In this document: positions 1 to 64,000 of the stretch, piece by piece | How the letters are laid out: every line of letters begins with the position of its first letter | How positions within the stretch are numbered: position 1 is the first letter of the stretch | Assembly: GCA_002839605.1 (NCBI GenBank) | Contig: PGYK01000002.1 | Span: forward strand, 62,001-126,000 | Source: Methanomicrobiales archaeon HGW-Methanomicrobiales-3 | GTDB lineage: Archaea > Halobacteriota > Methanomicrobia > Methanomicrobiales > Methanospirillaceae | Reading direction: 5' to 3' | DNA length: 64,000 bases | Made by a program: the position numbers and the translations under genes | Notes under the pieces: generated by a model | What the model was told of the DNA's origin: nothing | The model's input: only the letters and a program-made list of their open reading frames with translations | Database searches by the model: none

Positions 1-1
1 C

Positions 2-163
2 CGGGAGGGAATGACCGTCCTGCTGTTAGAGCAGAACGTCCGGCACGCCCTTGCCATGTGCCATCGTGGGTATGTTCTTGAGAACGGCCGTATCGTAAAA
101 GAAGGCAAGGCCAAAGAACTCCTGCATGATCCGGAGATCCAGAAGGCGTACCTCGGGTTCTGA
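2..163 (+). CDS. livF: ABC transporter ATP-binding protein, LivF-like (3' end only)
   Basis: This is the last 53 codons of a cytoplasmic ATPase for an amino-acid/amide importer; the gene starts outside the window. The visible part reads TVLLLEQNVRHAL, then GYVLENGRIVKEG and a terminal AYLGF. These are the Walker-B-distal H-loop region and C-terminal signature of LivF-type ATPases, which energise uptake with LivHM permeases. It converges on the permease genes on the other strand, so the ATPase and permeases of one transporter appear to be on two facing transcripts. LivF versus LivG cannot be settled from this fragment alone, but the LEQNV and YLG ending favours LivF. Confidence 0.85.
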   Translation, partial: REGMTVLLLEQNVRHALAMCHRGYVLENGRIVKEGKAKELLHDPEIQKAYLGF

Positions 164-493
164 TCCGGGATGGCTTTTTCAATTCAGGTGGTTATCAGGG
201 TTGCCGGGAGATTTTAAAAAAAATTTTCGTAAAGCAACCCTCTGAAACGGGAACTGGCTTCTGAAAACGGGGGCCCGGTGACAGGAGAATGTGAGCTGCT
301 GCCCCCAGATTCTCCTCACGGGAGTCTCAATTTCCGGTTCACCCCAATCGGAATTTTTCATTGGAAAAAGGAATACGCTGGCACCAGAACCCGCGAATTA
401 CTTCGGTGCAGGGCGAAGTTTGCCCGGTATTGATACAGAGAATGCATTGATCTCTTTTATTTTATGGAGAATACCTACCTCCACGATTGTCCG
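164..493. other. Convergent intergenic region between livF and livM
   Basis: This stretch of 330 bases separates the two converging stop codons. It contains an A/T-run segment near 214-226 that could end transcription on either strand. Open frames here are short, lack a ribosome site and have no recognisable product. I see no gene in it. Confidence 0.5.
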
Positions 494-1480
494 CTATCTC
501 CGGCCGGCTTCCGGGGGTGATGCGTCGTTGCGTCCTTCCCACCACTCCTTTAACCGATCCGGGAGGCTGACGAGCCCTTTTGGCAGGAAGATGATGACAA
601 GGATCAGGAGTATCCCGACAATGACGTACCGGGCAAAGGTGATGCCGGCCATCTTCAGGCCATCCCAGATGATGGTTAAGGCGATGGTGCCGACAATGGG
701 GCCGGCAAGTGTCCCGAGGCCGCCGAAGATAACATACGTGACCGGCCAGAACGAGAGATCCACGCTGTAGATCTCGGGGGTGATGTACCCGATATGATGG
801 ATCTGGAGTGCCCCGGCGACACCGGCAATATAGGCGCTCATGCCAAACGCGGCCAGCCGGTACCGCACCGGGTCAATGCCCGATGCACGGGCTTCGAGTT
901 CGTTCTCGCGGATTGCCGAGAACGCCAGTCCAAGACGGGAGCGCATGATGTACCAGATCACGATGATAGTTGCAATCGTGATGAGCAGGATCGAGTAGTA
1001 TTCGATGAACTGGTACCCGGGGATTGACGGGCTTAAAAGCCGCGGGGAAGATATGCCGTCCCAGCCCCCGGTCATGGGTGCAAGGATGCTGACGGTCAGG
1101 GTCTGGACGATGATGGCAAAGCCGAACGTGACCATTGCTAAGAACCACTCTTTCAGCCGGACGCAGGTCAGGCCGATCAGGATCCCGATGAGTGCAGCTA
1201 CTCCTGCTCCGAAAAATATGGTGATATACGGGGTGATCCCGCTCGCGGTTGCAATGAGGGTCGAGGCATACGCCCCAATGCCGAAGAATGCGGCATGCCC
1301 GAGCGATCCCTGGCCGGAATACGCGAGCAGGTTCCATGCCGAAGCAAAGATGATGCAGATGAGCATGAGTGAGAGGAGGTTGAGGAGGTACAGGTTGTCA
1401 GACAAAAACGGGGCAACGATTGCAACTGCCACGGTGAGGATGGTGATGATCTTTGTCCCCTGGTCGCGTGTAATGTTCAT
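494..1480 (-). CDS. livM: Branched-chain amino acid ABC transporter permease LivM
   Basis: A 328-residue polytopic membrane protein, one of two permeases of a LivFGHMK-type importer for branched-chain amino acids, amides or urea. It has about nine hydrophobic segments and the family's conserved loop AYSGQGSLGHAAFFGIGAY near residues 54-73. A second conserved block, AFSAIRENELEARASGID, lies near 190 and is the coupling helix that contacts the ATPase. The C-terminus is hydrophilic. It lies 6 bases downstream of livH on the same strand and must be co-transcribed with it. The substrate cannot be told from sequence. Confidence 0.93.
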   Translation of the reverse strand: MNITRDQGTKIITILTVAVAIVAPFLSDNLYLLNLLSLMLICIIFASAWNLLAYSGQGSLGHAAFFGIGAYASTLIATASGITPYITIFFGAGVAALIGILIGLTCVRLKEWFLAMVTFGFAIIVQTLTVSILAPMTGGWDGISSPRLLSPSIPGYQFIEYYSILLITIATIIVIWYIMRSRLGLAFSAIRENELEARASGIDPVRYRLAAFGMSAYIAGVAGALQIHHIGYITPEIYSVDLSFWPVTYVIFGGLGTLAGPIVGTIALTIIWDGLKMAGITFARYVIVGILLILVIIFLPKGLVSLPDRLKEWWEGRNDASPPEAGRR

Positions 1481-1486
1481 GGATGG

Positions 1487-2365
1487 TTACTCCCCGGATT
1501 CCCCGAACAGTCCCGTGGGCCGGAAGACAAGGACGACAATTAAGATGATGAACGAGATTGCATCTTTCCAGACCCCCCCGAGGAAATATGCAGCCGCGTT
1601 CTCCGCTATGCCGTAAAGCAGGCCGCCGATGATGGCACCGGGGATGCTGCCAAGCCCGCCAAGGATGATGATGGCAAACGCCTTCACGGCCGGGATCGAT
1701 CCCATGTACGGGTTGAAGACCTGCCCGCTGACTACCCAGAGTGTACCGGCAGCCGCTGCAAGAGCACAACCGATCCCAAAACTCAGAACATCCATCCGTT
1801 CGACATTGATGCCCACGAGCATCGCGCCCTTCCGGTTCTGGCTGGTTGCCCGCATCTCGCGCCCGATCCGGGTCTTCTGGAGGAAGAGGAACAGTAAAGC
1901 AAGGATTGCCGCTGTCAGGACCATGATGATGATATAGTCAAGCGGCAGGTTGAGCGGGCCAAACGGGACTGCGATTCCCTCGTACGGGCTCTTGACGCTC
2001 TGCCACTCGTCACCCCATACCATCGCGGCTCCGTTCTGGAAGATATAGATGAGCCCGATGGAGAGGAAGATCTCGTTGAGTTTGCCGGTACCGAGGATGG
2101 GGCGGAAACAGAGTCGTTCGACAACCGCACCAATCCCGATGAGCGCAAGCATGGCAAGGAGGATGATGACATAGGGATTTATCCCCGAGATCAGGAAGAT
2201 CGTTGCCGTGATATAGGCCCCGATCATCAGGAACTCGCCATGGGCAAAGTTGACGATCTTCATGACCCCGAAGATCAGGTTGAGTCCTGTAGCAAGCAGG
2301 ATGTAGATGCATCCCGCATAGATGCCCCAGAACAGTATCTGTAACAGGATCCCGATGTCAACCAT
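1487..2365 (-). CDS. livH: Branched-chain amino acid ABC transporter permease LivH
   Basis: A 292-residue membrane protein, partner permease to LivM. It shows the family signature GLNLIFGVMKIVNFAHGEF near residues 27-45, where the NxAHGE element is diagnostic. The loop TRIGREMRATSQNRKGAMLVGIN follows, a LivH-type coupling helix. Conserved glycine-rich stretches AIIILGGLGSIPGAIIGG are near the C-terminus. It sits between the binding-protein gene, 54 bases upstream, and livM, 6 bases downstream, consistent with a single operon transcribed leftwards. Confidence 0.93.
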   Translation of the reverse strand: MVDIGILLQILFWGIYAGCIYILLATGLNLIFGVMKIVNFAHGEFLMIGAYITATIFLISGINPYVIILLAMLALIGIGAVVERLCFRPILGTGKLNEIFLSIGLIYIFQNGAAMVWGDEWQSVKSPYEGIAVPFGPLNLPLDYIIIMVLTAAILALLFLFLQKTRIGREMRATSQNRKGAMLVGINVERMDVLSFGIGCALAAAAGTLWVVSGQVFNPYMGSIPAVKAFAIIILGGLGSIPGAIIGGLLYGIAENAAAYFLGGVWKDAISFIILIVVLVFRPTGLFGESGE

Positions 2366-2419
2366 GGTAGTTTCGGCTCTCGTGTAGTACTTTTCAAAAG
2401 GATGTGATGGGATTTGAAT

Positions 2420-3748
2420 TTACGCGCTGCCCGGCTTGTACCATGACGGCAGGGTAAATTCGGTCACTTTCAGGTTGTCCGGCCAGACGATATGCGGCCG
2501 GCACTCGCCGGCATTCGGGTCGTAGGCCAGCTGCTCCATCCAGAGATCGAACCGGGACTCCCGGTAGTCTTTGGTAAATGAGATCGTACCGCCTTTCATG
2601 GCCTCGATAACCTCGGGCATGGTGAGGTCAACGAGTGCCTGGTGGACCGATGCCTTGTCCGTTGTTCCGGCCTTCCCGACAGCTTCGGCAGCGATATAAA
2701 TCCCTTCATACGTGGAGGCTCCCATCATGTCAGGGTACATCCCCCATTTCGCGGAATAACTGTTCTTGAAATTTTCCTGGGCTGTTGCCAGCGCTCCAAC
2801 AGGCGCGGTGTAGGGTGAGAACCGGCTCTCGATGATGGCACCTTCCCCGTACTGCCCGAGGTCCTTGTAGAACTGGGCGTTGTCATTGTTCTCGACATTC
2901 AAAAAGATGGTGTCGAGCCCGATATCCCTGCGAGCCTGCGTGATGATCGGTGCCCCCTCGTTTGGGAATGCACCAAGGTATACGGCATCCGGATTTTCCG
3001 CCTTGATAACGGTCAGCGGTGTCCTGAAATCGCTCTCGCCCATCCGGTAGCCCTGTTCGGAAACGAGAACGATGTTGAGGTTGTTCTTCGCGATGGTATT
3101 CTGCACTGCGGTCTGGACCCCCTTGCCATAGGCGGTGTCCTGGTAGATCAGGGCGAGCCGGAACGGCCTGTCATCGGAAGCGCCGAGTTTTTTGTTGACC
3201 GCAGGCCGGACTACCTGGTCGATGAAGGTTGTTGTATACTCTCCATAACTATCCGTGGTCGGGCAGTGATGGAAGACGTAACTGGTGTCGATGTCCGTGC
3301 GGTGGGTGATGACCGGGCTTGATGCGCCGGTTACAATGTACGGAACCTTGTATTCCGCAATGGTCTGCTGGTACGCTGAGGTGACTGCACTGGAGTACCC
3401 GCCAACAAGGATGTCCACCTTGTCATCGGTAATCAGCTTGGTTGCAGCTTTCTGGCCTCCCTGCTGGGTGGATTCGTCATCCCCGACAATGAGCCTGACC
3501 GGGACTTTGGTTCCGGAAGCACCGAGCTGGACGCCGCCCTGTGCATTAATCTCATCACCCGCGATCTGGGCCGATTGCCACATGTTCTTCCCCACATTAC
3601 TGGCCGGGCCGGTCAGCGAAGCGATGACGCCAATCTTGATCTCCCCGCCGGATGCCGGTGACGGCTGCTGTGCCTGCTGCTGCGTGCATCCGGCAATACA
3701 GGCTGCGGCGATGAGCGCGATAACCATGAACAGAACTGAGTATCTCAT
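2420..3748 (-). CDS. livK: ABC transporter substrate-binding lipoprotein, LivK-like
   Basis: A 442-residue periplasmic-binding-protein type I fold receptor (Peripla_BP_6 family), which captures the substrate outside the membrane and hands it to LivHM. The start at 3748 is preferred over an upstream in-frame ATG at 3781, because GGGGAGAGGG lies just upstream and the protein then begins with a lipoprotein signal ending ACIAGC, with the lipidated Cys at 21. Family features include KIGVIASLTGPASNVGKN, the repeated AGDEINAQGG block and VDILVGGYSSAVTSA. It is the first gene of the livK-livH-livM transcript. The ligand is unknown; urea, short-chain amide and branched-chain amino acid receptors all share this fold. 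Confidence 0.9.
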   Translation of the reverse strand: MRYSVLFMVIALIAAACIAGCTQQQAQQPSPASGGEIKIGVIASLTGPASNVGKNMWQSAQIAGDEINAQGGVQLGASGTKVPVRLIVGDDESTQQGGQKAATKLITDDKVDILVGGYSSAVTSAYQQTIAEYKVPYIVTGASSPVITHRTDIDTSYVFHHCPTTDSYGEYTTTFIDQVVRPAVNKKLGASDDRPFRLALIYQDTAYGKGVQTAVQNTIAKNNLNIVLVSEQGYRMGESDFRTPLTVIKAENPDAVYLGAFPNEGAPIITQARRDIGLDTIFLNVENNDNAQFYKDLGQYGEGAIIESRFSPYTAPVGALATAQENFKNSYSAKWGMYPDMMGASTYEGIYIAAEAVGKAGTTDKASVHQALVDLTMPEVIEAMKGGTISFTKDYRESRFDLWMEQLAYDPNAGECRPHIVWPDNLKVTEFTLPSWYKPGSA

Positions 3749-3803
3749 TCCCTCTCCCCTTGCTATGTTATAGCATGGCAATATACCATTTCTGTCATTA
3801 AGG

Positions 3804-3813
3804 AATATAAAAA
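3804..3813 (-). promoter_or_regulatory. TATA box for the livKHM operon
   Basis: On the minus strand this reads TTTTTATATT. It lies about 60 bases upstream of the livK start, giving a predicted transcript start near 3782 and a leader of about 34 bases carrying the Shine-Dalgarno sequence. The assignment rests on sequence and spacing only. Confidence 0.45.
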
Positions 3814-4020
3814 AACCGATTCGTCGCCAAAATGCACCACATCTGCCCGGCAGTCCGGTAAGTCTGGTGCAGGAGCGGTGATGGCCTTCTTCGCAGATAC
3901 CGGAATGGGAGGGACAGCCCCATTGAGATGGTAACGAGTCTAAACAAAAGATGGAACCTCATAAGTAGTCGCGGTTCAGCAGGCGAACGTTCATTAAGAA
4001 GAAAAAGAAGGATAACGTAT

Positions 4021-4440
4021 ATGCCGGGAAAAACCACCTCCGTAAATCTGGCGATTCGCCATGATCCGGATCAGATCAAAAACCTGCTCCTTGTTCTGGA
4101 ACACGCCCGCGCTGACGCATGGCTCCGGCGGGACATTCGGGCGCTTGAAGCATTGATGGCTCCGGATTCTCTCGAGATCAATTATTTTGGCCGGTTCTCA
4201 CGTGACGATCTGCTTCTGCGGTTCTTTCCCCGGATGATGCTTCACACCTTTACCATCGAAGATCCCGTCCTCTTTCCTGCCGGAGAGGGAACTGCCGCCC
4301 TCACCTACGTATGTTACGAAGAGCTGACGGTGGATGCGAGGAAAATTAAAGGGACTTTTACCGTGTCAGCCCTTTACCGCTGGAACGGGAAGCAATGGAA
4401 ACCTGCCCTTTGGCAGATAACGCCATATCAGGGTCCCTGA
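4021..4440 (+). CDS. SnoaL/DUF4440-like NTF2-fold protein
   Basis: A 139-residue cytoplasmic protein resembling small NTF2-like (DUF4440/SnoaL-like) proteins. The pattern is a helical start (LLLVLEHARADAWLRRDIRALEALMAPDSLEINYFGRF, interrupted here by no gaps), then strands ending VSALYRWNGKQWKPALWQITPY. The residue pair W..RD..ALEALMAPD is typical of this fold. A longer frame opens at 3928, but the start at 4021 follows AAGGAT and gives the family's usual length. The fold is used by enzymes, binding proteins and immunity proteins, so no reaction can be assigned. It stands alone between livK and the GerW-like operon. Confidence 0.65.
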   Translation: MPGKTTSVNLAIRHDPDQIKNLLLVLEHARADAWLRRDIRALEALMAPDSLEINYFGRFSRDDLLLRFFPRMMLHTFTIEDPVLFPAGEGTAALTYVCYEELTVDARKIKGTFTVSALYRWNGKQWKPALWQITPYQGP

Positions 4441-4489
4441 CTTTATTAGAGAACCGTTTATCCCTGGACTGACCGCGTTTCCCCGCCTG

Positions 4490-4708
4490 TTAAAGTACCG
4501 GGCAGACCAGTTTTTCCAGAATTTCAAGAAAGGATTCCCCTGCAAGAAGAGCAAAGGAGAACCTGCCATCTTCCTCGATAATGAGCGCGAGCGGAGCGAG
4601 CGATCCCACCATCCCGCTCTCCAGGATCATGGTCTCTTCGACAACCACCGGATAGATCTTCCGGTTGCCCATCACAAACGGTTCCTGCAACCGGACGTTG
4701 GCATTCAT
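4490..4708 (-). CDS. Miniature GerW-like protein (72 aa), third gene of the GerW/DUF2953 operon
   Basis: A small protein not assignable by family name. Residues 10-50 follow the same order as the core of the GerW-like protein two genes upstream: a FVMGNRKIYPVVV strand resembling VDFGEKVVIPVARY, a short glycine-containing loop, then PLALIIEEDGRF resembling PIALIILHRDV. It lacks the glycine-rich insertion and the long C-terminal helix. Its ATG overlaps the last codons of the DUF2953 gene by 4 bases, so translation is probably coupled. The resemblance is by eye and needs a profile search. It may be a partner or regulator of the full-length GerW-like protein. Confidence 0.6.
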   Translation of the reverse strand: MNANVRLQEPFVMGNRKIYPVVVEETMILESGMVGSLAPLALIIEEDGRFSFALLAGESFLEILEKLVCPVL

Positions 4709-5421
4709 GCTGCACCAGCTCCTGAAGATCCTTCCCGCGACAGGGTGAAGAGCTCCCGTGCTGCCGGGTGAAGAGCGAACCTGGCTCCAGAGATGATCAC
4801 AAGAATTGGGTGGTGAAGGCTGACCTTCATCTCAAGATCGCAATTGAAGACCTCGCGGTCAAAGACCGGCTCGAGATCAATCCTGATACGCCATGCTTCG
4901 AGAATGAACCTGACCGCCCAGTAATACCCGTATATCTCGCCGGTCTGGGCAGGATTTCCGGTGCCGAGCGTGATCTTTGCCTGCATGCTGTCGAACCTGC
5001 TCTCCCTCCAGATGACCGATACCAGCGATATTGCCGGGTGAATCAGGCTCCGGGCCAGCCTGATCGTTCTGCTGAACATGGGAAAAGATGGCCCCCCTCT
5101 TCCTTCTTTCTCCCTAACCTCTGGTAGATCCTCAATTTCCGGTTTTTTTGGTGAAGGTGATACACCCTCTTCTTTTTCGAAGATCTGCGTATAGAAGACG
5201 TACCTGCCACCCATGACATCGGCACTGGTTCCTTGTGAATCGTGCCGTATCCGGACACCGGCAAGTCCCCACGCGACCATGAACGTCTCCCTCACGTCAC
5301 CTTCATTGACGAGGAGCCTGATGGATGAGCGCACGGGAACGATGTACAGCAGGAGAGCGCCGGTCAGAATAATGATGATCGGGCAGGCAAGTACGCATGC
5401 CAGCAGGAGGAGTGCATCCAT
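4705..5421 (-). CDS. DUF2953 family membrane-anchored protein
   Basis: A 238-residue protein with an N-terminal membrane helix (LLLLACVLACPIIIILTGALLLYIV, residues about 4-28, split here only for reference) and a soluble domain. The middle segment carries IRLARSLIHPAISLVSVI and the family block AKITLGTGNPAQTGEIYGYYWAV, where GTGNPAQTG is the recognisable DUF2953 signature. In Bacillus the homologue YtfI is encoded beside the GerW-family protein YtfJ. The same pairing is seen here, since the upstream gene is GerW-like. Biochemical function is unknown. It is the middle gene of a three-gene operon. Confidence 0.8.
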   Translation of the reverse strand: MDALLLLACVLACPIIIILTGALLLYIVPVRSSIRLLVNEGDVRETFMVAWGLAGVRIRHDSQGTSADVMGGRYVFYTQIFEKEEGVSPSPKKPEIEDLPEVREKEGRGGPSFPMFSRTIRLARSLIHPAISLVSVIWRESRFDSMQAKITLGTGNPAQTGEIYGYYWAVRFILEAWRIRIDLEPVFDREVFNCDLEMKVSLHHPILVIISGARFALHPAARELFTLSREGSSGAGAA

Positions 5422-5438
5422 AAAATAAAATTTTTATT

Positions 5439-5837
5439 TTAGAGCTCTTCCTTCTTGTCCGGTTCAGGAGTTTTGCCGGTCTCGTTATATGCTTTGATGG
5501 CACCGATGACCTGTGGAGCAAGGGTCTCGCTGACCGCGGCAATGGCCTGGGCGATAGCGCTGTCCTTCTTTAAGGACATGACCTGCACGCCTTCAGCACC
5601 CCTGACGTCGCGGTGAAGGATGATAAGCGCTATCGGGTCGATCCCGCCACCGCCACCGGCTGCCTGGCTGCTGCCGTCCTTCTCATGACCGCCGCCGGCT
5701 GCGAACGCAAATCCATACCGGGCTACCGGGATCACCACTTTCTCGCCAAAGTCCACAGGACTCCCCATGACATTCTTGGTTGCAAGGAATTCATGGAGCT
5801 GGTTGGTTGTCTCTTTGAGCAACTGTTCGTTTGACAT
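5439..5837 (-). CDS. GerW/YtfJ family protein
   Basis: A 132-residue soluble protein of the GerW (YtfJ) family. The core reads MGSPVDFGEKVVIPVARYGF, then a glycine-rich loop (QAAGGGGGIDPIALIIL). A moderately charged helical tail follows, containing SETLAPQVIGAIKAY. Bacterial members are linked to spore germination or secretion-type roles, but archaea do not sporulate, so the name is only a family label. ATG at 5837 is preferred to the in-frame TTG just before it because GGTGATC precedes it. A TATA-like ATTAAAATAC near 5871-5880 would drive the operon GerW-DUF2953-mini-GerW. Confidence 0.8.
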   Translation of the reverse strand: MSNEQLLKETTNQLHEFLATKNVMGSPVDFGEKVVIPVARYGFAFAAGGGHEKDGSSQAAGGGGGIDPIALIILHRDVRGAEGVQVMSLKKDSAIAQAIAAVSETLAPQVIGAIKAYNETGKTPEPDKKEEL

Positions 5838-5992
5838 CAATGATCACCGTTTGAGGATTACGCGTTAGCAGTATTTTAATCCATCAGCCGTATTTTTCCC
5901 GGCCCGACAGCCAAAAACAGGGAGTCTGGGTGGCTGACGGTTTCGTCATCAGCAGTTTGTGACCGTGGATCTATGGGGGTAGTCGCACCCGG

Positions 5993-7993
5993 CTACGGTT
6001 CCCGGCGTTCTGAGAAGCAGCGGGCCAGTTCATCGGCTTTCTGGTCTGTTGAGAAGATGAGGAGTTCGTCGCCTGCCTGCAGGATGACGGAGGTGTCCGG
6101 CAGGGTTGTTGTAATATTGTCCCGTCGGAGACCGAAATCGGTGATACCGTACCGGCCTTCCAGGTCGAGTTCAGCAAGGGATCTTCCCTCCACTCCGGAA
6201 CCTGGCTCAACCGTGAGCATGTGAATGTGAAGCGAGTGGAGGATGGTGTCCATTCCGGAAATTGCTGTCTTCCCATCCCCGTTTTTCGTAAATTTTGCAT
6301 AACCCCATTTCTGGAGTCGGGAGACAATCTTCGCAATTTCGGTCTCGGGCAGCTGGTACCTGCGGAGTGCGCGGGTGAAGATCTCTTTTGCCGCTTCAAA
6401 CTCCTCGGATATCACTTCATCGGCACCGAGGTCCAGCAGGTACTGGGCATTGCGGATGTGCTGGGTCCGGGCGATGATATAGATCGAGGGGGCCATCTTG
6501 CGCGCCGTATGGACAATGCGGGGGACGGATTCCTGCGACGAAATAACGATAACGAGTGCCCGGGCATGGCAGATCCCCGCGTGCTCAAGCACCTCTTCCT
6601 GGACCGCATCGCCATAGATGAAGAAGGGATGGCGTGCGGATTTTTCCTTCCGGATGATATCCGGTTTCAATTCGATCACGGTGTATGGAATCCCGGTGAT
6701 CTCTGCAGCCCGTGCCACGCTCTTTCCCGTGATACCATAGCCGGCAATGACGATATGATCAGAAAATCCTTTTTCGGATTCCTGAAAAACAGGGCCGGTC
6801 TGAACCTCTCGCTTGCAGTGTCCGGAGGTCACCTGGTAGTAAATCTCGACTGCCCGGGGGGCGATGTTCATGAAAAATGGCGTCAGTGCCATCGTAATGA
6901 TCGCAGATGCAAGGAATACCTGGTAGACCATTTCAGGGATGAACCCGGAGTCAAGGCCGGTCTTTGCCAGAACGAACGAGAACTCCCCTACCTGGCAGAG
7001 GGCAAACCCGGAGATAATGGAGATCCGTGCCGGCATCCCGAGCGCTGCTGATGCGAATGCACCAGTCAGGATCTTGATACCGATGATGAGCGTGACGATG
7101 AGCACGATTAAGAGGATGAAGGAGGAATCGCCAAAGATGGTGTGCGTATTGAGCAGCATTCCGATGGAGAGGAAGAAGACGCCGGCAAAGACGTCACGGA
7201 ACGGGATGATGTGGCTGAGTGCATCGATGTTGTAATCAGATTCTCCGATAATCAGGCCGGCAATGAATGCACCCAGAGTAAAGGTAAGTCCAGACTGGTT
7301 TGTGAGCCAGGCAACAATGATACAGATCCCTGCAACCGTTACAAAGAAGAGTTCACGGCTCTTCTGGAGGGCGACCTGGTACAGCAGTCGCGGGATGACC
7401 CAGCGGGAAAGGACGATAACGACAATCAGGATGCCCACAACCTTGCCCACCCCGATCGGGAGGGCAGGCAGGTCCGGCCCGCTGCTCCCCATGAATATCG
7501 GGGTTATGAGCATCATCGGGATGATCGCAAGGTCCTGGAATATGAGGATCCCAAGGAGTGTCCTTCCCTGAAAGGTATCCACCTCACGGCGCTCCTGCAG
7601 GATCTTCATGATGATAGCCGTGCTGGAAAGCGATATGATGAACCCGAAAACTACGGCCTCGCTGAACGGGACGCCAAGAGCATGGGCAGCAAACGTGATG
7701 GCAACGATCGTTGTGCAGAGCTGGATGAGTCCCCCGATGATGACTATCCGCCACGATTTAAGGATCTTGTCAAACGAGAACTCGAGACCAATGGTGAAGA
7801 GCAGGAGCATGATCCCGATCTCACCGAAGGTCTCGATCGATTCCTGGTCGGTGATAATGCCAAGACCATAGGGTCCGGCAAGCATACCGATGACGAGGAA
7901 CGCAACGATACTCGGGAGCCTGAAAACCTGCCCGATGTACAGGAACAGGATTGAGATGACGGCAATCCCGGCCAGGGCAAGCATGATATCCAT
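5993..7993 (-). CDS. Kef-type cation/proton antiporter with RCK (TrkA-N and TrkA-C) domains
   Basis: A 666-residue CPA2-family transporter that exchanges K+ or Na+ for H+ across the membrane. Residues 1 to about 390 form a 12-13 helix exchanger domain with FRLPSIVAFLVIGMLAGP and the conserved LLLFTIGLEFS. Next is a TrkA-N nucleotide-binding domain with the dinucleotide motif GYGITG near 414, then acidic ends of strands (ELKPD, GDA). Last comes a TrkA-C domain (about 580-660) ending in the LIFSTDQKADEL strand-helix. The ATG follows GGGAGGCAGG. It is alone, with 155 bases to the GerW-like operon downstream on the same strand. Ion specificity cannot be read from sequence. Confidence 0.92.
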   Translation of the reverse strand: MDIMLALAGIAVISILFLYIGQVFRLPSIVAFLVIGMLAGPYGLGIITDQESIETFGEIGIMLLLFTIGLEFSFDKILKSWRIVIIGGLIQLCTTIVAITFAAHALGVPFSEAVVFGFIISLSSTAIIMKILQERREVDTFQGRTLLGILIFQDLAIIPMMLITPIFMGSSGPDLPALPIGVGKVVGILIVVIVLSRWVIPRLLYQVALQKSRELFFVTVAGICIIVAWLTNQSGLTFTLGAFIAGLIIGESDYNIDALSHIIPFRDVFAGVFFLSIGMLLNTHTIFGDSSFILLIVLIVTLIIGIKILTGAFASAALGMPARISIISGFALCQVGEFSFVLAKTGLDSGFIPEMVYQVFLASAIITMALTPFFMNIAPRAVEIYYQVTSGHCKREVQTGPVFQESEKGFSDHIVIAGYGITGKSVARAAEITGIPYTVIELKPDIIRKEKSARHPFFIYGDAVQEEVLEHAGICHARALVIVISSQESVPRIVHTARKMAPSIYIIARTQHIRNAQYLLDLGADEVISEEFEAAKEIFTRALRRYQLPETEIAKIVSRLQKWGYAKFTKNGDGKTAISGMDTILHSLHIHMLTVEPGSGVEGRSLAELDLEGRYGITDFGLRRDNITTTLPDTSVILQAGDELLIFSTDQKADELARCFSERREP

Positions 7994-8172
7994 TAAACCT
8001 GCCTCCCTGGAATGTGGTGGCGTAAATTACCTGCCGCAGGTCTGATTTTATCCGGGACCATGAAGATGCGTTTCATTGGATTAACTGCAGGGGAATCTGT
8101 TCTGCTTCATCATGAAGGTATTTAACGACGTGCGGAGATGGGCCGGTAACGGGCAGGAAAAACAAAGAAGAG

Positions 8173-8246
8173 TGCCCCAGGCCTGATTTGAACAGGCGAC
8201 AACTAGATCTTCAGTCTAGCGCTCTCCCAAGCTGAGCTACTAGGGC
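8173..8246 (-). tRNA. tRNA-Phe (anticodon GAA)
   Basis: On the minus strand a full cloverleaf folds. The acceptor GCCCTAG pairs with CTGGGGC (one G-U), the D stem is GCTC/GAGC, the anticodon stem CTAGA/TCTAG holds loop CTGAAGA with GAA, and the T stem is GCCTG/CAGGC with loop TTCAAAT. The discriminator base is A. The CCA end is not encoded and no intron is present. A TATA-like TTTATTAG at about 8273-8280 lies 29 bases upstream of the 5' end. Confidence 0.97.
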
Positions 8247-8272
8247 AGGACTACAGTATTTGTTACTTGTGA

Positions 8273-8281
8273 CTAATAAAT
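8273..8281 (-). promoter_or_regulatory. TATA-like box for tRNA-Phe
   Basis: The minus strand reads ATTTATTAG about 29 bases before the first tRNA base, the expected spacing for an archaeal promoter. The divergent DHH gene has its own TATA box 45 bases away. Confidence 0.5.
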
Positions 8282-8318
8282 GATCTGTTCCACCCCCTAA
8301 AACGGTCCCGACCGTTCA

Positions 8319-8326
8319 TTTTTATA
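8319..8326 (+). promoter_or_regulatory. TATA box for the DHH phosphoesterase gene (leaderless)
   Basis: TTTTTATA is centred about 27 bases before the ATG at 8350. That spacing places the transcript start at or next to the start codon. No Shine-Dalgarno sequence is seen. Confidence 0.5.
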
Positions 8327-8349
8327 CCCCGCGATGACAGTATTAACCA

Positions 8350-9315
8350 ATGTCCCCGCCGAATACCCCGGATACCGATACGGGCCTCGCCAGCGCAGTA
8401 AAGAGCCGGACTGCGAAGGTTGTCCACCTCACCCACAATGATCTGGATGCGGTTGGTGCTGATGCCATCCACCGGATGCGCTATGGTACCGATGGTGTCT
8501 TTACCATCTGGAGTTCGGTAGGGAAATTTCCCATGCTTCTTGCACTCGTTGCTGCCTGTGAAGGAAAGGGCGATCTTCTCTCGATCTCTGATCTTGGCTA
8601 CCCCCGGGATGCTGAATCCCTCGTTGCCCGGGCACGGCAGAACGGCTGGAAGGTGGAATGGCGGGACCACCACCGCTGGCGCGAGGACGAGAAGGCCCGC
8701 ATTGAAAAAGAGGCAGATCTTCTGCACATCGATACGGAGACCTGTGGTACCGGCATTGTTGCCCGGGACCTGGCGCCGGACAACCCGCTTGCCCGCGAGG
8801 TTGCAAAGGTGGTCTGCGATTACGATCTTTGGAAACATGCAGACCCCCGATCTGCCGTACTTGGCCAGGTGCTCCAGCGAAAGGCAAACCGGGATCATGT
8901 CCGTGACTGCCTGATAAACGGGATTTTCTCTGATGAGCATATCGAGCGGGAGTACGCTGATATCAAGGCCGAGATGACGGCAATGATGCAGCGGAGCCTG
9001 AACCACGCCACCTTCACCGGCACTAAATACCGGGTGGCCTTTGCCCCGATGTACGGGTACCCGAGCGAGACGGCGCACTTCATCCGTGACCAGAGGCAGA
9101 CCGAGATCGAGGTGATCATCGGCAGGGACGGCAAGTTCTCGATCCGGTCCGTCCCCCCCATCAGCCACCTCATTGCCCGCGAGTTCGGCGGGGGGGGTCA
9201 CCCGAACGCTGCCGGGGGGTCGTTCAACTTCACGGTCATCGAGCGGTTCACGTGGTGGCTCTTCAAGAAGAGCCGGCATTTCACCGAGCTTGTTGATGTT
9301 GCAGAGAAACTCTGA
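8350..9315 (+). CDS. DHH/DHHA1 family phosphoesterase
   Basis: A 321-residue cytoplasmic phosphoesterase of the DHH superfamily, which cleaves phosphodiester bonds in oligonucleotides or cyclic nucleotides using bound metal ions. The N-terminal domain has HNDLDAVGAD at residues 29-38 (metal-binding His/Asp cluster), the DHH-type motif in RDHHRW near 105, and the DTETCGTG block near 125. The C-terminal DHHA1 domain carries the substrate-binding GGGGHPNAAGG near 280. The short unstructured N-terminus and lack of membrane segments argue against a GdpP-type sensor. Oligoribonuclease/NrnA-like or cyclic-nucleotide hydrolase activity are the options. It is probably leaderless and divergent from tRNA-Phe. 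Confidence 0.88.
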   Translation: MSPPNTPDTDTGLASAVKSRTAKVVHLTHNDLDAVGADAIHRMRYGTDGVFTIWSSVGKFPMLLALVAACEGKGDLLSISDLGYPRDAESLVARARQNGWKVEWRDHHRWREDEKARIEKEADLLHIDTETCGTGIVARDLAPDNPLAREVAKVVCDYDLWKHADPRSAVLGQVLQRKANRDHVRDCLINGIFSDEHIEREYADIKAEMTAMMQRSLNHATFTGTKYRVAFAPMYGYPSETAHFIRDQRQTEIEVIIGRDGKFSIRSVPPISHLIAREFGGGGHPNAAGGSFNFTVIERFTWWLFKKSRHFTELVDVAEKL

Positions 9316-9478
9316 AACGATTCATCTTCCCTTTCACGCATCTCCCACGCGGATTATAGATGCAATCCCGCAAACGTATCAGGAATGATGTCTGAAAAAC
9401 CTTAAATCTCGCATTAATTGAACCTGCACCATCCAGTTAATATTTAATAGTGCATTGCAAATCTGCAAGTAACCCACT

Positions 9479-9979
9479 ATGAACTATACCTCCCTGATCC
9501 TGCTGTGCCTTGCCATCTGCGCCTGCGCAGTGATGCCGGCACAGGCATTTGCCTCAAAATCGTTGACGATAACCCTGAACGAGAACGGGGATGCACAGAT
9601 TGATATGCAGTATGACCTCACGCTCGTGGAGCAGAGCGCGGTCTTCCTGCGTATCACCGATCCGGCCAATGAGCTCAAGAAAGCCTTTGACTCAGGCTCC
9701 GGCCAGCCGGTAACGGTCACAAAAGCAACCAGTTCATCATCAACAGTGATTGTCCCGGCATTTGCCACAGTCTACAAAGGAAATGACAAATATACCATTG
9801 TTACACCGGCGGTCTCGTTTGTCAAGGCACAGGACGTCATGAACAGTTACTGGTTTGCCCCGCTCGTAAGTCCGGACTTCTCACCGGAGATCACCACCGT
9901 GGTATTCCCCGATGGTTTTTGTTCAACCTTTGAAAACGTGCTCTCCATCCCCCCGATATCCCGGCCTATCTACCGGTAA
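9479..9979 (+). CDS. Secreted hypothetical protein
   Basis: A 166-residue protein with a clear signal peptide (LILLCLAICACAVMPAQAFA, cleavage expected after about residue 23). The mature part is mostly beta, starting SKSLTITLNENGDAQIDMQYDLT. This pattern, a strand with a central ENGDA turn, is seen in exported methanogen proteins of unknown role. No catalytic motif, anchor or repeat is visible and I do not recognise the family. A TATA-like TTAATATTTAATAG lies at 9436-9449. The gene ends at a T-run terminator. Confidence 0.65.
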   Translation: MNYTSLILLCLAICACAVMPAQAFASKSLTITLNENGDAQIDMQYDLTLVEQSAVFLRITDPANELKKAFDSGSGQPVTVTKATSSSSTVIVPAFATVYKGNDKYTIVTPAVSFVKAQDVMNSYWFAPLVSPDFSPEITTVVFPDGFCSTFENVLSIPPISRPIYR

Positions 9980-9980
9980 C

Positions 9981-9989
9981 TTTTTTTTT
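9981..9989 (+). terminator. T-run terminator after the 9479-9979 gene
   Basis: Nine consecutive T residues begin one base after the stop codon, preceded by the repeated CCGG of a weak hairpin. Archaeal transcription typically ends at such U-tracts. Confidence 0.55.
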
Positions 9990-10044
9990 GCATTTTTCCC
10001 CGGACGCTTCGCGAACCCGCATTGCTGTAAATGAGATGAGGTAC

Positions 10045-10836
10045 TCAGAGGACAACCTCTGCTGCAGCAACAATCCCTTTCCAGTACGTCGCGTCCTCTT
10101 CCGTGCAGTACCCGCCGGCCACGATTTGATCCGGGTCAAGATGGGTGCGGGCAAGGGCGATTGCCTGCGGGTCGGGATCAATGATGAAGAGTTTCTGGAC
10201 CGTGTATTCATCGGTCAGGCTCATGAGGGTCCGCAGGTGGCTCTTGTGGATCGCAACCTGGTGCTGGCGTTCCAGCAGGAGGGCAAGGCTCTCCCGGTCC
10301 GGTGCGGGCTCGAAAAAGAAAACTTTCTGGTGTGCGAGGGCGATGAGTTCAGGGTCTGTTACCTGATCGCAGATCACCACGTGCCCGTCAACGCCAATGT
10401 CCCGCATGTCCCGGAGGATCGTGCGGTACGCCCCGCAGATCGCAGCATCCCACTCCATCTCGTCATCATAATATTCGTCCCGGATGCCGAGCGCGTGAGG
10501 GGCCGGCACCGCACACCATGCACCTTTCTTCCGCACAACGATTCCGGCTGCGTCTTCGATGATGGTGTGTGTCTCCGCGTGGAGTTCTCCGGTTGCTGAC
10601 CGGTTTTCGATGCCTCCAAGGGACGCAAGAATACGCTCCGCATAGAATTTCCCGCCTGCACAGGGAGCCATGATGCCTGCTTCAATCTGCGGTGCAAGCG
10701 ACCGGTCAAGGCGGTATGTCAGGATATCTGCACACTTTCCCTTGTGCTCTGCTATCCAAGCTGCAAGTGCGGCCACTTCCGGCACTCCCGGCTCCCCCCC
10801 GAATCCCCGCGTATTCAGCCTGAACCGTTTTGCCAT
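10045..10836 (-). CDS. Conserved-looking hypothetical cytoplasmic protein (263 aa)
   Basis: I do not recognise this protein. It is soluble, acidic and has no signal peptide. It begins KRFRLNTRGFGGEPGVPEV and contains a cysteine in IMAPCAGGKFYAERI, a His/Glu cluster in GELHAETHTIIEDAAG near residue 85, and KGAWCAVPAPHALG. These clustered His, Glu and Cys residues could bind metal or a nucleotide, but this is a guess. Codon use matches its neighbours, so it is a genuine gene. It is divergent from metG with only 36 bases between the start codons. Confidence 0.7.
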   Translation of the reverse strand: MAKRFRLNTRGFGGEPGVPEVAALAAWIAEHKGKCADILTYRLDRSLAPQIEAGIMAPCAGGKFYAERILASLGGIENRSATGELHAETHTIIEDAAGIVVRKKGAWCAVPAPHALGIRDEYYDDEMEWDAAICGAYRTILRDMRDIGVDGHVVICDQVTDPELIALAHQKVFFFEPAPDRESLALLLERQHQVAIHKSHLRTLMSLTDEYTVQKLFIIDPDPQAIALARTHLDPDQIVAGGYCTEEDATYWKGIVAAAEVVL

Positions 10837-10872
10837 CTACAGATATTATTACGCATAAGCATCTAAAACGTA
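10837..10872. promoter_or_regulatory. Compact divergent promoter region between the 10836 gene and metG
   Basis: Only 36 bases separate the two start codons. On the plus strand ATATTATTA (10843-10851) is centred 26 bases before the metG ATG. On the minus strand CGTTTTAGAT (10870-10861) is about 29 bases before the 10836 start. Both genes would therefore be leaderless, with promoter elements overlapping, so expression may be mutually exclusive. Confidence 0.4.
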
Positions 10873-12864
10873 ATGATGAATCACACGCCGCTGCTCGTCA
10901 CCTGCGGGCTGCCGTACACCAACGGCCCCTGCCATCTCGGACATTTGCGAACATACGTGCCTGCCGATGCGTATGTCCGCTACATGCGGCGTGCAGGCGA
11001 GGAGGTCCTCTTCGTCTGCGGATCGGACAATCACGGCACACCCATCGTGGTCTCGGCAGAGGAGAGTGGTACCACCCCCCGTGCCCTCTCGGAGCGCTAC
11101 CATAAACACTTCGACGAGACCTTCAAACGCATGGGAGTCATGTTCGACCGGTTCGGCATGACCGACGACCCGACCAATCACCACCGGGCGCAGTCCATCG
11201 TAAAAGAGCTCGAGAAGAACGGCCACATCTACAAGCAGGTCGTCCACCAGGCCTACTGTACGAAGTGCAAACGGTTCCTTCCCGACAGGTACGTGGAAGG
11301 GGTCTGCCCCCACTGCGGGAAACCCGCACGGGGTGACGAATGCGATCAGGGTTGCGGCAAGCACTTAGAGCCCGGCGAGATCAAGGACCCGGTCTGCAAG
11401 GTCTGCGGCACGAAAGCAGAGTTCCGCGATCAGGAACATTACTTCTTCCGGCTCTCGGCGTTCAAAGACTTCCTCCTCCCGTATCTTGACACCGTGAAGG
11501 GTACGAGCAATGCCAGGAATTACGCGATAGGCTGGATTAAGGATGAGCTCCACGACTGGTGCATCACGCGGACCCTGGAATGGGGCGTGAAGTTCCCGGG
11601 CCGTGACGATCTCGTGGTCTATGTCTGGGTCGACGCACCCATCGGCTATATCTCCTTCACGGAGGAATGGGCCAAAGCTCACGGTAAAGACTGGAAGCGG
11701 TACTGGTGCGGGGAGAACCGGGTCACCCATTTCATTGGCGGCGATATCATCTACCACCACTCCATCTTCTGGCCGGCGCTTCTCAAGGGGGCCGGGTATG
11801 GCGTCCCGCACGCGGTTGTCGCCAGCGGGATGGTCAAGGTGGATGATCACAAGTTCTCAAAGTCCCGTGGTTACGTTGTCTGGACCAATGACGATTACCT
11901 TGACCGGGGTCTCCCTGCCGATTATCTCCGGTATTACCTCCTCGCCTATACAAGCCACACCAAGGAGCTGAACTTCTCGTGGCCGCTCTTTGCCGAGCGA
12001 ATCAACAACGAGGTTGTCAACATCTTTGGCAACTTCGTATATCGCACGCTCTACTTTGCCCACAAAGAGTTTGCCGGTGTCCCGGCAGGACCGGTCGATC
12101 CGGCAATCATGGCCGAGATCGAAAAAAGCCTTGCAACGGTCGACGGGCTGATGCGGGATTACGAGTTCAAGGGGGCGGTGGACGCAATCATGGCCCTCGC
12201 CGCGTTCGGCAACACCTATATCCAGACCAGTGCACCGTGGAAGCTGGTCAAGACTGACCGTGCAGCCGCAGCGCAGGTGATCAAGAACTGCATCCAGATC
12301 ACCAAGGCAGTCACCCTCCTGCTTGAGCCGGTGATGCCGGATGCCGCCCAGCGGTGCTGGAAGCAGCTTGGGTATTATGATGCTGTAGCAGACCACCCGG
12401 TCAGCGACGCAAACCATCCGGTGCCTGAGGCATGTATTGCAGCGCCCGTGCCGCTCTTTTCCAAGATGGATGAGGACAAGGTAAAAGAACTTGATGCCCT
12501 GCTCCAGAAACGGGTGGCAGAAGCCAACAAGAAATCGGAGAAGATCCCTGTGGTAACCTTTGAGGAATTCCAGAAACTGGACATTCGGACGGGAAAAGTC
12601 CTGTCCGCCGAGCCGGTACCGAAGTCGAACAAGCTCTTAAAACTGATGGTTGATATCGGGAGCGAGCAGCGCCAGATCGTTGCCGGCATGCAGCAGTTCT
12701 ACAAACCCGATGACCTGGTGGGAAAAGATGTCGTGGTTGTGACCAATCTCGCACCCGCGAAGATCTTCGGTGTTGAGAGCAACGGGATGATCCTTGCGGC
12801 TGGCGACACCGCCTCGCTTCTCGTGCCACTCAAACCTGTTGAAACGGGTTCAAAGATCCGGTAA
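10873..12864 (+). CDS. metG: Methionyl-tRNA synthetase with C-terminal tRNA-binding domain
   Basis: A 663-residue class I aminoacyl-tRNA synthetase that charges tRNA-Met. The catalytic domain has the HIGH-type motif HLGH at about residue 22 and the KMSKS-type motif KFSKS near 335. A zinc-knuckle insertion starts near 137 with CTKC, CPHC, CDQGC and CKVC, so it has four Cys pairs and probably binds two zincs. An anticodon-binding helical domain follows. The end (about 555-663) is a Trbp111/EMAP-II-like OB domain beginning FQKLDIRTGKVL and containing NLAPAKIFGVESNGM. A single metG copy is expected to be essential. Two consecutive ATG codons (10873 and 10876) are possible starts. Confidence 0.97.
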   Translation: MMNHTPLLVTCGLPYTNGPCHLGHLRTYVPADAYVRYMRRAGEEVLFVCGSDNHGTPIVVSAEESGTTPRALSERYHKHFDETFKRMGVMFDRFGMTDDPTNHHRAQSIVKELEKNGHIYKQVVHQAYCTKCKRFLPDRYVEGVCPHCGKPARGDECDQGCGKHLEPGEIKDPVCKVCGTKAEFRDQEHYFFRLSAFKDFLLPYLDTVKGTSNARNYAIGWIKDELHDWCITRTLEWGVKFPGRDDLVVYVWVDAPIGYISFTEEWAKAHGKDWKRYWCGENRVTHFIGGDIIYHHSIFWPALLKGAGYGVPHAVVASGMVKVDDHKFSKSRGYVVWTNDDYLDRGLPADYLRYYLLAYTSHTKELNFSWPLFAERINNEVVNIFGNFVYRTLYFAHKEFAGVPAGPVDPAIMAEIEKSLATVDGLMRDYEFKGAVDAIMALAAFGNTYIQTSAPWKLVKTDRAAAAQVIKNCIQITKAVTLLLEPVMPDAAQRCWKQLGYYDAVADHPVSDANHPVPEACIAAPVPLFSKMDEDKVKELDALLQKRVAEANKKSEKIPVVTFEEFQKLDIRTGKVLSAEPVPKSNKLLKLMVDIGSEQRQIVAGMQQFYKPDDLVGKDVVVVTNLAPAKIFGVESNGMILAAGDTASLLVPLKPVETGSKIR

Positions 12865-12903
12865 ACTTCCCCGGAGCGGGATCTCTGTATACCCATTTTT
12901 TCT

Positions 12904-13560
12904 ATGACCCTCCTTCGCAGCCTTCTTGAATGGGCCCTCATCCTTGTCCCGCTCATCGTCATCGGGTTCCTTGGCTATTATTTCCTCTTTGGTGCTGGTG
13001 TCCCGATGGAAGAACCATCCGGTCTTCCCGGTAATGGCGGATTCTTTCAGGTGCCGCTCGCCACGCCCCAGCAGTATTCTAAAAATGCCGGCGTCTGGCA
13101 ATTTTCCCTCACCGCGAACTACGCCTACACTCTTGCCGGAAAAGTTGTCGAGAGGCATGAGTATCCTGCAACCATGCCGGACGGAGTAATCGCGCTCGAT
13201 CTTGCGGTGGCAAACGGCGACCTTCTCGCGAATAATAACCTCCAATACTTCACCTTCACGATGGGCGACCGCACACTTGAGTACCGCTACGATGTCCCGA
13301 CCTATACCGGCCTCACCGAGGAATACATAGACGAGCATATCAGCAACAACCACCTCGTCTTCCTCGACCCGGCACTGGAGACTGCGGTGAAAAGTGCAAA
13401 AGTCGGGGACTGCGTCATCATCAAGGGCAAACTGGTGGATATCCGGGGGGCGTCTCCAAAAACCCTGTACCTGGTGAACACCAGTACGGTGAGGAACGAT
13501 GCGTATCCTGCCGGTTGCGAGATCATTCTGGTTGAGTCGTACCTGAATGTTGCCTGTTAG
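12904..13560 (+). CDS. Membrane-anchored hypothetical protein
   Basis: A 218-residue protein with one N-terminal membrane helix (LILVPLIVIGFLGYYFLFG, residues about 10-29) and a beta-rich external domain. Recognisable elements are WQFSLTANYAYTLAGKVVER, VAIGDLL-like VANGDLLANNNL, and a C-terminal GDCVIIKGKLVDIRGASP that looks like an OB-type barrel. Similar beta domains occur in methanogen membrane proteins of unknown role. I do not recognise the family. It begins 39 bases after metG on the same strand and may be co-transcribed with it. Confidence 0.7.
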   Translation: MTLLRSLLEWALILVPLIVIGFLGYYFLFGAGVPMEEPSGLPGNGGFFQVPLATPQQYSKNAGVWQFSLTANYAYTLAGKVVERHEYPATMPDGVIALDLAVANGDLLANNNLQYFTFTMGDRTLEYRYDVPTYTGLTEEYIDEHISNNHLVFLDPALETAVKSAKVGDCVIIKGKLVDIRGASPKTLYLVNTSTVRNDAYPAGCEIILVESYLNVAC

Positions 13561-14391
13561 ACCCTCAAAAATCCAGATATCAGTTTTCCGTGAAACGGGA
13601 CCTCTCCAAAGAAATGCCAGATATCATTGAAAAAAACCCGGGCCGTGAAAATCAGAATGATGGCCGCAAAAAAAGCTACGAGCCGGCCAGGTGAGAAGCG
13701 GCCCGTATCATATACCCTGTGGTGTAGTGTGCGTGGGTTGCTGTTCCCTCCAATGCATGGCACTGTGGAACAAATCTTTATGATGATGAAACCGGGGATG
13801 CCCGGTCCCGGTGGCGCTGGACGATCGTTGTCGTACGCCAGTTCTCGCTTGTGGCGATCTCCCGGATCCATCCTCCTGCGGGCATGCGGTGCGGGCCAGC
13901 CCGGGTCATGGAATCGGGTTTGTCCCGGTCATGCGGTGCGGCATGAGCGGGGAGGTCTTTGTTGGTGTGCGTGTGGTCTGTGTTCATGGCATGTTCTCCG
14001 GTTCCGCTGTCAACAGGAGTTCTCCGCACGGTTGCGGCCCCCTGTCAGCAGCGTTCCTGGGGTTTTTCCGTAAAGTCCGGCGGGTGACCGTATCAGGAGG
14101 GTTTGCCGGGGAAAGCGTTCCGGCTCTATCCTCCTGCGGTCTTTCTCGCAGGTTTCTTGCGGGTGTCGAGTGTTGTTCCTCTCCCGGTTTTTGGGATTGA
14201 ACACACTCTGATCAAGACTCTGCCACATCTGCACTTATATTCGTAAAATATGCCCGGTAGGATGGTTGCACTTCAGGGTTCAACGGTAGAACAGTGCCTC
14301 GTGTGTGAAACCCGAACTCAACCCTATCGGGATACTGCACGTTTTCACGTCTTCGTTCAGGATTTCTCCCTTTTGATGGCCGATAATCCAA
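13561..14391. other. Long intergenic region with no confident gene
   Basis: This 831-base stretch holds several overlapping open frames with no recognisable product. One candidate is a His-rich minus-strand frame at 13778-13987, listed separately. On the minus strand 13559-13700 would encode a hydrophobic segment (VAFFAAIILIFTARVFF), but it has no start codon nearby. At 14232-14250 a TATA-like CTTATATTCG precedes a segment whose ends can pair (GGGTT near 14275 with AACCC near 14320), which could be an untranslated RNA. Confidence 0.4.
13778..13987 (-). CDS. Possible small His-rich protein
   Basis: A 69-codon frame starting at ATG 13987, preceded by GGAGAAC at Shine-Dalgarno distance. The N-terminus MNTDHTHTNKDLPAHAAPHD is His- and Asp-rich and could bind metal. 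The rest has no recognisable domain. Evidence for expression is only the ribosome site; the codon pattern is not convincing. Confidence 0.22.
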   Translation of the reverse strand: MNTDHTHTNKDLPAHAAPHDRDKPDSMTRAGPHRMPAGGWIREIATSENWRTTTIVQRHRDRASPVSSS

Positions 14392-14901
14392 TTACTCCCA
14401 GATCTTCCGGCTCACACCGTATCCCTGCCCGCATTTCTCGTAGAAGTGCTGGTGCGACTCTTCCGCGGGCCAGAACTGCTGCGCGGGTAACACCCTGGTG
14501 AGGATGTGGCGACCGGTATACTCCGGCAATGCCGCGAACCGGTCGCGTGCTGCTATCGCTGCGATCCTCTGCGCGTCATCATGGTAAAATATTGCGGAGC
14601 GGTACTGCGGTCCGGCATAATCTCCCTGCCCGCCATCCTGCGCCGGGTCATGGATGGAGAAGAAGATGGAGATGAGCTCATCGTACGTGACAACCGCAGG
14701 ATCGAAGACAATCCCCACGGCATGCATATGGCCGGTCGTCCCGCTCTCGACCTGTTCATACGTCGGACTTGTGACTGTTCCGCCCGTGTACCCCGCAATG
14801 GTTTCCACAACGCCATCGATGTGCCGGAATGCAGCCTCCACATCCCAGAAGCAGCCGGCAGCAAAGGTGGCTTTCTCGTAGTGGCAGCTGGTATCGTCCA
14901 T
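14392..14901 (-). CDS. msrA: Peptide methionine-S-sulfoxide reductase MsrA
   Basis: A 169-residue enzyme that reduces the S epimer of methionine sulfoxide in proteins and free methionine. The active-site motif GCFWDVE is at residues 15-21, with the catalytic Cys at 16. Asp stands where most members have Gly. Substrate-binding features GYTGG and YRSAIFYHDD are present, and the C-terminus has EKCGQGYGV with a possible resolving Cys. The start at 14901 is preferred to an upstream frame opening at 14973 because homology begins there. The matching MsrB is encoded 11 kb away. It is followed by no gene on the same strand. Confidence 0.93.
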   Translation of the reverse strand: MDDTSCHYEKATFAAGCFWDVEAAFRHIDGVVETIAGYTGGTVTSPTYEQVESGTTGHMHAVGIVFDPAVVTYDELISIFFSIHDPAQDGGQGDYAGPQYRSAIFYHDDAQRIAAIAARDRFAALPEYTGRHILTRVLPAQQFWPAEESHQHFYEKCGQGYGVSRKIWE

Positions 14902-14956
14902 ATACTGCCGGGTTGGGTGCGGCAGGAAATGAAACGTGCGGGTTGAGAAAAAAAGC

Positions 14957-15006
14957 TCTGGAGAAACGAACATGAACCGATCCGGTTCACTCCCGACACA
15001 TGAAAA
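14957..15006 (+). repeat. 50-nt dispersed element, copy 1
   Basis: This segment matches 60680-60729 without gaps at 42 of 50 positions. It contains GGAGAAACG followed at ribosome-site distance by ATGAACCGAT, an internal stem GAACC/GGTTC conserved in both copies although the loop differs, and it ends in ATGAAAA. It may be a small conserved RNA, a leader-peptide module or a mobile repeat. Confidence 0.5.
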
Positions 15007-15173
15007 TTCCCAAAAAATTTCAAGTAAACGTCCTTGCCCGCATCCTTGTGCTCCTTATGGGGGCGGCGACAGACCTCGCCGCGGGAAATACCATGAGAAT
15101 CTTCCCCAATTGGTATCATCCAGGAAGAAAAGTATCTGCAATTTCTGATGGTCCTGACATTTCAATCAGATGA
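15000..15173 (+). CDS. Possible 57-aa peptide with signal-like N-terminus
   Basis: The frame begins at the last ATG of the 50-nt repeat. It starts MKIPKKFQVNVLARILVLLM, a basic start followed by a hydrophobic stretch and AATDLAAG, like a secretion signal. It then ends after about 25 polar residues. No ribosome site precedes this ATG. It could be a short secreted peptide, the decayed start of a longer gene, or chance. Confidence 0.25.
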   Translation: MKIPKKFQVNVLARILVLLMGAATDLAAGNTMRIFPNWYHPGRKVSAISDGPDISIR

Positions 15174-15198
15174 CGCAGATTTGCTGTTGAAAAAAATT

Positions 15199-16257
15199 TT
15201 ACGTGCCCGCCTTCCACTGGGCGTATACGTGGTTGAGGACGGGTACAAATTCTTCGGTTGCCTTCTGGTTGCCGGCCGCAGTGGGGTGGTCGTCGTCCCA
15301 TCCCGAAGCATAGGCAGCGGTATTGTGCGTCCCCATCATGCCGGATTCGACCGTGTGCCTGACAGCGCCGTTCTCCATCCGGTGGTGGTTCCCGCTCTCC
15401 TTCCCGGCATCGTTCGTGCTGCTGCTGCCGCCATTGCTGGTCAGGACATTGTAGAAGTCATAGACAACGACATTCTTTCCGGCATAACCCGTGAGGTAAT
15501 CGTTCACCAGCCACGTGTTGAACGCACGGGCATTCGCTGCGTGGGTGCCGTCACTGAGCGGGGGAGCAGTAACGATGATGAAGAGCTTGTCGGGCCGGGT
15601 TTTGAAATATTCCAGCAGGTCGAGATAGATACTCTTTGCATTCGCGACGGTATGGTACTCGGACCATGCCCCATCTTCCCGCAGGGGGTTGTTGTCGATG
15701 GAAGGCACGGGATCATTTGCGTTCCCCTGCAGTGCCGAGTTCGGGAAGCAGGACTTGAACATGATGATCTCGTTCTCCCCCCCGGGACTCTCTGCAAACC
15801 GGGTGTAGGCCGAGTGTTGTCCGTCTTCCTTGTATACGCGGTCCATAATTGCTGCCGCCTGCGGACTCCGGAACCACGCCCACCACTGGCCGATGTCGGT
15901 CATGTCGCCAATCGGGTAACTCTCCGGGCCATAGCCGGGGCCCCAGCCATAGTTCGTGTCGCTGACAAAGTAGTTGTTCTGCATCAGCGCCCGCGCGAGG
16001 TTCCCGTTGTCGTCTGTCAGCCAGTTCTCCCCGCAGGAGTGGTGGATGAAGATGAGCCTCACCGGTTTATCGCCTGTCGGATCGAACGTAACGCTCCCTG
16101 CGGGGATGTCCACAGCACGTGTCTCTTCACACCCGGGATCCGGTACGGGTTCTTCACAGGGCTCCTCTGTGGCAGGCCCGGTGCAGAGCGCACAGCAGGA
16201 GAAGAGCACGAGGATCAGGACAATTCCCGCATGCATCATTCGGACGGTTCTTCCCAT
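15199..16257 (-). CDS. Exported SGNH/lipase-like protein, fifth gene of the dockerin/PKD operon
   Basis: A 352-residue exported protein. The N-terminus (HAGIVLILVLFSCCALCTG) is a signal sequence, possibly a lipoprotein signal ending in Cys. The mature domain begins with PVRLIFIHHSCGENWL, has a HAANARAFNTWLV helix, an exposed NVVVYDFYNV strand and ends with GWDDDHPTAAGN, where D and H resemble the catalytic Asp-x-x-His of SGNH hydrolases. This family assignment is inference. Unlike the first three operon proteins it has no dockerin. It lies 63 bases after the giant PKD gene, so it is likely the last gene of the transcript. Confidence 0.65.
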   Translation of the reverse strand: MGRTVRMMHAGIVLILVLFSCCALCTGPATEEPCEEPVPDPGCEETRAVDIPAGSVTFDPTGDKPVRLIFIHHSCGENWLTDDNGNLARALMQNNYFVSDTNYGWGPGYGPESYPIGDMTDIGQWWAWFRSPQAAAIMDRVYKEDGQHSAYTRFAESPGGENEIIMFKSCFPNSALQGNANDPVPSIDNNPLREDGAWSEYHTVANAKSIYLDLLEYFKTRPDKLFIIVTAPPLSDGTHAANARAFNTWLVNDYLTGYAGKNVVVYDFYNVLTSNGGSSSTNDAGKESGNHHRMENGAVRHTVESGMMGTHNTAAYASGWDDDHPTAAGNQKATEEFVPVLNHVYAQWKAGT

Positions 16258-16320
16258 GCAGGAGTGCTATGGGGCAGCGGGAGCATCAAGGTTTCCAAAA
16301 AAAAAGAGTTTGAAGGAATC

Positions 16321-19300
16321 TTACTTTCCTGTCCACATGGCAAGCCACGGGGGCAGGACAAAGATGAACCGGAAGTCCTGGTCGGACCCGTAGTTGTTGC
16401 TGACGTAGAGCCGGGCAAAGTAGATGCCGGGGTCTGCGTAGAGGTGGGTCGGGTTCTCTTCAGTCGAGCTTGTGCCGTCACCGAAGTACCAGGTGCGGGA
16501 GGTCGGGTTATTGATTGACTGGTCGGCAAACTTGACCGTCATCGGGGGGGTGCCCCAGGTCTTGTCCGCAAAGATCACGGCGACCGGCTTCTTGCCGGCA
16601 GGGGTTGTTTCGCCTTTGACCGTGATGTAGTCGCTCTTGATCTCCATGTCGGTGCCTGCCGCATTGGTCACGACAAGCTTGACGGCGTATTTACCGGCAT
16701 TTGCATAGGTGTAGGTCGGGTTCTTCTCGGTGGAGTCAATCACGCCATCGTTGTTGAAGTCCCAGTTCCACTCGGTGATACCGGTACCCTTGCTCTTGTC
16801 GGTGAACTTGACGGTCAGGGGTGCCTTGCCGGACTGCTTGTTGGCCTTGAAGTTCGCGGTGGGCTTCTCGAGCTGGTTCACCCTGATGAACTCAGCCTTC
16901 TCCATGGTGTCGGAGCCGCCCGCATTGGTGACGGTCAGGCTGACATTGTACTTGCCGGCATTTGCGTAGGTGTAGGTCGGGTTCTTGTCAGTTGAGTCAG
17001 TGACGCCGTCACCGTTGAAGTCCCATGCCCATGCAATGATGTTCTTGCCAACCGACTTGTCGGTGAACTTGACGGTCAGGGGTGCCTTGCCGCTGGTGGG
17101 CTTTGCAATGAACTCAGCCGTGGGCTTTGCGGGCGGGACTGCCGAGACCGTGATGTAATCGGTCTTTGTCTCGGTGACCGTGCCGCCGCTGCCCTTGACT
17201 GCGAGGCTCACGGTATAGTTCCCGGGCGTCGCGAAGGTGTGACTGGGGTTCTGTTCAGTGGAATCAACGATGTTGTCGCCGTTGAAGTCCCAGCTCCAGC
17301 TGATGAGGCCGATGCCGGTGCTCTCATCCGTGAACTGGACGGCGAGCGGGGCATAGCCTGCGGTCAGGTTTGCGGCAAACGCAACGACCGGTGCGGGGAC
17401 CGGCTTTGCGACAATGAAGTCTGCTTTCACCGATTCGCTGCTGCCACCGGCGTTTGCAACGGTGAGGTTCACCGTGTAGTTGTCGGGCGCTGCATACGTG
17501 TGGCTCGGGTTCTGTTCGGTTGAGTCAACGATACCATCGTTCTCGAAATCCCATGCCCAGGTGTCGACCATGCCGGTCGAGTGGTCCTGGAACTCAACAA
17601 GGAGCGGGACAAAGCCGCTGGTCTGGTTTGCGGTAAAGTCGGCTACCGGGGGAGCCATGGTTACCGTGATGTACTGCTCGCGGGCCATCATGTCGGAGCC
17701 GCCGGCATTGGTGACGGTCAGGCTGATATTGTACACACCCGGAATGGTATACACGTGTTCGGGATTCTGTTCCGAGCTGTCAACAACGCCATCGTTCTCG
17801 AAGTCCCATGACCATGCGGTGATGGCTTCACCAACGGACTCGTCCGTGAAGAGGACGGTAAGCGGAGCCGTGCCTGCGGTTGCATTGGCGACAAAGCCGG
17901 CAACCGGTGCTGCGACCGTGACGGCGATATAGTCAGTTTTAACTTCGCTTGCTGCACCTGCCGTGTTGGCTACAGTGAGGTTCACCGTGTAGGTGCCGGA
18001 TGCGGTGTAGGTGTGGGCCGGGCTCATATCGGTGCTGTCAATCACGCCATCGTTCTCGAAGTCCCAGGCATACGTTGCTGCATTTGCCGAGGCGTCGGTG
18101 AACTGGACGGCAAGCGGCGCGGTGCCCGAGAGGGGCTCGGCGCTGAACTGCGGTACCGGTGCAGGTTCGCTGACCGTGATATACGAGGCTTCGGTCTTCG
18201 TATCAGAGCCGGCCGCGTTTGTTACTGTCAGGCTGACCGTGTAGGTCCCCGGTGCGGTGAAGATGTGCATTGGGCTCTGCTCGACATTGTCGATGGATCC
18301 ATCGTTTTCAAAGTCCCATGCCCAGCTGTCAATGGTGCCATTTGAGGCATCGGTAAACTGGACGGTCAGGGGCGCTGTGCCCGAGAGCGGGTCCGCGACA
18401 AAGCCGGCGACCGGCTTTGCGAGCGGTTCGGTGACGGTGATGAGCGCGTTCTGAGTTTCCGTATCAGATCCGCCAGGCCCGGTCACGGTGAGGTTGACCG
18501 TGTAGGTTCCTGCGGTTGTGTAGACAAACGCGGGGTTCTGTATGGTGGAATCAACGGTTCCATCGTTCTCGAAATCCCAGGCATACGCGGTGATGCTGCC
18601 GGCAGACTCGTCCGTGAACTGGACGGTGAGCGGTGCGTCACCATTGGTCGGGACTGCGGAGAAACCGGCAACCGGTGCCGGGGCGGTCACGGTGATGTAG
18701 TTGGGCTTGATCTCGTAGTCAAGGCCGCCCGGGCCGGTGACGGCCATGTTGACGGTGTACACGCCCGGTTCGGTGAAGGTGTAGGTCGGGTTCTGTTCAA
18801 TGCTGTCGGGCTGGAGATCGTTGTTGAAGTCCCAGTAGATAGCAGCGTACTCGCCCGAGGACTCGTCCGTGAACTGGACGGTGAGGGGTGCAACACCCGA
18901 AGTGGGGCTGGCCGAGAACCCGGCAACCGGCGGCTGGACGATGGTCGGCGTCGGGGCTGCGGTCACGGTGATGTAGTCGGTCTTTGTCTCCTCATCGGAT
19001 CCGCCAGTACCGGTAACGGTCAGCTGGACGCTGTAGGTGCCGGGGAGCGCATAGGTGTAGGTCGGGTTCTGTTCGGTTGAATCGATGGTGCCATCGTTGT
19101 TGAAGTCCCAGGAGTACCCGGAGACGTCACCTGCCGATGCATCGGTGAACGCAACGGTGAGGGGTGCCTCTCCATAGGTTGTGTCTGCGGTAAAGTCAGC
19201 AACCGGTGCCGTGGTTCCGGTCGTTACGGTGATGTAGTCCTCTTTGAAGACATTGTCAAAGCCGCCGTCACCGGAGACGGTAAGCTTGACCGAGTAGGAT

Positions 19301-20631
19301 CCTGCATCGGTATAGGTGTGGGTGCAGTCCTTTGTCATGCAGTCAACGGTGCCGTCATTGTCCACGTCCCAGAGCCACGAAGTGATCTGGCCGACAGATT
19401 CATCGGTGAACTGGACGGTCAGGGGGGCATCACCCGAGATCGGATCTGCGGAGAATGCGCCGACCGGTGCCGGAACGGTGCTGCCCGGGAAGGTGAGCTG
19501 GATAACGTTCCCTGCTACTTTCTCGCCGTCATCATAGACTGCGGTGATACTGAAGTAGTAGGTCTCGCCGGCAACAATGGAGCCGCCGAAGTCGCCGCCA
19601 TTATATCCGTCGCCCTCGCTGATGGTGACGGTTGTGGTGGTGCGGTCGGTGAACCAGTGCATGTACCCGTCAGCCGGGTAGGCCGGGTTCGGGTTGTCCT
19701 TCGAGATGACAACCTTGTAGCCGCTGAGATCAGCGTCATCGATCTGCTCCCAGTTCATGACCACGGTGCTGCCGGCAATTCCGGCAGTGACGACCGGAAC
19801 CGTGTGATCCGGTACCTGAGTGGTGGTCGGGGTTGGGGTTACAACATCGGATGCGGTGATATAATCTGCCGTGATCTCACTGTCGCTGCCACCGGTGCCG
19901 GTGACCGTAAGAGAGACCGTGTACGTGCCTGCTGTACCGTAGGTGAAGGTGGGGTTCTGTTCGGTGCTGTCGGTGGTTCCATCATTGTCAAAATCCCATG
20001 CCCATTCGCTGATCCCGTCACCGGTCGAGAGATCGGTGAACTGGACCGTGAGCGGGACGTCGCCGCTTACCGGGCTGGCCGAGAAGCCGGCAACCAGCGC
20101 GGGGATCTGGGTGGTTGTGGGGGTTGGTGTTACGGTGCCTTCAACGGTGAATGAGCCGTCCGCGATAGCGGGGCTCATGATACCGCCGTCGTCATCGTCC
20201 ATCTGATTTAAGGTGATGGTGATTGGGGTTGTTCCGGCCTCATCGGCGCGGAGGGTAAGGGTTGCAAGGGTGATATCGTTGGCATTGTCTGCAACGGTAT
20301 TCATGAGGTCTGCAGCTTTTATGGTAACAGAATCTGCCGGAAGGGTTCCTTTGTTGTTCAGGGTGGCCCATGCGGGGAACGAGACATCGGTGATCTCTCC
20401 CACGGCAGGATTGGTCAGGGTAACGGTCAGTGAATAACCGGATAAGCCGTCAGGCGCTTCGTCAAGGACGATAGCATAGTCGACCGTCTCTCCGGCTCCT
20501 GATGCCGTCACGTCCTGCCCGTTCAGCTGGAAAGCTGAAACCGGCAGGACCAGTGCGGCAAGGAGTACAAGCGTCACGAGAAGGGCAACAAAGCCATTCA
20601 TCGATCCGCTGCGGTTCTGTGTTGTATTCAT
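16321..20631 (-). CDS. Giant PKD-repeat surface protein with cohesin-like N-terminal domain
   Basis: A 1436-residue exported protein. A signal peptide (residues 1-33, ending VLPVSA) is followed by a 125-residue domain starting FQLNGQDVTASGAGETVDYA and closing with LATLTLRADEAGTTPITITL then DGSFTV, an order resembling cohesin domains. One PKD domain (about 175-260), a fibronectin-III-like domain (about 270-385), and 12 further PKD domains of about 82-90 residues follow. Each has the PLTVQFTD and WDFxNDG motifs. No C-terminal anchor is seen; it ends PPWLAMWTGK. Its ATG lies 3 bases past the stop of the upstream dockerin gene, with GGAG in that gene's end. It could act as the scaffold on which the dockerin proteins assemble. 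Confidence 0.85.
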   Translation of the reverse strand: MNTTQNRSGSMNGFVALLVTLVLLAALVLPVSAFQLNGQDVTASGAGETVDYAIVLDEAPDGLSGYSLTVTLTNPAVGEITDVSFPAWATLNNKGTLPADSVTIKAADLMNTVADNANDITLATLTLRADEAGTTPITITLNQMDDDDGGIMSPAIADGSFTVEGTVTPTPTTTQIPALVAGFSASPVSGDVPLTVQFTDLSTGDGISEWAWDFDNDGTTDSTEQNPTFTYGTAGTYTVSLTVTGTGGSDSEITADYITASDVVTPTPTTTQVPDHTVPVVTAGIAGSTVVMNWEQIDDADLSGYKVVISKDNPNPAYPADGYMHWFTDRTTTTVTISEGDGYNGGDFGGSIVAGETYYFSITAVYDDGEKVAGNVIQLTFPGSTVPAPVGAFSADPISGDAPLTVQFTDESVGQITSWLWDVDNDGTVDCMTKDCTHTYTDAGSYSVKLTVSGDGGFDNVFKEDYITVTTGTTAPVADFTADTTYGEAPLTVAFTDASAGDVSGYSWDFNNDGTIDSTEQNPTYTYALPGTYSVQLTVTGTGGSDEETKTDYITVTAAPTPTIVQPPVAGFSASPTSGVAPLTVQFTDESSGEYAAIYWDFNNDLQPDSIEQNPTYTFTEPGVYTVNMAVTGPGGLDYEIKPNYITVTAPAPVAGFSAVPTNGDAPLTVQFTDESAGSITAYAWDFENDGTVDSTIQNPAFVYTTAGTYTVNLTVTGPGGSDTETQNALITVTEPLAKPVAGFVADPLSGTAPLTVQFTDASNGTIDSWAWDFENDGSIDNVEQSPMHIFTAPGTYTVSLTVTNAAGSDTKTEASYITVSEPAPVPQFSAEPLSGTAPLAVQFTDASANAATYAWDFENDGVIDSTDMSPAHTYTASGTYTVNLTVANTAGAASEVKTDYIAVTVAAPVAGFVANATAGTAPLTVLFTDESVGEAITAWSWDFENDGVVDSSEQNPEHVYTIPGVYNISLTVTNAGGSDMMAREQYITVTMAPPVADFTANQTSGFVPLLVEFQDHSTGMVDTWAWDFENDGIVDSTEQNPSHTYAAPDNYTVNLTVANAGGSSESVKADFIVAKPVPAPVVAFAANLTAGYAPLAVQFTDESTGIGLISWSWDFNGDNIVDSTEQNPSHTFATPGNYTVSLAVKGSGGTVTETKTDYITVSAVPPAKPTAEFIAKPTSGKAPLTVKFTDKSVGKNIIAWAWDFNGDGVTDSTDKNPTYTYANAGKYNVSLTVTNAGGSDTMEKAEFIRVNQLEKPTANFKANKQSGKAPLTVKFTDKSKGTGITEWNWDFNNDGVIDSTEKNPTYTYANAGKYAVKLVVTNAAGTDMEIKSDYITVKGETTPAGKKPVAVIFADKTWGTPPMTVKFADQSINNPTSRTWYFGDGTSSTEENPTHLYADPGIYFARLYVSNNYGSDQDFRFIFVLPPWLAMWTGK

Positions 20632-20633
20632 GT

Positions 20634-21791
20634 CTATAACTCCTCGAATAGTTTTGTGATGTCGGCAAAGTCGATACGGCCGTTCCCGTTGAAATCAAAG
20701 TTCGGGAGCGGTTCGTTTTCTGTAATCCATTCCATATGGGTAAAGAACAGCGTGACGTCGGCAAAATCCGCCCTGCCGTTCCCGTTCAGGTCCTCAAAGA
20801 GGCCATCATCACCGGGATCGGTTGGTACGGAACTCATTCCGGGCAGCGGCAGGACCTGCGGCTGAAGAGAAAACTTCTGGACGCGGTTGTGCTGGCCGTC
20901 GCCGACATAGATGTTGCCGGAGGCGTCGACTGCGATGCCGGTCGGGGCATCGAACTGGCCATTGGCGGAGCCGAGACCTCCCCATTCCGTGATGAAGGTG
21001 CCGTCAGCTGCGAACTTCTGGACCCGGTGGTTCATTGTGTCGGTGACAAAGACGTTGTCCTCATCATCGATCGCGATCCCGCCGGGATAGTTGAACTGTC
21101 CGCTGCCAGACCCGCCGGATCCCCAGGTGCTGAGGAAGGTGCCGTCAGAGGCAAACTTCTGGACCCGGTGGTTCCACGTGTCGACAACGTAGACATTCCC
21201 GGCTGAGTCAAGGGCAATGCCGGCCGGGAACGAGAACTGACCTGTGCCCGTCCCCTGCGAACCCCATCGGGTGAGGAAGGAACCGGCCGCGTCGAACTTC
21301 TGGACCCGGTGGTTGCTGTTGTCAACAACATAGATGGTGCCGTCAGCAGCGGTTACGATGCCCCACGGATAGTAGAGCGAACCGTTGCCGGTTCCGGCCG
21401 AAGCGAACTTCGCCAGGTACGCGCCGTCAGGTGCGAATTTCTGGACCCGGTGGTTGTTGTTGTCCGTGACAAGGACATTGCCACTGCTGTCAAGGGCAAT
21501 GCCAAAGGGCATGAAGAACTGGCCGTTGCCCGTGCCCCCGGATCCCCATTTTGTGACAAAGATCCCGTCGGGGGTAAACTTCTGGACCCGGTTGTTCTCG
21601 CCATCGGCAACATAGATCGAGCCGGCGGCATCGATGGCGATCCCGACCGGCATCCGGAACTGGCCGTCGCCGGTCCCGGTCGATCCCCATTGGGTGACAT
21701 ACCCGTAGGTCTCCGCTGCCTGCACGCCCGGGATAAGGATGAGCAGGAGGAGGACGGGGATGAGCCGGACAATTGAGTGGTGGTGTTCCAT
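20634..21791 (-). CDS. NHL-repeat beta-propeller protein with C-terminal dockerin
   Basis: A 385-residue exported protein. After a signal peptide (LIPVLLLLILIPGVQA, about residues 10-26) come six NHL repeats of about 47 residues, each ending NHRVQKF or NNRVQKF and containing the spaced GNGQF/YVADG-type strands of a six-bladed propeller. Such propellers bind proteins, nucleic acids or glycans. Residues about 325-385 are a dockerin-like module with two calcium loops, DLNGNGRADFADV and DFNGNGRIDFADI. The gene is 5 bases from the upstream gene and overlaps the ribosome site of the giant PKD gene downstream, so it is within the operon. Confidence 0.88.
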   Translation of the reverse strand: MEHHHSIVRLIPVLLLLILIPGVQAAETYGYVTQWGSTGTGDGQFRMPVGIAIDAAGSIYVADGENNRVQKFTPDGIFVTKWGSGGTGNGQFFMPFGIALDSSGNVLVTDNNNHRVQKFAPDGAYLAKFASAGTGNGSLYYPWGIVTAADGTIYVVDNSNHRVQKFDAAGSFLTRWGSQGTGTGQFSFPAGIALDSAGNVYVVDTWNHRVQKFASDGTFLSTWGSGGSGSGQFNYPGGIAIDDEDNVFVTDTMNHRVQKFAADGTFITEWGGLGSANGQFDAPTGIAVDASGNIYVGDGQHNRVQKFSLQPQVLPLPGMSSVPTDPGDDGLFEDLNGNGRADFADVTLFFTHMEWITENEPLPNFDFNGNGRIDFADITKLFEEL

Positions 21792-21796
21792 AGCGT

Positions 21797-23365
21797 TCAG
21801 ATCTCCGTAAAGAGCGCCGAAATGTCGGCAAAGTCGATGCGATCGTTGCCGTTGAAGTCAAAGAGTGCAACCGGCTCGTTTGCCGCAACCCACTCCATCT
21901 GGTCGAAGAAGAGGGTCACGTCGGCAAAATCGGTACGGCCGTTCCCGTTGAGGTCTTCATACAATCCGTCGTTGTCCGGATCGGTCGGCGGGCTGGTCAT
22001 GCCCGGCAGGGTGACCGGCTGCTGCACGGTCTTCTCGGGCCCGAGCCGGATGATAGAGAAGCCGGGGTTGGGTTCATCTGCCTGGATGCGGGTGCCGCTG
22101 ATGACAAAACCGCCATCGGCAGTCCTCTCAATCGAGGCAACGGTCGAGTCAGGATACTGGGGAACGTACACGTTCTCCCACACGGTGCTGCCCGTACTGT
22201 CGACTTTGACAACGAGCGCTCCAGCGGAAGAACCAGCGACCATGAAGCCGGCGTCATCGGTCTCCACCACGCCACGGGCATCCGCGGACGGGCGGGACGA
22301 AGCCGGGGTTGATTCCCAGAGGAGGTTGCCGCTGCTGTCGGTCCGTACAAGGTAGATCATGCGGTGGCCGGATGCATCGACCGTGTACCCGGCAGCAATG
22401 AAGCCGCCGTCCGAGGTCTGCCGGACATCGTAAGCCCCGTTCTCCGGGTTGCTGCCAAACTCCTGCTGCCATGCGATGCTGTTGTCGGGATTGAGCCGGA
22501 CAAGGAGCAGTTTTGCTGCCGTGCCGCCCGCGGGGGTGCTTGTTCCTGCAAGGATGAAGCCGCCGTCCGAATTCTGCCGGATGCTCTCCGCGGACTTTGG
22601 AACTGTGCCGTCATAGGCGCCGGAGCCGGTGGTGGTTCCGCTGCCGTCCATACGGATCAGCCAGGCATCGCTGGTGGTTTCGTTCGGATGGTATGACCCT
22701 GTTATTCCTGCAAGGGCAAACGATCCGTCGTTTGTTGTGGTAACCGCGTTGAACTGGTCGGCATACCGGCTGTCTGCCCCGGGCCAGCTGCGCTGCCAGT
22801 AGGCACCGGGCGTGCCATCGTACCCGTCGGCTGCGGTGTGGAGGAGCCAGCCGTCGGTCTGTGGCGGGTTGAACGCCCGCGAGCCTCCGACAAAGACATA
22901 GCCGTCCGTATCGGCAACTGCATCAGTGAACGTGTCAAAGGTGCCGTCGGTTCCATAAAGCCATGCCCATTTCCACGTGGTGTTCCCGTTGACCGGCTCT
23001 TCAAGGACGATTGCTGCGCCCTGCGCCGATTCTTCGGTGCCGCCCTCGCGGGACTCGCCCGCGATCAGGTAACCCCCGTCAACGGCCGGGATAGCGGTCT
23101 TCCCATAGAAGTCTCCGTCCCAGAAGACAGCAAACTTCCAGAGCAGATCGGGCGCTGTCGTGGATGCGGAGTCGCCTGCTGCTGCAAGGCGCATGGGGCT
23201 TGTGGGTGTGTCGTCTCCAAAAACCCTGATACTGGCAGGTTCGATGGACGATCCGGCAGGGTCGGCTTCCGCAGAAACCGGTATGCATGCGAGCGCCAGC
23301 AGGACGCATGCTCCAAGAAAGATGGAGAACGCACGCGATCCGTTCGACTGCTGTGCATACTGCAT
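21797..23365 (-). CDS. Exported repeat protein with C-terminal dockerin
   Basis: A 522-residue exported protein. The signal peptide ends near PVSAEA (residues 15-33). The body has about seven repeats built around DGGFIxAG or DGGFVISG followed by a W-containing strand (e.g. SDGGFIAAGYTVDASGH), resembling delta-60/kelch-like propeller blades. The end is LPGMTSPPTDPDNDGLYEDL and then two dockerin-type loops, DLNGNGRTDFADV and DFNGNDRIDFADI. The second loop has D for G at one position. It lies 5 bases from both neighbours in the operon. The likely job is binding at the cell surface; no enzyme motif is seen. Confidence 0.85.
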   Translation of the reverse strand: MQYAQQSNGSRAFSIFLGACVLLALACIPVSAEADPAGSSIEPASIRVFGDDTPTSPMRLAAAGDSASTTAPDLLWKFAVFWDGDFYGKTAIPAVDGGYLIAGESREGGTEESAQGAAIVLEEPVNGNTTWKWAWLYGTDGTFDTFTDAVADTDGYVFVGGSRAFNPPQTDGWLLHTAADGYDGTPGAYWQRSWPGADSRYADQFNAVTTTNDGSFALAGITGSYHPNETTSDAWLIRMDGSGTTTGSGAYDGTVPKSAESIRQNSDGGFILAGTSTPAGGTAAKLLLVRLNPDNSIAWQQEFGSNPENGAYDVRQTSDGGFIAAGYTVDASGHRMIYLVRTDSSGNLLWESTPASSRPSADARGVVETDDAGFMVAGSSAGALVVKVDSTGSTVWENVYVPQYPDSTVASIERTADGGFVISGTRIQADEPNPGFSIIRLGPEKTVQQPVTLPGMTSPPTDPDNDGLYEDLNGNGRTDFADVTLFFDQMEWVAANEPVALFDFNGNDRIDFADISALFTEI

Positions 23366-23370
23366 AGCAA

Positions 23371-24483
23371 TCAGAGCTCCGTAAAGAGCGCCGAAATGTC
23401 GGCAAAGTCAATGCGACCGTTGCCGTTGAAGTCAAAGAGTGCAACCGGCTCGTTTGCCGCAACCCATTCCATCTGTTCAAAGAAGAGGGTGACGTCGGCA
23501 AAATCCGCGCGGCCGTTGGCGTTGAGATCCTCAAAGAGCCCGTCATTGTCAGGATCGGTGGGGATGCCACTCTGGCCCGGCAGGGTGACCGGCTCTTCGA
23601 CAACCGGGTTTCCATCCCAGCCGGCGATGCGGGCGAACATGTGCCACGCCGCATAGGCTTTCTGGTTTGCGTTCAGGGGCTGGCTGTGGGCCGAACTGCA
23701 GCTGTACCATTCGCCGGGGTGTGCGTTCTGCCACGCGGTTGCCCAGTTCGTGTCCCGGCTGCCGTTGCCATCCGAGTCGTAGTCGCAGTTGTCGTTGGCG
23801 AGCAGGGCCATATAATTGACAAGGCCGTCAGGATCGTAGCTCTCGATATCGGCAAAGTCAAAGAGGACCTTGTTGTTGGCCCGTGCATAGGCGCGGATCT
23901 GCTCGTTTCTCTGGTTCAGGTTGCCGTCCGCTCCCGAACCGGTCAGGTGGCCGGTCATGTACACGAACGTAACGCTGGGGTACTCGCTCTCGAGCTGGTT
24001 CATCAGGCTCAGGTACAGGTCGATGTTGGCCGCTGTTGTGTCGGCCTGCCCGCACCATGACCACATGATGACATTGACATCCGGGTTCGCGTTCAGGTAC
24101 GTGCGGGTGCGGTCTGCCCACGAGGTCCGGTCGGGGTTGCCGAGATCGCCGGACATTGCATAGTCGTGGAGGTCAAGGGCACCGCCCGTGCCGCCATTGT
24201 TCCACCGGTAGGTCTCGCCCCCGTAGGGCGCACCGGCAAACGATACGAGGCCGGTCATGCCGGTCGTGATCTGGCTGCCATGCGAGGTATGCCCGTAAGC
24301 TATATGGAGCGTCGATTTGGCATGATCTATCGCGCTTAAGGGAACCTCGTTGAGGTGGGTGCTGGTGTGGTCGATGATGATCGGCCCGCTCTGGGGCGCC
24401 GCAGCTGCCGGTAGACATACCATGCAGAGGGCGACAGCCAGCACCAGGAAGAGAAAAAATCTGGTTTTGTGCAATCGGTTCAA
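23371..24483 (-). CDS. Exported SGNH-like protein with C-terminal dockerin, first gene of the operon
   Basis: A 370-residue protein. I place the start at TTG 24483, because GGAGG lies 7 bases upstream and the protein then begins with a signal peptide (FFLFLVLAVALCMVCLPAAA). The longer frame to 24627 has no homology or ribosome site. The catalytic-looking domain has IIIDHTSTHLNEVPL, LHIAYGHTSHGSQI and VIMWSWCGQ, and resembles the domain of the fifth operon protein. Family assignment is tentative. The last 60 residues form a dockerin-like module with DLNANGRADFADV and DFNGNGRIDFADI. It heads the five-gene operon. Confidence 0.75.
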   Translation of the reverse strand: MNRLHKTRFFLFLVLAVALCMVCLPAAAAPQSGPIIIDHTSTHLNEVPLSAIDHAKSTLHIAYGHTSHGSQITTGMTGLVSFAGAPYGGETYRWNNGGTGGALDLHDYAMSGDLGNPDRTSWADRTRTYLNANPDVNVIMWSWCGQADTTAANIDLYLSLMNQLESEYPSVTFVYMTGHLTGSGADGNLNQRNEQIRAYARANNKVLFDFADIESYDPDGLVNYMALLANDNCDYDSDGNGSRDTNWATAWQNAHPGEWYSCSSAHSQPLNANQKAYAAWHMFARIAGWDGNPVVEEPVTLPGQSGIPTDPDNDGLFEDLNANGRADFADVTLFFEQMEWVAANEPVALFDFNGNGRIDFADISALFTEL

Positions 24484-24970
24484 ACATATTCCTCCGTTGT
24501 TATTCGTTGATTCAGCAGAGGAGAGGGAAAGGGGATAGCGAAAAAGGCGGCGGGAGTGTGCGGGAGATCCCCCGGAAGCGGGGAATCTTTTGTGCCTTTT
24601 TCGGTATCGTATGTGCTCCTCGTGCAATTGACTGCGGCCGGGTGTCAGGTAGCACAGTCAACAGAACAAAATCAAGAGGAACTGACTTAAATTCGTAAAT
24701 CCGCACCAGTTTGAACGTGGATATCTGCGGTTAGGCTGTTTAACCGGGAAAAAGTGACGGCTTTATTAACCGGATTGGATTTTTTTCTGCAGATAATTGG
24801 CTGCAACGGATGAGGAGCGGTTTTTTTGCATGGGTGGTTTGAAATGCGTGTGGGTATTGGAGTGCGATGCACGGGGGGAATCGGGCCATCTGAAACCAGC
24901 AGGGTTTCGCCGCCCCTGTTCAAATCCCAATCATTAACTCTCCACCCGCCAACCTCCATTCCGGGTACCC
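24484..24970. other. Upstream region of the dockerin operon, no gene seen
   Basis: This stretch of 487 bases carries a hairpin near 24565-24590 (GATTCCCC/GGGGGATC on the minus strand) and A/T-rich segments at 24690-24700 and 24760-24800 that could hold promoters for the operon (minus) or the 24971 gene (plus). Open frames here are short and have no recognisable product. Confidence 0.45.
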
Positions 24971-25309
24971 ATGCGGAAAACATCAGACCTTGTCAGCGAG
25001 ATGCTGACCGAAGCAAAAGACGCCTGGCTCATCGCAATCGTGGTCGGTTTTGAGACAGAACCGAAATTTGTCTTCAGCTCGCAGAACCATGCAATCGAGC
25101 GACTCAACCAGCACGTGACGAATGGCGGGGCGCCGCTCGGGCTGTTACGGTTCGACAAGGAGAACGGCACCATCCAGGGTTCATACCGCCCGTTTTTGGA
25201 ATATGAAAACGAGGAATGGGTGAACCACTATCTTGCCGGTCTTCTGGACCATGCCGGTGATATCGTTGCGCTGAGCCGGGAGATGCCAGACTTTCCTAAA
25301 GCGTACTGA
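24971..25309 (+). CDS. Hypothetical protein (112 aa)
   Basis: A small soluble protein with no family that I recognise. It begins RKTSDLVSEMLTEAKDAW, contains a conserved-looking LIAIVVGFETEPKF strand and PFLEYENEEWVNHYLAGLL, and has no Cys or metal cluster. Codon use fits the neighbourhood. There is no ribosome site of the usual type; the start is preceded by CCGGGTACCC. It stands alone between the dockerin operon (divergent) and a convergent Cys-cluster gene. Confidence 0.5.
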   Translation: MRKTSDLVSEMLTEAKDAWLIAIVVGFETEPKFVFSSQNHAIERLNQHVTNGGAPLGLLRFDKENGTIQGSYRPFLEYENEEWVNHYLAGLLDHAGDIVALSREMPDFPKAY

Positions 25310-25516
25310 TCCCAATCGCCACCTTTTTTTACCCACCCCCGCATTCCGATTATTACCCGCTGTATTTCCTGGAAAAGAGATTTCCAAAAATGATTAAGGA
25401 TGTTTCATGCACAGGTGAGAATCATTTCAGGTTGAATAGTATTAGTTCCTCTACCAAATACTTCCGGAACAGCCTCCGGGTTTGGCATGGTTTTTCCTTT
25501 TTCCGGATCCCCGGGT

Positions 25517-25993
25517 TTACCGGATTACCCGGTACCCCGAGCGGGTAAAAATCTCCTCCGCATTTTTCTCCCACACGTCCTCATCCTGAATATCAGTCAG
25601 CCGGCATCCGGTCTGCCAGACTGCGTGGAGGCGGGGGTCAGTTGTCGTGAAATGACGGCTCCCTTCTCTCACTCGCCCCACATGGTGGCCCGCAGGATCG
25701 AGGACCAGGATCCTGAAACAAGAGTATTGCCGGCAGAGTTCGGGCCGGGACTGGTGGACCGTGCAGATGAACCTGCCCGGAGCCCGCTCGCGTAAGAACG
25801 GGCATGCCAGCGAGGTTTTGGGGCTGGTGGCAAAAAAGAGATCCTGCTTGTCGGGGTCGAGGGTCACAACCCGCTCCTCCAGCGTTGCCGAGTACCCGAT
25901 CCTGAACGTGGTGGTGCCGGTCTGTTCGAGGATACTGATGATCTCCCCCATGGTGCTGCAGCAGTCCCCGCACATCTGGCATACAAACGCCAT
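25517..25993 (-). CDS. YkgJ-family Cys-cluster protein
   Basis: A 158-residue YkgJ-type protein that binds zinc or an iron-sulfur cluster through four cysteine groups: CQMCGDCC at residues 6-13, CPFL near 66, and CTVHQSRPELCRQYSC near 80-97. The ATG at 25993 is chosen because GGAGGGGG is 3 bases before it and the CxxCGxCC then sits next to the start, as in the family. Its molecular role is not known. It is divergent from msrB, with 244 bases between, and converges on the 24971 gene. Confidence 0.82.
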   Translation of the reverse strand: MAFVCQMCGDCCSTMGEIISILEQTGTTTFRIGYSATLEERVVTLDPDKQDLFFATSPKTSLACPFLRERAPGRFICTVHQSRPELCRQYSCFRILVLDPAGHHVGRVREGSRHFTTTDPRLHAVWQTGCRLTDIQDEDVWEKNAEEIFTRSGYRVIR

Positions 25994-26237
25994 CTTCCCC
26001 CTCCGTTGTCTCAACAGGTTTTCTCTGTGATGAACCATAAACCTGCATCCCCCTTTGGCCGGATACAATGAACCTCTCCGCAGGTAATGAGGGCATCAAC
26101 GGTTCATGTGCGTTTCACCAAAGCAGTCTCTCCGGTCTCCAGCCGGTTTGGATCTGCACGATACAAAGGTCTATTATCCTGCCATCCTGAGTATTCGTCA
26201 GGGACCAGATATGAAGAACAAGGCGGAGGATCCTGGC

Positions 26238-26681
26238 ATGAAGCATATTCCTGTATTCAGGGTGGATACGGGGGCGGTAGAAGATGTTCCCCTCATCCAG
26301 TTCACAGAAGAAGAATGGCGGGCACGGCTCACGCCCGAACAGTACGATGTTGCACGGAAGAGAGGAACCGAATATGCGTTCACCGGGAAATATCATGCCT
26401 CAAAAGAGGCCGGCATTTACCGCTGTGCCTGTTGCGGGACGGATCTCTTCAGTTCAGACGCAAAGTTTGACTCCGGTACCGGCTGGCCCAGTTTCTCGGC
26501 ACCGGTATCGCCCCTGAACATTCGAACGCAGGATGACATGAGCGGAGGCATGATCCGGACTGAAGTGCTCTGCGCCCGGTGCGGGGCGCACCTTGGTCAT
26601 GTCTTCGATGACGGCCCCGCTCCTGCCGGCAAACGCTACTGTATGAATTCGGCAGCCCTGGATCTCAGAAAGACCGGCTGA
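26238..26681 (+). CDS. msrB: Peptide methionine-R-sulfoxide reductase MsrB
   Basis: A 147-residue enzyme that reduces the R epimer of methionine sulfoxide. Two CxxC pairs bind structural zinc (CACCG near residue 58, CARCG near 107). The family blocks GTGWPSF and [10 protein letters not shown] are intact, and the catalytic cysteine is in RYCMNSAAL near the C-terminus. The start at 26238 follows GGAGG by 8 bases and is preferred to the in-frame ATG at 26211. MsrA is encoded separately at 14.4 kb. With the adjacent UV endonuclease and the manganese exporter it suggests a damage-response neighbourhood. Confidence 0.93.
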
Positions 26682-26718
26682 CTTTCACATCGCAAAAAAT
26701 CTTTCAGGACTCCCCACC

Positions 26719-27621
26719 ATGCGCATCGGCTACCCCTGCCTCAACCGCTCGATCGGCTGCACCCCATCAAAGACCTTCCGGCTGGCATCCTATACCGAAG
26801 AGCGTCTTGAACAAACAATTGCAGCAAATCTTGCCTGCTTACAGAAGATCCTTGAATATAATGTGGAGCACGGGCTCCTCTTTCTCCGGATAACCTCTGA
26901 CCTTGTACCGTTTGCCTCCCATGAGATCTGCACGTACTCCTGGCAGGAACAGTTTGCCGATATCTTCCAGGGTCTGGGGGATTATTGCAAAAAACACGGC
27001 TTCCGGATCTCGATGCACCCGGACCAGTTTGTCCTTCTCAACGCGCCGGACGCGGGTGTGCTTGAGCGGAGTATCCGTGAACTGGCCTACCAGTCAGCGG
27101 TCCTCGACCTGATGGGGCTTGACCGGACAGCAAAAATTCAGATCCATGTCGGAGGGGTGTATGGCGACAAGGCTGCAAGCATGGACCGGTTCGTGGAGAA
27201 CTACTCGCAGCTGGACAAAACGATACGGGCGCGACTCGTCATCGAGAACGACGAACGGCTCTACGCTGTTGCCGACTGCCGGAAGATACATGATCGAACG
27301 GGCATCCCGGTCATCCTTGATACCTTTCACCATTCCCTGAACAACCAGGGGGAACCGGTTCAGACTGCTCTCTCAATCCTGGCAGAGACCTGGACATCGC
27401 AGGAAGGCCTGCCGATGGTGGATTACAGTTCCCAGCAGGAAGGCAAACGCCCGGGGGCACATGCGGAGCATATTGTATCGGAGGATTTCAGCCGGTTTCT
27501 TGGCGATTCAAAGCCCTGTGATTTCGATCTCATGCTCGAGATCAAGGACAAGGAGAAAAGTGCTAATCTTGCGCTCGCCCTTGCAGCAGAAGATTTTCGG
27601 CTCGTGACCCGCAGTGCATAA
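26719..27621 (+). CDS. uvsE: UV damage endonuclease UvsE/UVDE
   Basis: A 300-residue TIM-barrel metalloenzyme that nicks DNA 5' to UV photoproducts, opening an alternative excision repair route. The sequence begins RIGYPCLNRSIGC and carries family blocks RISSD-like RITSDLVPF, GFRISMHPDQFVLLN, IQIHVGGVYGDK, ENDE and DTFHHSLN, which provide His, Glu and Asp metal ligands. The length matches the core family. It is 37 bases after msrB on the same strand, and a manganese exporter gene follows. UvsE is a manganese-dependent enzyme in known cases, though a link with MntP is only suggestive. Confidence 0.93.
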   Translation: MRIGYPCLNRSIGCTPSKTFRLASYTEERLEQTIAANLACLQKILEYNVEHGLLFLRITSDLVPFASHEICTYSWQEQFADIFQGLGDYCKKHGFRISMHPDQFVLLNAPDAGVLERSIRELAYQSAVLDLMGLDRTAKIQIHVGGVYGDKAASMDRFVENYSQLDKTIRARLVIENDERLYAVADCRKIHDRTGIPVILDTFHHSLNNQGEPVQTALSILAETWTSQEGLPMVDYSSQQEGKRPGAHAEHIVSEDFSRFLGDSKPCDFDLMLEIKDKEKSANLALALAAEDFRLVTRSA

Positions 27622-27666
27622 ACCGGCGGGTTTTTATCCCTCTCCACATTCAATAAATGCAGGACA

Positions 27667-28227
27667 ATGGATATCCTTATCACTTCCCTTATCGGCATCG
27701 CGCTTGCCATGGACTGTTTTGCAGTATCGCTTGCTCTCGGGACGCGAACGAAAGCCCGGCTTCTCCCCGCTGCCCTTATTGTTGCAACCTCTTTTGGCGC
27801 TTTTCAGGCCGGGATGGCCATTATCGGGTGGATTGCCGGCAACGGGGTGACAGGATTTATTTCAGCCTACGGCCCTCCGTTTGCGTTCATTCTGCTTGCT
27901 CTCGTTGGCGGGAAGATGCTCTGGGAAGGATTGAAGGGGGAAGATGATGATTCTGTTCCGGATGGTATCCGTTTCCTGCCGATCATTGTCCTCTCATTTG
28001 CAACCAGCATCGATGCGCTTGCCGTTGGGGCAAGTTTTGGGCTCATCCAGGCAGAAATTTTTGCACCAGCCGCAATTATCGGGCTCATCAGTTTCGTGTT
28101 CGCGTTTTTTGGAATTCTCCTGGGAAAACGCCTGCTCGACACCCTTGGACACAGGACCGGGATCCTTGGCGGGATCATTCTCATCCTGATCGGACTTAAT
28201 ATCCTTGCCGGTCACCCGTTCGGGTAA
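27667..28227 (+). CDS. mntP: Manganese efflux pump MntP (DUF204)
   Basis: A 186-residue membrane protein with six helices arranged as two inverted repeats, the MntP fold that exports excess Mn2+. The paired aspartate motifs are ALAMDCFAVSLALG in the first half and SFATSIDALAVGASFG in the second, and the loops are short. The size and the AMD/SID pair are diagnostic. The gene begins 45 bases after uvsE. In bacteria its expression is often controlled by a manganese riboswitch or MntR, but no such element is visible in the short gap. Confidence 0.93.
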   Translation: MDILITSLIGIALAMDCFAVSLALGTRTKARLLPAALIVATSFGAFQAGMAIIGWIAGNGVTGFISAYGPPFAFILLALVGGKMLWEGLKGEDDDSVPDGIRFLPIIVLSFATSIDALAVGASFGLIQAEIFAPAAIIGLISFVFAFFGILLGKRLLDTLGHRTGILGGIILILIGLNILAGHPFG

Positions 28228-28298
28228 GAAAGAGAAAGAGATACCCGGTACGTGGGGATATCGTCACGTTTATCCCCTGAAAAAAATCAGTTCCCCTT

Positions 28299-28916
28299 AT
28301 GCAACGATATCTGGTTTACCTGGCTGGCACTCTTACGATTCTCATGGTCCTCGCGTGCGGGTGCACCTCGTCATCTGCAAGTGCAGAACCGGCTCCGGCA
28401 CCGGTTGCCGTTGTCCCGGCAGGCACGGTACCGGTCGCAGGTGCTGCCAGTGGTGCACATTCCCTGACGCTGAAGGTCGGAGACCTTACCTCCGGGTCGC
28501 AACTTCCCGATATCTACACCTGCAAAGGAGCCAGCGAATCGCCCGGTATTGCATGGGATGGTATCCCGGAAGGTACGAAAAGTCTTGTCCTGATCCTTGA
28601 TGATCCCGATGCCCCCGCCGGGACGTTCACCCACTGGATCCTTTACAATATTCCCCCAACAAAGGGCAGCCTTGCACCTGCCCAGACCAATGCCAAGGTG
28701 CTTGCAAACGGGGCCCAGCAGGGCGATACGAGCGCCGGGTTTCGGGGGTATTACCCGGTCTGCCCGCCCATCGGGTCCACCCACCGCTACGTCTTCTCAC
28801 TCTATGCCGTGGATAGGGAGATCGCGCAGCCAACTGCCAACCGGGAATCCATAGATTGGGCGCTTGACGGTCATACGATCGCAAAAACCGAGCTGGTGAC
28901 AACCTTCACCCGATGA
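28299..28916 (+). CDS. YbhB/YbcL-family (PEBP-like) lipoprotein
   Basis: A 205-residue exported protein. The N-terminus ends in a lipobox, ACGC near residue 22, so it is anchored outside by lipid. After a Pro/Ala-rich linker comes the phosphatidylethanolamine-binding-like fold, with PDIYTCKGASESPGIAWDG, LVLILDDPDAP and HWILYNIPP, and GFRGYYPVCPP, the anion-binding site motif. Bacterial YbhB/YbcL proteins have no firmly known role; some affect kinases or lipid binding. It may be leaderless, since TTTATC is 29 bases upstream. Confidence 0.9.
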   Translation: MQRYLVYLAGTLTILMVLACGCTSSSASAEPAPAPVAVVPAGTVPVAGAASGAHSLTLKVGDLTSGSQLPDIYTCKGASESPGIAWDGIPEGTKSLVLILDDPDAPAGTFTHWILYNIPPTKGSLAPAQTNAKVLANGAQQGDTSAGFRGYYPVCPPIGSTHRYVFSLYAVDREIAQPTANRESIDWALDGHTIAKTELVTTFTR

Positions 28917-28995
28917 TCGGCCGGGATCTTTTCGCGAGGCAACCGGAAGATTACAATCCATAATCCCATTTATCTCTCCCGCGTCGTCTCTTCCC

Positions 28996-29235
28996 ATGAT
29001 GAGATTGTTCACGTTCCAATTCCTGCCGGCTGCACTGCTGCCGGTCCTCATCCTGGTGGTCGTTAAACGAATGACAGCTCTCATTCTTTTGCATATCCGT
29101 CGCCGTCGGACCGGCTCCTGCCGGCGGCCTGCAATAATTTATCATCTTCATGGTTCATCATTACTGCAGGTACCGGAACACTGGCTTTTTGGGAGGAACA
29201 AGGATGATATCGCTCCGGTTTTACCGGATATATGA
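28996..29235 (+). CDS. Possible small membrane protein overlapping the DUF155 gene
   Basis: A 79-codon frame starting at ATG 28996, about 26 bases after a TATA-like ATTTATC (28966-28974), which would make it leaderless. The N-terminus MMRLFTFQFLPAALLPVLIL is hydrophobic, then basic (IRRRRTG). It overlaps the start of the DUF155 gene by 32 bases. It could equally be a leader region. No homologue is known to me. Confidence 0.28.
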   Translation: MMRLFTFQFLPAALLPVLILVVVKRMTALILLHIRRRRTGSCRRPAIIYHLHGSSLLQVPEHWLFGRNKDDIAPVLPDI

Positions 29236-30271
29236 CATAGGGCGGGAGATCGATCTCGACTGGCTCGAGAAAGCGCTTGCCCAGAACTATTTTACCGCAC
29301 GGACGAGTTTTGTCAGGGTCAAGCCCAAATCTATCATGCTCGAGGATCCCCCGCTGATGATCCAGATGAACCCTATCCGGGTTGAGCGGGACGGTCGGCA
29401 GTTCGAGTTCTCAGTACAGGCCCGGGTCTTCGATATCGGGGCCATAAGTTTCTGTTTTGTGTACGAGAACAGGAACGCGGATCTTCCGGAACTTGAGGAG
29501 ATCGCATTTCTTTTCGCCGGTCAGGAAGGGCTGTCTGATTTCTATGTTCAGTATCTCAAAACCTTAGCCGAGATTGTCCGGCCGCACATCAAAAATTTTG
29601 CCATCAACCCGGACTTTTATGAGGATTATTCGATTTATGTTGCCGACCGCCGGAACGATGATGTGGATCCGGTCCCCTTACTGATTGGGGAGAAGGTCAA
29701 TATCTCGCCCCAGATGCGCGAAGAGATCATCAAGAATTCCCTCAGTTATACCACCGACGATCTCACCATCCTCTCGTGGGACTCAGCCCTCATCTGCAAT
29801 CCTGAAAGCCCGACCGATCTCATAGACCTGATCGAGTTTGCCAATGTGCAGGTTCTGGAACTCAGAAATTATGATGAGGAACTGACCCGGGAGATGGAGA
29901 AGATGTACGATGAGATCGAGCGTGCTGACCGTCTCTCCTCCTTCAGCAGGGGCCGGCAGTACCATGCAATCATGGCACGGCTCATGGAGACCTCGGCAGG
30001 CATCTCCGAGACCATCGAGAAGGTCGACAACCTGATCAAGGTCACCGAGGATATCTATTATGCCCGGGTCTATGCCACGGCATTAATCGTGCTCCGGAGC
30101 CGGCAGTGGAGCGAGAGCGTGAGCAGGAAGATCGAGGTGATCCAGGGGAACTATTCAATGCTCTCGGATGAAGTGCGCATCCAGCATTCCAATTTCCTTG
30201 AGTGGATCATCATTGTTTTGATCGCCATGGAGTTCATCTTCGCCATCTGGGGAGCATTTGGCGGATACTAG
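29204..30271 (+). CDS. RMD1/DUF155-like membrane protein
   Basis: A 355-residue protein resembling the RMD1/Sif2/DUF155 family. The N-terminal half is soluble, with LRFYRIYDIGREIDLDWLEK. The C-terminal part is helical and contains NVQVLELRNYDEELTREMEK, YHAIMARLMETSAGISETIE and LSDEVRIQHSNFLEWIIIVL, then one membrane helix ending IFAIWGAFGGY. In yeast RMD1 is a peripheral protein needed for meiotic division; archaeal members are uncharacterised. The start at 29204 is preferred to 29150 because GGAGG precedes it by 8 bases. Confidence 0.75.
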   Translation: MISLRFYRIYDIGREIDLDWLEKALAQNYFTARTSFVRVKPKSIMLEDPPLMIQMNPIRVERDGRQFEFSVQARVFDIGAISFCFVYENRNADLPELEEIAFLFAGQEGLSDFYVQYLKTLAEIVRPHIKNFAINPDFYEDYSIYVADRRNDDVDPVPLLIGEKVNISPQMREEIIKNSLSYTTDDLTILSWDSALICNPESPTDLIDLIEFANVQVLELRNYDEELTREMEKMYDEIERADRLSSFSRGRQYHAIMARLMETSAGISETIEKVDNLIKVTEDIYYARVYATALIVLRSRQWSESVSRKIEVIQGNYSMLSDEVRIQHSNFLEWIIIVLIAMEFIFAIWGAFGGY

Positions 30272-30511
30272 GTTCGTTCCAGGTCCTCCCGGCACCTCCC
30301 GCCCGGTCAGGAATTTCTCCCCCCCCCACTTCATACAACCGCTCTGGTGAAGCCATTGAACTTTGACTATCCCCCCATAGAACCGCTGCCATCTGTCCAA
30401 TTTATCCCCTGTATAGATCCTGTTTCTGTAAAGAGATCCCCCTTTTACGATGCGGTCGGCAGCCGTTGTCCAGGCCGTGATCCAACGGGGGATGACAGGA
30501 ATGGGAACCGC

Positions 30512-30802
30512 ATGGCTGAAGTTATTGTATATTCTCAAAAAGAACACCCGCAATGCGAAGAACTCAAGGGAGTCCTCCGCGAGCAGGGTGTTTCGTACCG
30601 TGAGATAAATATCCACAACCCGGAAGCGGTCATTGCCCTCAAAGAACAGGGCTGTACTGCTCTTGAACCCCCGGTTATCAGCGTACGGAGCGGGAACCGT
30701 ATCCAGAATGTCCTGACCAATGACGATCTTTTCTGGGACGGCACACTTATCCGCGAGGCGGTTCTTGATCTTGCGGGCAAGACCTCGTCTGTCATTACCT
30801 GA
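30512..30802 (+). CDS. Glutaredoxin-like protein
   Basis: A 96-residue thioredoxin-fold protein. It begins AEVIVYSQKEHPQCEELKG, in which SQKEHPQC replaces the usual glutaredoxin CPYC, leaving one Cys in the active-site helix. The later strand EPPVISVRSGNRI has the cis-Pro position, and NVLTNDDLFWDG the C-terminal helix. The missing first Cys means a monothiol or non-redox role. The start at 30512 follows GGAATGGGAACCGC; the longer frame from GTG 30347 adds no homology. Confidence 0.7.
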   Translation: MAEVIVYSQKEHPQCEELKGVLREQGVSYREINIHNPEAVIALKEQGCTALEPPVISVRSGNRIQNVLTNDDLFWDGTLIREAVLDLAGKTSSVIT

Positions 30803-30922
30803 TGGTTCTCTTTTTTTCCGTGTTGTGGAACCCGCCTGCCGCCTGTTCTGTGATGGGCAAATCCCGGCAGGCATTCACTTTCTCCCTGCACGCTCTCGTG
30901 TTTAAATGAGCTGTGGCTGAAC

Positions 30923-30938
30923 TGTCCTTACAAGGACA
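30923..30938. promoter_or_regulatory. Palindrome at the nre start codon, candidate operator
   Basis: TGTCCTT and AAGGACA form a perfect inverted repeat with a 2-base spacer, and the last A is the first base of the nre ATG. A TATA-like TTTAAAT lies at 30901-30907, giving a transcript start near 30930, inside the palindrome. A bound repressor would block initiation of the nre-dinB transcript. Confidence 0.45.
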
Positions 30939-32119
30939 TGATCGGCAAGAGTGCATATCTCCGAAAACTCACGGCATCCTCGATGCCCATGCAGTCCGTG
31001 ACCATGGAGAAGGAGCTTGACGGCAGCTCGCCCCCATCGGTCTTTATCGGGAGCTGGAACTACCCAAAAGTGTATGCCGGGCCGCTTGTCACACCCCTGC
31101 ACGGCGATACCGCGATCATGGACACCCCCGAGAGCTGGATCTCCGGAAACAAGACGCAGGAGGAGATCATCGGGTACCGCCTTGGCCTGGTCCGGGGCAA
31201 GCGGATGGTCGATGCCGCCGATCTCGGCACACGGTTTGTTGAGCAGCTCCAGGAGATCTCCCTCTCTGCCACTTCGGTCGAGAGCGAGGTGGGGTTTTGC
31301 ACTGCTCCGTCCGGCACCACGTTCTCCGAAGAACACACGCCGTTTGGCCCCAGTGCAGAGATCGAGCGGTTCGAGACCACGGGGGGACGATGGCACCGGA
31401 ACCTCGAGTCGGTCTTCTACGATACCGATCTCCCTGCCGCCGATGCGGTGATGGACCTGCACAAACAGGGCGTCCCGTTCTCGAACATCCAGAAAGCCTT
31501 CTCCGTGGGAACGATGGGCCGGAGCAAAGGCCGGCATCTTGTTCCAACCCGCTGGTCGATCACCGCCTGTGACTCAACGATCGCGGACCGGCTCCTCACC
31601 GAAGTGAAGAAGAATTCCGTCATCGACACCTGGCGGGTGCACGAGTTTTCAAGCCTCCACAATAACTATGCCGTCCTCCTGATGCCGACCGGCTGGCAGT
31701 ATGAATGGTCAGAGGCGTTCCTCCGCGTACTCGGAAACGAGGAACTCGTCTTCTCGGATCACGAAGGCCGGAAGAAAAAGACGGAATATTCCCCGCTTGG
31801 CGGCTGCTATTATTCCTGCAAGATGGCGGTGCTGGAAGCGCTGGCCCGCCAGGGGGAGCAGGCAGGGGCGATCATCCTCCGGGAGGCCCACAAGGGGTAC
31901 GTCCCGATGGGGGTGTTCAATGTCCGGGAAAATGTGCGGAACGCCATGAACCAGCCGGCAACGGAGTTTGAGGACATCCAAGCTGCCCTGGCCCATATCG
32001 GGAGCACGTTCACCCTCCCCGTCACACGGTTCATTGAAGAAGGCGAGCTTCTCCGGACCATGATCCGGCAGCGGCAGTGCACGCTCTCGGATTTTTCCAC
32101 GCAGGGGGTGATGGGATGA
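30938..32119 (+). CDS. nre: Archaeal Nre family DNA repair protein
   Basis: A 393-residue protein of the Nre (NreA/NreB) family, DNA-damage proteins unique to archaea that act with the sliding clamp PCNA. The family blocks [61 protein letters not shown] and [25 protein letters not shown] (here in segments) are intact. Near the C-terminus QCTLSDF fits a PCNA-interaction box (Q, L and F at positions 1, 4 and 7), although the last residue is Ser, not aromatic. There is no classical Cys cluster at the N-terminus. It overlaps dinB by 4 bases, implying coupled translation and linked functions in lesion repair. Confidence 0.85.
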
Positions 32120-33243
32120 TGTCTGCCGCGTGTCTCCCCCCTGGAACCGGGGTGCTTACCGTCGCGGAGGATAAAACTCCTGGTCCGATCATCCTTCACG
32201 TGGACATGGACAGTTTTTATGCCTCCGTTGAGGTGCAGAGGCATCCTGACCTCCGGGGAAAACCCGTTGTTGTCGGCGCTGACCCCAACGGCGGACGGGG
32301 CCGGGGGGTTGCCTGTACCTGTTCTTACGAGGCCCGGGCGTTTGGTATCCGGTCTGCGATGCCGGTCTCGCAGGCTTATACTCTCTGCCCGCATGCCGTC
32401 TTTCTCCCCCCGGATTTTGAATACTATGGCCAGATCTCCGCAAGTATCATGGACTTCTTCCGGTCTTTCGGGTTCCGGCTCCGGCAGGTGAGCATCGATG
32501 AGGCCTATCTTGACTGCACCGCCCTGGGCTCGTTTGAGGCCGCGGAGGTGCTGGCCCGGCAAATACAGGAACAGGTCCGGGACCGGTTCGGTCTGGGCTG
32601 TTCGATCGGGATTGCCCCGGGAAAGACCGTGGCAAAGATCGCCTCCGACTACCACAAGCCCGGTGGGCTGACCGTGGTGGAACCCGGAACCGTCCGGGCC
32701 TTCCTCGCACCCCTTCCGGTGAAGAAGATCCCGGGAATCGGGAAGAAAGCCGAAGCCCGGCTCCTTGAACTGGGTATCCGGACCGCCGGCGAGCTTGCTG
32801 CAACCGATATCCAGGTGCTGCTTGGCCGGTTCGGGCGGGGAGCAGTCTCTCTCCATGCCCTGGCACAAGGGCTGGATACCGCCGGACTTGAGGAGTATGA
32901 CGGGATCAAATCCCTGTCCCGCGAGATCACTTTTGCCATAGATACCAACGATACAACACTCCTCGCGTCCAGTCTCGATGCCCTCGCAAAGGCCGTCCAC
33001 AAAACCCTCAGCGATGAACACCTCCGCTGCCGGACGGTCACGGTCAAGATCCGGTACCAGGGATTCGAGACCCGCACCCGGTCCCGCACCCTCTCCCGCT
33101 CTACGGGTGATGCCGGACCGGTAGGTGCCAGTTCGCGCACACTCTTCAGGGAGATGTATGACGGGCGGAAGGTCCGGCTCATCGGCATCCGGCTCTCTTC
33201 CATCGAGAGGCCGGACCGGTGCCAGATGACCCTCGGAGTCTGA
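32116..33243 (+). CDS. dinB: Y-family DNA polymerase IV
   Basis: A 375-residue translesion polymerase. The catalytic motifs are [13 protein letters not shown] (residues about 29-41, with the first metal-binding Asp), [13 protein letters not shown], and [10 protein letters not shown] near 127, then the helix-hairpin-helix region [15 protein letters not shown] near 213 and a little-finger domain. The protein ends QMTLGV, so only the beginning of a PCNA-binding box (Q-x-x-L) is present. ATG 32116 is chosen because it overlaps the nre stop as ATGA; an earlier ATG at 32077 lies inside nre. It inserts bases opposite damaged DNA. Confidence 0.95.
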
Positions 33244-33387
33244 CAAAAAGGCCAAAAAAACCGCAGGTGTCCGGTGCAACGCTGAAAGTTGATAACATAT
33301 GAAGCCGGATATTTCAAAGCGAGAGGCAATTTCGCAGGACGCGGCCATCGGTGGCCGGTCGGAATATTCCAAAAGGTGCAAACAGGC

Positions 33388-34278
33388 ATGCAGCGGCTAC
33401 GGTATAAAAAAATTGATGCGTTTGTGTATGGCCGTTCAGGAGGGAACCCTGCGGGGTGTATCTACCTGGACACTCCGGAGATGCTCTCACCGGACCAGAT
33501 GCAGCAGATCGCCCGCGAGATGGCAGGGTGTGTCAGCGAAGTGGTATTCATCAGCCGGGAGGATGATACCATCACCCTCCGGTTCTTCTCCGCGGAATGC
33601 GAGGTGGCGTTCTGCGGCCATGGCACCATTGCTGCCATGCACGACCTGATAAAAAACGATCCCGACCTTTTGCGCAAGCCCATCGTCAGCATCCAGATCG
33701 GGGACCAGCAGATCCTGATCCGGAACGATATTGCTGAAGAGGATTCGGTCTTTGTCAGCGCCCCGCTTCCCCTGACCCTGGGTACCATTCCCGACCCGGA
33801 TGCGGTTGCAGCTGCCCTGAAACTTCCCCCCGGTGAGATCACCGATCCTGCCGGGATCTCGGTGGTGAGTGCCGGTCTGGTTACGCTCATCGTCCCCCTC
33901 CGGTCGCTTGCCACGCTGCTTGGCACCCGCCCCGATTCCCAGCACCTCAAAGAGTTCTGCATCCGTCACGGGATCGAGATCGTCCTTATCCACACGCAGG
34001 AAGTTGCATCCGAGGGTGCTGCGTACCGGACCCGGGTCTTTGCCCCGGTCTTTGGGTACCTTGAAGACCCGGCCACGGGATCCGGAAACGCCGCGTTCGG
34101 GTATCACCTCCTGGCAAACGGTTCCTGGGACGGGAAGATGATCCGGATCGAGCAGGGGAGAAGCCGCGACAACCCCAACCTTGTCCGGCTCGTGAGCGAC
34201 TCGTCAGAAAAACAGCGGACGGTCTATTTTGGCGGGAATGGGATCGTCCGGATCGAGGGCGAATACATCCTGTACTGA
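33388..34278 (+). CDS. PhzF-family isomerase-like protein
   Basis: A 296-residue protein of the PhzF/diaminopimelate-epimerase-fold group. It begins YKKIDAFVYGRSGGNPAGCIYL, with NPAG as the family signature, then CEVAFCGHGTIAAMH, and a late EDPATGSGNAAFGYHLL that supplies the C-terminal half of the symmetric site. Near the centre is ISVVSAGLVTLIVPL. These proteins act on small acids by proton transfer; the substrate here is unknown. The start at 33388 follows AAGGTG and matches the family. It lies 144 bases after dinB with no other gene between. Confidence 0.88.
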   Translation: MQRLRYKKIDAFVYGRSGGNPAGCIYLDTPEMLSPDQMQQIAREMAGCVSEVVFISREDDTITLRFFSAECEVAFCGHGTIAAMHDLIKNDPDLLRKPIVSIQIGDQQILIRNDIAEEDSVFVSAPLPLTLGTIPDPDAVAAALKLPPGEITDPAGISVVSAGLVTLIVPLRSLATLLGTRPDSQHLKEFCIRHGIEIVLIHTQEVASEGAAYRTRVFAPVFGYLEDPATGSGNAAFGYHLLANGSWDGKMIRIEQGRSRDNPNLVRLVSDSSEKQRTVYFGGNGIVRIEGEYILY

Positions 34279-34288
34279 TAAAATCCTG

Positions 34289-34657
34289 TCACTGCTCTTT
34301 CTTTGCATGGGCGGTGAGCCATTCCCTGATATCTTCGGGTTCGACAGAAAAGGCCAAAACGCCTTCTGCCAGCCGGCCAAAGTCCGCGGCATCCGTATCA
34401 GGGATCGCATATCCCTCGTTTGCAAGGATCCGGGTCGCCAGCGCCAGAGCAGCCCGCTCGTTTCCCTCCCGGAACGCGGGATAGGCCACAAGGGAGAACA
34501 GGGCAAGGGCAGCCCGTGAGACGGGATCCCCGATTCGGTTTGCATGAAAGACCAGCTGGTGGAGATTTGCCTCGGAGATGATCCGGTTGTCGCCGCCATC
34601 ACGGGCGATGATTCCCGCATGGAGCGCTACAAGCTCTTCAACCGTGAGGTCCTGCAT
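34289..34657 (-). CDS. Fic/Doc-family protein lacking the catalytic His
   Basis: A 122-residue Doc-like protein. It begins LTVEELVALHAGIIARDGG and has the expected NLHQLVFHAN and ALALFSLVAYPAFREGNERAAL-type helix. The Fic motif in active members is HxFxx(G)N; here the position before F is Pro (PAFREGNER), so the His that drives AMP or phosphate transfer is missing. The rest of the nucleotide pocket (EGN, R) is present. It may be inactive, or a regulator. No antitoxin-like gene flanks it. It converges on phzF-like, with 10 bases between stops. The start has AGGATCC upstream. Confidence 0.75.
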   Translation of the reverse strand: MQDLTVEELVALHAGIIARDGGDNRIISEANLHQLVFHANRIGDPVSRAALALFSLVAYPAFREGNERAALALATRILANEGYAIPDTDAADFGRLAEGVLAFSVEPEDIREWLTAHAKKEQ

Positions 34658-34828
34658 CTGGATCCTGTTTTGCTTTGGATCGATGCAAACATTACGGTTT
34701 ACTCCTGGAACCGCGTCATCGCTGATCGCTGCCAGTGACCCGCTGAAAAATCCCGCACTCCAACAAATGACTATTTTGATATCTCTGGCCGGAGCACCCG
34801 GTACTCACTACCGAACAGGAGAACTTTC

Positions 34829-35350
34829 ATGAGCAGGATGAACCTTGACCTTTTTGACCGGATGAACGACGATGAGAAGCACGAATATCTCGAATTCCTG
34901 CTCTGGCATTATCGCGTGGTGGACGCGTTCTGGTTCATCAACATCACCGAAAAGTACGGGCAGCCGGTGGCAGAGCAGATCAACGAGCAGGTCTGGGGCA
35001 GGGTTGCCGGCATGGCGGCAAAGGATCTCGTCCGGAGGTTCGAAATTAAGGAAAAGGGTCTCACGGGTTTTGTCCGGGCCCTCCGCCATTTCCCGTGGGC
35101 GATGATCGTGGGATACACCATCATAGAAAAAGACGATGAAGTGATCATCGAAGTCCCCTCGTGCCCCACGCAGGAGGCCCGGCTCCGCAGGGGTGAAGGC
35201 GAGTACGTCTGCCGCGAGATGCACCGGGCCGAGTTTACCGCGTTTGCCCGCGAGATCGATCCCCGGATCCGCGTAGCGTGCGAGTTTGCCCCGCCGGACC
35301 CCCATCCCCCGGAGATGTTCTGCCGGTGGCGGTTCACGCTTGGGGAGTGA
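34829..35350 (+). CDS. DUF6125-like hypothetical protein
   Basis: A 173-residue cytoplasmic protein. It starts [21 protein letters not shown] and ends with a Cys-rich block, [21 protein letters not shown], and [11 protein letters not shown], with the Cys and His residues in the same order as DUF6125/L-2-amino-thiazoline-4-carboxylate hydrolase-like proteins. This could be a metal or cofactor site. The ATG follows GGAGAAC at the right distance. There is no partner gene in the neighbourhood. Family assignment is moderate. Confidence 0.65.
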
Positions 35351-35424
35351 AAATCCAAGGTTAAAATTTGCTTTCTGATATCGAAAATTTCAAAAAAAAG
35401 ATAAAAAATCCTTGTGTGAAATCA

Positions 35425-38400
35425 CTAGTCATATTCCCGGAACAGGGCCGGGTTCTGCCGGCGTATCCACCAGCGCCGGACCAGCACAACTCCACATATC
35501 AGGATGGCGCCCAGTATCCCTGCAATGATGACTGGCACCATGAAGCCTGGCACGGTATCCTCCCGTGCTGGTACAGCAGTTGTTTTTGCTGGTGCAGGAG
35601 CCTGGCCCGGGCCTGCCGGCGAGACCTGAGCAGGTTCAGGGCTGCCTGCCAGTTCCCCGAATGTCTCTGATGAGTGGCTGTCAAGAACCCGCTCGTTTAC
35701 AGCAGGGTTTCGTGCAGCGATGGCAAACAGGGAGAACCCGGAACTTTCAGCCGAGAAGAACATCTGGCCGTTCTCGGTCTTCACCCAGGTTGTGGGCAGG
35801 CTTTGCCAGGATCCGGCAGTGTAGTGGTGCAACACGATGTCATCCCGGGTGATCCCCTGTCCGTCTGCCCATGCCTGTGAAACGGAGAACTGGATTGTTG
35901 CGGAGGTTATCGTGGTGTACCGGGCGGGGTTGATCTCGACGTACTGGTAGACCGGGAAGTCCAGTTCCGGTATACCTGCCGTGGGGCCCCAGCGGCTATA
36001 GGCGGTGACGATGATGTCCCGGACCCCGGTGCCGGTAACGGTGACCTGTCGGATGGCGGAACTTCCGCCCACGTTTGCGGTCTGGGTCCCGGGCACCGGT
36101 TCTGCCTTTGAAACCGGCGATGAATCCGAGGTTGAGGTGAGGTAACTGCTGCTGACCGATGATAATGCTGATGCAGCCGGAGGCGATGATGTGGTGGCAG
36201 TTCCCAGGCCCACCACCCCGAATGTCGAGAACCCGCCCGGAACCGTAATCTGGTACGTGGATACGCCTCCCGACGATCCGAGATACGTTGCCGTCAGCAC
36301 CGTGCTGGTGCCACCGTGGGTCCAGACAACCGCAATACCCCCGCTGTTCCGCTCGCGGAAAGCATCCGGCACCGTGATGGTGAGGACCGAACCGGTGATG
36401 GAATTCATACCGGTTGCCGTAATCTCAAAGACCAGGGCTGTTTCGTTCATACGGCTCCCGAGCAGCGACCCGTAAGCAGTGTTCAGGCTCTCGTTTGCAC
36501 CCATGAATGTGAAACTGATGTCGCCGCCGCTGTCATAGGCCGATGCTGAAATATTTGCCTGGAGGGTGGCCGTGCCTTCGGGAATGCTGGCAGTCATCAC
36601 CGGTGTAACGAGCAGGATGCCGGTAATGGTCCCGGTAAGATTTCCGGTCGTATTGCTCACCCCGCTCGTTGAGAAGATGATCTGGTCAAAGCCGCCCTGG
36701 TTGTTTAATATGATCTGGTCGCCGTTCTGCTCTGCACCTCCGGCTCCGGTGAGGTTGACCGAGATCTGGTTGCCGGTAAGGGTGCTGCCTGACGGGAGCG
36801 TTGCACTGTTGCCGGTCGTGCTGTGGGTGGAGATGTAACCGGTTCTGGTGGTCGTGTTGAACCCTGAGCTGTTGGTAATCCGGAACGAGACATCGTAAAG
36901 GCCGACTGCGGTATACTCATGTGACGGGTTTTCAAGCACGGATGTACTGCCATCGCCAAAGTTCCAGAGATATCCGGTGGGGGAGACGACATCTGATGGT
37001 GCGGAGGAGAACTGGACCGTGAGCGGGACTGCACCCGATGTGGTATCCGCTGTGAACGCGGGCAGGGGCAGGGCACCCGACGGTGCCGGCGATGCGGTGA
37101 TGTAACCGTTCATGGTCGTTACATTTGTTCCGGAACTGTTGGTGATGCTGAGAGCAACATCATAGGTTCCTGCAACCGCGTAGGAATGTGATGGGTTTGC
37201 CTGTACCGAGGTGTTGCCATCGCCGAATGTCCAGAGATATGCGGTGGGCATCGTGACTATGGAATCCGCGGATGAGAACTGGACGTTCAGAGGTGCATTC
37301 CCTGTTGTAGTGTCAGCAGTAATGACGGGTATTGGGAGAACCGGAGATGGTGGTGAACTGACGGTAATATAACTGGTCATCGTAGTGGTGTTCGTTCCGG
37401 AGCTGTTGGTGACCTGGAGCGCGACATCGTATGTTCCGGGAATTGAGTAGGTGAATTCCGGGTTGGCGAGAACTGATGTGTTTCCGTCCCCGAATGTCCA
37501 GAGATATGCGGTCGGGCTTGCGACAATGGAATCCGCGGATGAGAACTGTACTGTCAGGGGAGCATTTCCTGCTGTTGTGTCAGCAGATATGACGGGTACC
37601 GGGATTACCGGAGATGGCGGTGAACTGACAGTGATAAAACCTGTCATCGTAGTGGTGTTCGTTCCGGAACTGTTGGTGACCTGGAGCGCGACATCGTATG
37701 TTCCGGCGATCTCGTAGGTATGCGTCGGGTTTGCAAGAGCCGATGAGTTTCCGTCCCCGAATGTCCAGAGATACGCCGTGGGGGAGAACGCATCGGAGAG
37801 CGAGGAGTCGAACGCGACTGGAAGCGGCAGGCTCCCGCTTGTTGTATTGGAACTGAATCCGGGGACCGGTACGGCCCCGCTGCCCCCGCCATCCACGGTG
37901 ATAGAACCGTTGGTGACCGCGAGCGGGCTGCTGATACAGCCATCATAGCAGTTCTGCCAGGTTGCCGGATCAGCGGTCAGAAGGGAATTGGCGCCCGGGG
38001 CCCCGGTTGCCGTGAAGTGGAGGTCGACGAGATCTGTCGGCTCCATGAAGTCCGGCCAGCCCCAGAACTTAATGTAGATTTCAGCCTCACCGGTGGAATT
38101 GTCGATGTCGGCAGTGAGCGTCTCTCCGGAGAATGAGCTGTTCCAGGCGACCTCGTCGAGCTGTACAACGGACGGATCGAACCGGAGCGTCAGCTGGATA
38201 TCATCCGCCATATCAGAGGAGAGGATCTCCGTTGCGGCCAGCATGAAGGTGCCGGACCCCCCGGCTCCAAGCGTGCCCGTGGGCAGGATGATCCGTGGTG
38301 CCGGCGGGTCCTCGACCCAGATCCATTCTTCGAAATAACTTGTGTTACTGCCGTAATCATTGCTCACGGTGAGCGTGATGTTGTAAACGCCGTAATCGGT

Positions 38401-41400
38401 GTATGTATGGACCGGGCGCCGCTCTGTTGAAGTGTCCCCGTCGCCGAAATCCCAGAGCCACGCGGTGGGATACCCTGAGGCGCGATCCTCAAACGAGACC
38501 GTGAGCGGGGGCGGACCGCCACCGGGGTCGCACGATATGAAGTCCCCCACAACGGGCTCAGCGGGTTCGGGCATCAGGACGATATTCTTTGTTACCGTAC
38601 TGTCAGAGATCCCGATGGTGACGGACGTGGTGTTGGCAATAAGGTCGTTTCTCAGGAGCCACGGGGGTTCGGCTTCGAGCGTGTAATTGCCCGGGACAAG
38701 GTTGAGGAACGAATACACACCGGATGCATCGGTCTCGGCATTGGACGGCCATGTCCTGGTGATCGGCCCATCCGTGATCGACACCGCGGACTCATCGAGG
38801 GGATCGCCATAGATGTCGGTGACCGTCCCGGAAATGGAACGGCGCTGGTAGGCAACCACGTCCCACTCGTAACTCTGGCCCGGGGTCAGGTAGGTGTCTT
38901 TAAGCGGGGCCGCGATGACGTCAGAGCCTCCAACGCGGGTATACCTGATATCATACGTTCCGTTCCGCTGGCCGGAGATGCGGTACGAACCGTTCCCCCA
39001 CGAATCGAGCTGGAATACTGATGTAGTCGGACCTTCCGCTATGATGGCCCCCTCGGTAATAATCGTGCCGTTCTCGGCTGTTACGGTCCCATGGATCGCG
39101 ACCGGGCGGAAGAGGGAGAAATTGGCATACGTCGTGCTGCCTGTCGAAAAGCTCACGGATCGGAAATCGGAACTGAAATTGAGGGCCGGCGGTGGCGTGA
39201 CCAGCACCTGCGTTGATCCACCCGTGGCATAGTAAAACCGGTAGAACCCCGCATCGTTCGTTGTTGTGGTCTTCCCGCCCGCGCTGATAGTCACGCTTTC
39301 CAGCGGCCGGCCGATATCATCGCTTATCGTACCCATGAGCAGGGCTGCCGGCCCGAACTGCGTGTGGTCATAGTCTGCTGTGGCATAGGATTCGGGATAG
39401 TAATACGGCGTTATTCCGGAGGAAGTTTTTCCGGCCTGGAGCAATGTTAGATCATACGGACCGTCTATTCCCATGCCATTGATATCCGTTCCAGCAAAGT
39501 CCAGCGTAACATGGTGGGTCATCTGCTGGTCCAGTTGCGGATTGTTTGTAAGCGAGCTGGCAATGACGTTATGGACTACTCCGGTCTGGTTTGCACCTTG
39601 CACGGTCAGTTCGCCAAGAAGGGGGATGGTTGCCGTTCCCGAACTGAACGAGCCGGTCTCCACATCGAAACCAATGCGGATCGCATCGTACATGCCGTCA
39701 CTGTTATAATCGACCGGATAATCGGTGACATTGCCGGTGATCATGACCGGCGGGCTGGCAAAATCCGTATAGTTGAAGGAGACCGTGGTCAGGGGACGTG
39801 ACCGGATATCGGATCCGGGTGGACCGTTTACCTCAAGGGAGCGAACAGAGAAGGTCCCGTTCACCCGGTTGGCATAGATGTCGGCGCCGCTGAACCGGGC
39901 TTTGAGGGTTTGTACACCCGGTGAAAGTTCCCCAATCTCGCCCTGAATTGTCGGTACCTGGCCGTCTATCGTCTGTACCTCGCCGCCCTGTTCATCAAAG
40001 AGGCTGGCGCTGTAGAAGTACCTGGCCTCAGCTGGTACCGTTATTTCGGCAGTGAAGAGGAGGGTCTCGTACCTGCCGTCACTGTTCTGCTGGTCCCCGG
40101 ATGCAGAATAACTGTCAGTGAGGATGGTGGCCAGGGTCCCGAAATCCGACGAATCGATCGTGACGGTTCCTGCGCTCGTGAGCCGGCTCACGGTTGTTCC
40201 CGTGGAATCGAGGATGCGGAAATTCACCATCGTGTAGGTCCCGTCCCGATGGTGTGCAGCGATTGCATTGCCGTCAAATACCAGATCCGCGTTCGCGGCA
40301 CCCGCAGAGAATGTCGAGGTTTCCTGTGCATGGGCGATCTTTTTCCCATCAGGATCCTGCAGGTATCCCTCTATCGTGTATTCCCCGGCCGTGTTGATGA
40401 GGAGGGGGACCGTGACAGAGAGGTCCCTGTCCAGCAGGGAGGCAGTTGCTGTGCCGTCAAACGCCACGCTCACCGGCTCGAAATCCGTGCTGCTATAGGC
40501 TGCGGTCTCCCACGAGACGGATGAGGGTTCCCCGTTCTCGTTCATGTCATGTTTCAGGAGGAGCGTGACATTGTACGGGCCGTCTATGCCATAGGATGAA
40601 ATTGCCGTGCCCTGGAATGATGCGGTATAGGTGAAGGTACCGCTTGCAAACGAGGTCCGGTTGCGGAGGGTCGTGATGACATCGGGGCCGGAACCCTGGT
40701 CACCTGAGAGGATGGCAACGGTGTCGTACATCCCCGGCCAGTCAATCGTGATGTCATTGCCGGCATCCAGCAGATCGTATTTGCCGTTGGCGTTGGTGTC
40801 CTGCGGGTTTTCCGTCATGCCAATGGCAGGGCTCTGTGCGATGATGTCACACATTCCCCCGGCGCACGCTGCAGCAGCCGGGGGGTTCAGGACACCGGTA
40901 ACAACGCTGCCGTTGGCCTGCTTGCCCGGGTATGCCCAGTCGTTTGTGGGGATGCCCCGGCCCGTGTTCCCGGCCCGCATCGCCATGTATTCATTGTCCC
41001 CGTAATATTCGTACTGGGGATGCTTCAGCAATCCGAGAAGGTAGCTGTCTGTGTCGCTGTCAAAGGTTAATGATACCGTATTCTCGTAATCATCGGGAAG
41101 TTTATCGTTGTATGTTTTGTTGCCGAGAACATAGTAGTCGGAGTCGGCCTTCCCGGCGAAACTGCCCCCGGCCAGCCACTGCTCGTTCACCCATTTGTGG
41201 TAATTCTCGTGAGCGATAACCTCAGCCACGCAATCGATGCCCTCGACATCGGGGCCGCCAAAGGACTCTCCTGCAGGATTGTGGTTCGTTGAGGGAATTA
41301 CCAGCGGTGCAGGATAATGGATCGTTGCAGCAAGGGGGAAAACTGCCACTTCCCCGGCCGCGGTTGAAACCCCGTACCCGGGCATGTTCGGGCCGTATTT

Positions 41401-42519
41401 CACGGGAGGAGCCAGGCCCGGGACGGCTCCATCGTCCATCCAGTACTCGAACCAGTTCGGCAGCTGGTCTGCATTATCGTCCACCCAGTTCGGGTACTGC
41501 CCTTTCTCAAAATAGATGGTGAGTGGCAGGGTGACCTCAGAGATTTCCCGGTGCCCGGTCAACCTTTCCTGGACATGCATTTTGGCTTTGAGCCATTTTT
41601 GGCCATAATTGCCGGGAGCCGGCCGGTAGGTCAGGTTCCCGGTATCCGGGAGTACCCGGTGAAGATCCATGTCACCGGTCTTTGTGTCAAACACATAATA
41701 GGAGATGCCAACAATCTCCCAATCGGGAGATCCGGGTTTTATCACCGGGCTGATGGTTATGTCGTGAGTGGTCAGAAGAATATCAGGGTTAATCGTCACA
41801 TTCAACAGTTCCGGCATCTCCGAGGGGGAATACGATGTCTGGATGGTCACATACACATCGTCGATATCAACCCGTCCTGTGTAGAACGGCCCACTGGGAT
41901 TTCCGTCTATCCAAATATTACTCCAGAGGGGCTTGCTCGTGATGGTCAGCTGGTTGCTGCCCTCGTGCAGGATTGCGGGGTCGATCCATCCAAACCTGGG
42001 CGTTGGACCATACGCGCCGAACCAGTCCGTCATCTCCACCCCGTTCACGTAATACACCGGCTCTTCGCAGTTCCATCCCCGCACATTCGCACAGCTGGGG
42101 ATATTCGTTCCCCCCCCGCTGTCACCCGGGCCATCGAAGGACAGATGGGCATAGAGTGCCCGCGAGAGGTTCAAGCCGGCCGGTATGGTAAACGGGTAGG
42201 TCGCCGTTGCTTCGTAATTGATCAGGTTCTCACAACTCTCCAGCCGGAACGTGTTATAATTTAACATTTCATATTCGCACTCGTACCGGCCATTTTCTAT
42301 CCGGTTGCCAAGATCGCCGCCCTCTGTCTCGTGGATGAGGGCCGTTATCGTTCCCCACGGCATGCAGAAAGGGTCGGTCTGGCCGTACGGGCAATAGAAG
42401 ACCTGGCTCTCCGCGAAGGCGGGTCCGCAGAGGAGTAAGGAAGACAGCGTGAGAAGTAAAACAATTATCTCCAATCTTCCTGTTCTTCGAAATTGGTGCC
42501 AAATCCGCCTCGCCGCCAT
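35425..42519 (-). CDS. Giant cell-surface protein: HENYH domain, cohesin, PKD repeats, PGF-type anchor
   Basis: A 2364-residue exported protein. A signal peptide (about 15-36) is followed by an uncharacterised N-terminal half with a zincin-like AHENYHKW motif (His 437, His 441), then three similar beta blocks with GIDGPYNVTLL or GIDGPYDLTLL (about 640-1040). Carboxypeptidase-regulatory-like domains (about 1055-1316), one PKD (about 1317-1405), a cohesin-like domain (about 1406-1542) and four PKD domains of 89 residues (about 1545-1903) come next. A PGF-pre-PGF-like domain (about 2143-2275) has FPVYQYVEINPARY, and near the C-terminus PGFMVPVIIAGILGAILI and a basic tail form a PGF-CTERM-like sorting signal. 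A TATA box (42543-42553) suggests a leaderless transcript. Confidence 0.85.
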   Translation of the reverse strand: MAARRIWHQFRRTGRLEIIVLLLTLSSLLLCGPAFAESQVFYCPYGQTDPFCMPWGTITALIHETEGGDLGNRIENGRYECEYEMLNYNTFRLESCENLINYEATATYPFTIPAGLNLSRALYAHLSFDGPGDSGGGTNIPSCANVRGWNCEEPVYYVNGVEMTDWFGAYGPTPRFGWIDPAILHEGSNQLTITSKPLWSNIWIDGNPSGPFYTGRVDIDDVYVTIQTSYSPSEMPELLNVTINPDILLTTHDITISPVIKPGSPDWEIVGISYYVFDTKTGDMDLHRVLPDTGNLTYRPAPGNYGQKWLKAKMHVQERLTGHREISEVTLPLTIYFEKGQYPNWVDDNADQLPNWFEYWMDDGAVPGLAPPVKYGPNMPGYGVSTAAGEVAVFPLAATIHYPAPLVIPSTNHNPAGESFGGPDVEGIDCVAEVIAHENYHKWVNEQWLAGGSFAGKADSDYYVLGNKTYNDKLPDDYENTVSLTFDSDTDSYLLGLLKHPQYEYYGDNEYMAMRAGNTGRGIPTNDWAYPGKQANGSVVTGVLNPPAAAACAGGMCDIIAQSPAIGMTENPQDTNANGKYDLLDAGNDITIDWPGMYDTVAILSGDQGSGPDVITTLRNRTSFASGTFTYTASFQGTAISSYGIDGPYNVTLLLKHDMNENGEPSSVSWETAAYSSTDFEPVSVAFDGTATASLLDRDLSVTVPLLINTAGEYTIEGYLQDPDGKKIAHAQETSTFSAGAANADLVFDGNAIAAHHRDGTYTMVNFRILDSTGTTVSRLTSAGTVTIDSSDFGTLATILTDSYSASGDQQNSDGRYETLLFTAEITVPAEARYFYSASLFDEQGGEVQTIDGQVPTIQGEIGELSPGVQTLKARFSGADIYANRVNGTFSVRSLEVNGPPGSDIRSRPLTTVSFNYTDFASPPVMITGNVTDYPVDYNSDGMYDAIRIGFDVETGSFSSGTATIPLLGELTVQGANQTGVVHNVIASSLTNNPQLDQQMTHHVTLDFAGTDINGMGIDGPYDLTLLQAGKTSSGITPYYYPESYATADYDHTQFGPAALLMGTISDDIGRPLESVTISAGGKTTTTNDAGFYRFYYATGGSTQVLVTPPPALNFSSDFRSVSFSTGSTTYANFSLFRPVAIHGTVTAENGTIITEGAIIAEGPTTSVFQLDSWGNGSYRISGQRNGTYDIRYTRVGGSDVIAAPLKDTYLTPGQSYEWDVVAYQRRSISGTVTDIYGDPLDESAVSITDGPITRTWPSNAETDASGVYSFLNLVPGNYTLEAEPPWLLRNDLIANTTSVTIGISDSTVTKNIVLMPEPAEPVVGDFISCDPGGGPPPLTVSFEDRASGYPTAWLWDFGDGDTSTERRPVHTYTDYGVYNITLTVSNDYGSNTSYFEEWIWVEDPPAPRIILPTGTLGAGGSGTFMLAATEILSSDMADDIQLTLRFDPSVVQLDEVAWNSSFSGETLTADIDNSTGEAEIYIKFWGWPDFMEPTDLVDLHFTATGAPGANSLLTADPATWQNCYDGCISSPLAVTNGSITVDGGGSGAVPVPGFSSNTTSGSLPLPVAFDSSLSDAFSPTAYLWTFGDGNSSALANPTHTYEIAGTYDVALQVTNSSGTNTTTMTGFITVSSPPSPVIPVPVISADTTAGNAPLTVQFSSADSIVASPTAYLWTFGDGNTSVLANPEFTYSIPGTYDVALQVTNSSGTNTTTMTSYITVSSPPSPVLPIPVITADTTTGNAPLNVQFSSADSIVTMPTAYLWTFGDGNTSVQANPSHSYAVAGTYDVALSITNSSGTNVTTMNGYITASPAPSGALPLPAFTADTTSGAVPLTVQFSSAPSDVVSPTGYLWNFGDGSTSVLENPSHEYTAVGLYDVSFRITNSSGFNTTTRTGYISTHSTTGNSATLPSGSTLTGNQISVNLTGAGGAEQNGDQIILNNQGGFDQIIFSTSGVSNTTGNLTGTITGILLVTPVMTASIPEGTATLQANISASAYDSGGDISFTFMGANESLNTAYGSLLGSRMNETALVFEITATGMNSITGSVLTITVPDAFRERNSGGIAVVWTHGGTSTVLTATYLGSSGGVSTYQITVPGGFSTFGVVGLGTATTSSPPAASALSSVSSSYLTSTSDSSPVSKAEPVPGTQTANVGGSSAIRQVTVTGTGVRDIIVTAYSRWGPTAGIPELDFPVYQYVEINPARYTTITSATIQFSVSQAWADGQGITRDDIVLHHYTAGSWQSLPTTWVKTENGQMFFSAESSGFSLFAIAARNPAVNERVLDSHSSETFGELAGSPEPAQVSPAGPGQAPAPAKTTAVPAREDTVPGFMVPVIIAGILGAILICGVVLVRRWWIRRQNPALFREYD
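37377..37706 (-). repeat. Near-identical repeat DNA in adjacent PKD domains
   Basis: Within the giant gene, 37377-37439 and 37644-37706 match at 62 of 63 positions. The interval of 267 bases is exactly 89 codons, one PKD unit. This is much closer than the protein-level similarity among other PKD units, so it marks a recent duplication or gene conversion. Confidence 0.8.
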
Positions 42520-42821
42520 ATCTTTTTCAAAGACAGAAGAGTTTATAGCCGTTTTGTTTTGATTTTACGCCATGGAAACACTCAAAAATGCAAACGGGGA
42601 GCAAATTATTCCCGGACCGTTCAGGATTGCAGTTCCGTTTTCCCTGAACCGGAACGGCTTCCGGAATGACCAACTCCTGTTTTCGTGCGGGATCTCAATG
42701 ACCCGTGCAGATAAGATTGCAGGACGGTCAACTGGAGGGCAAACCATTGTGCCTGTCCTGCTTCTGGCAATTCAGTGTTGGTAACTAATAGGGAAAGCAG
42801 TGCAAAGACTAATGGTACACA
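42520..42821. other. Intergenic region upstream of the giant surface gene
   Basis: This 302-base gap holds the minus-strand TATA element GCTATAAACTC near 42543-42553. A plus-strand frame at 42572-42784 has a Met start but no ribosome site or recognisable product, so I do not call it. The rest shows nothing specific. Confidence 0.45.
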
Positions 42822-43103
42822 ATGGATGCCATCCCTCTCCCCATCCTCCCCCTCACCCTTGCCTGCCTCAACCTGCTCTCCCTTGGCACGTTCTGGCTTG
42901 ACAAGCACCGGGCAGGAGTGAAAGCATGGCGCATTCCCGAGCGCACGCTCCTGTTCCTTGCACTCTTCGGCCCCTTTGGTGCGCTCGCAGGAATGCTGGT
43001 CTTCCGGCACAAGACCCGGCATACAAAATTCCTTCTGGTGCCGCTCTTCGTACTCGTCCAGATCCTGCTGTTCGTGTACCTTTTCACACCATTGTTTCGG
43101 TGA
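42822..43103 (+). CDS. DUF1294 family membrane protein
   Basis: A 93-residue protein with four predicted membrane segments: one at residues 5-22, one around 42-62 (TLLFLALFGPFGALAGMLVF), and two in the C-terminal third. The family signature is a short basic loop WLDKHRAGVKAWRIPERTLL followed by GGP/FGALAGM and FRHKTRHTKF. Its role is unknown; members are common in bacteria and archaea and are often next to nucleic-acid or stress genes. It is followed after 93 bases by the dCMP deaminase gene. Confidence 0.85.
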   Translation: MDAIPLPILPLTLACLNLLSLGTFWLDKHRAGVKAWRIPERTLLFLALFGPFGALAGMLVFRHKTRHTKFLLVPLFVLVQILLFVYLFTPLFR

Positions 43104-43196
43104 ACCGGAAGCTGGTTTTTTTCATGAGCGGCGCCCCCCTGCCGTACCGCACACATCCCACTTCTTTAATACCGGGCTATGCAATATTTCCCTCAC

Positions 43197-43682
43197 ATGC
43201 GGACCAACAGGCACCAGTACTTCCTTGACCTTGCAACCCGGTGCGCCCACCAGGGCACCTGCCTCCGGCGCAACTTTGGCGCTATCATTGTCGATGAGTT
43301 CAACACCATCGTCTCAACCGGGTATACCGGCGCTCCCCGGAAACAGATGGACTGCACCGAACTCAACCGCTGCTGGAGAAACGATCACAACATCCCGTCA
43401 GGCTCCAACTACGAGCGGTGCCGGAGCGTCCATGCCGAGATGAACGCCCTTCTCCAGGCCGGCAAACACGCCCGCGGCTGTACCCTCTACCTTGCCGGCT
43501 TTGAAGTGACAAACGATGAGACCACCCAGATCTGGCCCTGCTTCCTCTGCTCCAAGATGATCGTCAACAGTGGCATTGCCAATGTCATCATGAAGACCGG
43601 CCCGGATACCTGGAAGGAGATGGACCCGATGGTCCTGTACCAGATGCGCAGCAGGGAGTCGCTTGGCGAGGACGCACAATAA
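43197..43682 (+). CDS. dCMP deaminase
   Basis: A 161-residue zinc enzyme that deaminates dCMP to dUMP on the route to dTMP. The zinc site is SVHAEMNALL (near 80) together with PCFLCSKMI (near 112), where HAE and PCxxC are diagnostic. A second metal-like cluster, with CAHQGTCLRRNFGAI and the GYTGAPR block, fits the dCMP rather than cytidine subgroup. The start at 43197 is preferred to 43179, because TTTAATA (about 43164-43170) is the right distance for a leaderless transcript and there is no ribosome site. Confidence 0.93.
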   Translation: MRTNRHQYFLDLATRCAHQGTCLRRNFGAIIVDEFNTIVSTGYTGAPRKQMDCTELNRCWRNDHNIPSGSNYERCRSVHAEMNALLQAGKHARGCTLYLAGFEVTNDETTQIWPCFLCSKMIVNSGIANVIMKTGPDTWKEMDPMVLYQMRSRESLGEDAQ

Positions 43683-43731
43683 CCCGGGCGTCCGGCCACT
43701 CCCCGGCCAGCAAATCCGTATCCCCGCCCCC

Positions 43732-46005
43732 CTATTTTCGTGCGTCTTTTGCACCGGGCGGGTGGAACCGGTACGCGTCCATTGGAACGTCAATCTCAAA
43801 CCGGGCCCCCTTCCCTGCCTCGCCACACTCCCGGATGGTCAACCCGGTGATGGAGAGGATCTCGCGGGAGAGGAAGAGCCCAAAGCCGGTATGTCTGCCG
43901 TACCCCCACTCAAAGATCCGCTCCTTCTCGTGGGGGGCAATCCCGATACCGTTATCCTCGCAGATGATGGTGACCCCCGTATCGGTCACCGTTGAGGAGA
44001 TTTTCACCCACGTGGCCCGTTCCCCGTGACGGAACGCGTTCTCCAAAAGCGTGAAGAAGACCTTCTCGAGCAGGGGATCGGCAAAGAGTTCAAGGTCGCC
44101 GGTATGTACCGTGCAGCTGATCTTTTCGTTCTGGAAATCGCAGCAGGCTTTGGTAACAATCTGCTCAACATTCTGCCAGGTGGGGGCGTGCACCCCGACA
44201 TTCTGGTAGAGCCGGGTGAAGATCATGTGGCGGTCGACGACTGCTGCGGCTTTTTGCGCTGTTGCAAGATATTTCCGGGCGTCCGGGTTCTCGATACGAT
44301 CTTCGGCCAGTTTGATGTACCCGGTCAGGATCGTGAGCTGGTTGAGGATATCGTGGCGGGTGATCGAGCTGAGCAGGTTGAGTTTCTTGTTCGCCTGCCG
44401 GAATGCATCTTCCTTTCTTTGCAGTTCCGCTGTCCGCTCGTCCACCCGGTGTTCGAGTTCGGCGTAGAAACGGCGCAGCTGCTCCTCTGCCTCTTTCCGG
44501 GCGGTAATATCCGAGAAGATCCCGTCTGCGTACCAGGTGCCGTCCCGTTCATATACTGCGGTGGACCGGTCATGCAGCCAGATCCAATTCCCATCCTTTC
44601 TTTGGATCCGGTACTCGATGTCGAATGTGTTTTCGGTAAACAGGGACTGCCATGCACTGGTTACCCGTAGATGGTCCTCCGGGTGTATCCGGTCAAAGAA
44701 AAGCAGCGCCTCCTGCCCGCAGATCTCATAAGGCGTATACCCGTACACCATCTCCACGTTCGGGCTGATGAACACGGTCCTGCCATCCCGTGTGGAGGTC
44801 CAGAGAACGTCCGGGATATTCTCAATAAGCCTGCGGTACCGCTCCTCACTTACCTTCTCGCGCCCGATTGCCGCGTTCAGCGTTGATACCATGGTGTTGA
44901 CGCTCTCTTCAAGCACAACAAACTCGTGCCCGATAGCCGGTGGCGCAATGGTGTGGTCCAGATCCCCCCGGGCGATCCGGTCAACGTCCGAGACGATCTG
45001 GTACACCGGACGGGCAAGGAACCGGGCCAGGAGGATGGCGGCAACGATCCCGAGGAGCACCGCCATCAGCCCGACGATGAAGTGAGTGATGAGCAGATCA
45101 TTGAGCTGCTTGTGGATGAGGGTAGTATCGTACGTGATCCGGACAATCCGGCTCACATCGGAACCATACTGGTTGTCCATGAGATCCACGAAGAGGTAGG
45201 TAGTTTTTGTTCCCGCCCCGGGATTCTCCCGTTCCATGCCGGTTCTCGTGGCTATGATCCGGTCGAGATCCGCCTCCGTGGCGGTGTCCGGCAGCGGTGC
45301 CGCAGGATTGACCGGTTTTTTGACGATATCGTATATCACGACGTCCCTGACAAAGGGGTTGAGGTACGCCATCTGGTCGATTTTTTTCTGGTAGGATGCA
45401 AACGAGTGCTGCTGGTCATAAAGGGGACCGGTGAGGCCGATCTCGAAGATATACCGGTGATCGGGCGTGGGCATGTAGGCGTACTTCCGGAGATTGCCCG
45501 TTGTGAGCTCGCCCACCACCCGGTCCGAGAAATATCCCTCCGACTGGCGTATGCCGGTCAGGTATTGGGAAAAGTAAGGGACGGTGCGGAAGTCCAGCCC
45601 GAGGTCCGGGCTGTAGGTCGTGTACTCAATGACATTCGATTCGTTGACGATGTAGAGGTCGATATTTTCGCCAATCTCCTCCCTTATCGCATCGAGATCC
45701 ATCTTTGCCGGATCCCTGCCCGCCCGCTCGTACCCGGCCATGAACACGCTGAACCCGTCCATGAGTTTCTCGTTCTGGCTGTCATCGAAGAGCCGGAACC
45801 CGGCATCGATGATCCCGACCGACTGGATGATGTTCTTCTCGGTCTGGACCTGCAAAAACGCTGCATTCTGCTCGTAGTTCTGTTTTGCCTGGAGGTAATC
45901 GGTGACCGTGATCCCGGTTGCGACAAGCATGATGAGCAGGACCATGGCTACGAGCAGGTAATGCGAGAACGGCCGCTGCTGGTCCGGTGGCTTGGGAAGA
46001 TCCAT
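43732..46005 (-). CDS. Membrane sensor histidine kinase (Cache-type sensor, HAMP, PAS)
   Basis: A 757-residue kinase. There are two membrane helices, at about residues 16-38 and 302-326, with a roughly 260-residue extracytoplasmic region between them that looks like a Cache sensor. HAMP (about 327-380), PAS/PAC (about 395-510) and a coiled coil lead to the phospho-acceptor box SSITRHDILNQLT (His 551). The ATPase domain (about 640-745) has LLENAFRHG, CEDNGIGIAPHEKERIFEWGYG and GLFLSREILSITG. No response regulator gene is adjacent, so its partner lies elsewhere. The ATG is preceded by AGGCAGGAAAA. A 25-base inverted repeat lies 88 bases upstream. Confidence 0.9.
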   Translation of the reverse strand: MDLPKPPDQQRPFSHYLLVAMVLLIMLVATGITVTDYLQAKQNYEQNAAFLQVQTEKNIIQSVGIIDAGFRLFDDSQNEKLMDGFSVFMAGYERAGRDPAKMDLDAIREEIGENIDLYIVNESNVIEYTTYSPDLGLDFRTVPYFSQYLTGIRQSEGYFSDRVVGELTTGNLRKYAYMPTPDHRYIFEIGLTGPLYDQQHSFASYQKKIDQMAYLNPFVRDVVIYDIVKKPVNPAAPLPDTATEADLDRIIATRTGMERENPGAGTKTTYLFVDLMDNQYGSDVSRIVRITYDTTLIHKQLNDLLITHFIVGLMAVLLGIVAAILLARFLARPVYQIVSDVDRIARGDLDHTIAPPAIGHEFVVLEESVNTMVSTLNAAIGREKVSEERYRRLIENIPDVLWTSTRDGRTVFISPNVEMVYGYTPYEICGQEALLFFDRIHPEDHLRVTSAWQSLFTENTFDIEYRIQRKDGNWIWLHDRSTAVYERDGTWYADGIFSDITARKEAEEQLRRFYAELEHRVDERTAELQRKEDAFRQANKKLNLLSSITRHDILNQLTILTGYIKLAEDRIENPDARKYLATAQKAAAVVDRHMIFTRLYQNVGVHAPTWQNVEQIVTKACCDFQNEKISCTVHTGDLELFADPLLEKVFFTLLENAFRHGERATWVKISSTVTDTGVTIICEDNGIGIAPHEKERIFEWGYGRHTGFGLFLSREILSITGLTIRECGEAGKGARFEIDVPMDAYRFHPPGAKDARK

Positions 46006-46092
46006 TTTTCCTGCCTGTTTTCCTTACCCGTGCGTGTCAGTCCGGAGTTGGAACTCAACAGCCTGAGCTGGTAAAGAGATAAAATCCTCACA

Positions 46093-46117
46093 AATCCGGA
46101 TCACACCCATCCGGATT
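46093..46117. repeat. Inverted repeat upstream of the sensor kinase
   Basis: AATCCGGAT and ATCCGGATT are separated by CACACCC, a perfect 9-base inverted repeat. The inner ATCCGGAT is itself a palindrome and so occurs twice. It could be an operator, a dimer-binding site, or a hairpin in the leader of the kinase transcript. Confidence 0.45.
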
Positions 46118-46297
46118 GCGGTATCTTCCCATTTCTTTTGATAATATTTATACTGTCCTCTGGATACAACCGGTGCGGTCTGCACAGGGCAAGGCACTCC
46201 ACGAAAATCGGCAAAAGCCCGGGCTCACGGGAACAACAATACAAATGTGCAATGGATACGATCCACAGGAAAGGAAAAAATGAATAAATTTATGAAA

Positions 46298-46480
46298 TTA
46301 GAACCGGGGTTTCCGGTGCTTCGGGAGGCAGTCACGGCAATAAACCGGGCGGCCTTCGGTCGGCTTGAACGGAACTTCGCATTCTTTTCCGCAGTCTGAA
46401 CAGGTGCATTTTGTCATTTCACGCGGGCCGCCGAAGTCTCTGGGACCCCTGCTGCCACCATAATTATTCGATCCGAACAT
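46298..46480 (-). CDS. Small CxxC-x17-CxxC zinc-binding protein
   Basis: A 60-residue protein whose C-terminal half fits the CxxC-x17-CxxC pattern exactly: CSDC, 17 residues, CRDC. This is a small zinc ribbon found in many archaea and bacteria. The N-terminal half, NNYGGSRGPRDFGGPRE, is Gly/Arg-rich, as in RNA-binding tails, so nucleic-acid contact is plausible. It ends KHRKPRF, a basic tail. It lies 292 bases upstream of the kinase gene on the same strand. An inverted repeat, ACAGTT/AACTGT at 46494-46513, lies just upstream of the start. Confidence 0.85.
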   Translation of the reverse strand: MFGSNNYGGSRGPRDFGGPREMTKCTCSDCGKECEVPFKPTEGRPVYCRDCLPKHRKPRF

Positions 46481-46859
46481 AATGTTTTCTCATACAGTTT
46501 TATGTATAACTGTGCTACAATATGCGCGCTCAGAGTATTTTAAAGAGTCTGTTGGTGCATGCCGGAATTTTTTATTTCCAAACCGTCAGCAGCCTGCCCG
46601 TTCCACCGCCATACCGTCAATTATCCCGGCCGGAATGACCATGGCGGGTAGTATCAGGTGCCTCAAAGCCGATCCCGGTGGCGCACTCCCGCGGGATCAT
46701 CCCCCGTACCCGCACAAGCACTACGATGTCGGGCGCCCGGTTCAAGAGAAAAGCCACACGGCCCCGGTGATGACGGTTTTGCGCACAAACGGTTTTTAAA
46801 AAAACAACCGCGAAGGATCAGATCCGCCCAGCGGCAGGGTTCGTGCCGGTTGCCAGAGA
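46481..46859. other. Intergenic region, no gene seen
   Basis: This stretch of 379 bases has the 46494-46513 inverted repeat (ACAGTT and AACTGT, 8-base loop) and a TATA-like TTTAAAATAC near 46535-46545 on the minus strand for the zinc-ribbon gene. Frames in the rest of the region have no recognisable product. Confidence 0.45.
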
Positions 46860-47360
46860 TCAGCTGTTCCGGATCTCGTTGTACAGGATGACCAGCGAGA
46901 GGCTGATGAGGTTTGCTGTTGTTGCCAGGTACCACAGGACCATCTCGGCGCGGTCGAGCAGGGTAATCCACCCGAGCCAGAGCATAGCGCAGATGATGGA
47001 GAACGTGATGAGGGTATCTACGGCAAGAAAGACCAGCGGCTTGTTGAAGATCCTCCCGAGCTGGGCGATGGTGCAGAACTCAGAGAGTGGTTTTTTGTGG
47101 GCAAGGTCAAAGAGCGACCGGCTGATATTCATGAAGAGGTCGGCAGTTGCCCAGACCACAACGGCCCCTCCAAAGTAAAGGAGCCCGGTGTCCCCTTCCG
47201 TGCCGAGCCGGAATGCTGTGATCCCAAAGAGGAGCTTGAAGATGCAGAACGGGATCCCGATGGTGAGGCTTAAAAATACCGGCCGGGTGAAGAACCGCTG
47301 GATCGCATCCGCCTCGCGTGCGGCTTTGCACGTCCCCCCGTCTGCTGGTTCCTGCGACAT
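46860..47360 (-). CDS. Hypothetical membrane protein (four helices)
   Basis: A 166-residue protein with about four membrane segments, near 32-49, 60-82, 108-130 and 140-160. Its loops contain LFMNISRSLFDLAHKKPLSEFC, and it ends LVILYNEIRNS. No family is recognised. The composition and codon use look like a real gene. It is divergent from the TerB-like gene with 158 bases between the start codons. Confidence 0.6.
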   Translation of the reverse strand: MSQEPADGGTCKAAREADAIQRFFTRPVFLSLTIGIPFCIFKLLFGITAFRLGTEGDTGLLYFGGAVVVWATADLFMNISRSLFDLAHKKPLSEFCTIAQLGRIFNKPLVFLAVDTLITFSIICAMLWLGWITLLDRAEMVLWYLATTANLISLSLVILYNEIRNS

Positions 47361-47518
47361 GATGAAGTGGCCGGCCTCTCCGGTACTGGATTTTTGGGGG
47401 CGCAGGTATTAAGGGATATGCTCCCCGTGCGGCATTCGGCTGCGCTGGAGGGTGGGGCATAACCCAGATTAACAAGCAGGAACAATTCCCTGAACACATC
47501 TATGGAAGGAAAGCTCTC

Positions 47519-47935
47519 ATGGGAATATTTGACAAACTCACCGGAAACAAACCCGTAACGCTCAACCCGAAATCCGCGCTGGTCCTCTCGGCCATCACGG
47601 TCATTGCCGCAGACGGTGTCATCGACGAGGCCGAACTCAACGACCTTGCCAAGATCGTCCGGGGCGACCGCACGTCCATCAACAATGCCATGGAAGTGAT
47701 GAAAGCGAACAAGTTCCCCGGCGTCATCGACATGATCGCTGCGGTGCTCGACGAGAAGCAGAAGCTTGCCACCCTCGCCATCCTCTGCGATCTTGCCATG
47801 GCTGACGGGATCCTTGCCGGCGAAGAGAAGATCGTCCTCGAGATGTACCGGGAGAAGTTCGGCATCACTGAGGATGCGCTGAGGCCGGTCATCGAGACCA
47901 TCGCGCTCAAGAACAACTTTTCAATCTTCTCGTAA
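47519..47935 (+). CDS. TerB-like protein
   Basis: A 138-residue all-helical protein resembling TerB (tellurite resistance). The two repeated elements are ITVIAADGVIDEAELNDLAKI and LCDLAMADGILAGEEKIVLEM, each with an ADG followed by an acidic residue, the TerB signature. In bacteria TerB works with other Ter proteins at the membrane in metal and phage stress; those genes are not present here. The ATG follows GGAAGGAAAG. It is transcribed away from the 46860 gene. Confidence 0.85.
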   Translation: MGIFDKLTGNKPVTLNPKSALVLSAITVIAADGVIDEAELNDLAKIVRGDRTSINNAMEVMKANKFPGVIDMIAAVLDEKQKLATLAILCDLAMADGILAGEEKIVLEMYREKFGITEDALRPVIETIALKNNFSIFS

Positions 47936-47948
47936 TCTCTTCCCTTTT

Positions 47949-48713
47949 TTACCGGTTGGTCCTGAAGCAGAGCACCGCGGCAAGCACAGCGAACGCAGGC
48001 GGCAGGAGTCCTGCCGGTGCATGGGTTGTCGGGACCGGTTCGGTGGTGTGTGGTGGGGGCAAGACGGTCTCCTGTGTTGCCGGGGGCGGGGTTGCGGTGA
48101 CAAGTACCGTGACGACCCGGGTGATGACGGTCGGCTGCCGGGTCGGCTCTTCAGTGATGATCACCATGGCGGGCGCTTTCCGGGAGTACACATTAACCGT
48201 AACATCCAGGTTGTCGCGGTCAACCGACTCCGGGTTCTCGGCCCTGACCGAGTAGGACCGCAGGCCGGTATAGGCCGAAGTCTGGAACTCCACGACAATC
48301 TGCCCGTCCCTGTTCGTGGTGGCAAGCGCATAATAATTGGTGTTGGACATGGTTGCGGAGGCTGGCGCAACATCGTCAAGGATGGTCCGCCCGTTCCCGT
48401 TGTTGTACTGGTAGGAGCCGATCGTGTAAGGTCCCCCGGCAGGATCTTTTCTGACATTCTCGATATTGTCGGCAATCACCGGCGGCTGGTCGTACTCTTC
48501 GCCACTCATCGTGAACGTCCGGGGCAGCCAGATGTAATACGAGGTGTTGGGCATCCCCGTGATGGTTGCCGTAAACCGGCTCCCCCGGGTCAGGGTATCG
48601 TCAATGGACTGTTCCGCGGTCTTGACGGCATTCGCCGGCATTGTGGCAAGCAGGGCAAACGCCAGCAGTACGAGCAGGGCAAGGGGCAGGAAGCGAAATT
48701 TCATGAAAGCCAA
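47949..48713 (-). CDS. Exported protein with Pro/Thr linker and C-terminal anchor
   Basis: A 254-residue protein with a signal peptide (FLPLALLVLLAFALLATMPANA, about residues 8-29), a beta-rich domain (about 30-175) containing GSRFTATITGMPNTSYYIWL and TNYYALATTNRDGQIVVEF, then a Thr/Pro-rich linker. The C-terminal LPPAFAVLAAVLCFRTNR is a membrane helix and basic tail. It resembles methanogen surface proteins of the DUF3821 type but I cannot confirm that. It converges on the TerB-like gene and is divergent from the adenosine-specific kinase gene. Confidence 0.7.
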   Translation of the reverse strand: MAFMKFRFLPLALLVLLAFALLATMPANAVKTAEQSIDDTLTRGSRFTATITGMPNTSYYIWLPRTFTMSGEEYDQPPVIADNIENVRKDPAGGPYTIGSYQYNNGNGRTILDDVAPASATMSNTNYYALATTNRDGQIVVEFQTSAYTGLRSYSVRAENPESVDRDNLDVTVNVYSRKAPAMVIITEEPTRQPTVITRVVTVLVTATPPPATQETVLPPPHTTEPVPTTHAPAGLLPPAFAVLAAVLCFRTNR

Positions 48714-48843
48714 TCCTCCATTATCGCAGGTACGTGGGACATTAGCCGTTCCGGATTAAATACTACCGTACTGGTATCCGCGCTCTTCTCAAAGCAATGC
48801 CTTTATGGGTGCCGGCACACATCTCCTCCCTGGAGTGATATGC

Positions 48844-49341
48844 ATGGGAAACCCGTTCGAATTCGATCTGGTGCCGGTAAGAAAGCCGGAAGATGTGAAT
48901 TTCATCCTCGGCCAGTCGCATTTTATCAAGACTGCCGAGGACATCGCCGAGGCGGTCACCGGTTCGGTCCCGGGTGCGAAGTTCGGGCTTGCATTCTCGG
49001 AGGCTTCGGCCGAATGCCTGATCCGGTGCGAGGGAAATGATGACGCACTCGTGGCGCTGGCGCAGGAGAACGCGGGCCGGATTGCGGCCGGTCATTCGTT
49101 CATCCTGTTTTTGGAGAACTGCTACCCCGTCAATGTCCTCAACGCGATCAAAGGCCTGCAGGAAGTATGCAGTATCTACTGTGCCACGGCAAATCCCGTG
49201 GAGGTCGTGGTTGCGGAATCCGCGCTTGGGCGGGGGATTTTGGGGGTCATTGACGGCCGGAAACCCCGGGGGATTGAAGGCCCGGCCGATGTTGTTGCGA
49301 GGCGTGAATTTTTGCGGAAATTCGGGTACAAGCACGGGTGA
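48844..49341 (+). CDS. Adenosine-specific kinase family protein (DUF355)
   Basis: A 165-residue protein of the DUF355 family, which has been proposed, from structure, to bind adenosine or AMP. It begins MGNPFEFDLVPVRKPEDVNF with the family N-terminus, followed by LGQSHFIKTAEDIAEAV, AKFGLAFSEASAECLIRCEG, GHSFILFLENCYPVNVLNAI and ATANPVEVVV, and the terminal RGILGVIDGRKPRGIE. The start at 48844 is preferred to 48805; it follows GGAGTG and begins at the family N-terminus. It is known only from archaea and some bacteria. There is no operon partner. Confidence 0.85.
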   Translation: MGNPFEFDLVPVRKPEDVNFILGQSHFIKTAEDIAEAVTGSVPGAKFGLAFSEASAECLIRCEGNDDALVALAQENAGRIAAGHSFILFLENCYPVNVLNAIKGLQEVCSIYCATANPVEVVVAESALGRGILGVIDGRKPRGIEGPADVVARREFLRKFGYKHG

Positions 49342-49410
49342 GAGGGCCGGTATCCCGCTGCCTTTTTTTTGCACCCGTCTCCTTTATCTGCCGGGAGCGG
49401 ATTACTGATT

Positions 49411-49692
49411 ATGTCACCGCGAAAGCCAATCGAGAAAAGTACGGTGAATAAAGCGGACCCGACCAAGGGGTCCGGCATGGACCGAAACCGCCATCTTGAA
49501 GATGCCCGCCATCACCCTCTGGACCACCCGTTGCCGCACCCGCCCCATAAGCCGATCAAAAAACCACCCCTGCCAAAAAAACATACCCCGCACTCCCGCC
49601 CGCATGAAGAGGAGCTGGGTCCCCACACCAACAAACCCGGCCCGATTAAGCCGGCACCCAAGCTCACCCGGGCCGGCAGGAAGGTGCCGTGA
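49411..49692 (+). CDS. Small Pro/His/Lys-rich protein
   Basis: A 93-residue frame with a strongly biased composition: runs of PHPPHKPIKKPPLPKKHTPH and KPGPIKPAPK. It starts MSPRKPIEKSTVNKADPTKG. Such low-complexity proteins are often extracellular or DNA-associated, but there is no signal peptide. It is downstream of the 48844 gene by 69 bases on the same strand. Because low-complexity frames can arise by chance in GC-rich DNA, confidence is low. Confidence 0.35.
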   Translation: MSPRKPIEKSTVNKADPTKGSGMDRNRHLEDARHHPLDHPLPHPPHKPIKKPPLPKKHTPHSRPHEEELGPHTNKPGPIKPAPKLTRAGRKVP

Positions 49693-49966
49693 TCAGCGAT
49701 CACCCGTATCACCCTTTTTTGTTCATTCCATCTTCTCCAATCTCGAATCCCGCGAACCACCCGGGATTGCACCGCCCGGATCCGGCGCACCACAAATCCG
49801 GTGTGTCTGGGGGTTTTTTTCAACCCGTTTCGCATGCACGCCGGATTTTCCCTGTATCTTGTTGTGCCGCACTGGTTGCCGGGCATACCTGGTGTACGGA
49901 TTTGTACTCCGATCCCTGCTGTTTTTTTGGCAACAACAATTACGGTTCCTGCACAGGCACACCTAC

Positions 49967-49992
49967 CCGGGTAATTCTTTTGGATTACCCGG
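49967..49992 (+). repeat. Perfect stem-loop
   Basis: CCGGGTAAT and ATTACCCGG are separated by eight bases (TCTTTTGG), a 9-base perfect stem. It is in the middle of a long non-coding stretch and is not followed by a simple T run, so a terminator role is uncertain. Confidence 0.5.
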
Positions 49993-50426
49993 CAGGGAAT
50001 TTTTCCGCAGGAAATCTGCCCGTGTTCTTGCTGTTTTCCGGTTCCCTAAAATTTTCACCCATATTCTGACAATCCGGCAAATTGATCATCCTTTTATACC
50101 CCTTTCCTTCCACTGGAACGCTGCTTTAAAAAAGCCTCAATTCCTGTACCTGCACCACTCCATGGCTTTTTAAAAACCCCGACTGGTTCCCGTTTTACCC
50201 GGGTTTCTGCATGGGAGTTATGGTGCATCCATTGGGTTGCGGCATACCCGACTGCACCATTTTCAGAGTGGCCAAATCTCCGGCTGCAAAACCGTTGGGG
50301 GCATATGCAGGATTTTTTTTAAACGCGGCCCACGTGTATCCCTGTCCATCCTGCGCTCCTGCACTACTACCGAAACATCCCTGTTCCAAGAAAATTTTTT
50401 ATACCGGGCGTGATATCTTACAATTA

Positions 50427-50513
50427 ATGCACAACCAGCCGCAACAGAGCACTACCCGGGCCAGGCAGGCCTTCTCTTCTCTTGGTAAGCGGCTGCTCAT
50501 TTTCGTACCCTGA
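50427..50513 (+). CDS. Possible 28-aa leader peptide upstream of the HEAT gene
   Basis: A short frame starts MHNQPQQSTTRARQAFSSLG and ends KRLLIFVP. Its ATG is about 27 bases after TTTTTATA, so the transcript would begin at the ATG (leaderless). The HEAT-repeat gene starts 73 bases after its stop, behind a good ribosome site, so both may share the transcript. It may be a leader peptide, or chance. Confidence 0.25.
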   Translation: MHNQPQQSTTRARQAFSSLGKRLLIFVP

Positions 50514-50586
50514 TACGTCCTGCCCGTTCGTTGTTTGCGGGGCGTTTTTTAGAAACGATCGCTGAATAAAATTTTGGAGGTGAAGT

Positions 50587-51033
50587 ATGAGTTCAATTGC
50601 AGAAATGGCAGGTTATGACCGTACCGGGTTCATCCCCCGGCCGGCGGGGATCTACCGGCTTATCGACCGGACCATGAACGATCATCGCATGCAGGAGCGG
50701 ATCCTTGCGGTGATAGCACTCGGGGAGAGCCGGGACCCGCGGGCAGTCCGCCCTCTCATCGACTGCTGTTATGATAAAAACCCCGAGCTGCGCTGGCATG
50801 CGATCGTTGCGCTCGGGATGATCCGGAGCGGACGGGGCGTGGATGCACTCGTTGAACGGCTCCGTGACCCGCAGGAACGCGGGGAGAATCGCGAGCGTGC
50901 CGCCATGGCGCTGGCAGCGATAGGGAGCCTGAGTGCCATTGCGGGTCTCAAAGAAGTGCTTGCAGCAGAGGCAGAAGATTCGGCAATCCGGTCATCGATC
51001 ACCGCCTCACTCGGCCGGGCAGCAGCATTGTAA
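50587..51033 (+). CDS. HEAT-repeat protein
   Basis: A 148-residue helical-repeat protein. After an N-terminal tail (SSIAEMAGYDRTGFIPRPAG) there are about three HEAT repeats of roughly 30 residues, including VIALGESRDPRAVRPLIDCC, ELRWHAIVALGMIRSGRGVD and RERAAMALAAIGSLSAIAGL. The alternating ALG/AIG and D-x-x-x-x-L/I features are typical of PBS lyase HEAT-like repeats that serve as protein scaffolds. The ATG follows GGAGGTG. Its partner is unknown. Confidence 0.85.
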   Translation: MSSIAEMAGYDRTGFIPRPAGIYRLIDRTMNDHRMQERILAVIALGESRDPRAVRPLIDCCYDKNPELRWHAIVALGMIRSGRGVDALVERLRDPQERGENRERAAMALAAIGSLSAIAGLKEVLAAEAEDSAIRSSITASLGRAAAL

Positions 51034-51099
51034 GCGGTTACAAAAGCGGGTTTCGCCGTCACGGACCCGGGCGCGTCCGGACGGCGTTTCTGTTCGCCT

Positions 51100-51804
51100 T
51101 TATGGCAGGCGGAGCCGGTGCTCTTCGAGCGAGTCATCGAAGAACACTTTCACCGTGATCTCCGCCCCTTTCCGGAACGCCCTGAGCCGGTCATCGTAGA
51201 TCTTCTGGACGTGCCGGAGCTTGTTTTTTGTAAAATAGTCCTGCATGTATTCCAGGAACCGGATCTCCTGCGTGAGGAAGGCGTTCTCGTACTCCTTGGT
51301 CTCGCGGGCGATTGCCATGCTCTCCTCGTCCGGGATCTCCCGGTCATACTCCCCGTGCTGCTCCAGACCCGAGAACTGCCGCCAGTCGATGACGCCCTCA
51401 TCGTCCCTTTCACGGTGGAGCATGTACGGGTAGATCCGGCAGATGGCAAACCGGCGGTCGTAGATCCGGCACCGGCCGTCTTGTAAGAACCAGCACGAAC
51501 CTGCCTCGTCGTCCTGCACCCGCAGCGCATAGCCCGAGACGTAGAAGACGCCGTTCTGGTCGCAGAACTCCGGTCCCGGTGCCGGTTCAAGGGCTTCAGG
51601 CTCAATCTCCTTTACGGCCCTGACGTCCTGGTCCAGGAGAAAGACATGGCCGTTAAAAGAGCGGGTGCAGCATTTCGCGCAGGAGGTGCACCGGAACCGA
51701 ATGCCCCTGATGATCTCCGCGAGGCGTTCTGTCGGGTATTCAAAGAGACTGTTTCGTTCCTGCGTGAGCGCAGTGATCCGGAGGGGGATGGGAGTTAAGG
51801 AAAT
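51100..51804 (-). CDS. YkgJ-family Cys-cluster protein with no canonical start codon
   Basis: A roughly 234-residue reading frame. The CxxC-like ligand set is CTSCAKCC (about residues 39-46), CDQNG near 83, CWFLQDGRC near 100 and CRIYP near 119, as in YkgJ proteins that bind zinc or an Fe-S cluster. No ATG, GTG or TTG occurs in frame between the upstream stop (51912) and a GTG at 51519 that lies after the first ligand group. The best start is ATT 51804, 5 bases after GAGGTG. It is the fourth gene of the HTH-PH-SdpI operon, beginning 41 bases after the SdpI-like gene. A sequencing error must be excluded. Confidence 0.7.
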   Translation of the reverse strand: MSLTPIPLRITALTQERNSLFEYPTERLAEIIRGIRFRCTSCAKCCTRSFNGHVFLLDQDVRAVKEIEPEALEPAPGPEFCDQNGVFYVSGYALRVQDDEAGSCWFLQDGRCRIYDRRFAICRIYPYMLHRERDDEGVIDWRQFSGLEQHGEYDREIPDEESMAIARETKEYENAFLTQEIRFLEYMQDYFTKNKLRHVQKIYDDRLRAFRKGAEITVKVFFDDSLEEHRLRLP

Positions 51805-51844
51805 CGTGGCACCTCGATTATTCAGGTACTTTTGTGGCAGGAGG

Positions 51845-52648
51845 TTAAGGGTCTTGTGCCCTGCCGGTTTTGTCCGAAAGGTCCTGAGACAACCGGTACG
51901 ACCAGACCGTTACGTAGACCGTTGCAGTAAGAACGATTCCCAGCGAGATGGGCATTCCCCATGCCCCTGCGAGCGCGCTTGCGAGCACCATCAGAATCCC
52001 GGCGATGACAAAGACCGGGCCGCCATGCCGGTGCGTCTCGTCCCAGACCCTCTCGCTCCGGATCGTCCACGGCAGGCGGATCCCGGCTGTCGTGTTCCGC
52101 CGGAGGTGGGGCATCAGGCCCCCGATAACGATGAAGAAGAACCCGAGCAGCACCGGAAATACGGTCCCCATCGGCAGGCCCATGCCACTCGAAGAGAGGA
52201 GGGAGGTCACCTCGACTCCCAGGAGCAGGCTCACCACCGCGAAGGTGATGATGGCGTAAATATCGCGGGAATCGTCAAATGTCACCCGCATTGCATCGAA
52301 GCGGGGCAGGATATGGAGGAGGACGAGCGTCAGCGTCATGATGGCAGGGAGACCAAAGGCTCCCGCAAGCCGGCCGGTGAACCCGTCCGCCTCGCCGTAC
52401 ACGTTCCAGTGGACAGGAATCGTCTCCGGCAGGTACGGCAGGGCGGCTATGGCAACAATCCACGCCAGCACTACAACCGCATAGGTGAGGCGGCAAAAGA
52501 GCACGGCCCGCCGTGCAACCGGACCGGCATCATCGGAATGTGCCCGTGGGACCGCGGGCTTTTCTCCCTCGTTATTTTTCTGTGCAGCGGCGGCCATCGG
52601 GCACCAGCCGGCATATTTTCTGAAAACTGCCGACAGGCTCCACGTCAT
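51845..52648 (-). CDS. SdpI/DUF1648-like membrane protein
   Basis: A 267-residue membrane protein. The N-terminus WSLSAVFRKYAGWCPMAAAA shares the GWCP motif with the protein encoded upstream. A DUF1648-like helix pair has LPETIPVHWNVYGEADGFTGRL, then SdpI-like segments with FFFIVIGGLMPHLRRN and GIRLPWTIRSERVWDETHR, the conserved SdpI block. Bacillus SdpI gives immunity to a peptide toxin and also sequesters its regulator at the membrane. The ATG overlaps the upstream stop as ATGA. It is the third gene of the operon controlled by the palindrome at 53710-53731. Confidence 0.85.
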   Translation of the reverse strand: MTWSLSAVFRKYAGWCPMAAAAQKNNEGEKPAVPRAHSDDAGPVARRAVLFCRLTYAVVVLAWIVAIAALPYLPETIPVHWNVYGEADGFTGRLAGAFGLPAIMTLTLVLLHILPRFDAMRVTFDDSRDIYAIITFAVVSLLLGVEVTSLLSSSGMGLPMGTVFPVLLGFFFIVIGGLMPHLRRNTTAGIRLPWTIRSERVWDETHRHGGPVFVIAGILMVLASALAGAWGMPISLGIVLTATVYVTVWSYRLSQDLSDKTGRAQDP

Positions 52649-53262
52649 GATCTCACCGGTGTCTGTATCCCGACACAGGCTTTTTGCAGGGCGCGGCAGA
52701 GCGCCTCCGGTTCATCGGTGCCGATCCTGACTTTTGTCCCTGACAGCAGGAGGATCTCCACGGCATGGCTCCCTGCCACGTTATAGAGCCGCCCGTGGGG
52801 GGTCCAGCGGATCCCCCAGCCGTAAATCCACTGGTTGGTCACCGGCGTTGCCGAGATGATATCGGAGAGCGCCCATTCCTTGTGGACAAGACCGACCGGC
52901 CCGAAGCGGATCTTCAGCTGGTCGTCAGTGACCGAGACCGTCAGCCGTGACATGATCGCAAGAACAACGATGAGGAGCCCAAGGACCAGTACCGAGACAA
53001 TCACCGGCTCGAAGATGAGCATGGAGACCAGGATAAGGATGATCGCCGTGCCCACCGCAGCGAGGATGACGCTCCCCCGCTGCGTATGCTCGTACTCCCC
53101 GTCCCGCGATCCGCCGGTACCCCCGGTATCTCCGGTTGCCGGCACCCGGGTATTTCCCGCCAGAAAAACGGTGCCGGGGTCTCTGGTCTGCGTTGCCCGC
53201 ATTGCATGCCCGTTCGGGCACCATCCCAGCCACCCGCGGATAACTTCAGAAAACCTCGCCAT
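52645..53262 (-). CDS. PH-like-domain membrane protein with GWCP motif
   Basis: A 205-residue protein. It begins ARFSEVIRGWLGWCPNGHAM, and the GWCP motif is shared with the next gene's product. After a flexible linker come two membrane helices (about 70-115), then a soluble C-terminal domain with VTDDQLKIRFGPVGLVHKEW and WGIRWTPHGRLYN, a bacterial PH-like fold. The start at 53262 is chosen because ATG overlaps the upstream stop as TGATG, giving one shared base. The frame to 53376 is an overlapping shadow. It is the second gene of the operon. Confidence 0.75.
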   Translation of the reverse strand: MARFSEVIRGWLGWCPNGHAMRATQTRDPGTVFLAGNTRVPATGDTGGTGGSRDGEYEHTQRGSVILAAVGTAIILILVSMLIFEPVIVSVLVLGLLIVVLAIMSRLTVSVTDDQLKIRFGPVGLVHKEWALSDIISATPVTNQWIYGWGIRWTPHGRLYNVAGSHAVEILLLSGTKVRIGTDEPEALCRALQKACVGIQTPVRS

Positions 53263-53708
53263 CAAACCATCTCCTTCACTTTGAAAAACAATTCTTCTGC
53301 CATCTTTGTCGGGTCCGCGGTCCGGGTGATCCGGATGCCCAGTTCGCCGGAGTAATCCCACAAGAGCTCGATGCATTCAGTGTACCGCGGGCAGGTACCA
53401 CAATCGCCTTCATGCTCGTACCAGACCTGCACGCCATGTTTCTGCGAAACAAAGATGATTGCCGCCGCAGCAAACGGGATCGATTGCCCGAGCAGGATCC
53501 CGCGCCCGGCATTGACCTTTTCGATTGCTATCTGGTTGGCACTGGCCATCTCCCGCAGGGTGGATTCAACCTTCTCGTCCATGGCCCGGAGCGCGTGGGA
53601 CACGGCCTGCCGGGAGATGCCCATCTGCTGCGCTATGCCGGAATTGGATACGCCGCTCCTCCGCAGGGTCCAGAACCCGAACCCTTTCTCGTTCGTGGGC
53701 AGAAGCAT
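53262..53708 (-). CDS. HTH transcriptional regulator with C-terminal Cys motif
   Basis: A 148-residue regulator. Residues about 8-50 form an HTH: GFWTLRRSGVSNSGIAQQMG and ISRQAVSHALRAMDEKV resemble sigma-70 region 4/Tfx-like helices. The C-terminal part has a strand-like SIPFAAAAIIFVSQKHG and CGTCPRYTEC, three Cys residues that may bind metal or sense redox state. A perfect palindrome is 2 bases upstream of its ATG, so it very likely represses its own operon. It overlaps the next gene by one base. Confidence 0.82.
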   Translation of the reverse strand: MLLPTNEKGFGFWTLRRSGVSNSGIAQQMGISRQAVSHALRAMDEKVESTLREMASANQIAIEKVNAGRGILLGQSIPFAAAAIIFVSQKHGVQVWYEHEGDCGTCPRYTECIELLWDYSGELGIRITRTADPTKMAEELFFKVKEMV

Positions 53709-53709
53709 G

Positions 53710-53731
53710 TGTCAACATTGGAATGTTGACA
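53710..53731. promoter_or_regulatory. Perfect 22-bp palindromic operator
   Basis: TGTCAACATT and AATGTTGACA form two perfectly inverted 10-base arms around GG. The element lies between a TATA-like TTTTATTG (about 53731-53738, minus strand) and the regulator's ATG, so a bound dimer would cover the initiation site of a nearly leaderless transcript. The most economical reading is autorepression by the adjacent HTH protein. Confidence 0.75.
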
Positions 53732-53902
53732 ATAAAAATCTTCCCCGGCATTGCCCTCCCTCGCGCTGACCTTCCGCAGGCTTCCTGTGGGGAAAATCCG
53801 ATTGTCCGCCCGGTATCGCGGAGCCGGCCGCGCCTTCGGGAATGCTGCACCTTCACCCCGCACGCCAAACCCAGTTATATCGCCCGCGGCCCACCCTCCG
53901 GT

Positions 53903-54358
53903 ATGTCCCTCGCCGACCTCATCCTCCCGGTTCTCATCGCCCTTGCCATCGGTTTTGCGCTGGGCTTTTTCTTTGTGAAAGCCCAGATCTCCGCGATAGA
54001 GGCCCGGTACCGTGCCGAGCTTGAGATGTGGAAGAGTGAAGCGGCGAGCGGGATCCGGAAGGACTCCGTGAACCGTTCCCGTTCGACCCTGAAGGGGAAG
54101 ATCGCCGAGCAGATGGCCCCGCTCCTGCCGGAGTTCGCGTTCAACCCGGCCGATGCCCGCTTCATCGGGTCCCCCGTGGATTATATCATCTTCGATGGCC
54201 TGACCGATGTTGCTGATGAAAAAACAAAAGAGATCCGGATCATCTTCATGGATGTCAAGCAGGGCACCGGCACGCTCAGCCGGACCCAGCGGGTGATCCG
54301 GGATGCCGTTCTCGCAAAACAGGTAGGCTGGGAGACGCTGCGGGTTGCCTGCGAGTAA
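53903..54358 (+). CDS. Holliday-junction-resolvase-like endonuclease with membrane anchor
   Basis: A 151-residue protein resembling the endonuclease/Holliday-junction-resolvase-like family. A single N-terminal helix (LILPVLIALAIGFALGFFFV) is followed by a coiled coil and a PD-(D/E)xK-like core: GSPVDYIIFDG, then IIFMDVKQGTG, which supplies D and the E/D-x-K pair. The ATG is 26-30 bases after TTATATCG, so it is probably leaderless. Archaeal examples are found in many genomes; whether they cut junctions is not known. Divergent from the HTH operon across 194 bases. Confidence 0.8.
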   Translation: MSLADLILPVLIALAIGFALGFFFVKAQISAIEARYRAELEMWKSEAASGIRKDSVNRSRSTLKGKIAEQMAPLLPEFAFNPADARFIGSPVDYIIFDGLTDVADEKTKEIRIIFMDVKQGTGTLSRTQRVIRDAVLAKQVGWETLRVACE

Positions 54359-54490
54359 GGGCAGGTCAAAAAGATACGCCCAAATCCCCGCCATCGTTTC
54401 AGGAAAATTCCCCCAACCGGTGCCCGGGACACGAGAACTTATTACCTCCACCTCCCTATCCTTGCCTAAGATGCAGGAGCACAGGGACAT

Positions 54491-54676
54491 ATGGAACCTA
54501 TTGTCAAGGTCATCAGTTTTTTCATCGCGCTTTTTGTGATCGCAAACGGGGTCTGGGTGGCGTTCATGCCCCCGTTCGGTGACGAACCGGTAGGATTTGC
54601 CATCATCGCGATCGGCATCTTCATCCCTATCATCACCCTGTACGTGGCCCGGCTGGGCGAGAGCCGGTACGATTAG
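54491..54676 (+). CDS. Small two-helix membrane protein
   Basis: A 61-residue protein with two hydrophobic segments (VISFFIALFVIANGVWVAF and GFAIIAIGIFIPIITLYVA) separated by a MPPFGDEPV loop. The last residues ESRYD are polar. The two-helix hairpin is common among small membrane proteins of unknown function. The ATG follows GGGACAT at ribosome-site distance. It may be co-transcribed with the upstream nuclease-like gene, which ends 132 bases before. Confidence 0.55.
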   Translation: MEPIVKVISFFIALFVIANGVWVAFMPPFGDEPVGFAIIAIGIFIPIITLYVARLGESRYD

Positions 54677-54992
54677 CCGGCAGGAAAAATTTTGGGAACC
54701 GGGAAGAGCGAAAACCCGGTCGGGTGCGGTTCTTTTTTTGGTAATGCGTTTTTGGTACCGGCGCCACCCGCCAGGGGTACTCCCGGTTGCGAGGACCGTA
54801 TATCCAAAAAAACTTCCATGACCGGCGTGGGGCGACCCAAATTTCGCCAGAGACGGCGATGGGAGCAGATGTCAAAAACCCCTGTTGATCCCCACTGCTG
54901 CCTTGAAAAATCCGGTGCCGCGTCAGGAAACCGAAAATGAGCAATCAGCAGCCCCCATGCCAAGAGCGGGATGCAAAAAAAGAGAGACGGGG
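54677..54992. other. Convergent intergenic region, no gene seen
   Basis: This stretch of 316 bases separates the small membrane protein from the convergent lipoprotein gene. It has two T tracts (near 54731 and 54749) that could end transcription from the left, and no credible frame. Confidence 0.5.
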
Positions 54993-55499
54993 TCAGTTGA
55001 ATGACCGGTATGGCACGAGCGCGTCGTGGATCTTCACTCTCTCGCCCTGGGGATCCGTTGCCCAGACCTCGACGCGGTTGACGTTGCCCATATCGTTGGT
55101 CACGGGCAGCGAGACCGAGTCGCCGACACGGAAGGTTCCGTCCCGGGTGATGCTCCCGGTCTCGATCTTGCCGTCAGCACGGGTTACCCTGACATCGACA
55201 GCGAGGATGAAGTTGAGCCCCTTTCCCCCGCGGATGGTGGTGATGACCTGCGGGTCAGGGCCGTAGTTGTTCCCGGTAACCTGTACTTCAAGGCTCCACA
55301 TGTCGGGGAGCGTCTGGGTGGGGCCGGGCGTCATCGATACCTCGGTTGGTTCCGGTGTAGCAACCGTTGTTTCCTCGATGGTGGGTACCGGTGTTGCAAC
55401 GGGCGTTGCAACCGGCGTCTCCGGTTGGGTGCAACCGGCGACAAGGGCAAGCATCATACAGACGATGAGCATGCCGGCAAGAGTAAAGATCTTTTTCAT
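54993..55499 (-). CDS. Exported lipoprotein with Thr/Pro linker
   Basis: A 168-residue lipoprotein. The signal peptide KKIFTLAGMLIVCMMLALVA ends in GC, the lipidated Cys at 23. A linker rich in Thr, Pro and Val (repeats of VATPV) follows, then a beta domain (about 70-168) with SLEVQVTGNNYGPDPQVITT and WATDPQGERVKIHDA. The function is unknown, but surface-exposed roles are likely. The start at 55499 is preferred to 55541, which has no signal. It is on the opposite strand from both neighbours. Confidence 0.75.
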   Translation of the reverse strand: MKKIFTLAGMLIVCMMLALVAGCTQPETPVATPVATPVPTIEETTVATPEPTEVSMTPGPTQTLPDMWSLEVQVTGNNYGPDPQVITTIRGGKGLNFILAVDVRVTRADGKIETGSITRDGTFRVGDSVSLPVTNDMGNVNRVEVWATDPQGERVKIHDALVPYRSFN

Positions 55500-55634
55500 A
55501 CCCGAATGATTGCCGGCCGGATTATATGATGGTTGTGCCACCGGATCCGGGTCTCACGATTGCCTGCGGCAAACGGGAGATGCCGACGAAAAACGCCCCG
55601 AAATCCTTATCCCGCACGGTGATGAGGATGTACC

Positions 55635-56195
55635 ATGAATGATCCGCACCCCGTCCGGTGGAAATCGATGGTCGGCCTTGGGATACTCGGCGCACTCCTG
55701 GGCCTGTTTATGCTCTTCTTCTCGCATGTGGCGATCGACATGATCGTTACCGTTGCCGGCGTTGCCATCATCCTGCTCTCGGCGATCTTCTTAGTCGAAG
55801 GTCTCTTTCTCGATGCAGGGGGCTGGTCCCGGTGGGGCATCTTCGGCCTTGCGGCCCTCGGTCTGCTTGTCGGCATCGTATCCATCCTCGCACCCTCGCT
55901 GCTGGTCGTCTCAACCGGGCTCCTCATCGGCATATTCCTCCTCATCTACGGGATTGGGGAGATCGCGATCGGGGTCGGGATGGTCATTGTCGAAGCCATG
56001 GTGCGGATGGTCCTTGTCATGATCGGCATCTTCTCGATGGTGGTCGGCCTTTTCCTCATTCTCAACCCGATGCTCGGTCTCGATATCTTTGTCTGGCTGG
56101 TTGGCATGTACCTGGTGGTGCTCGGGCTGATGCGGGTTGCCCACGGGCTCAACGAGCGCGACACGGGCGGGAAGGCTGCGGTCACGCGGTTGTGA
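55635..56195 (+). CDS. HdeD/DUF308-like membrane protein
   Basis: A 186-residue protein with six hydrophobic segments, grouped as three pairs of DUF308 type: LGILGALLGLFMLFFSHVAI, IFGLAALGLLVGIVSILAPS and VLVMIGIFSMVVGLFLILNP. The short G-rich loops and the GLMRVAHGLNER ending resemble HdeD and DUF308 proteins. HdeD protects bacteria at low pH, but the archaeal role is unknown. There are 15 bases from the T-rich element to the ATG, with GGTGATGAGG upstream as a possible ribosome site. Confidence 0.75.
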   Translation: MNDPHPVRWKSMVGLGILGALLGLFMLFFSHVAIDMIVTVAGVAIILLSAIFLVEGLFLDAGGWSRWGIFGLAALGLLVGIVSILAPSLLVVSTGLLIGIFLLIYGIGEIAIGVGMVIVEAMVRMVLVMIGIFSMVVGLFLILNPMLGLDIFVWLVGMYLVVLGLMRVAHGLNERDTGGKAAVTRL

Positions 56196-56645
56196 TTATT
56201 CAGTTGCACAGTAAGAGAAATACCTATTACCTTTTTTTGGAATTTCTTTTTCCGGTTTCGTTGAAAGTTTCCCCTGTCACATCGTCGTGATGGGGGTTGA
56301 GACCCCCATACCCCCAAAACGAGCACTGCCGCCGCCCCCGCGGGGGCGCTCCCGCGGCGGCATCAATTACCGGCGTTTCCCGGACTATCCGGACTTTTCC
56401 TTTTGCGGAACCGGTAATTCGTCGTCATCGCATTCGGGGGTGCCACAGCGGCGGGGCTTTAGCCCCGAGAGCGTCAGCAGTTTTTTGGATAATCTCCTCC
56501 GGCAGTAAACCAAATATTTTTCGCACACCAACCCGTGTCTAATTATCACCTACGGACGGAGCCCTGAAGGAAAACAAATCTCAAAAAAACTGCGGGAACT
56601 TCCGGAAATATTTCAGAAAAATCTCAATCAAAAAAAAGGTATGAA
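56196..56645. other. Intergenic region with GC-rich hairpin element
   Basis: This stretch of 450 bases lies between the DUF308-like gene and the convergent helicase gene. It holds one copy of the 34-base GC-rich hairpin (56328-56361) and a 7-base stem-loop beside it (56291-56308), plus GGGGCTTTAGCCCC near 56453-56466. No gene is seen. Confidence 0.6.
56291..56361 (-). repeat. Two-hairpin dispersed element, copy 1
   Basis: The segment has a 34-base GC-rich sequence (56328-56361) identical in reverse complement to 60821-60854, and next to it the stem-loop TGGGGGT-TGAG-ACCCCCA at 56291-56308. The same order of parts occurs on the opposite strand at 60821-60892. The two copies face opposite ways and are 4.5 kb apart. 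Confidence 0.8.
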
Positions 56646-58268
56646 TTACCGGCGCCCCGGCTTGTTGCCGCCGGCTGCCGGCTCGATACCGGTTGGCTGG
56701 TTCCGGATCGTCCGTTCCTTCATGATCGAATAGACCTCGGTGGCGTGCTCCTTTGGCACCTCCACAAAGGAGTAGGAGTCAAGGATGCGGATGGCGCCGA
56801 TGGCTTTCCCGGGGATCCCGGTCTCGCCCGCGATTGCCCCGACAATATCCTTGGGGGCAACCTTGTGCATCCGGCCGACCGCGAGGAAGAACCTGACCAT
56901 GCCGACCTCTGCGCCGGTGTCAGCGAAGTCAATGTCATCGCGCTGTTTCCGCTGCTCGTCCTGACCCCCGCTGCTGCCAAGTTCCATCTGGACTTTTAAG
57001 AGCGCTGCCGCGATCTCGATCGTTGAGAGATCACCCTCGCTCTCGTCCTCGATGATCCGGACATAGGACTCAAGACCGCCGGCTTTTACCGCCTCGCGGA
57101 CCTTATCGAGCATAGCGCGGATACGGGTCTCTGCCACATCGCTCTGGGAGGGCACGGGCATCCTGGCGAGCTGGACTTTGGCGTACTTCTGGATCTCGTG
57201 GATCTTGGTAAAGTCCCGGGGCGAGACGAACGTGACTGCCTTGCCACTCTTGCCTGCCCTGCCTGTCCTGCCGATACGGTGGACGTAATATTCCACATCC
57301 TGGGGAACATCGAAGTTGATGACCAGGTCGACATCGTCCACGTCAATCCCGCGGGCAGCAACATCAGTTGCGATCAAAATGTCTATGGACCCTTTCCGGA
57401 ACCCGCCCATGACCCGGTCACGCTGGGATTGTTTCATGTCGCCGTGAAGCTCGTCGGCACGGTACCCGCGTGCGCGTACCTTGCCGGAGAGTTCTTCAGC
57501 CCTGCGCTTGGTGTTACAGAAGATGATCGCGAGCTGCGGGTCTTCGAGATCGATGAGCCGGCAGAGCACATCGAGTTTCTCGCGCTCCTTGACCTCGATA
57601 TAGCACTGCTCGATCTGCGGCACGGTAAGTTCGGCGTACTGGACGCGGACGAACTCGGGCTTGTTCTGGAACCGTTTCGAGATGTCGATGATCGGCTGCG
57701 GGAGGGTTGCCGAGAAGAGGAGCGTCTGGCGCTCCTGCGGGATCTTCTTTAAGATTAATTCGATGTCGTCCCGGAAACCCATGTCGAGCATCTGGTCGGC
57801 CTCGTCAAGGACAACCATCTTCACGTCGCCCAGCAGGAGCGTCCTGCGGTCCAGGTGGTCCATGATCCGGCCGGGGGTACCGATCACGATATGGACCCCG
57901 GAGTGGAGCGCCTTGAGCTGCCGTTCGATAGGCTGGCCGCCATACACCGGCAGCACCGTGATCCTGGGGAGATGGGCAAGGAGGTTTGAGAACTCCTCGG
58001 CGATCTGCATACAGAGTTCGCGGGTCGGGCAGAGCACGAGGGCCTGCACGCAGCGTTTCGTGGGTTCGATCTTTTCAATGACAGGGATGCCGAACGCGGC
58101 CGTCTTGCCGGTACCGGTCTGGGCCTGGGCTGTTACATCGCGCCCGGCCTGGATGAGAGGAATGGCGAGTGCCTGGATAGGCGAGGGCTCTTCAAAACCC
58201 ATATCTTCTATGGCTTTGCCGACTTCCTTGCTTAGGTTGAAGTCGGAAAACTGAATACGTGAATTCAT
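56646..58268 (-). CDS. DEAD-box RNA helicase
   Basis: A 540-residue ATP-dependent RNA helicase of the DeaD/CshA type. The motifs are all present: Q motif GFEEPSPIQALAIPL, motif I AQTGTGKT, Ia PTRELCMQI, Ib GTPGR, II DEAD, III SAT, then IV FCNTKRRAEEL, V ATDVAARGIDV and VI HRIGRTGRAG. The C-terminal part (about 450-530) is a DbpA-like RNA-binding domain with GMVRFFLAVGRMHKV and YSFVEVP. It unwinds rRNA or mRNA structures in ribosome assembly or cold response. The start at 58268 follows ACAGGAGCGAT and matches the family. Confidence 0.95.
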   Translation of the reverse strand: MNSRIQFSDFNLSKEVGKAIEDMGFEEPSPIQALAIPLIQAGRDVTAQAQTGTGKTAAFGIPVIEKIEPTKRCVQALVLCPTRELCMQIAEEFSNLLAHLPRITVLPVYGGQPIERQLKALHSGVHIVIGTPGRIMDHLDRRTLLLGDVKMVVLDEADQMLDMGFRDDIELILKKIPQERQTLLFSATLPQPIIDISKRFQNKPEFVRVQYAELTVPQIEQCYIEVKEREKLDVLCRLIDLEDPQLAIIFCNTKRRAEELSGKVRARGYRADELHGDMKQSQRDRVMGGFRKGSIDILIATDVAARGIDVDDVDLVINFDVPQDVEYYVHRIGRTGRAGKSGKAVTFVSPRDFTKIHEIQKYAKVQLARMPVPSQSDVAETRIRAMLDKVREAVKAGGLESYVRIIEDESEGDLSTIEIAAALLKVQMELGSSGGQDEQRKQRDDIDFADTGAEVGMVRFFLAVGRMHKVAPKDIVGAIAGETGIPGKAIGAIRILDSYSFVEVPKEHATEVYSIMKERTIRNQPTGIEPAAGGNKPGRR

Positions 58269-58415
58269 ATCGCTCCTGTATTTGGCGTGTGAGCTCATAA
58301 GATGGCGTACTGGGACAGCCAATGAAACGGCACCATCATTTGGTGACCGCAGTCAGGAGGACGTGGTAATCTTTTTATGGCGTTTCATCGTATTGGGGAT
58401 TAGCATCTCCTCCTT

Positions 58416-60017
58416 GTGAGGAAACCGGAAATCATGATCGCCTGCCCCCGCACGTTGTTCTGGATCGTTTTACTGGTTGCTGCCTGTTTTCTTGCCGGTA
58501 CCACTTCCGGGGCGGCATCCGTTCCGGCACCTGCCGATGGTCCTGGTCTCACCGTAGTCATGGACAACAACTACCCGCCCTTCTCCTTCCGTGACGCGAA
58601 CGGGGAACTGGTTGGTATCTCGGTGGACCTGTGGCGGCTCTGGGAGCAGCAGACCGGAGAGAACGTTCAGATCACCGGTCTTGAGTGGGATGACGCAATC
58701 CGCCGGATGGAAGCCGGCGAATTCGATGTCATCGACACGGTCTTCTATTCCGAAGAACGGGGTGAGATCTATGACTTCACCGCCCCTTACACCGATGTGG
58801 ATGCGGTGATATTCTTCGACGCGGACCTGCCGGGCATTTCCGGCCTTGACTCCCTGGACGGGTTTGTTGTCGGCGCAAACAGGGGGGACAGCACGGTAAA
58901 AGAATTACAGGAGAAGGGTATCACTGTCAGGAAATATCCCAGCTACGAAGCCGTGGTCAGTGCAGCAAAGGCGGGGGAGATTGTTGTCTTTATCCTCGAC
59001 AAGCCCGGCGGGGTGTATTACCTGCACCGGGAAGGCATCCAGGACCGGTTCCACTATTCGGCCCCGGTCATAAGGGGGCAGCTCCACCGGGCGGTAAAGA
59101 AGGGAGATGCGGCACTCGTCACAAAGATCGATGAAGGGTTTGCGAGTATCCCAAAAGCCGCGTATGATGACCTTGACCGCAAATGGTATGGTACCCCGGT
59201 TGCGGAACCGGCGGACCTCAGGCTCATCACCTTTTTTGCAATCGTAGCAGTCCTCATCATCCTCCTGCTCGTGGTCCTGAACCATACGCTCAAACAGTCC
59301 GTTGCGATGAAAACCGAGGAACTGAAACAGGAGCTGGACCACCGGAGGCGTGCGGACGAGGCGCTGAACCGTGCAACGCAGAAACTGGGTTTTTTGAATG
59401 CCATCACGTTTAACGATCTCCAGAACGCCGTCTTCTCCCTCTCGGGGTTTCTGGAACTGGAAAAGAGTCTGCCGGCTGATGAAAAAACGCTGGCGTACCG
59501 GCAAAAACAGGCAGAGATCCTCCACCAGATAACGGCCATGCTCCGGTTTGCCAAAAATTACGAGGACCTCGGCATGAAGCCGCCGGTATGGCAGAACGTC
59601 TCGCAGACCTTTTTGATCGCAATCTCGCACCTGGACATGGCCGGCCTCAGGCGCACCATCACGCTCGACAACCTCGAGATCTATGCGGATCCCCTGCTGG
59701 AACGGGTCTTTTTAACCCTTGCCAAGAATGTGCTCCTCCACGGGAAGACCGCAACCGAGATCTCGCTCTCCTGCAAGAGGACGCAAGAAGGTCTCGTGCT
59801 GGTCTTTGAAGACAATGGAGCCGGGATACCGTTAGCAATGAAAGAGAAGATCTTTGAGCGGCGGTTTGAGGGAAAGAAAGGACTCGGCCTCTTCCTTGCC
59901 CGGGAGATCCTCTCCATCACCGGCATTACCCTCACCGAATCGGGAACGGAAGGGCAGGGAGCCCGGTTCGTGATGCTGGTGCCGGAAGGGGCATACCGGT
60001 TTACTGACAACTCCTGA
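58416..60017 (+). CDS. Sensor kinase with solute-binding domain and missing H-box His
   Basis: A 533-residue membrane protein. A signal sequence (LFWIVLLVAACFLAG) is followed by an SBP_bac_3 domain (about 46-275: LTVVMDNNYPPFSFRDANGE, EWDDAIRRMEAGEFDVIDTV and FTAPYTDVDAVIF), which would sense a small ligand outside. One helix follows (about 278-300), then a coiled coil. The kinase H-box reads NAITFNDLQN, in which Asn 333 replaces the His of the paralogous TRHDILNQ and TRHDVLNQ boxes. The ATPase domain (about 410-525) is normal, with VFEDNGAGIP. ATG 58434 is an alternative start. The kinase may be a non-phosphorylating sensor. Confidence 0.85.
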   Translation: MRKPEIMIACPRTLFWIVLLVAACFLAGTTSGAASVPAPADGPGLTVVMDNNYPPFSFRDANGELVGISVDLWRLWEQQTGENVQITGLEWDDAIRRMEAGEFDVIDTVFYSEERGEIYDFTAPYTDVDAVIFFDADLPGISGLDSLDGFVVGANRGDSTVKELQEKGITVRKYPSYEAVVSAAKAGEIVVFILDKPGGVYYLHREGIQDRFHYSAPVIRGQLHRAVKKGDAALVTKIDEGFASIPKAAYDDLDRKWYGTPVAEPADLRLITFFAIVAVLIILLLVVLNHTLKQSVAMKTEELKQELDHRRRADEALNRATQKLGFLNAITFNDLQNAVFSLSGFLELEKSLPADEKTLAYRQKQAEILHQITAMLRFAKNYEDLGMKPPVWQNVSQTFLIAISHLDMAGLRRTITLDNLEIYADPLLERVFLTLAKNVLLHGKTATEISLSCKRTQEGLVLVFEDNGAGIPLAMKEKIFERRFEGKKGLGLFLAREILSITGITLTESGTEGQGARFVMLVPEGAYRFTDNS

Positions 60018-60101
60018 TATTCCCCCTGCCCCGGCCATTTTTCCTTTAGGCGATCATTTGAATAATAAAAAAATCCCAACGGACACATGAGAGGTATGGG
60101 T

Positions 60102-60674
60102 ATGAAAGTTGTAGCGTTCAACGGGAGTGCAAGAAAAGACGGCAATACGAAGATCCTCATCGACACGGTCTTTGCGGAACTCAAAAAGGAGAAGATCAAG
60201 ACTGAGCTCGTTTCGCTCGCGGGAAAGAAGATCCGGGGCTGTACAGCCTGCGGGAAATGCTTCAAGAACCAGGACAAGCGGTGTGTGGTGAAAGGTGACC
60301 TCGTCAACGACTGTATCGAGAAGATGCTTGAAGCCGACGGGATCATCCTTGCGTCGCCCACGTATTTTACGGATGTCTCGGCCGAGATGAAGGCCCTGAT
60401 CGACCGGGCGGGGTTCGTTGCCAAGGCAAACCAGGACATGTTCCGCCGGAAGGTCGGGGCATCGGTGGTCGCGGTGAGACGGGCCGGGGGAATCCACGCG
60501 TTCGACACCATGAACCATTTCTTCTTCATCAGCCAGATGGTGGTGCCCGGTTCATCCTACTGGAACATCGGGCTCGGTCTTGCGCCGGGCGATGTGAAGG
60601 GTGACGAGGAAGGGCTCATGACCATGCAGACGCTTGGAAAGAACATGGCGTGGCTGTTGAAGAAACTGGAATGA
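60102..60674 (+). CDS. Iron-sulfur flavoprotein (NADPH-dependent FMN reductase-like)
   Basis: A 190-residue flavodoxin-fold protein. FMN binding is shown by KVVAFNGSARKDGNTKIL (residues about 2-19). The compact cysteine cluster in GCTACGKCFKNQDKRC (near 47-62) gives four Cys for an iron-sulfur centre, as in archaeal Isf. The block ASPTYFTDVSAEMKALIDRAG is the flavodoxin flank. Isf passes electrons in oxygen- or peroxide-linked stress in methanogens, but the partner is unknown. The start at 60102 follows GAGAGGT; two earlier ATGs are possible. Confidence 0.88.
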   Translation: MKVVAFNGSARKDGNTKILIDTVFAELKKEKIKTELVSLAGKKIRGCTACGKCFKNQDKRCVVKGDLVNDCIEKMLEADGIILASPTYFTDVSAEMKALIDRAGFVAKANQDMFRRKVGASVVAVRRAGGIHAFDTMNHFFFISQMVVPGSSYWNIGLGLAPGDVKGDEEGLMTMQTLGKNMAWLLKKLE

Positions 60675-60679
60675 TGTGT

Positions 60680-60729
60680 TCTGGAGAAACGCACATGAAC
60701 CGATTGGGTTCGCACCCGAAGGATGAAAA
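60680..60729 (+). repeat. 50-nt dispersed element, copy 2
   Basis: It matches 14957-15006 at 42 of 50 positions with no gap. It starts 6 bases after the iron-sulfur flavoprotein stop. The conserved parts are GGAGAAACG, ATGAACCGAT, the GAACC/GGTTC stem and the terminal ATGAAAA. Confidence 0.5.
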
Positions 60730-60820
60730 ACGGTAACTCATTTTGGGGGGAAGATTACCCCGCCATAAAGTCTCTCCGTGGCACGGTGGGGGAAATTACC
60801 GGATATAAACCCGAATTGGG

Positions 60821-60892
60821 GCCGCCGCGGGAGCGCCCCCGCGGGGGCGGCGGCAGGAATCGCGACCGGGGGCATGGGGGCATCAGCCCCCA
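60821..60892 (+). repeat. Two-hairpin dispersed element, copy 2
   Basis: The 34-base GC-rich part (60821-60854) is identical to the reverse complement of 56328-56361, and TGGGGGC-ATCA-GCCCCCA follows at 60875-60892. The spacing of the two parts is about the same in both copies. Confidence 0.8.
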
Positions 60893-61194
60893 TCAACACT
60901 CTTTTCACTTTTTTTCATTTAGAAAACCTGCCAGAAATTATAAATTGATTTGCGATGGAGCCACGGGCGCTCGGGGTCTTATCGACCCTCGCCCCGTGGA
61001 GCAGGCCGTAAACAGGCGCCTGAAACTGAATGATAGAACCGGGGGTTTTGGGGGCTTGCCCCCGCAGGCTGCCTCCCCCTACTGGGGAGTGTGGGGACCA
61101 CCCTCGCAATTCCGCAAAATGACACTGTGGGAATGATTTCTCAAGAGCAAAAACACTACATTTTTCCTGGGAGGGTTCTCCGGTTCAGGGACTC

Positions 61195-61283
61195 GATACG
61201 GCACGGTCAGGGAAAATACCGGATATGATATGAACCCGTATTGAGGCCGCCACGGGTGCGCCCGTTCGGGTGGCGGCAACACA
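61195..61283 (+). repeat. Diverged direct repeat of the hairpin element and its flank
   Basis: Aligned to 60775-60863, it shares GGCACGGT, ACCGGATAT, AACCCG and GCCGCC at an offset of 420 bases, with several small changes. In the central part GCCGCCACGGG and CGGGTGGCGGC can still pair, so the hairpin has kept its fold while its sequence changed. Confidence 0.6.
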
Positions 61284-61353
61284 TCCAGCGGGGAACGGAA
61301 ATCACCCCCCCATCGTTGCCAAAAGAGGATTTTTTCTCAGCCGGGCATGGGTG

Positions 61354-62979
61354 TTACCCGTCACCGGGAACGTCTCGCACTTCTGCAAGCCGGCACGCCG
61401 TGTCCGGCACATGGATCTCGAACCGGGCGCCCTGACCTTCGGTGCCGGTCTCGGCAATCGAGATGCCGGTCATTGCCAGGATCTCCCGGGACAGGTACAG
61501 GCCGACGCCGGTATTCTGGTAATACTGCTGGCAGAAGATCATCTCCTTCACAGAACCGGGGATTCCCCTGCCGTCATCCTGGCACACAATACAGGTTCCC
61601 TGCGACGTCTCCGGTACCGCAGAATACCGGATCCGGCTCAGGTCCCCGCCATGGCGGAGAGCATTCTCGACTAAGTTGTAGAACACCTTTTTGATCAGCG
61701 GATCGGCGTAGATCTCAAGGTCTCCCACATCCACCTCAAGGGTGACATCCCCAAGGAACAATGGCGCCACTGCGTCAGTGATCGCCGCTTTGACGCGATG
61801 CCAGCGCGGTGCCTGTATCCCGATATCCTGGTAATCGCGGGTGAACGTGATCTGTTCGATGATGTTTGCTGCCGTATGTTCCGTCTGCCGGATCAGGGAA
61901 GACACTTCCGGCTGCCGGCATATCCTCTGTGCCTCCGTGAGGCCCCGGGTGAGGTGCGCTGCCTGGTTGAGGACATCGTGCCGTGTCAGGCTCGCGAGGA
62001 TATGGAGTTTCTTGTGGGTATTTTTCAGTTCATCCTCTGCAAGCCGGCGTTCGGTGATATCTTCGAGTGTCTCGACAGCCCCGATGATCCTGCCCTGTGC
62101 GTCCCGGATTGCGGCTGCGGTAAAATCAAGCCATTTCCCGCCCCCGCCAAGATCTGCAAAAAAGTCTGTTACCTCATAGCCGGTCTCCACCAGCCGGGAT
62201 TTACACATCTTTTCCCCGTAATATACCGGGATTTTTTCCGGCATTTCATCCACGATGAGATCCGCAAGGCAGGGGCGCTCTTCATGGTAAAACGCCCTCC
62301 AGTGCCCGGACGTCCCGATGATATCCTGCGCCCTGATCCCCGTGTAGTTCTCGATCGCCTCGTTCCAGTGGATAACCCGGTGGTTTTTGTCAATGACAAA
62401 CTGCGGGATGGGTGAACCGTGGACAACCGCGTGGAGCCGGGCCTCGCTCTCGAGAAGTTTCTGCTGGCTGAGAATAAGGTCATCGAGATTTGACCGGACC
62501 TCCTCTTCCATTGCCGTCAGCTCCTCGTACGCGGCGTTCAGCTCATCGTTCTGCTTTTTGAGGGCCCATTCGGCCTGCTGTTTCTGCACCGCCTGGGTGA
62601 TCTTGTGGGCGAGCTCGGCAAACTGGGCTTTTGCATCGCCCCCCTTCTGGATATAAAAATCAGCCCCGGAGTTGAGGGCTTCGATGACCACCTCTTCCCT
62701 CCCCCGCCCGGTGAAGAGGATGAACGGGAGCGTCCCGTGGTTTGACCGGACGTACTTCAGGAAGCTGATGCCGTCCATTTCGGGCATCTGGTAATCGGAG
62801 ATGATGCCATCGTACACTCGGCCGTTGATCTTCGGGATCGCCTCTGCTGCCGAGCGTGCGGTATCAATCCGGAAGGATCCTGACTTTTCAAGAAATATCT
62901 TGCCCAGGTCAAGGAGGTGGGGTTCGTCATCAACATACAAAATCGAGAGAGGATCAGCAGAGGGAGTCATCTTTAGCAC
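61354..62979 (-). CDS. Hybrid sensor: response-regulator receiver, PAS, histidine kinase
   Basis: A 541-residue soluble signalling protein. Residues about 8-130 are a receiver domain (LSILYVDDEPHLLDLGKIFL, with phosphorylated Asp in IISDYQMPEMDG and Lys in IQKGGDA). A coiled coil leads to PAS (about 175-310, with HRVIHWNEAIENYTGIRAQD) and to the box LASLTRHDVLNQAAHLTRGL (His 334). The ATPase domain has LVENALRHGG and CQDDGRGIPG. No helix crosses the membrane. Start is GTG 62979 or ATG 62970; neither has a ribosome site. It is the third kinase with this archaeal H-box family in the window. Confidence 0.9.
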   Translation of the reverse strand: MLKMTPSADPLSILYVDDEPHLLDLGKIFLEKSGSFRIDTARSAAEAIPKINGRVYDGIISDYQMPEMDGISFLKYVRSNHGTLPFILFTGRGREEVVIEALNSGADFYIQKGGDAKAQFAELAHKITQAVQKQQAEWALKKQNDELNAAYEELTAMEEEVRSNLDDLILSQQKLLESEARLHAVVHGSPIPQFVIDKNHRVIHWNEAIENYTGIRAQDIIGTSGHWRAFYHEERPCLADLIVDEMPEKIPVYYGEKMCKSRLVETGYEVTDFFADLGGGGKWLDFTAAAIRDAQGRIIGAVETLEDITERRLAEDELKNTHKKLHILASLTRHDVLNQAAHLTRGLTEAQRICRQPEVSSLIRQTEHTAANIIEQITFTRDYQDIGIQAPRWHRVKAAITDAVAPLFLGDVTLEVDVGDLEIYADPLIKKVFYNLVENALRHGGDLSRIRYSAVPETSQGTCIVCQDDGRGIPGSVKEMIFCQQYYQNTGVGLYLSREILAMTGISIAETGTEGQGARFEIHVPDTACRLAEVRDVPGDG

Positions 62980-63235
62980 GGAGAATGAAGGGGCATGGGA
63001 GGGCCAGGTTCCGGGTACAGCGTTCGTGGTTCAGTACGGAATATTTTATCATTGACATTCGGAATGATTGGAGGAGGAGAACTATCTTCCCCGTTACTAA
63101 AATGAACGGTCAAAACGGTATTTAACCTTTTATCATTGGACCTGCCATTGGTATGGTGTCACACCGGCATGGCCTGCCGCAGTTCCCCAATCCATATATC
63201 CTCCGGATCGCCATTCTTCCTATAGGAGCACTGGG

Positions 63236-64000
63236 ATGAAATCGTACGAGCAGCAGTACCGGGCAAAACTCACCAGCCCGGACCATGCCATGGAGCACGT
63301 CAGGAACGGGGACACGATCATCTACGGCATGAGCATCGCCCAGCCGCCGGCGCTGCTTGCCGCTCTTGCCAATCGTGCGAGGCATGGCGGGGTGAGCGGC
63401 CTGAAGATGTACACGTTCCTCCCCCGCGACCCTGCCGCCCGGACCGTCCTCTCCCCCGACCTTGCCGACATCATCGAGCACCACTCGTGGTTTGTCACCG
63501 CCGCCGACCGGGACTCGGTCAAAGTCGGCCTCAACTACCATGTCCCCTCATACCTTCACCAGATCCCGCAACTGGTCGAGGATTACATGGAGACCGATGT
63601 GGCGATGGCAACCGTCTCGCCCATGGACAAGGCCGGCTTCTTCAGCCTCGGGACGGCAAACGACTACTTCTCCACTGCCGCCCGGACCTGTAAGAAACTG
63701 ATCCTTGAAGTCAACAACGCTATGCCCCGGGTCTTTGGCGACTCCTTCATCCATATCTCGGAAGTGACCGCTGTTGTCGAGAACCACGTACCGTTGATGG
63801 AACTGCCGCCTTCAAACGCAAAACCCGAGGACGATATCATCGGCCCGGCCATTGCGGCGCTGATCCCGGACGGTGCCACCATCCAGCTCGGGATCGGGAA
63901 CGTTCCCAACGCGGTTGCCCGGTACCTCATGAACCATGCGGATCTCGGGATCCATTCGGAGATGTTCACGGAAGGCATGGTCGACCTGATCGAGAACGGC
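63236..64000 (+). CDS. Acetyl-CoA hydrolase/4-hydroxybutyrate CoA-transferase family (5' part)
   Basis: The first 255 codons of a CoA-transferase family I enzyme, cut by the window edge. It begins KSYEQQYRAKLTSPDHAMEH and has the CoA-transferase blocks MYTFLPRDPAA, GNVPNAVARYL and IPDGATIQLGIGNVPNA. The family catalytic Glu is expected in the following segment; the visible end, IHSEMFTEGMVDL, matches the region around it. The protein could hydrolyse acetyl-CoA or exchange CoA between acids. The ATG follows GGAGCACTGGG. A TATA-like ATATATCC lies near 63193-63200. Confidence 0.9.
   Translation, partial: MKSYEQQYRAKLTSPDHAMEHVRNGDTIIYGMSIAQPPALLAALANRARHGGVSGLKMYTFLPRDPAARTVLSPDLADIIEHHSWFVTAADRDSVKVGLNYHVPSYLHQIPQLVEDYMETDVAMATVSPMDKAGFFSLGTANDYFSTAARTCKKLILEVNNAMPRVFGDSFIHISEVTAVVENHVPLMELPPSNAKPEDDIIGPAIAALIPDGATIQLGIGNVPNAVARYLMNHADLGIHSEMFTEGMVDLIENG

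Follow-up and report, generated by a model that had tools for sequence, protein, structure and literature searches.

A cohesin-dockerin pair of the archaeon A. fulgidus is known to bind (PMC9705933), and ANME archaea possess many cohesin/dockerin proteins of unknown role, including scaffoldin-like ones with up to five cohesins (Chadwick 2022 PMC9012536; Timmers 2017 PMC5244752). In ANME-2c and its SRB partner these proteins are highly expressed (PMC10553843). For other archaea, the passage of PMC9012536 that cites Peer 2009 describes cohesin/dockerin domains without multi-cohesin scaffoldins, and Timmers 2017 (PMC5244752) lists none for Methanoregula formicica. Archaeal cohesin-dockerin pairs outside the cellulosomes have no established function.

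The stretch of DNA analysed here (the window, 64,000 nucleotides in its entirety) carries an operon that encodes three proteins ending in dockerins and one cohesin placed on a PKD stalk. Like the A. fulgidus pair (2xdh; Voronov-Goldman 2011) it is archaeal and non-cellulosomal, and its predicted cohesin superimposes on the A. fulgidus one with Z 15.3 and 2.2 A over 123 residues. It differs in having three cargo proteins for a single stalk-borne cohesin and in the low identity of the cohesins (only 16–19%); moreover, binding was shown for the A. fulgidus pair, whereas the pairing in the window is predicted from genes and models. With the ANME proteins it shares the same dockerin and cohesin families. 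In ANME-1 and ANME-2a, however, the modules number in the tens or more, some of them on multi-cohesin scaffoldins and on ABC-transporter binding proteins tagged with a dockerin, in contrast to the closed set of three plus one in the window. The CipA/OlpA type I system of C. thermocellum has in common with it the type I-like cohesin fold, the two-loop C-terminal dockerin and mirrored recognition positions, but the window operon lacks a multi-cohesin scaffoldin, a CBM and cellulases.

Organization of the locus

Reading frames, lengths and spacings matched the initial annotation, in which five minus-strand genes, from 24483 down to 15199, had been proposed to form one operon. The features are the following.

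23371..24483, minus strand: gene 1, exported SGNH/GDSL-esterase-like protein with C-terminal dockerin, 370 aa (Foldseek of the model)
23374..23589, minus strand: gene 1 dockerin module, loops DLNANGRADFAD and DFNGNGRIDFAD (Pfam and direct search)
21797..23365, minus strand: gene 2, exported propeller-like protein (delta-60/DUF5122-like repeats) with C-terminal dockerin, 522 aa
21800..22015, minus strand: gene 2 dockerin module (Pfam and direct search)
20634..21791, minus strand: gene 3, exported six-repeat NHL beta-propeller with C-terminal dockerin, 385 aa
20637..20849, minus strand: gene 3 dockerin module (Pfam and direct search)
16321..20631, minus strand: gene 4, exported protein with cohesin, FN3-like stretch (by eye) and 13 PKD domains, 1436 aa
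20134..20532, minus strand: gene 4 cohesin domain, residues 34–166 (Pfam sub-threshold match and fold)
16357..20100, approximate limits, minus strand: array of 13 PKD domains, the first two separated by the FN3-like stretch (by eye) (profile matches; limits from the sequence)
16297..16305, minus strand: nine T in a row between genes 4 and 5, possibly a terminator of the archaeal type (read from the sequence)
15199..16257, minus strand: gene 5, exported SGNH-like protein without dockerin, 352 aa, probably outside the system

The intergenic gaps from gene 1 to gene 5 are 5, 5, 2 and 63 bases. Gene 1 starts with TTG, GGAGG standing six bases ahead of it, and an N-terminal export signal could be recognized by eye in all five products. 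The claims of three consecutive exported proteins with dockerin-like C-termini, their genes 5 bases apart, and of a following 1436-residue protein with a cohesin-like N-terminal domain and 13 PKD domains agreed with the coordinates, the Pfam Dockerin_1 matches, the 13 PKD matches and the cohesin fold. The five-gene extent stood for its first four members only. Archaeal transcription can end at T runs, and since the T9 tract precedes gene 5 and no homologue of this gene was found at the related loci compared, it is probably not a part of the dockerin/cohesin system. Only genes 1–4 form the conserved unit. Scans for bacterial promoters and terminators were uninformative, the host being archaeal.

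The host is a methanogen of the genus Methanoregula; its mcrA gene (G000:C7:22618) lies on the same contig as the operon, as befits the methanogen presumed in the initial annotation. Genes for MsrA- and MsrB-like methionine sulfoxide reductases (by eye; 14392–14973, minus strand, and 26106–26681, plus strand) flank the operon, and a UV-damage-endonuclease-like gene (by eye) is situated beyond it at 26719–27621. Another large surface-type protein of the window has 2364 residues (35425–42519, minus strand), with five PKD and carboxypeptidase-regulatory-like domains and with neither dockerin nor cohesin.

Dockerin modules

The Pfam Dockerin_1 model (PF00404) spans the C-termini of genes 1–3 nearly end to end (model positions 1/2–52 of 57). 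Scored as single genome hits, the three modules reach or exceed the cut-off of 22.9 bits (26.4, 23.1 and 22.9), and in scans of the whole proteins all fall below it (22.7, 18.5 and 19.7). No other real Dockerin_1 match was found in the host genome, which is 98% complete; a fourth one, of 12.6 bits, falls in the PKD array. Direct sequence search of the genome returned the same three dockerins and no more. Compared over the last 71–72 residues, gene 2 shows 86% identity with gene 1 and 72% with gene 3.

Each of the three C-termini contains, within about 60–70 residues, two calcium loops of the form D-x-N/D-x-N/D-G-x-x-x-x-x-D, for example DLNGNGRADFAD and DFNGNGRIDFAD, and positions D1, N3, N5, D9 and D12 of the loops are conserved among 145 archaeal dockerin relatives. 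Against PDB sequences the module matched mostly calmodulin-like EF-hands and one likely dockerin (5lxv chain B, E 0.0006); therefore sequence search alone cannot tell a dockerin from an EF-hand. Taken together with the features below, the C-terminal modules of genes 1–3 are genuine two-loop, type-I-like dockerins.

Clostridial dockerins contact the cohesin through loop positions 10 and 11, and the repetition of these in both loops provides two binding orientations (compare the titles of the structures 2vn5 and 2vn6); the residues there are S-T. The archaeal modules have F-A, F-D or Y-D instead, the window dockerins carrying F-A in each of their six loops. The internal symmetry of the 145 archaeal dockerins at these positions lies well above that of shuffled loops: position 11 is identical in both loops in 68% of them versus 31% after random exchange of loops among the proteins, and position 10 in 95% versus 74%. 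Positions 2 and 8 show no mirroring. When redundancy was thinned, mirroring persisted at positions 7, 9, 10 and 11 and was weaker at 3 and 17. The mirroring is thus not confined to recognition positions 10/11 (it extends to 3, 7, 9 and 17), which counts against the explanation that we prefer below.

The cohesin of gene 4

Residues 34–166 of the gene 4 protein matched the Pfam Cohesin model (PF00963) over positions 6–139 of 139, with 18.1 bits and E 0.0033, below the cut-off of 24.1. Searched against the PDB as a single sequence, the cohesin gave spurious matches only, and a profile search gave a weak cohesin match (5m2o, E 0.65). As these searches were weak or spurious, the identity of the domain was settled by fold comparison. 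The AlphaFold (AF2) model, for which relatives from public loci were used, has a pLDDT of 96.5 and displays the nine-stranded cohesin jelly-roll fold. The best 50 Foldseek rows were all cohesins or cohesin complexes, and so were 49 of the 50 VIA-align rows listed, with Z up to 15.7 for type I, 15.3 for A. fulgidus 2xdh, 13.7 for type III and about 11.8 for type II. By its predicted fold, the domain is a cohesin. The outcome that would have refuted the initial annotation, absence of any dockerin or cohesin profile match, did not arise. Another member of the family (G146:C17:3285-3671) scores 24.7 bits against Pfam Cohesin, over the 24.1 cut-off.

In the host genome no cohesin exceeded the cut-off of the Pfam model, and the cohesin-family profile revealed no second copy even at E 10. 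The genome thus has three dockerins and one cohesin of the family, all within one operon. The closest relative of the window cohesin, with 65% identity, is G163:C27:119718-120104 (locus L064) of the same genus. No dockerin was found in that 82%-complete genome. Ten ordinary Pfam cohesin matches occur in a further genome of the genus (G184), apparently a different set from the window family.

This uniqueness bears on where the partners would meet. The dockerin proteins might be secreted to bind cohesins on neighbouring cells, either kin or syntrophic bacteria; the operon would then supply both halves of an intercellular adhesion system rather than one complex on one cell. A long PKD stalk would be suited to extending away from the cell, no membrane anchor was seen on the 1436-residue protein, and ANME-2c and its SRB partner both express cohesin/dockerin proteins highly (PMC10553843). 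We nevertheless consider this reading unlikely, since one operon encodes both the only family cohesin of the genome and its only dockerins, and a meeting on or near the same cell is for this reason the simplest arrangement.

Cargo proteins

The model of gene 1 has a pLDDT of 74, and most of its Foldseek matches have a TM under 0.5 and E of 1e-3 or weaker. The nearest structures are PatB O-acetyltransferase, a peptidoglycan O-acetylesterase, the C. thermocellum CE3 esterase and GDSL lipases. The SGNH assignment draws on these weak structural matches, and at a guess the protein may be an O-acetyl esterase or transferase acting on an extracellular glycan. A survey of 69 dockerin proteins yielded mainly NHL propellers (15), PKD domains (14), CBM6 (11), beta-helices (8) and subtilases (4).

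The likeness of one cargo protein to carbohydrate O-acetyl esterases, along with the CBM6, beta-helix and subtilase cargo of the relatives, could be taken for a cellulosome-like polymer-degrading complex. This we regard as highly improbable. The locus has one family cohesin, with none elsewhere in the genome over the Pfam cut-off, in place of a scaffoldin with several cohesins; its cargo is SGNH-like plus two propellers in place of dockerin-tagged glycoside hydrolases; and the host is a methanogen. The cellulosome was rejected on the single cohesin and on the lack of a CBM and a glycoside hydrolase in the operon. The scaffold-like protein of the initial annotation is no multi-enzyme scaffold: having a single cohesin, the 1436-residue protein would hold only one dockerin protein at a time.

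Distribution of dockerins and cohesins

Strong dockerin matches were present in 86 and cohesin matches in 95 of 232 class genomes; 81 had both, 5 the dockerin only, 14 the cohesin only and 132 neither (odds ratio 153). As the genomes are related and both modules are rare in the genus, the test within the genus is the fairer one: among 39 genomes, 7 had the dockerin, 7 the cohesin and 6 both (P=1.5e-5). In a phylum sample of 375 genomes, the cohesin family occurred in 99 and the dockerin in 82.

Relatives of the window locus were collected through the dockerin; the cohesin alignments were too variable. Around 30 best-cohesin loci, one per genome and picked irrespective of dockerins, 19 cases were found of a dockerin encoded by a different gene no more than about 10 kb away, versus 0.7 expected. 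A dockerin-ending gene immediately preceded a gene beginning with a cohesin in 48 instances, and the order was reversed in 3; here the ratio is informative and the total is not, because some loci were collected via a dockerin or cohesin hit. Among 30 neighbour pairs, similarities of dockerins and of cohesins correlated with r=0.72, against 0.37 (sd 0.06) for shuffling within genera (p=2e-4), although such co-variation is no proof of contact, as a cassette inherited as a unit gives the same signal. Dockerin-then-cohesin gene pairs are common in Halobacteriota and keep their order there, in a phylum not expected to break down cellulose, and the "scattered modules" with which archaea had been credited in the initial annotation proved too weak a picture.

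The operon content of the window is conserved in two relatives. In G172, genes for an SGNH-dockerin (81%), an NHL-dockerin (68%) and a propeller-dockerin (34%) protein precede a cohesin gene with which the contig ends, and Methanoregula sp. PtaB.Bin085 (G160) has an SGNH-dockerin, an NHL-dockerin and a long cohesin protein. In three other genomes (G125, G146 and G148) the same SGNH domain lies inside the cohesin protein and the dockerin is on the upstream gene, which in G125 and G146 carries an NHL propeller. An SGNH domain that moves between the dockerin and cohesin sides is compatible with a common complex. At least 11 loci encode proteins of 250–384 residues with one cohesin and a C-terminal membrane segment, often directly behind a protein having both cohesin and dockerin. 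There are 45 proteins with both modules in one chain, mostly 4–17 residues apart.

The last group gives some ground for a different interpretation, namely that the C-terminal modules are calcium-stabilised tails that do not bind this cohesin but attach each protein to a different surface component (S-layer, glycan) or dimerise, and that the cohesin is an Ig-like spacer in a PKD adhesin. The short distance within the 45 single chains resembles that of a structural X-module, and in five genomes family dockerins occur without a window-type cohesin. The strong co-occurrence, the ordered adjacency and the co-variation of partners argue against it, as do the loop mirroring at the recognition positions and the single-cohesin anchor proteins of 250–300 aa with little beyond cohesin and membrane segment, and we find it quite improbable.

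Several other arrangements were encountered. Family relatives of dockerin and cohesin occur in ANME-1 (L104, L130), ANME-2 (L123) and Methanoperedenaceae (L128). Scaffoldin-like proteins with two and three cohesins are encoded at L074:9456-11705, L070:7355-10738 and L094:7926-10715. The three-cohesin protein of L074 ends in a different, Pfam-positive dockerin type, and L070 likewise by eye; a second dockerin type on multi-cohesin proteins suggests that pairing may be hierarchical there. In one genus of the same family (g15; G212–G218, loci L103, L107, L111, L118 and L124), genomes of ~2 Mb have at least 20 dockerin proteins each, with up to 54 dockerin candidates per genome, scoring being capped at 25, against at most five cohesins of the window family, a cellulosome-like ratio.

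Ten loci of large-genome families (L204–L213, e.g. L204:1378-4835) share a two-gene pair, in which a Tat-exported protein of ~880 residues with cohesin+dockerin at its end adjoins a cohesin protein of 220–450 residues with a hydrophobic C-terminal tail. The one ~880-residue protein scanned was a PhoX phosphatase, and one partner tail weakly matches PGF-CTERM. Judging from the twin-arginine leaders and acidic proteins, the hosts are apparently haloarchaea.

Discussion

The data make it likely, in our opinion, that the four genes encode a small extracellular, non-cellulosomal cohesin-dockerin complex whose single cohesin is contested by three cargo proteins. The products of genes 1–3 would be exported, the C-terminal type-I-like dockerin of each folding around two calcium ions, and each dockerin would plug into the single N-terminal cohesin of the PKD stalk in either of two near-equivalent orientations. 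With a single binding site on each stalk, the cargo proteins would compete for it, so that stalks bearing an esterase and stalks bearing a propeller may be expected side by side outside the cell. In support of this explanation, the analysis shows the modules and the cohesin fold, the fact that the genome has no others of the family, the gene order, the co-occurrence and the co-variation. Against it stand the genome of the closest cohesin relative (G163), where the dockerin was not found, and the few genomes having the dockerin without a family cohesin. The binding would presumably depend on calcium and use both orientations, with the complex located at the surface; as the gene 4 protein has no visible anchor, we put forward the surface attachment of the stalk as a proposal. 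Its role may lie in modifying or binding an extracellular polysaccharide or a partner cell, in keeping with the adhesion or polymer binding suggested in the initial annotation.

The closed three-to-one operon, the cohesin family that lies mostly under the Pfam cut-off and the phylum-wide ordered dockerin-cohesin pairs appear to be new, though an earlier description is possible, mainly open literature having been searched. For archaeal pairs with no established function, such a closed set offers a test case. In many genomes the modules are so numerous that the pairings cannot be guessed, while in this genome, with one cohesin and three dockerins of the family in one operon, the pairing is testable with four small constructs.

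The evidence seems to us evenly balanced on the wider idea that dockerin-then-cohesin pairs represent an ancient, general protein-display device of Halobacteriota, with lineage-specific cargo and a membrane-anchored cohesin or a PKD stalk as the receiver. The cargo would then be an esterase and propellers in Methanoregula, the PhoX phosphatase in the apparent haloarchaea and a PQQ-type propeller in another family, and the cohesin+dockerin proteins may have been added in places as an adaptor tier. The recurring gene order yields dozens of further predicted pairs, including the phosphatase-cohesin pair of the apparent haloarchaea, and some haloarchaea are genetically tractable.

Follow-up and report, generated by a model that had tools for sequence, protein, structure and literature searches.

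The window analyzed here is a 64,000-nucleotide stretch of DNA from a methanogenic archaeon whose genome is 98% complete in 18 contigs. On its minus strand it encodes a giant surface protein, P0001, in an open reading frame of 2364 aa that starts with ATG and has 0 internal stops. Its features are as follows (all on the minus strand; conservation refers to the 38-row alignment described below).

35425..42519 (-), whole gene of P0001, a 2364-aa multidomain surface protein
42412..42519 (-), signal-peptide-like stretch, residues 1-36 (hydrophobic 18-36, ...CGPAFA/ES; sequence and hydropathy)
41827..42411 (-), N-terminal module with no recognized fold, residues 37-231 (no Pfam match)
41506..41826 (-), Ig-like beta-sandwich, residues 232-338 (model pLDDT about 97)
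40891..41514 (-), HExxH core domain of an unnamed family, residues 336-543
41197..41211 (-), HExxH motif H437-E-N-Y-H441, in helix 428-447 (invariant, 38/38)
41083..41145 (-), EF-hand/TSP3-like putative calcium loop, residues 459-479 (D459, D472 and E479 in 38/38)
40987..41004 (-), YGDNEY, residues 506-511, with D508 and the candidate third ligand E510 (38/38)
40936..40941 (-), D527-W528 of the DWAxPGKQ motif (invariant, 38/38)
40228..40422 (-), partial DxNGNGxYD beta-sandwich repeat, residues 700-764
39754..40110 (-), DxNGNGxYD beta-sandwich repeat copy, residues 804-922
39343..39732 (-), DxNGNGxYD beta-sandwich repeat copy, residues 930-1059
38668..39333 (-), CarboxypepD_reg-like beta-sandwich domains, residues about 1063-1284 (PF13620, 2.5e-18)
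38338..38526 (-), PKD domain 1, residues 1332-1394 (PF18911)
37888..38310 (-), cohesin domain, residues about 1404-1544 (profile)
36826..37872 (-), further PKD domains, residues about 1550-1898 (Pfam)
35716..35955 (-), PGF-pre-PGF domain, residues 2189-2268 (NCBIfam TIGR04213)
35428..35553 (-), VPGF, one hydrophobic helix and a basic tail, residues 2323-2364 (sequence)

When checked against the reading frame, Pfam and NCBIfam, the domain order of the original prediction, which had been made from the letters alone, largely holds. Five PKD stretches are detected by Pfam, which has zero matches over residues 37-1060, in line with the earlier description of an N-terminal half without a recognized family. 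The module at residues 37-231 is restricted to close archaeal homologues, in which matches begin at residue 37 or 104, and the Ig-like domain that follows it aligns with beta-sandwich domains at Z-scores of up to 11.4 (VIA-align 2; rmsd 1.6, 90 residues aligned). The DxNGNGxYDxL repeats come after the HExxH domain both in P0001 (39343-40422) and in bacterial homologues, some of whose repeats match the DUF4785 C-terminal domain.

Upstream of P0001, on the same strand, lies a PAS/HAMP histidine kinase gene (43732-46005). In Methanoregula UBA11803 (L022) the orthologous giant gene is likewise preceded by an orthologue of this kinase (84%), and at L024 the kinase in that place is a different one. 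We dropped a functional link between kinase and P0001, since of the three genomes with a histidine kinase gene in this position only one has a clear orthologue (84%).

At the C-terminus, TIGR04213 matches the predicted PGF-pre-PGF domain at 69.4 bits over residues 2189-2268 (cut-off 28). The VPGF is followed by a hydrophobic stretch at 2329-2347 (Kyte-Doolittle 2.8) and then by basic residues, so that the layout of the archaeosortase-type tail proposed earlier stands; its profile counterpart does not, as TIGR04126 (PGF-CTERM) gives no match to the tail even at E 10. The original prediction had also tied this tail to artA, and the genome holds two archaeosortase A genes (290 and 179 bits, cut-off 75). 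Two such genes in one genome (L001, L002) would allow for two substrate classes. As the PGF-CTERM model is unmatched, we regard cleavage of the tail by ArtA as plausible only, and the tail may possibly be a plain transmembrane anchor. Among the homologue loci examined by tblastn, some of them incomplete or on broken contigs, no C-terminal anchor was found.

A widespread HExxH domain family

The HENYH sequence was originally placed at residues 437-441 and described as having the zincin-like order; the position is exact, and the motif is kept in all 38 aligned sequences. HExxH arises in 1.7% of shuffles of P0001, and at the level of sequence HENYH is not a chance occurrence. A search with residues 37-640 of the 232 genomes of the class gave matches in six, the window's own included, and HExxH is kept in all seven proteins from those genomes. 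When a profile built from these seven was run against one genome per species (84,980 species), 37 loci were recovered, spanning Methanomicrobiales, Methanophagales, Bacteroidota, Desulfobacterota, Nitrospirota, Planctomycetota, Kiritimatiellota, Acidobacteriota, Chloroflexota and others. Together with P0001 they form an alignment of 38 rows, in which H437, E438, H441, D459, D472, E479, D508, E510, D527 and W528 are the same throughout, and D461 is kept in 37. The scan patterns were PNW[FY]xYW[KM] and YGD[NQE]EY[ML][AC], and conservation within both stretches is hence biased; HExxH lies in neither pattern, and D508 and E510 are kept in all 24 rows without the YGD pattern.

Four of the conserved acidic residues can be assigned to a putative calcium loop. 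It has the form D459-x-D461...D472-x-L-P-D-x-x-E479 with a hairpin inserted, and once the small insertion of P0001 is removed, the spacing of D459, D461, D472 and E479 is that of the EF-hand/TSP3 loop, D-x-D-x-D-G-x-x-x-x-x-E; one homologue (L039) matches PF18884 TSP3_bac. With these residues taken up by the loop, D508, E510 and D527 are left as possible further metal ligands. Where the third ligand of HENYH had earlier seemed not to be obvious, a candidate can now be named, the invariant E510, 68 residues past H441, and D508 or D527 could take its place.

Neither Pfam nor NCBIfam has a family model that covers the HExxH domain, and PDB sequences gave no match to the domain profile up to E 10. 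Viral contigs scanned with the N-terminal domain yielded no relative, and a limited literature search found nothing on such a metallopeptidase family.

The domain occurs in several architectures. In Methanocalculus taiwanensis (L025/L042) its partners are an NHL propeller and a dockerin at the C-terminus; the gene (L025:7978-11232) also codes for PKD and adjoins that of another dockerin protein. A Methanoregula paralogue (L027) joins the HExxH domain to a PQQ-like propeller and PKD, a Bacteroidales protein (L032) to GEVED and a Por secretion tail, and a planctomycete protein (L048) to ankyrin repeats. Being dockerin-borne in one methanogen and cohesin-borne in P0001, the domain is present on both sides of docking systems. 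Horizontal transfer between archaea and bacteria was not upheld: the archaea are scattered on the domain tree (4 changes), but a single origin of the domain across the two is still possible.

Predicted fold of the core and its reading

An AlphaFold model of residues 232-562 (pLDDT 90.6) shows the Ig-like domain followed by the core. Foldseek searches with this longer model were swamped by the Ig domain, and the core (336-543) was therefore modeled alone, with a pLDDT of 94.2 and a pTM of 0.90. In this model the HExxH motif sits in a long helix (428-447), the calcium loop runs into a helix at 476-483, and D508 and E510 begin the next long helix (507-517). The predicted helix order of the core matches that of gluzincins, in which, as in the M1 and thermolysin groups, a Glu near the beginning of a following helix serves as third ligand.

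Compared with solved structures, the core gave no Foldseek match under E 0.001, the top one being a 21-residue stretch of the B domain of the biofilm protein Bap, and no viral structure matched under E 2. A second structural alignment (VIA-align 2) reached a Z of at most 4.3. The rows that span most of the core are nearly all HExxH+Glu peptidases (Z 2.1-3.3, rmsd about 4 Å), among them ERAP1 (Z 3.3, rmsd 4.3, 97 aligned), PPEP-2 (Z 3.2, rmsd 4.2, 106 aligned) and aminopeptidase N, an alignment that is suggestive only. We read the HExxH domain as an unnamed gluzincin-like metallopeptidase family, and because the structural Z-scores are low, this reading draws mainly on the conserved residues and the predicted order of the helices.

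Were the domain a zincin of another subtype, for instance aspzincin-like, D508 or D527 would supply the third ligand. Both equal E510 in invariance, and two members weakly match PF14521 Aspzincin_M35 (7.3e-5 and 0.068), the stronger of which also counts toward a zincin as such; these matches, however, fall under the curated cut-off (30 bits) and come from only 2 of 38 members. The structural rows are Glu-type zincins and the invariant Glu lies early in its helix, as in gluzincins, both of which argue against an aspzincin, so that we consider this subtype unlikely. M35 and M48 structures are missing from the rows of the second alignment, which says nothing either way.

The domain might also retain a zincin fold and no longer be proteolytic, acting as an adhesin or as a calcium-stabilized module of the stalk. 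The adhesive domains around it, the calcium loop and the origin of the best Foldseek match in Bap would all suit such a role, but none of the 38 rows has lost E438 or either His, residues that a pure scaffold could do without; we give the loss of proteolysis marginally less credence than the aspzincin alternative. The gluzincin-like reading remains the one we prefer.

Cohesins, dockerins and the partner question

The original prediction also offered P0001 as a possible anchored receptor for dockerin proteins, three in number, whose genes lie 11 kb away, because a 1436-residue protein (P0002) has no visible anchor. The features there are the following.

16321..20631 (-), P0002, 1436 aa, with 13 PKD stretches
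20134-20532 (-), cohesin-like N-terminus of P0002, residues 34-166 (PF00963)
20637..20846 (-), dockerin of the NHL-propeller protein (20634-21791)
21800..22009 (-), dockerin of the 522-aa protein (21797-23365)
23374..23583 (-), dockerin of the 418-aa protein (23371-24627)

By itself the P0001 cohesin scores 12.2 bits against PF00963 (cut-off 24.1). PF00963 is, however, matched by 13 of 16 relatives of this domain (best 3.3e-11), which bears out the predicted cohesin flanked by PKD domains, and a profile of the relatives matches solved cohesins (best 2.3e-8); judged by profile, it is a genuine cohesin. It is kept in the P0001 relatives of G190, a genome of the same genus, and of G101 and G102.

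The four minus-strand genes of the compact operon at 16321-24627 are separated by gaps of a few bases, with P0002 last, and the pairing of dockerin proteins with a cohesin-like protein recurs across the class. One of the dockerin proteins carries an NHL propeller, another a delta-60-like repeat, and the 418-aa protein has no other family match. P0002 shows no C-terminal helix, consistent with its earlier description as lacking a visible anchor. Its residues 34-166 score 18.1 bits against PF00963 (E 0.0033, cut-off 24.1) in an alignment that takes in nearly the whole model, and its cohesin-like family is present in 95 of 232 genomes. As no cohesin was matched when this family was compared with PDB sequences, the cohesin status of P0002 depends on the PF00963 score and the operon pattern. 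Merging the two cohesin types was rejected, as a profile comparison gave only 9.6% probability, and they were kept apart.

Part of the genomic context fits the receptor proposal. The P0001-type (A3-type) cohesin profile has its single match in the genome in P0001, and the only dockerins over cut-off in the genome, exactly three and nearly identical to one another, lie in the same window (20637-23583). In addition, G101 has the operon dockerin type and a P0001-type cohesin without a P0002-type cohesin. The distribution across the class points the other way. The three dockerins share their operon with P0002, itself bearing a cohesin-like domain. Taking E under 1e-10 as a strong match to the operon dockerin type (86 of 232 genomes), a P0002-type cohesin is present in 81 of these 86 genomes versus 14 of the 146 others (odds ratio about 153, kinship ignored); within the genus the figure is 6 of 7 genomes with the strong dockerin type, and in about ten genomes the two lie within 0.3-2 kb of each other. 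For the P0001-type cohesin, no such link to the operon dockerin type is seen (8 of 27 genomes, odds ratio 0.69, kinship ignored); it is associated instead with genomes that have other dockerin types (odds ratio 7.3, kinship ignored). Moreover, the weakly matching dockerins of G190 are on contig C288 beside another cohesin, away from the P0001 orthologue. Judging by the operon and the co-occurrence pattern, the three dockerins probably pair with P0002, the P0001 cohesin has no obvious partner in its own genome, and the role of P0001 as their receptor becomes improbable.

A model for P0001 and its relation to known systems

We propose, with a probability of roughly 0.7, that P0001 is a secreted and probably membrane-anchored protein that combines a metallopeptidase-like domain, a stalk and a cohesin. 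A catalytic zinc would be coordinated in the gluzincin arrangement by H437 and H441, which share a helix, and by E510, which opens a later helix; E438 would activate the water, and the EF-hand-like calcium loop (D459, D461, D472 and E479) between the helices would brace the site. The Ig, CarboxypepD_reg and PKD domains would act as a stalk that keeps the domain off the cell, and the cohesin on this stalk would dock a dockerin protein, probably other than the three encoded 11 kb away. A broader proposal could as well be right as wrong: that the domain defines a widespread family of unnamed secreted metallopeptidases, in which an EF-hand-like calcium loop between the metal-ligand helices may serve to brace the active site or to switch it, and which methanogens display on cohesin- or dockerin-bearing surface proteins.

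What began as a lone HExxH sighting is now a family defined by its invariant residues, with a candidate third ligand that can be put to the test; the case for a protease-like domain is strengthened to the level of a family, and the receptor hypothesis is weakened. Its members come from methanogens, from ANME-type archaea and from many bacterial phyla, yet Pfam and NCBIfam lack it, and to our knowledge few peptidases have been described that methanogens display on their surface. With one dockerin type paired with one cohesin type in a conserved operon, the specificity of archaeal cohesins for dockerins can also be tested on a small scale, using three dockerins and two cohesin types.

Among known peptidases, gluzincins such as M1 aminopeptidases (for example ERAP1) and the Pro-Pro endopeptidases PPEP-1/2 resemble the P0001 core in having HExxH in a long helix, in the invariant Glu with which a later helix begins and in a weak structural alignment across most of the core. 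They differ in that Z is low and the P0001 domain is without a sequence match in Pfam, NCBIfam or the PDB, and in that the P0001 family has a calcium loop between the two helices and invariant PNW..YW, D-x-E and DW motifs. Aspzincin M35 (PF14521) shares HExxH and the weak match in 2 of 38 members, which is below the cut-off, whereas the P0001 family has an invariant Glu besides Asp. Substrates of archaeosortase A with a PGF-CTERM are similar in the PGF-pre-PGF domain, the PGF, helix and basic tail, and the presence of ArtA in the genome; the P0001 tail differs in being unmatched by TIGR04126 and in its longer basic portion.

Archaeal cohesins and dockerins outside cellulose degradation are known, including in ANME, and dockerin binding by archaeal cohesins has been shown, as reviewed (PMC9012536). 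P0001 resembles the non-cellulosomal systems of ANME and Archaeoglobus (PMC9012536) in its cohesin, identified by profile, and in the dockerins of the same genome, in which no multi-cohesin scaffoldin was found. Unlike in those systems, two cohesin types are present in the P0001 genome, and the P0001 cohesin is part of a fusion with both a metallopeptidase-like domain and the PGF-pre-PGF tail.
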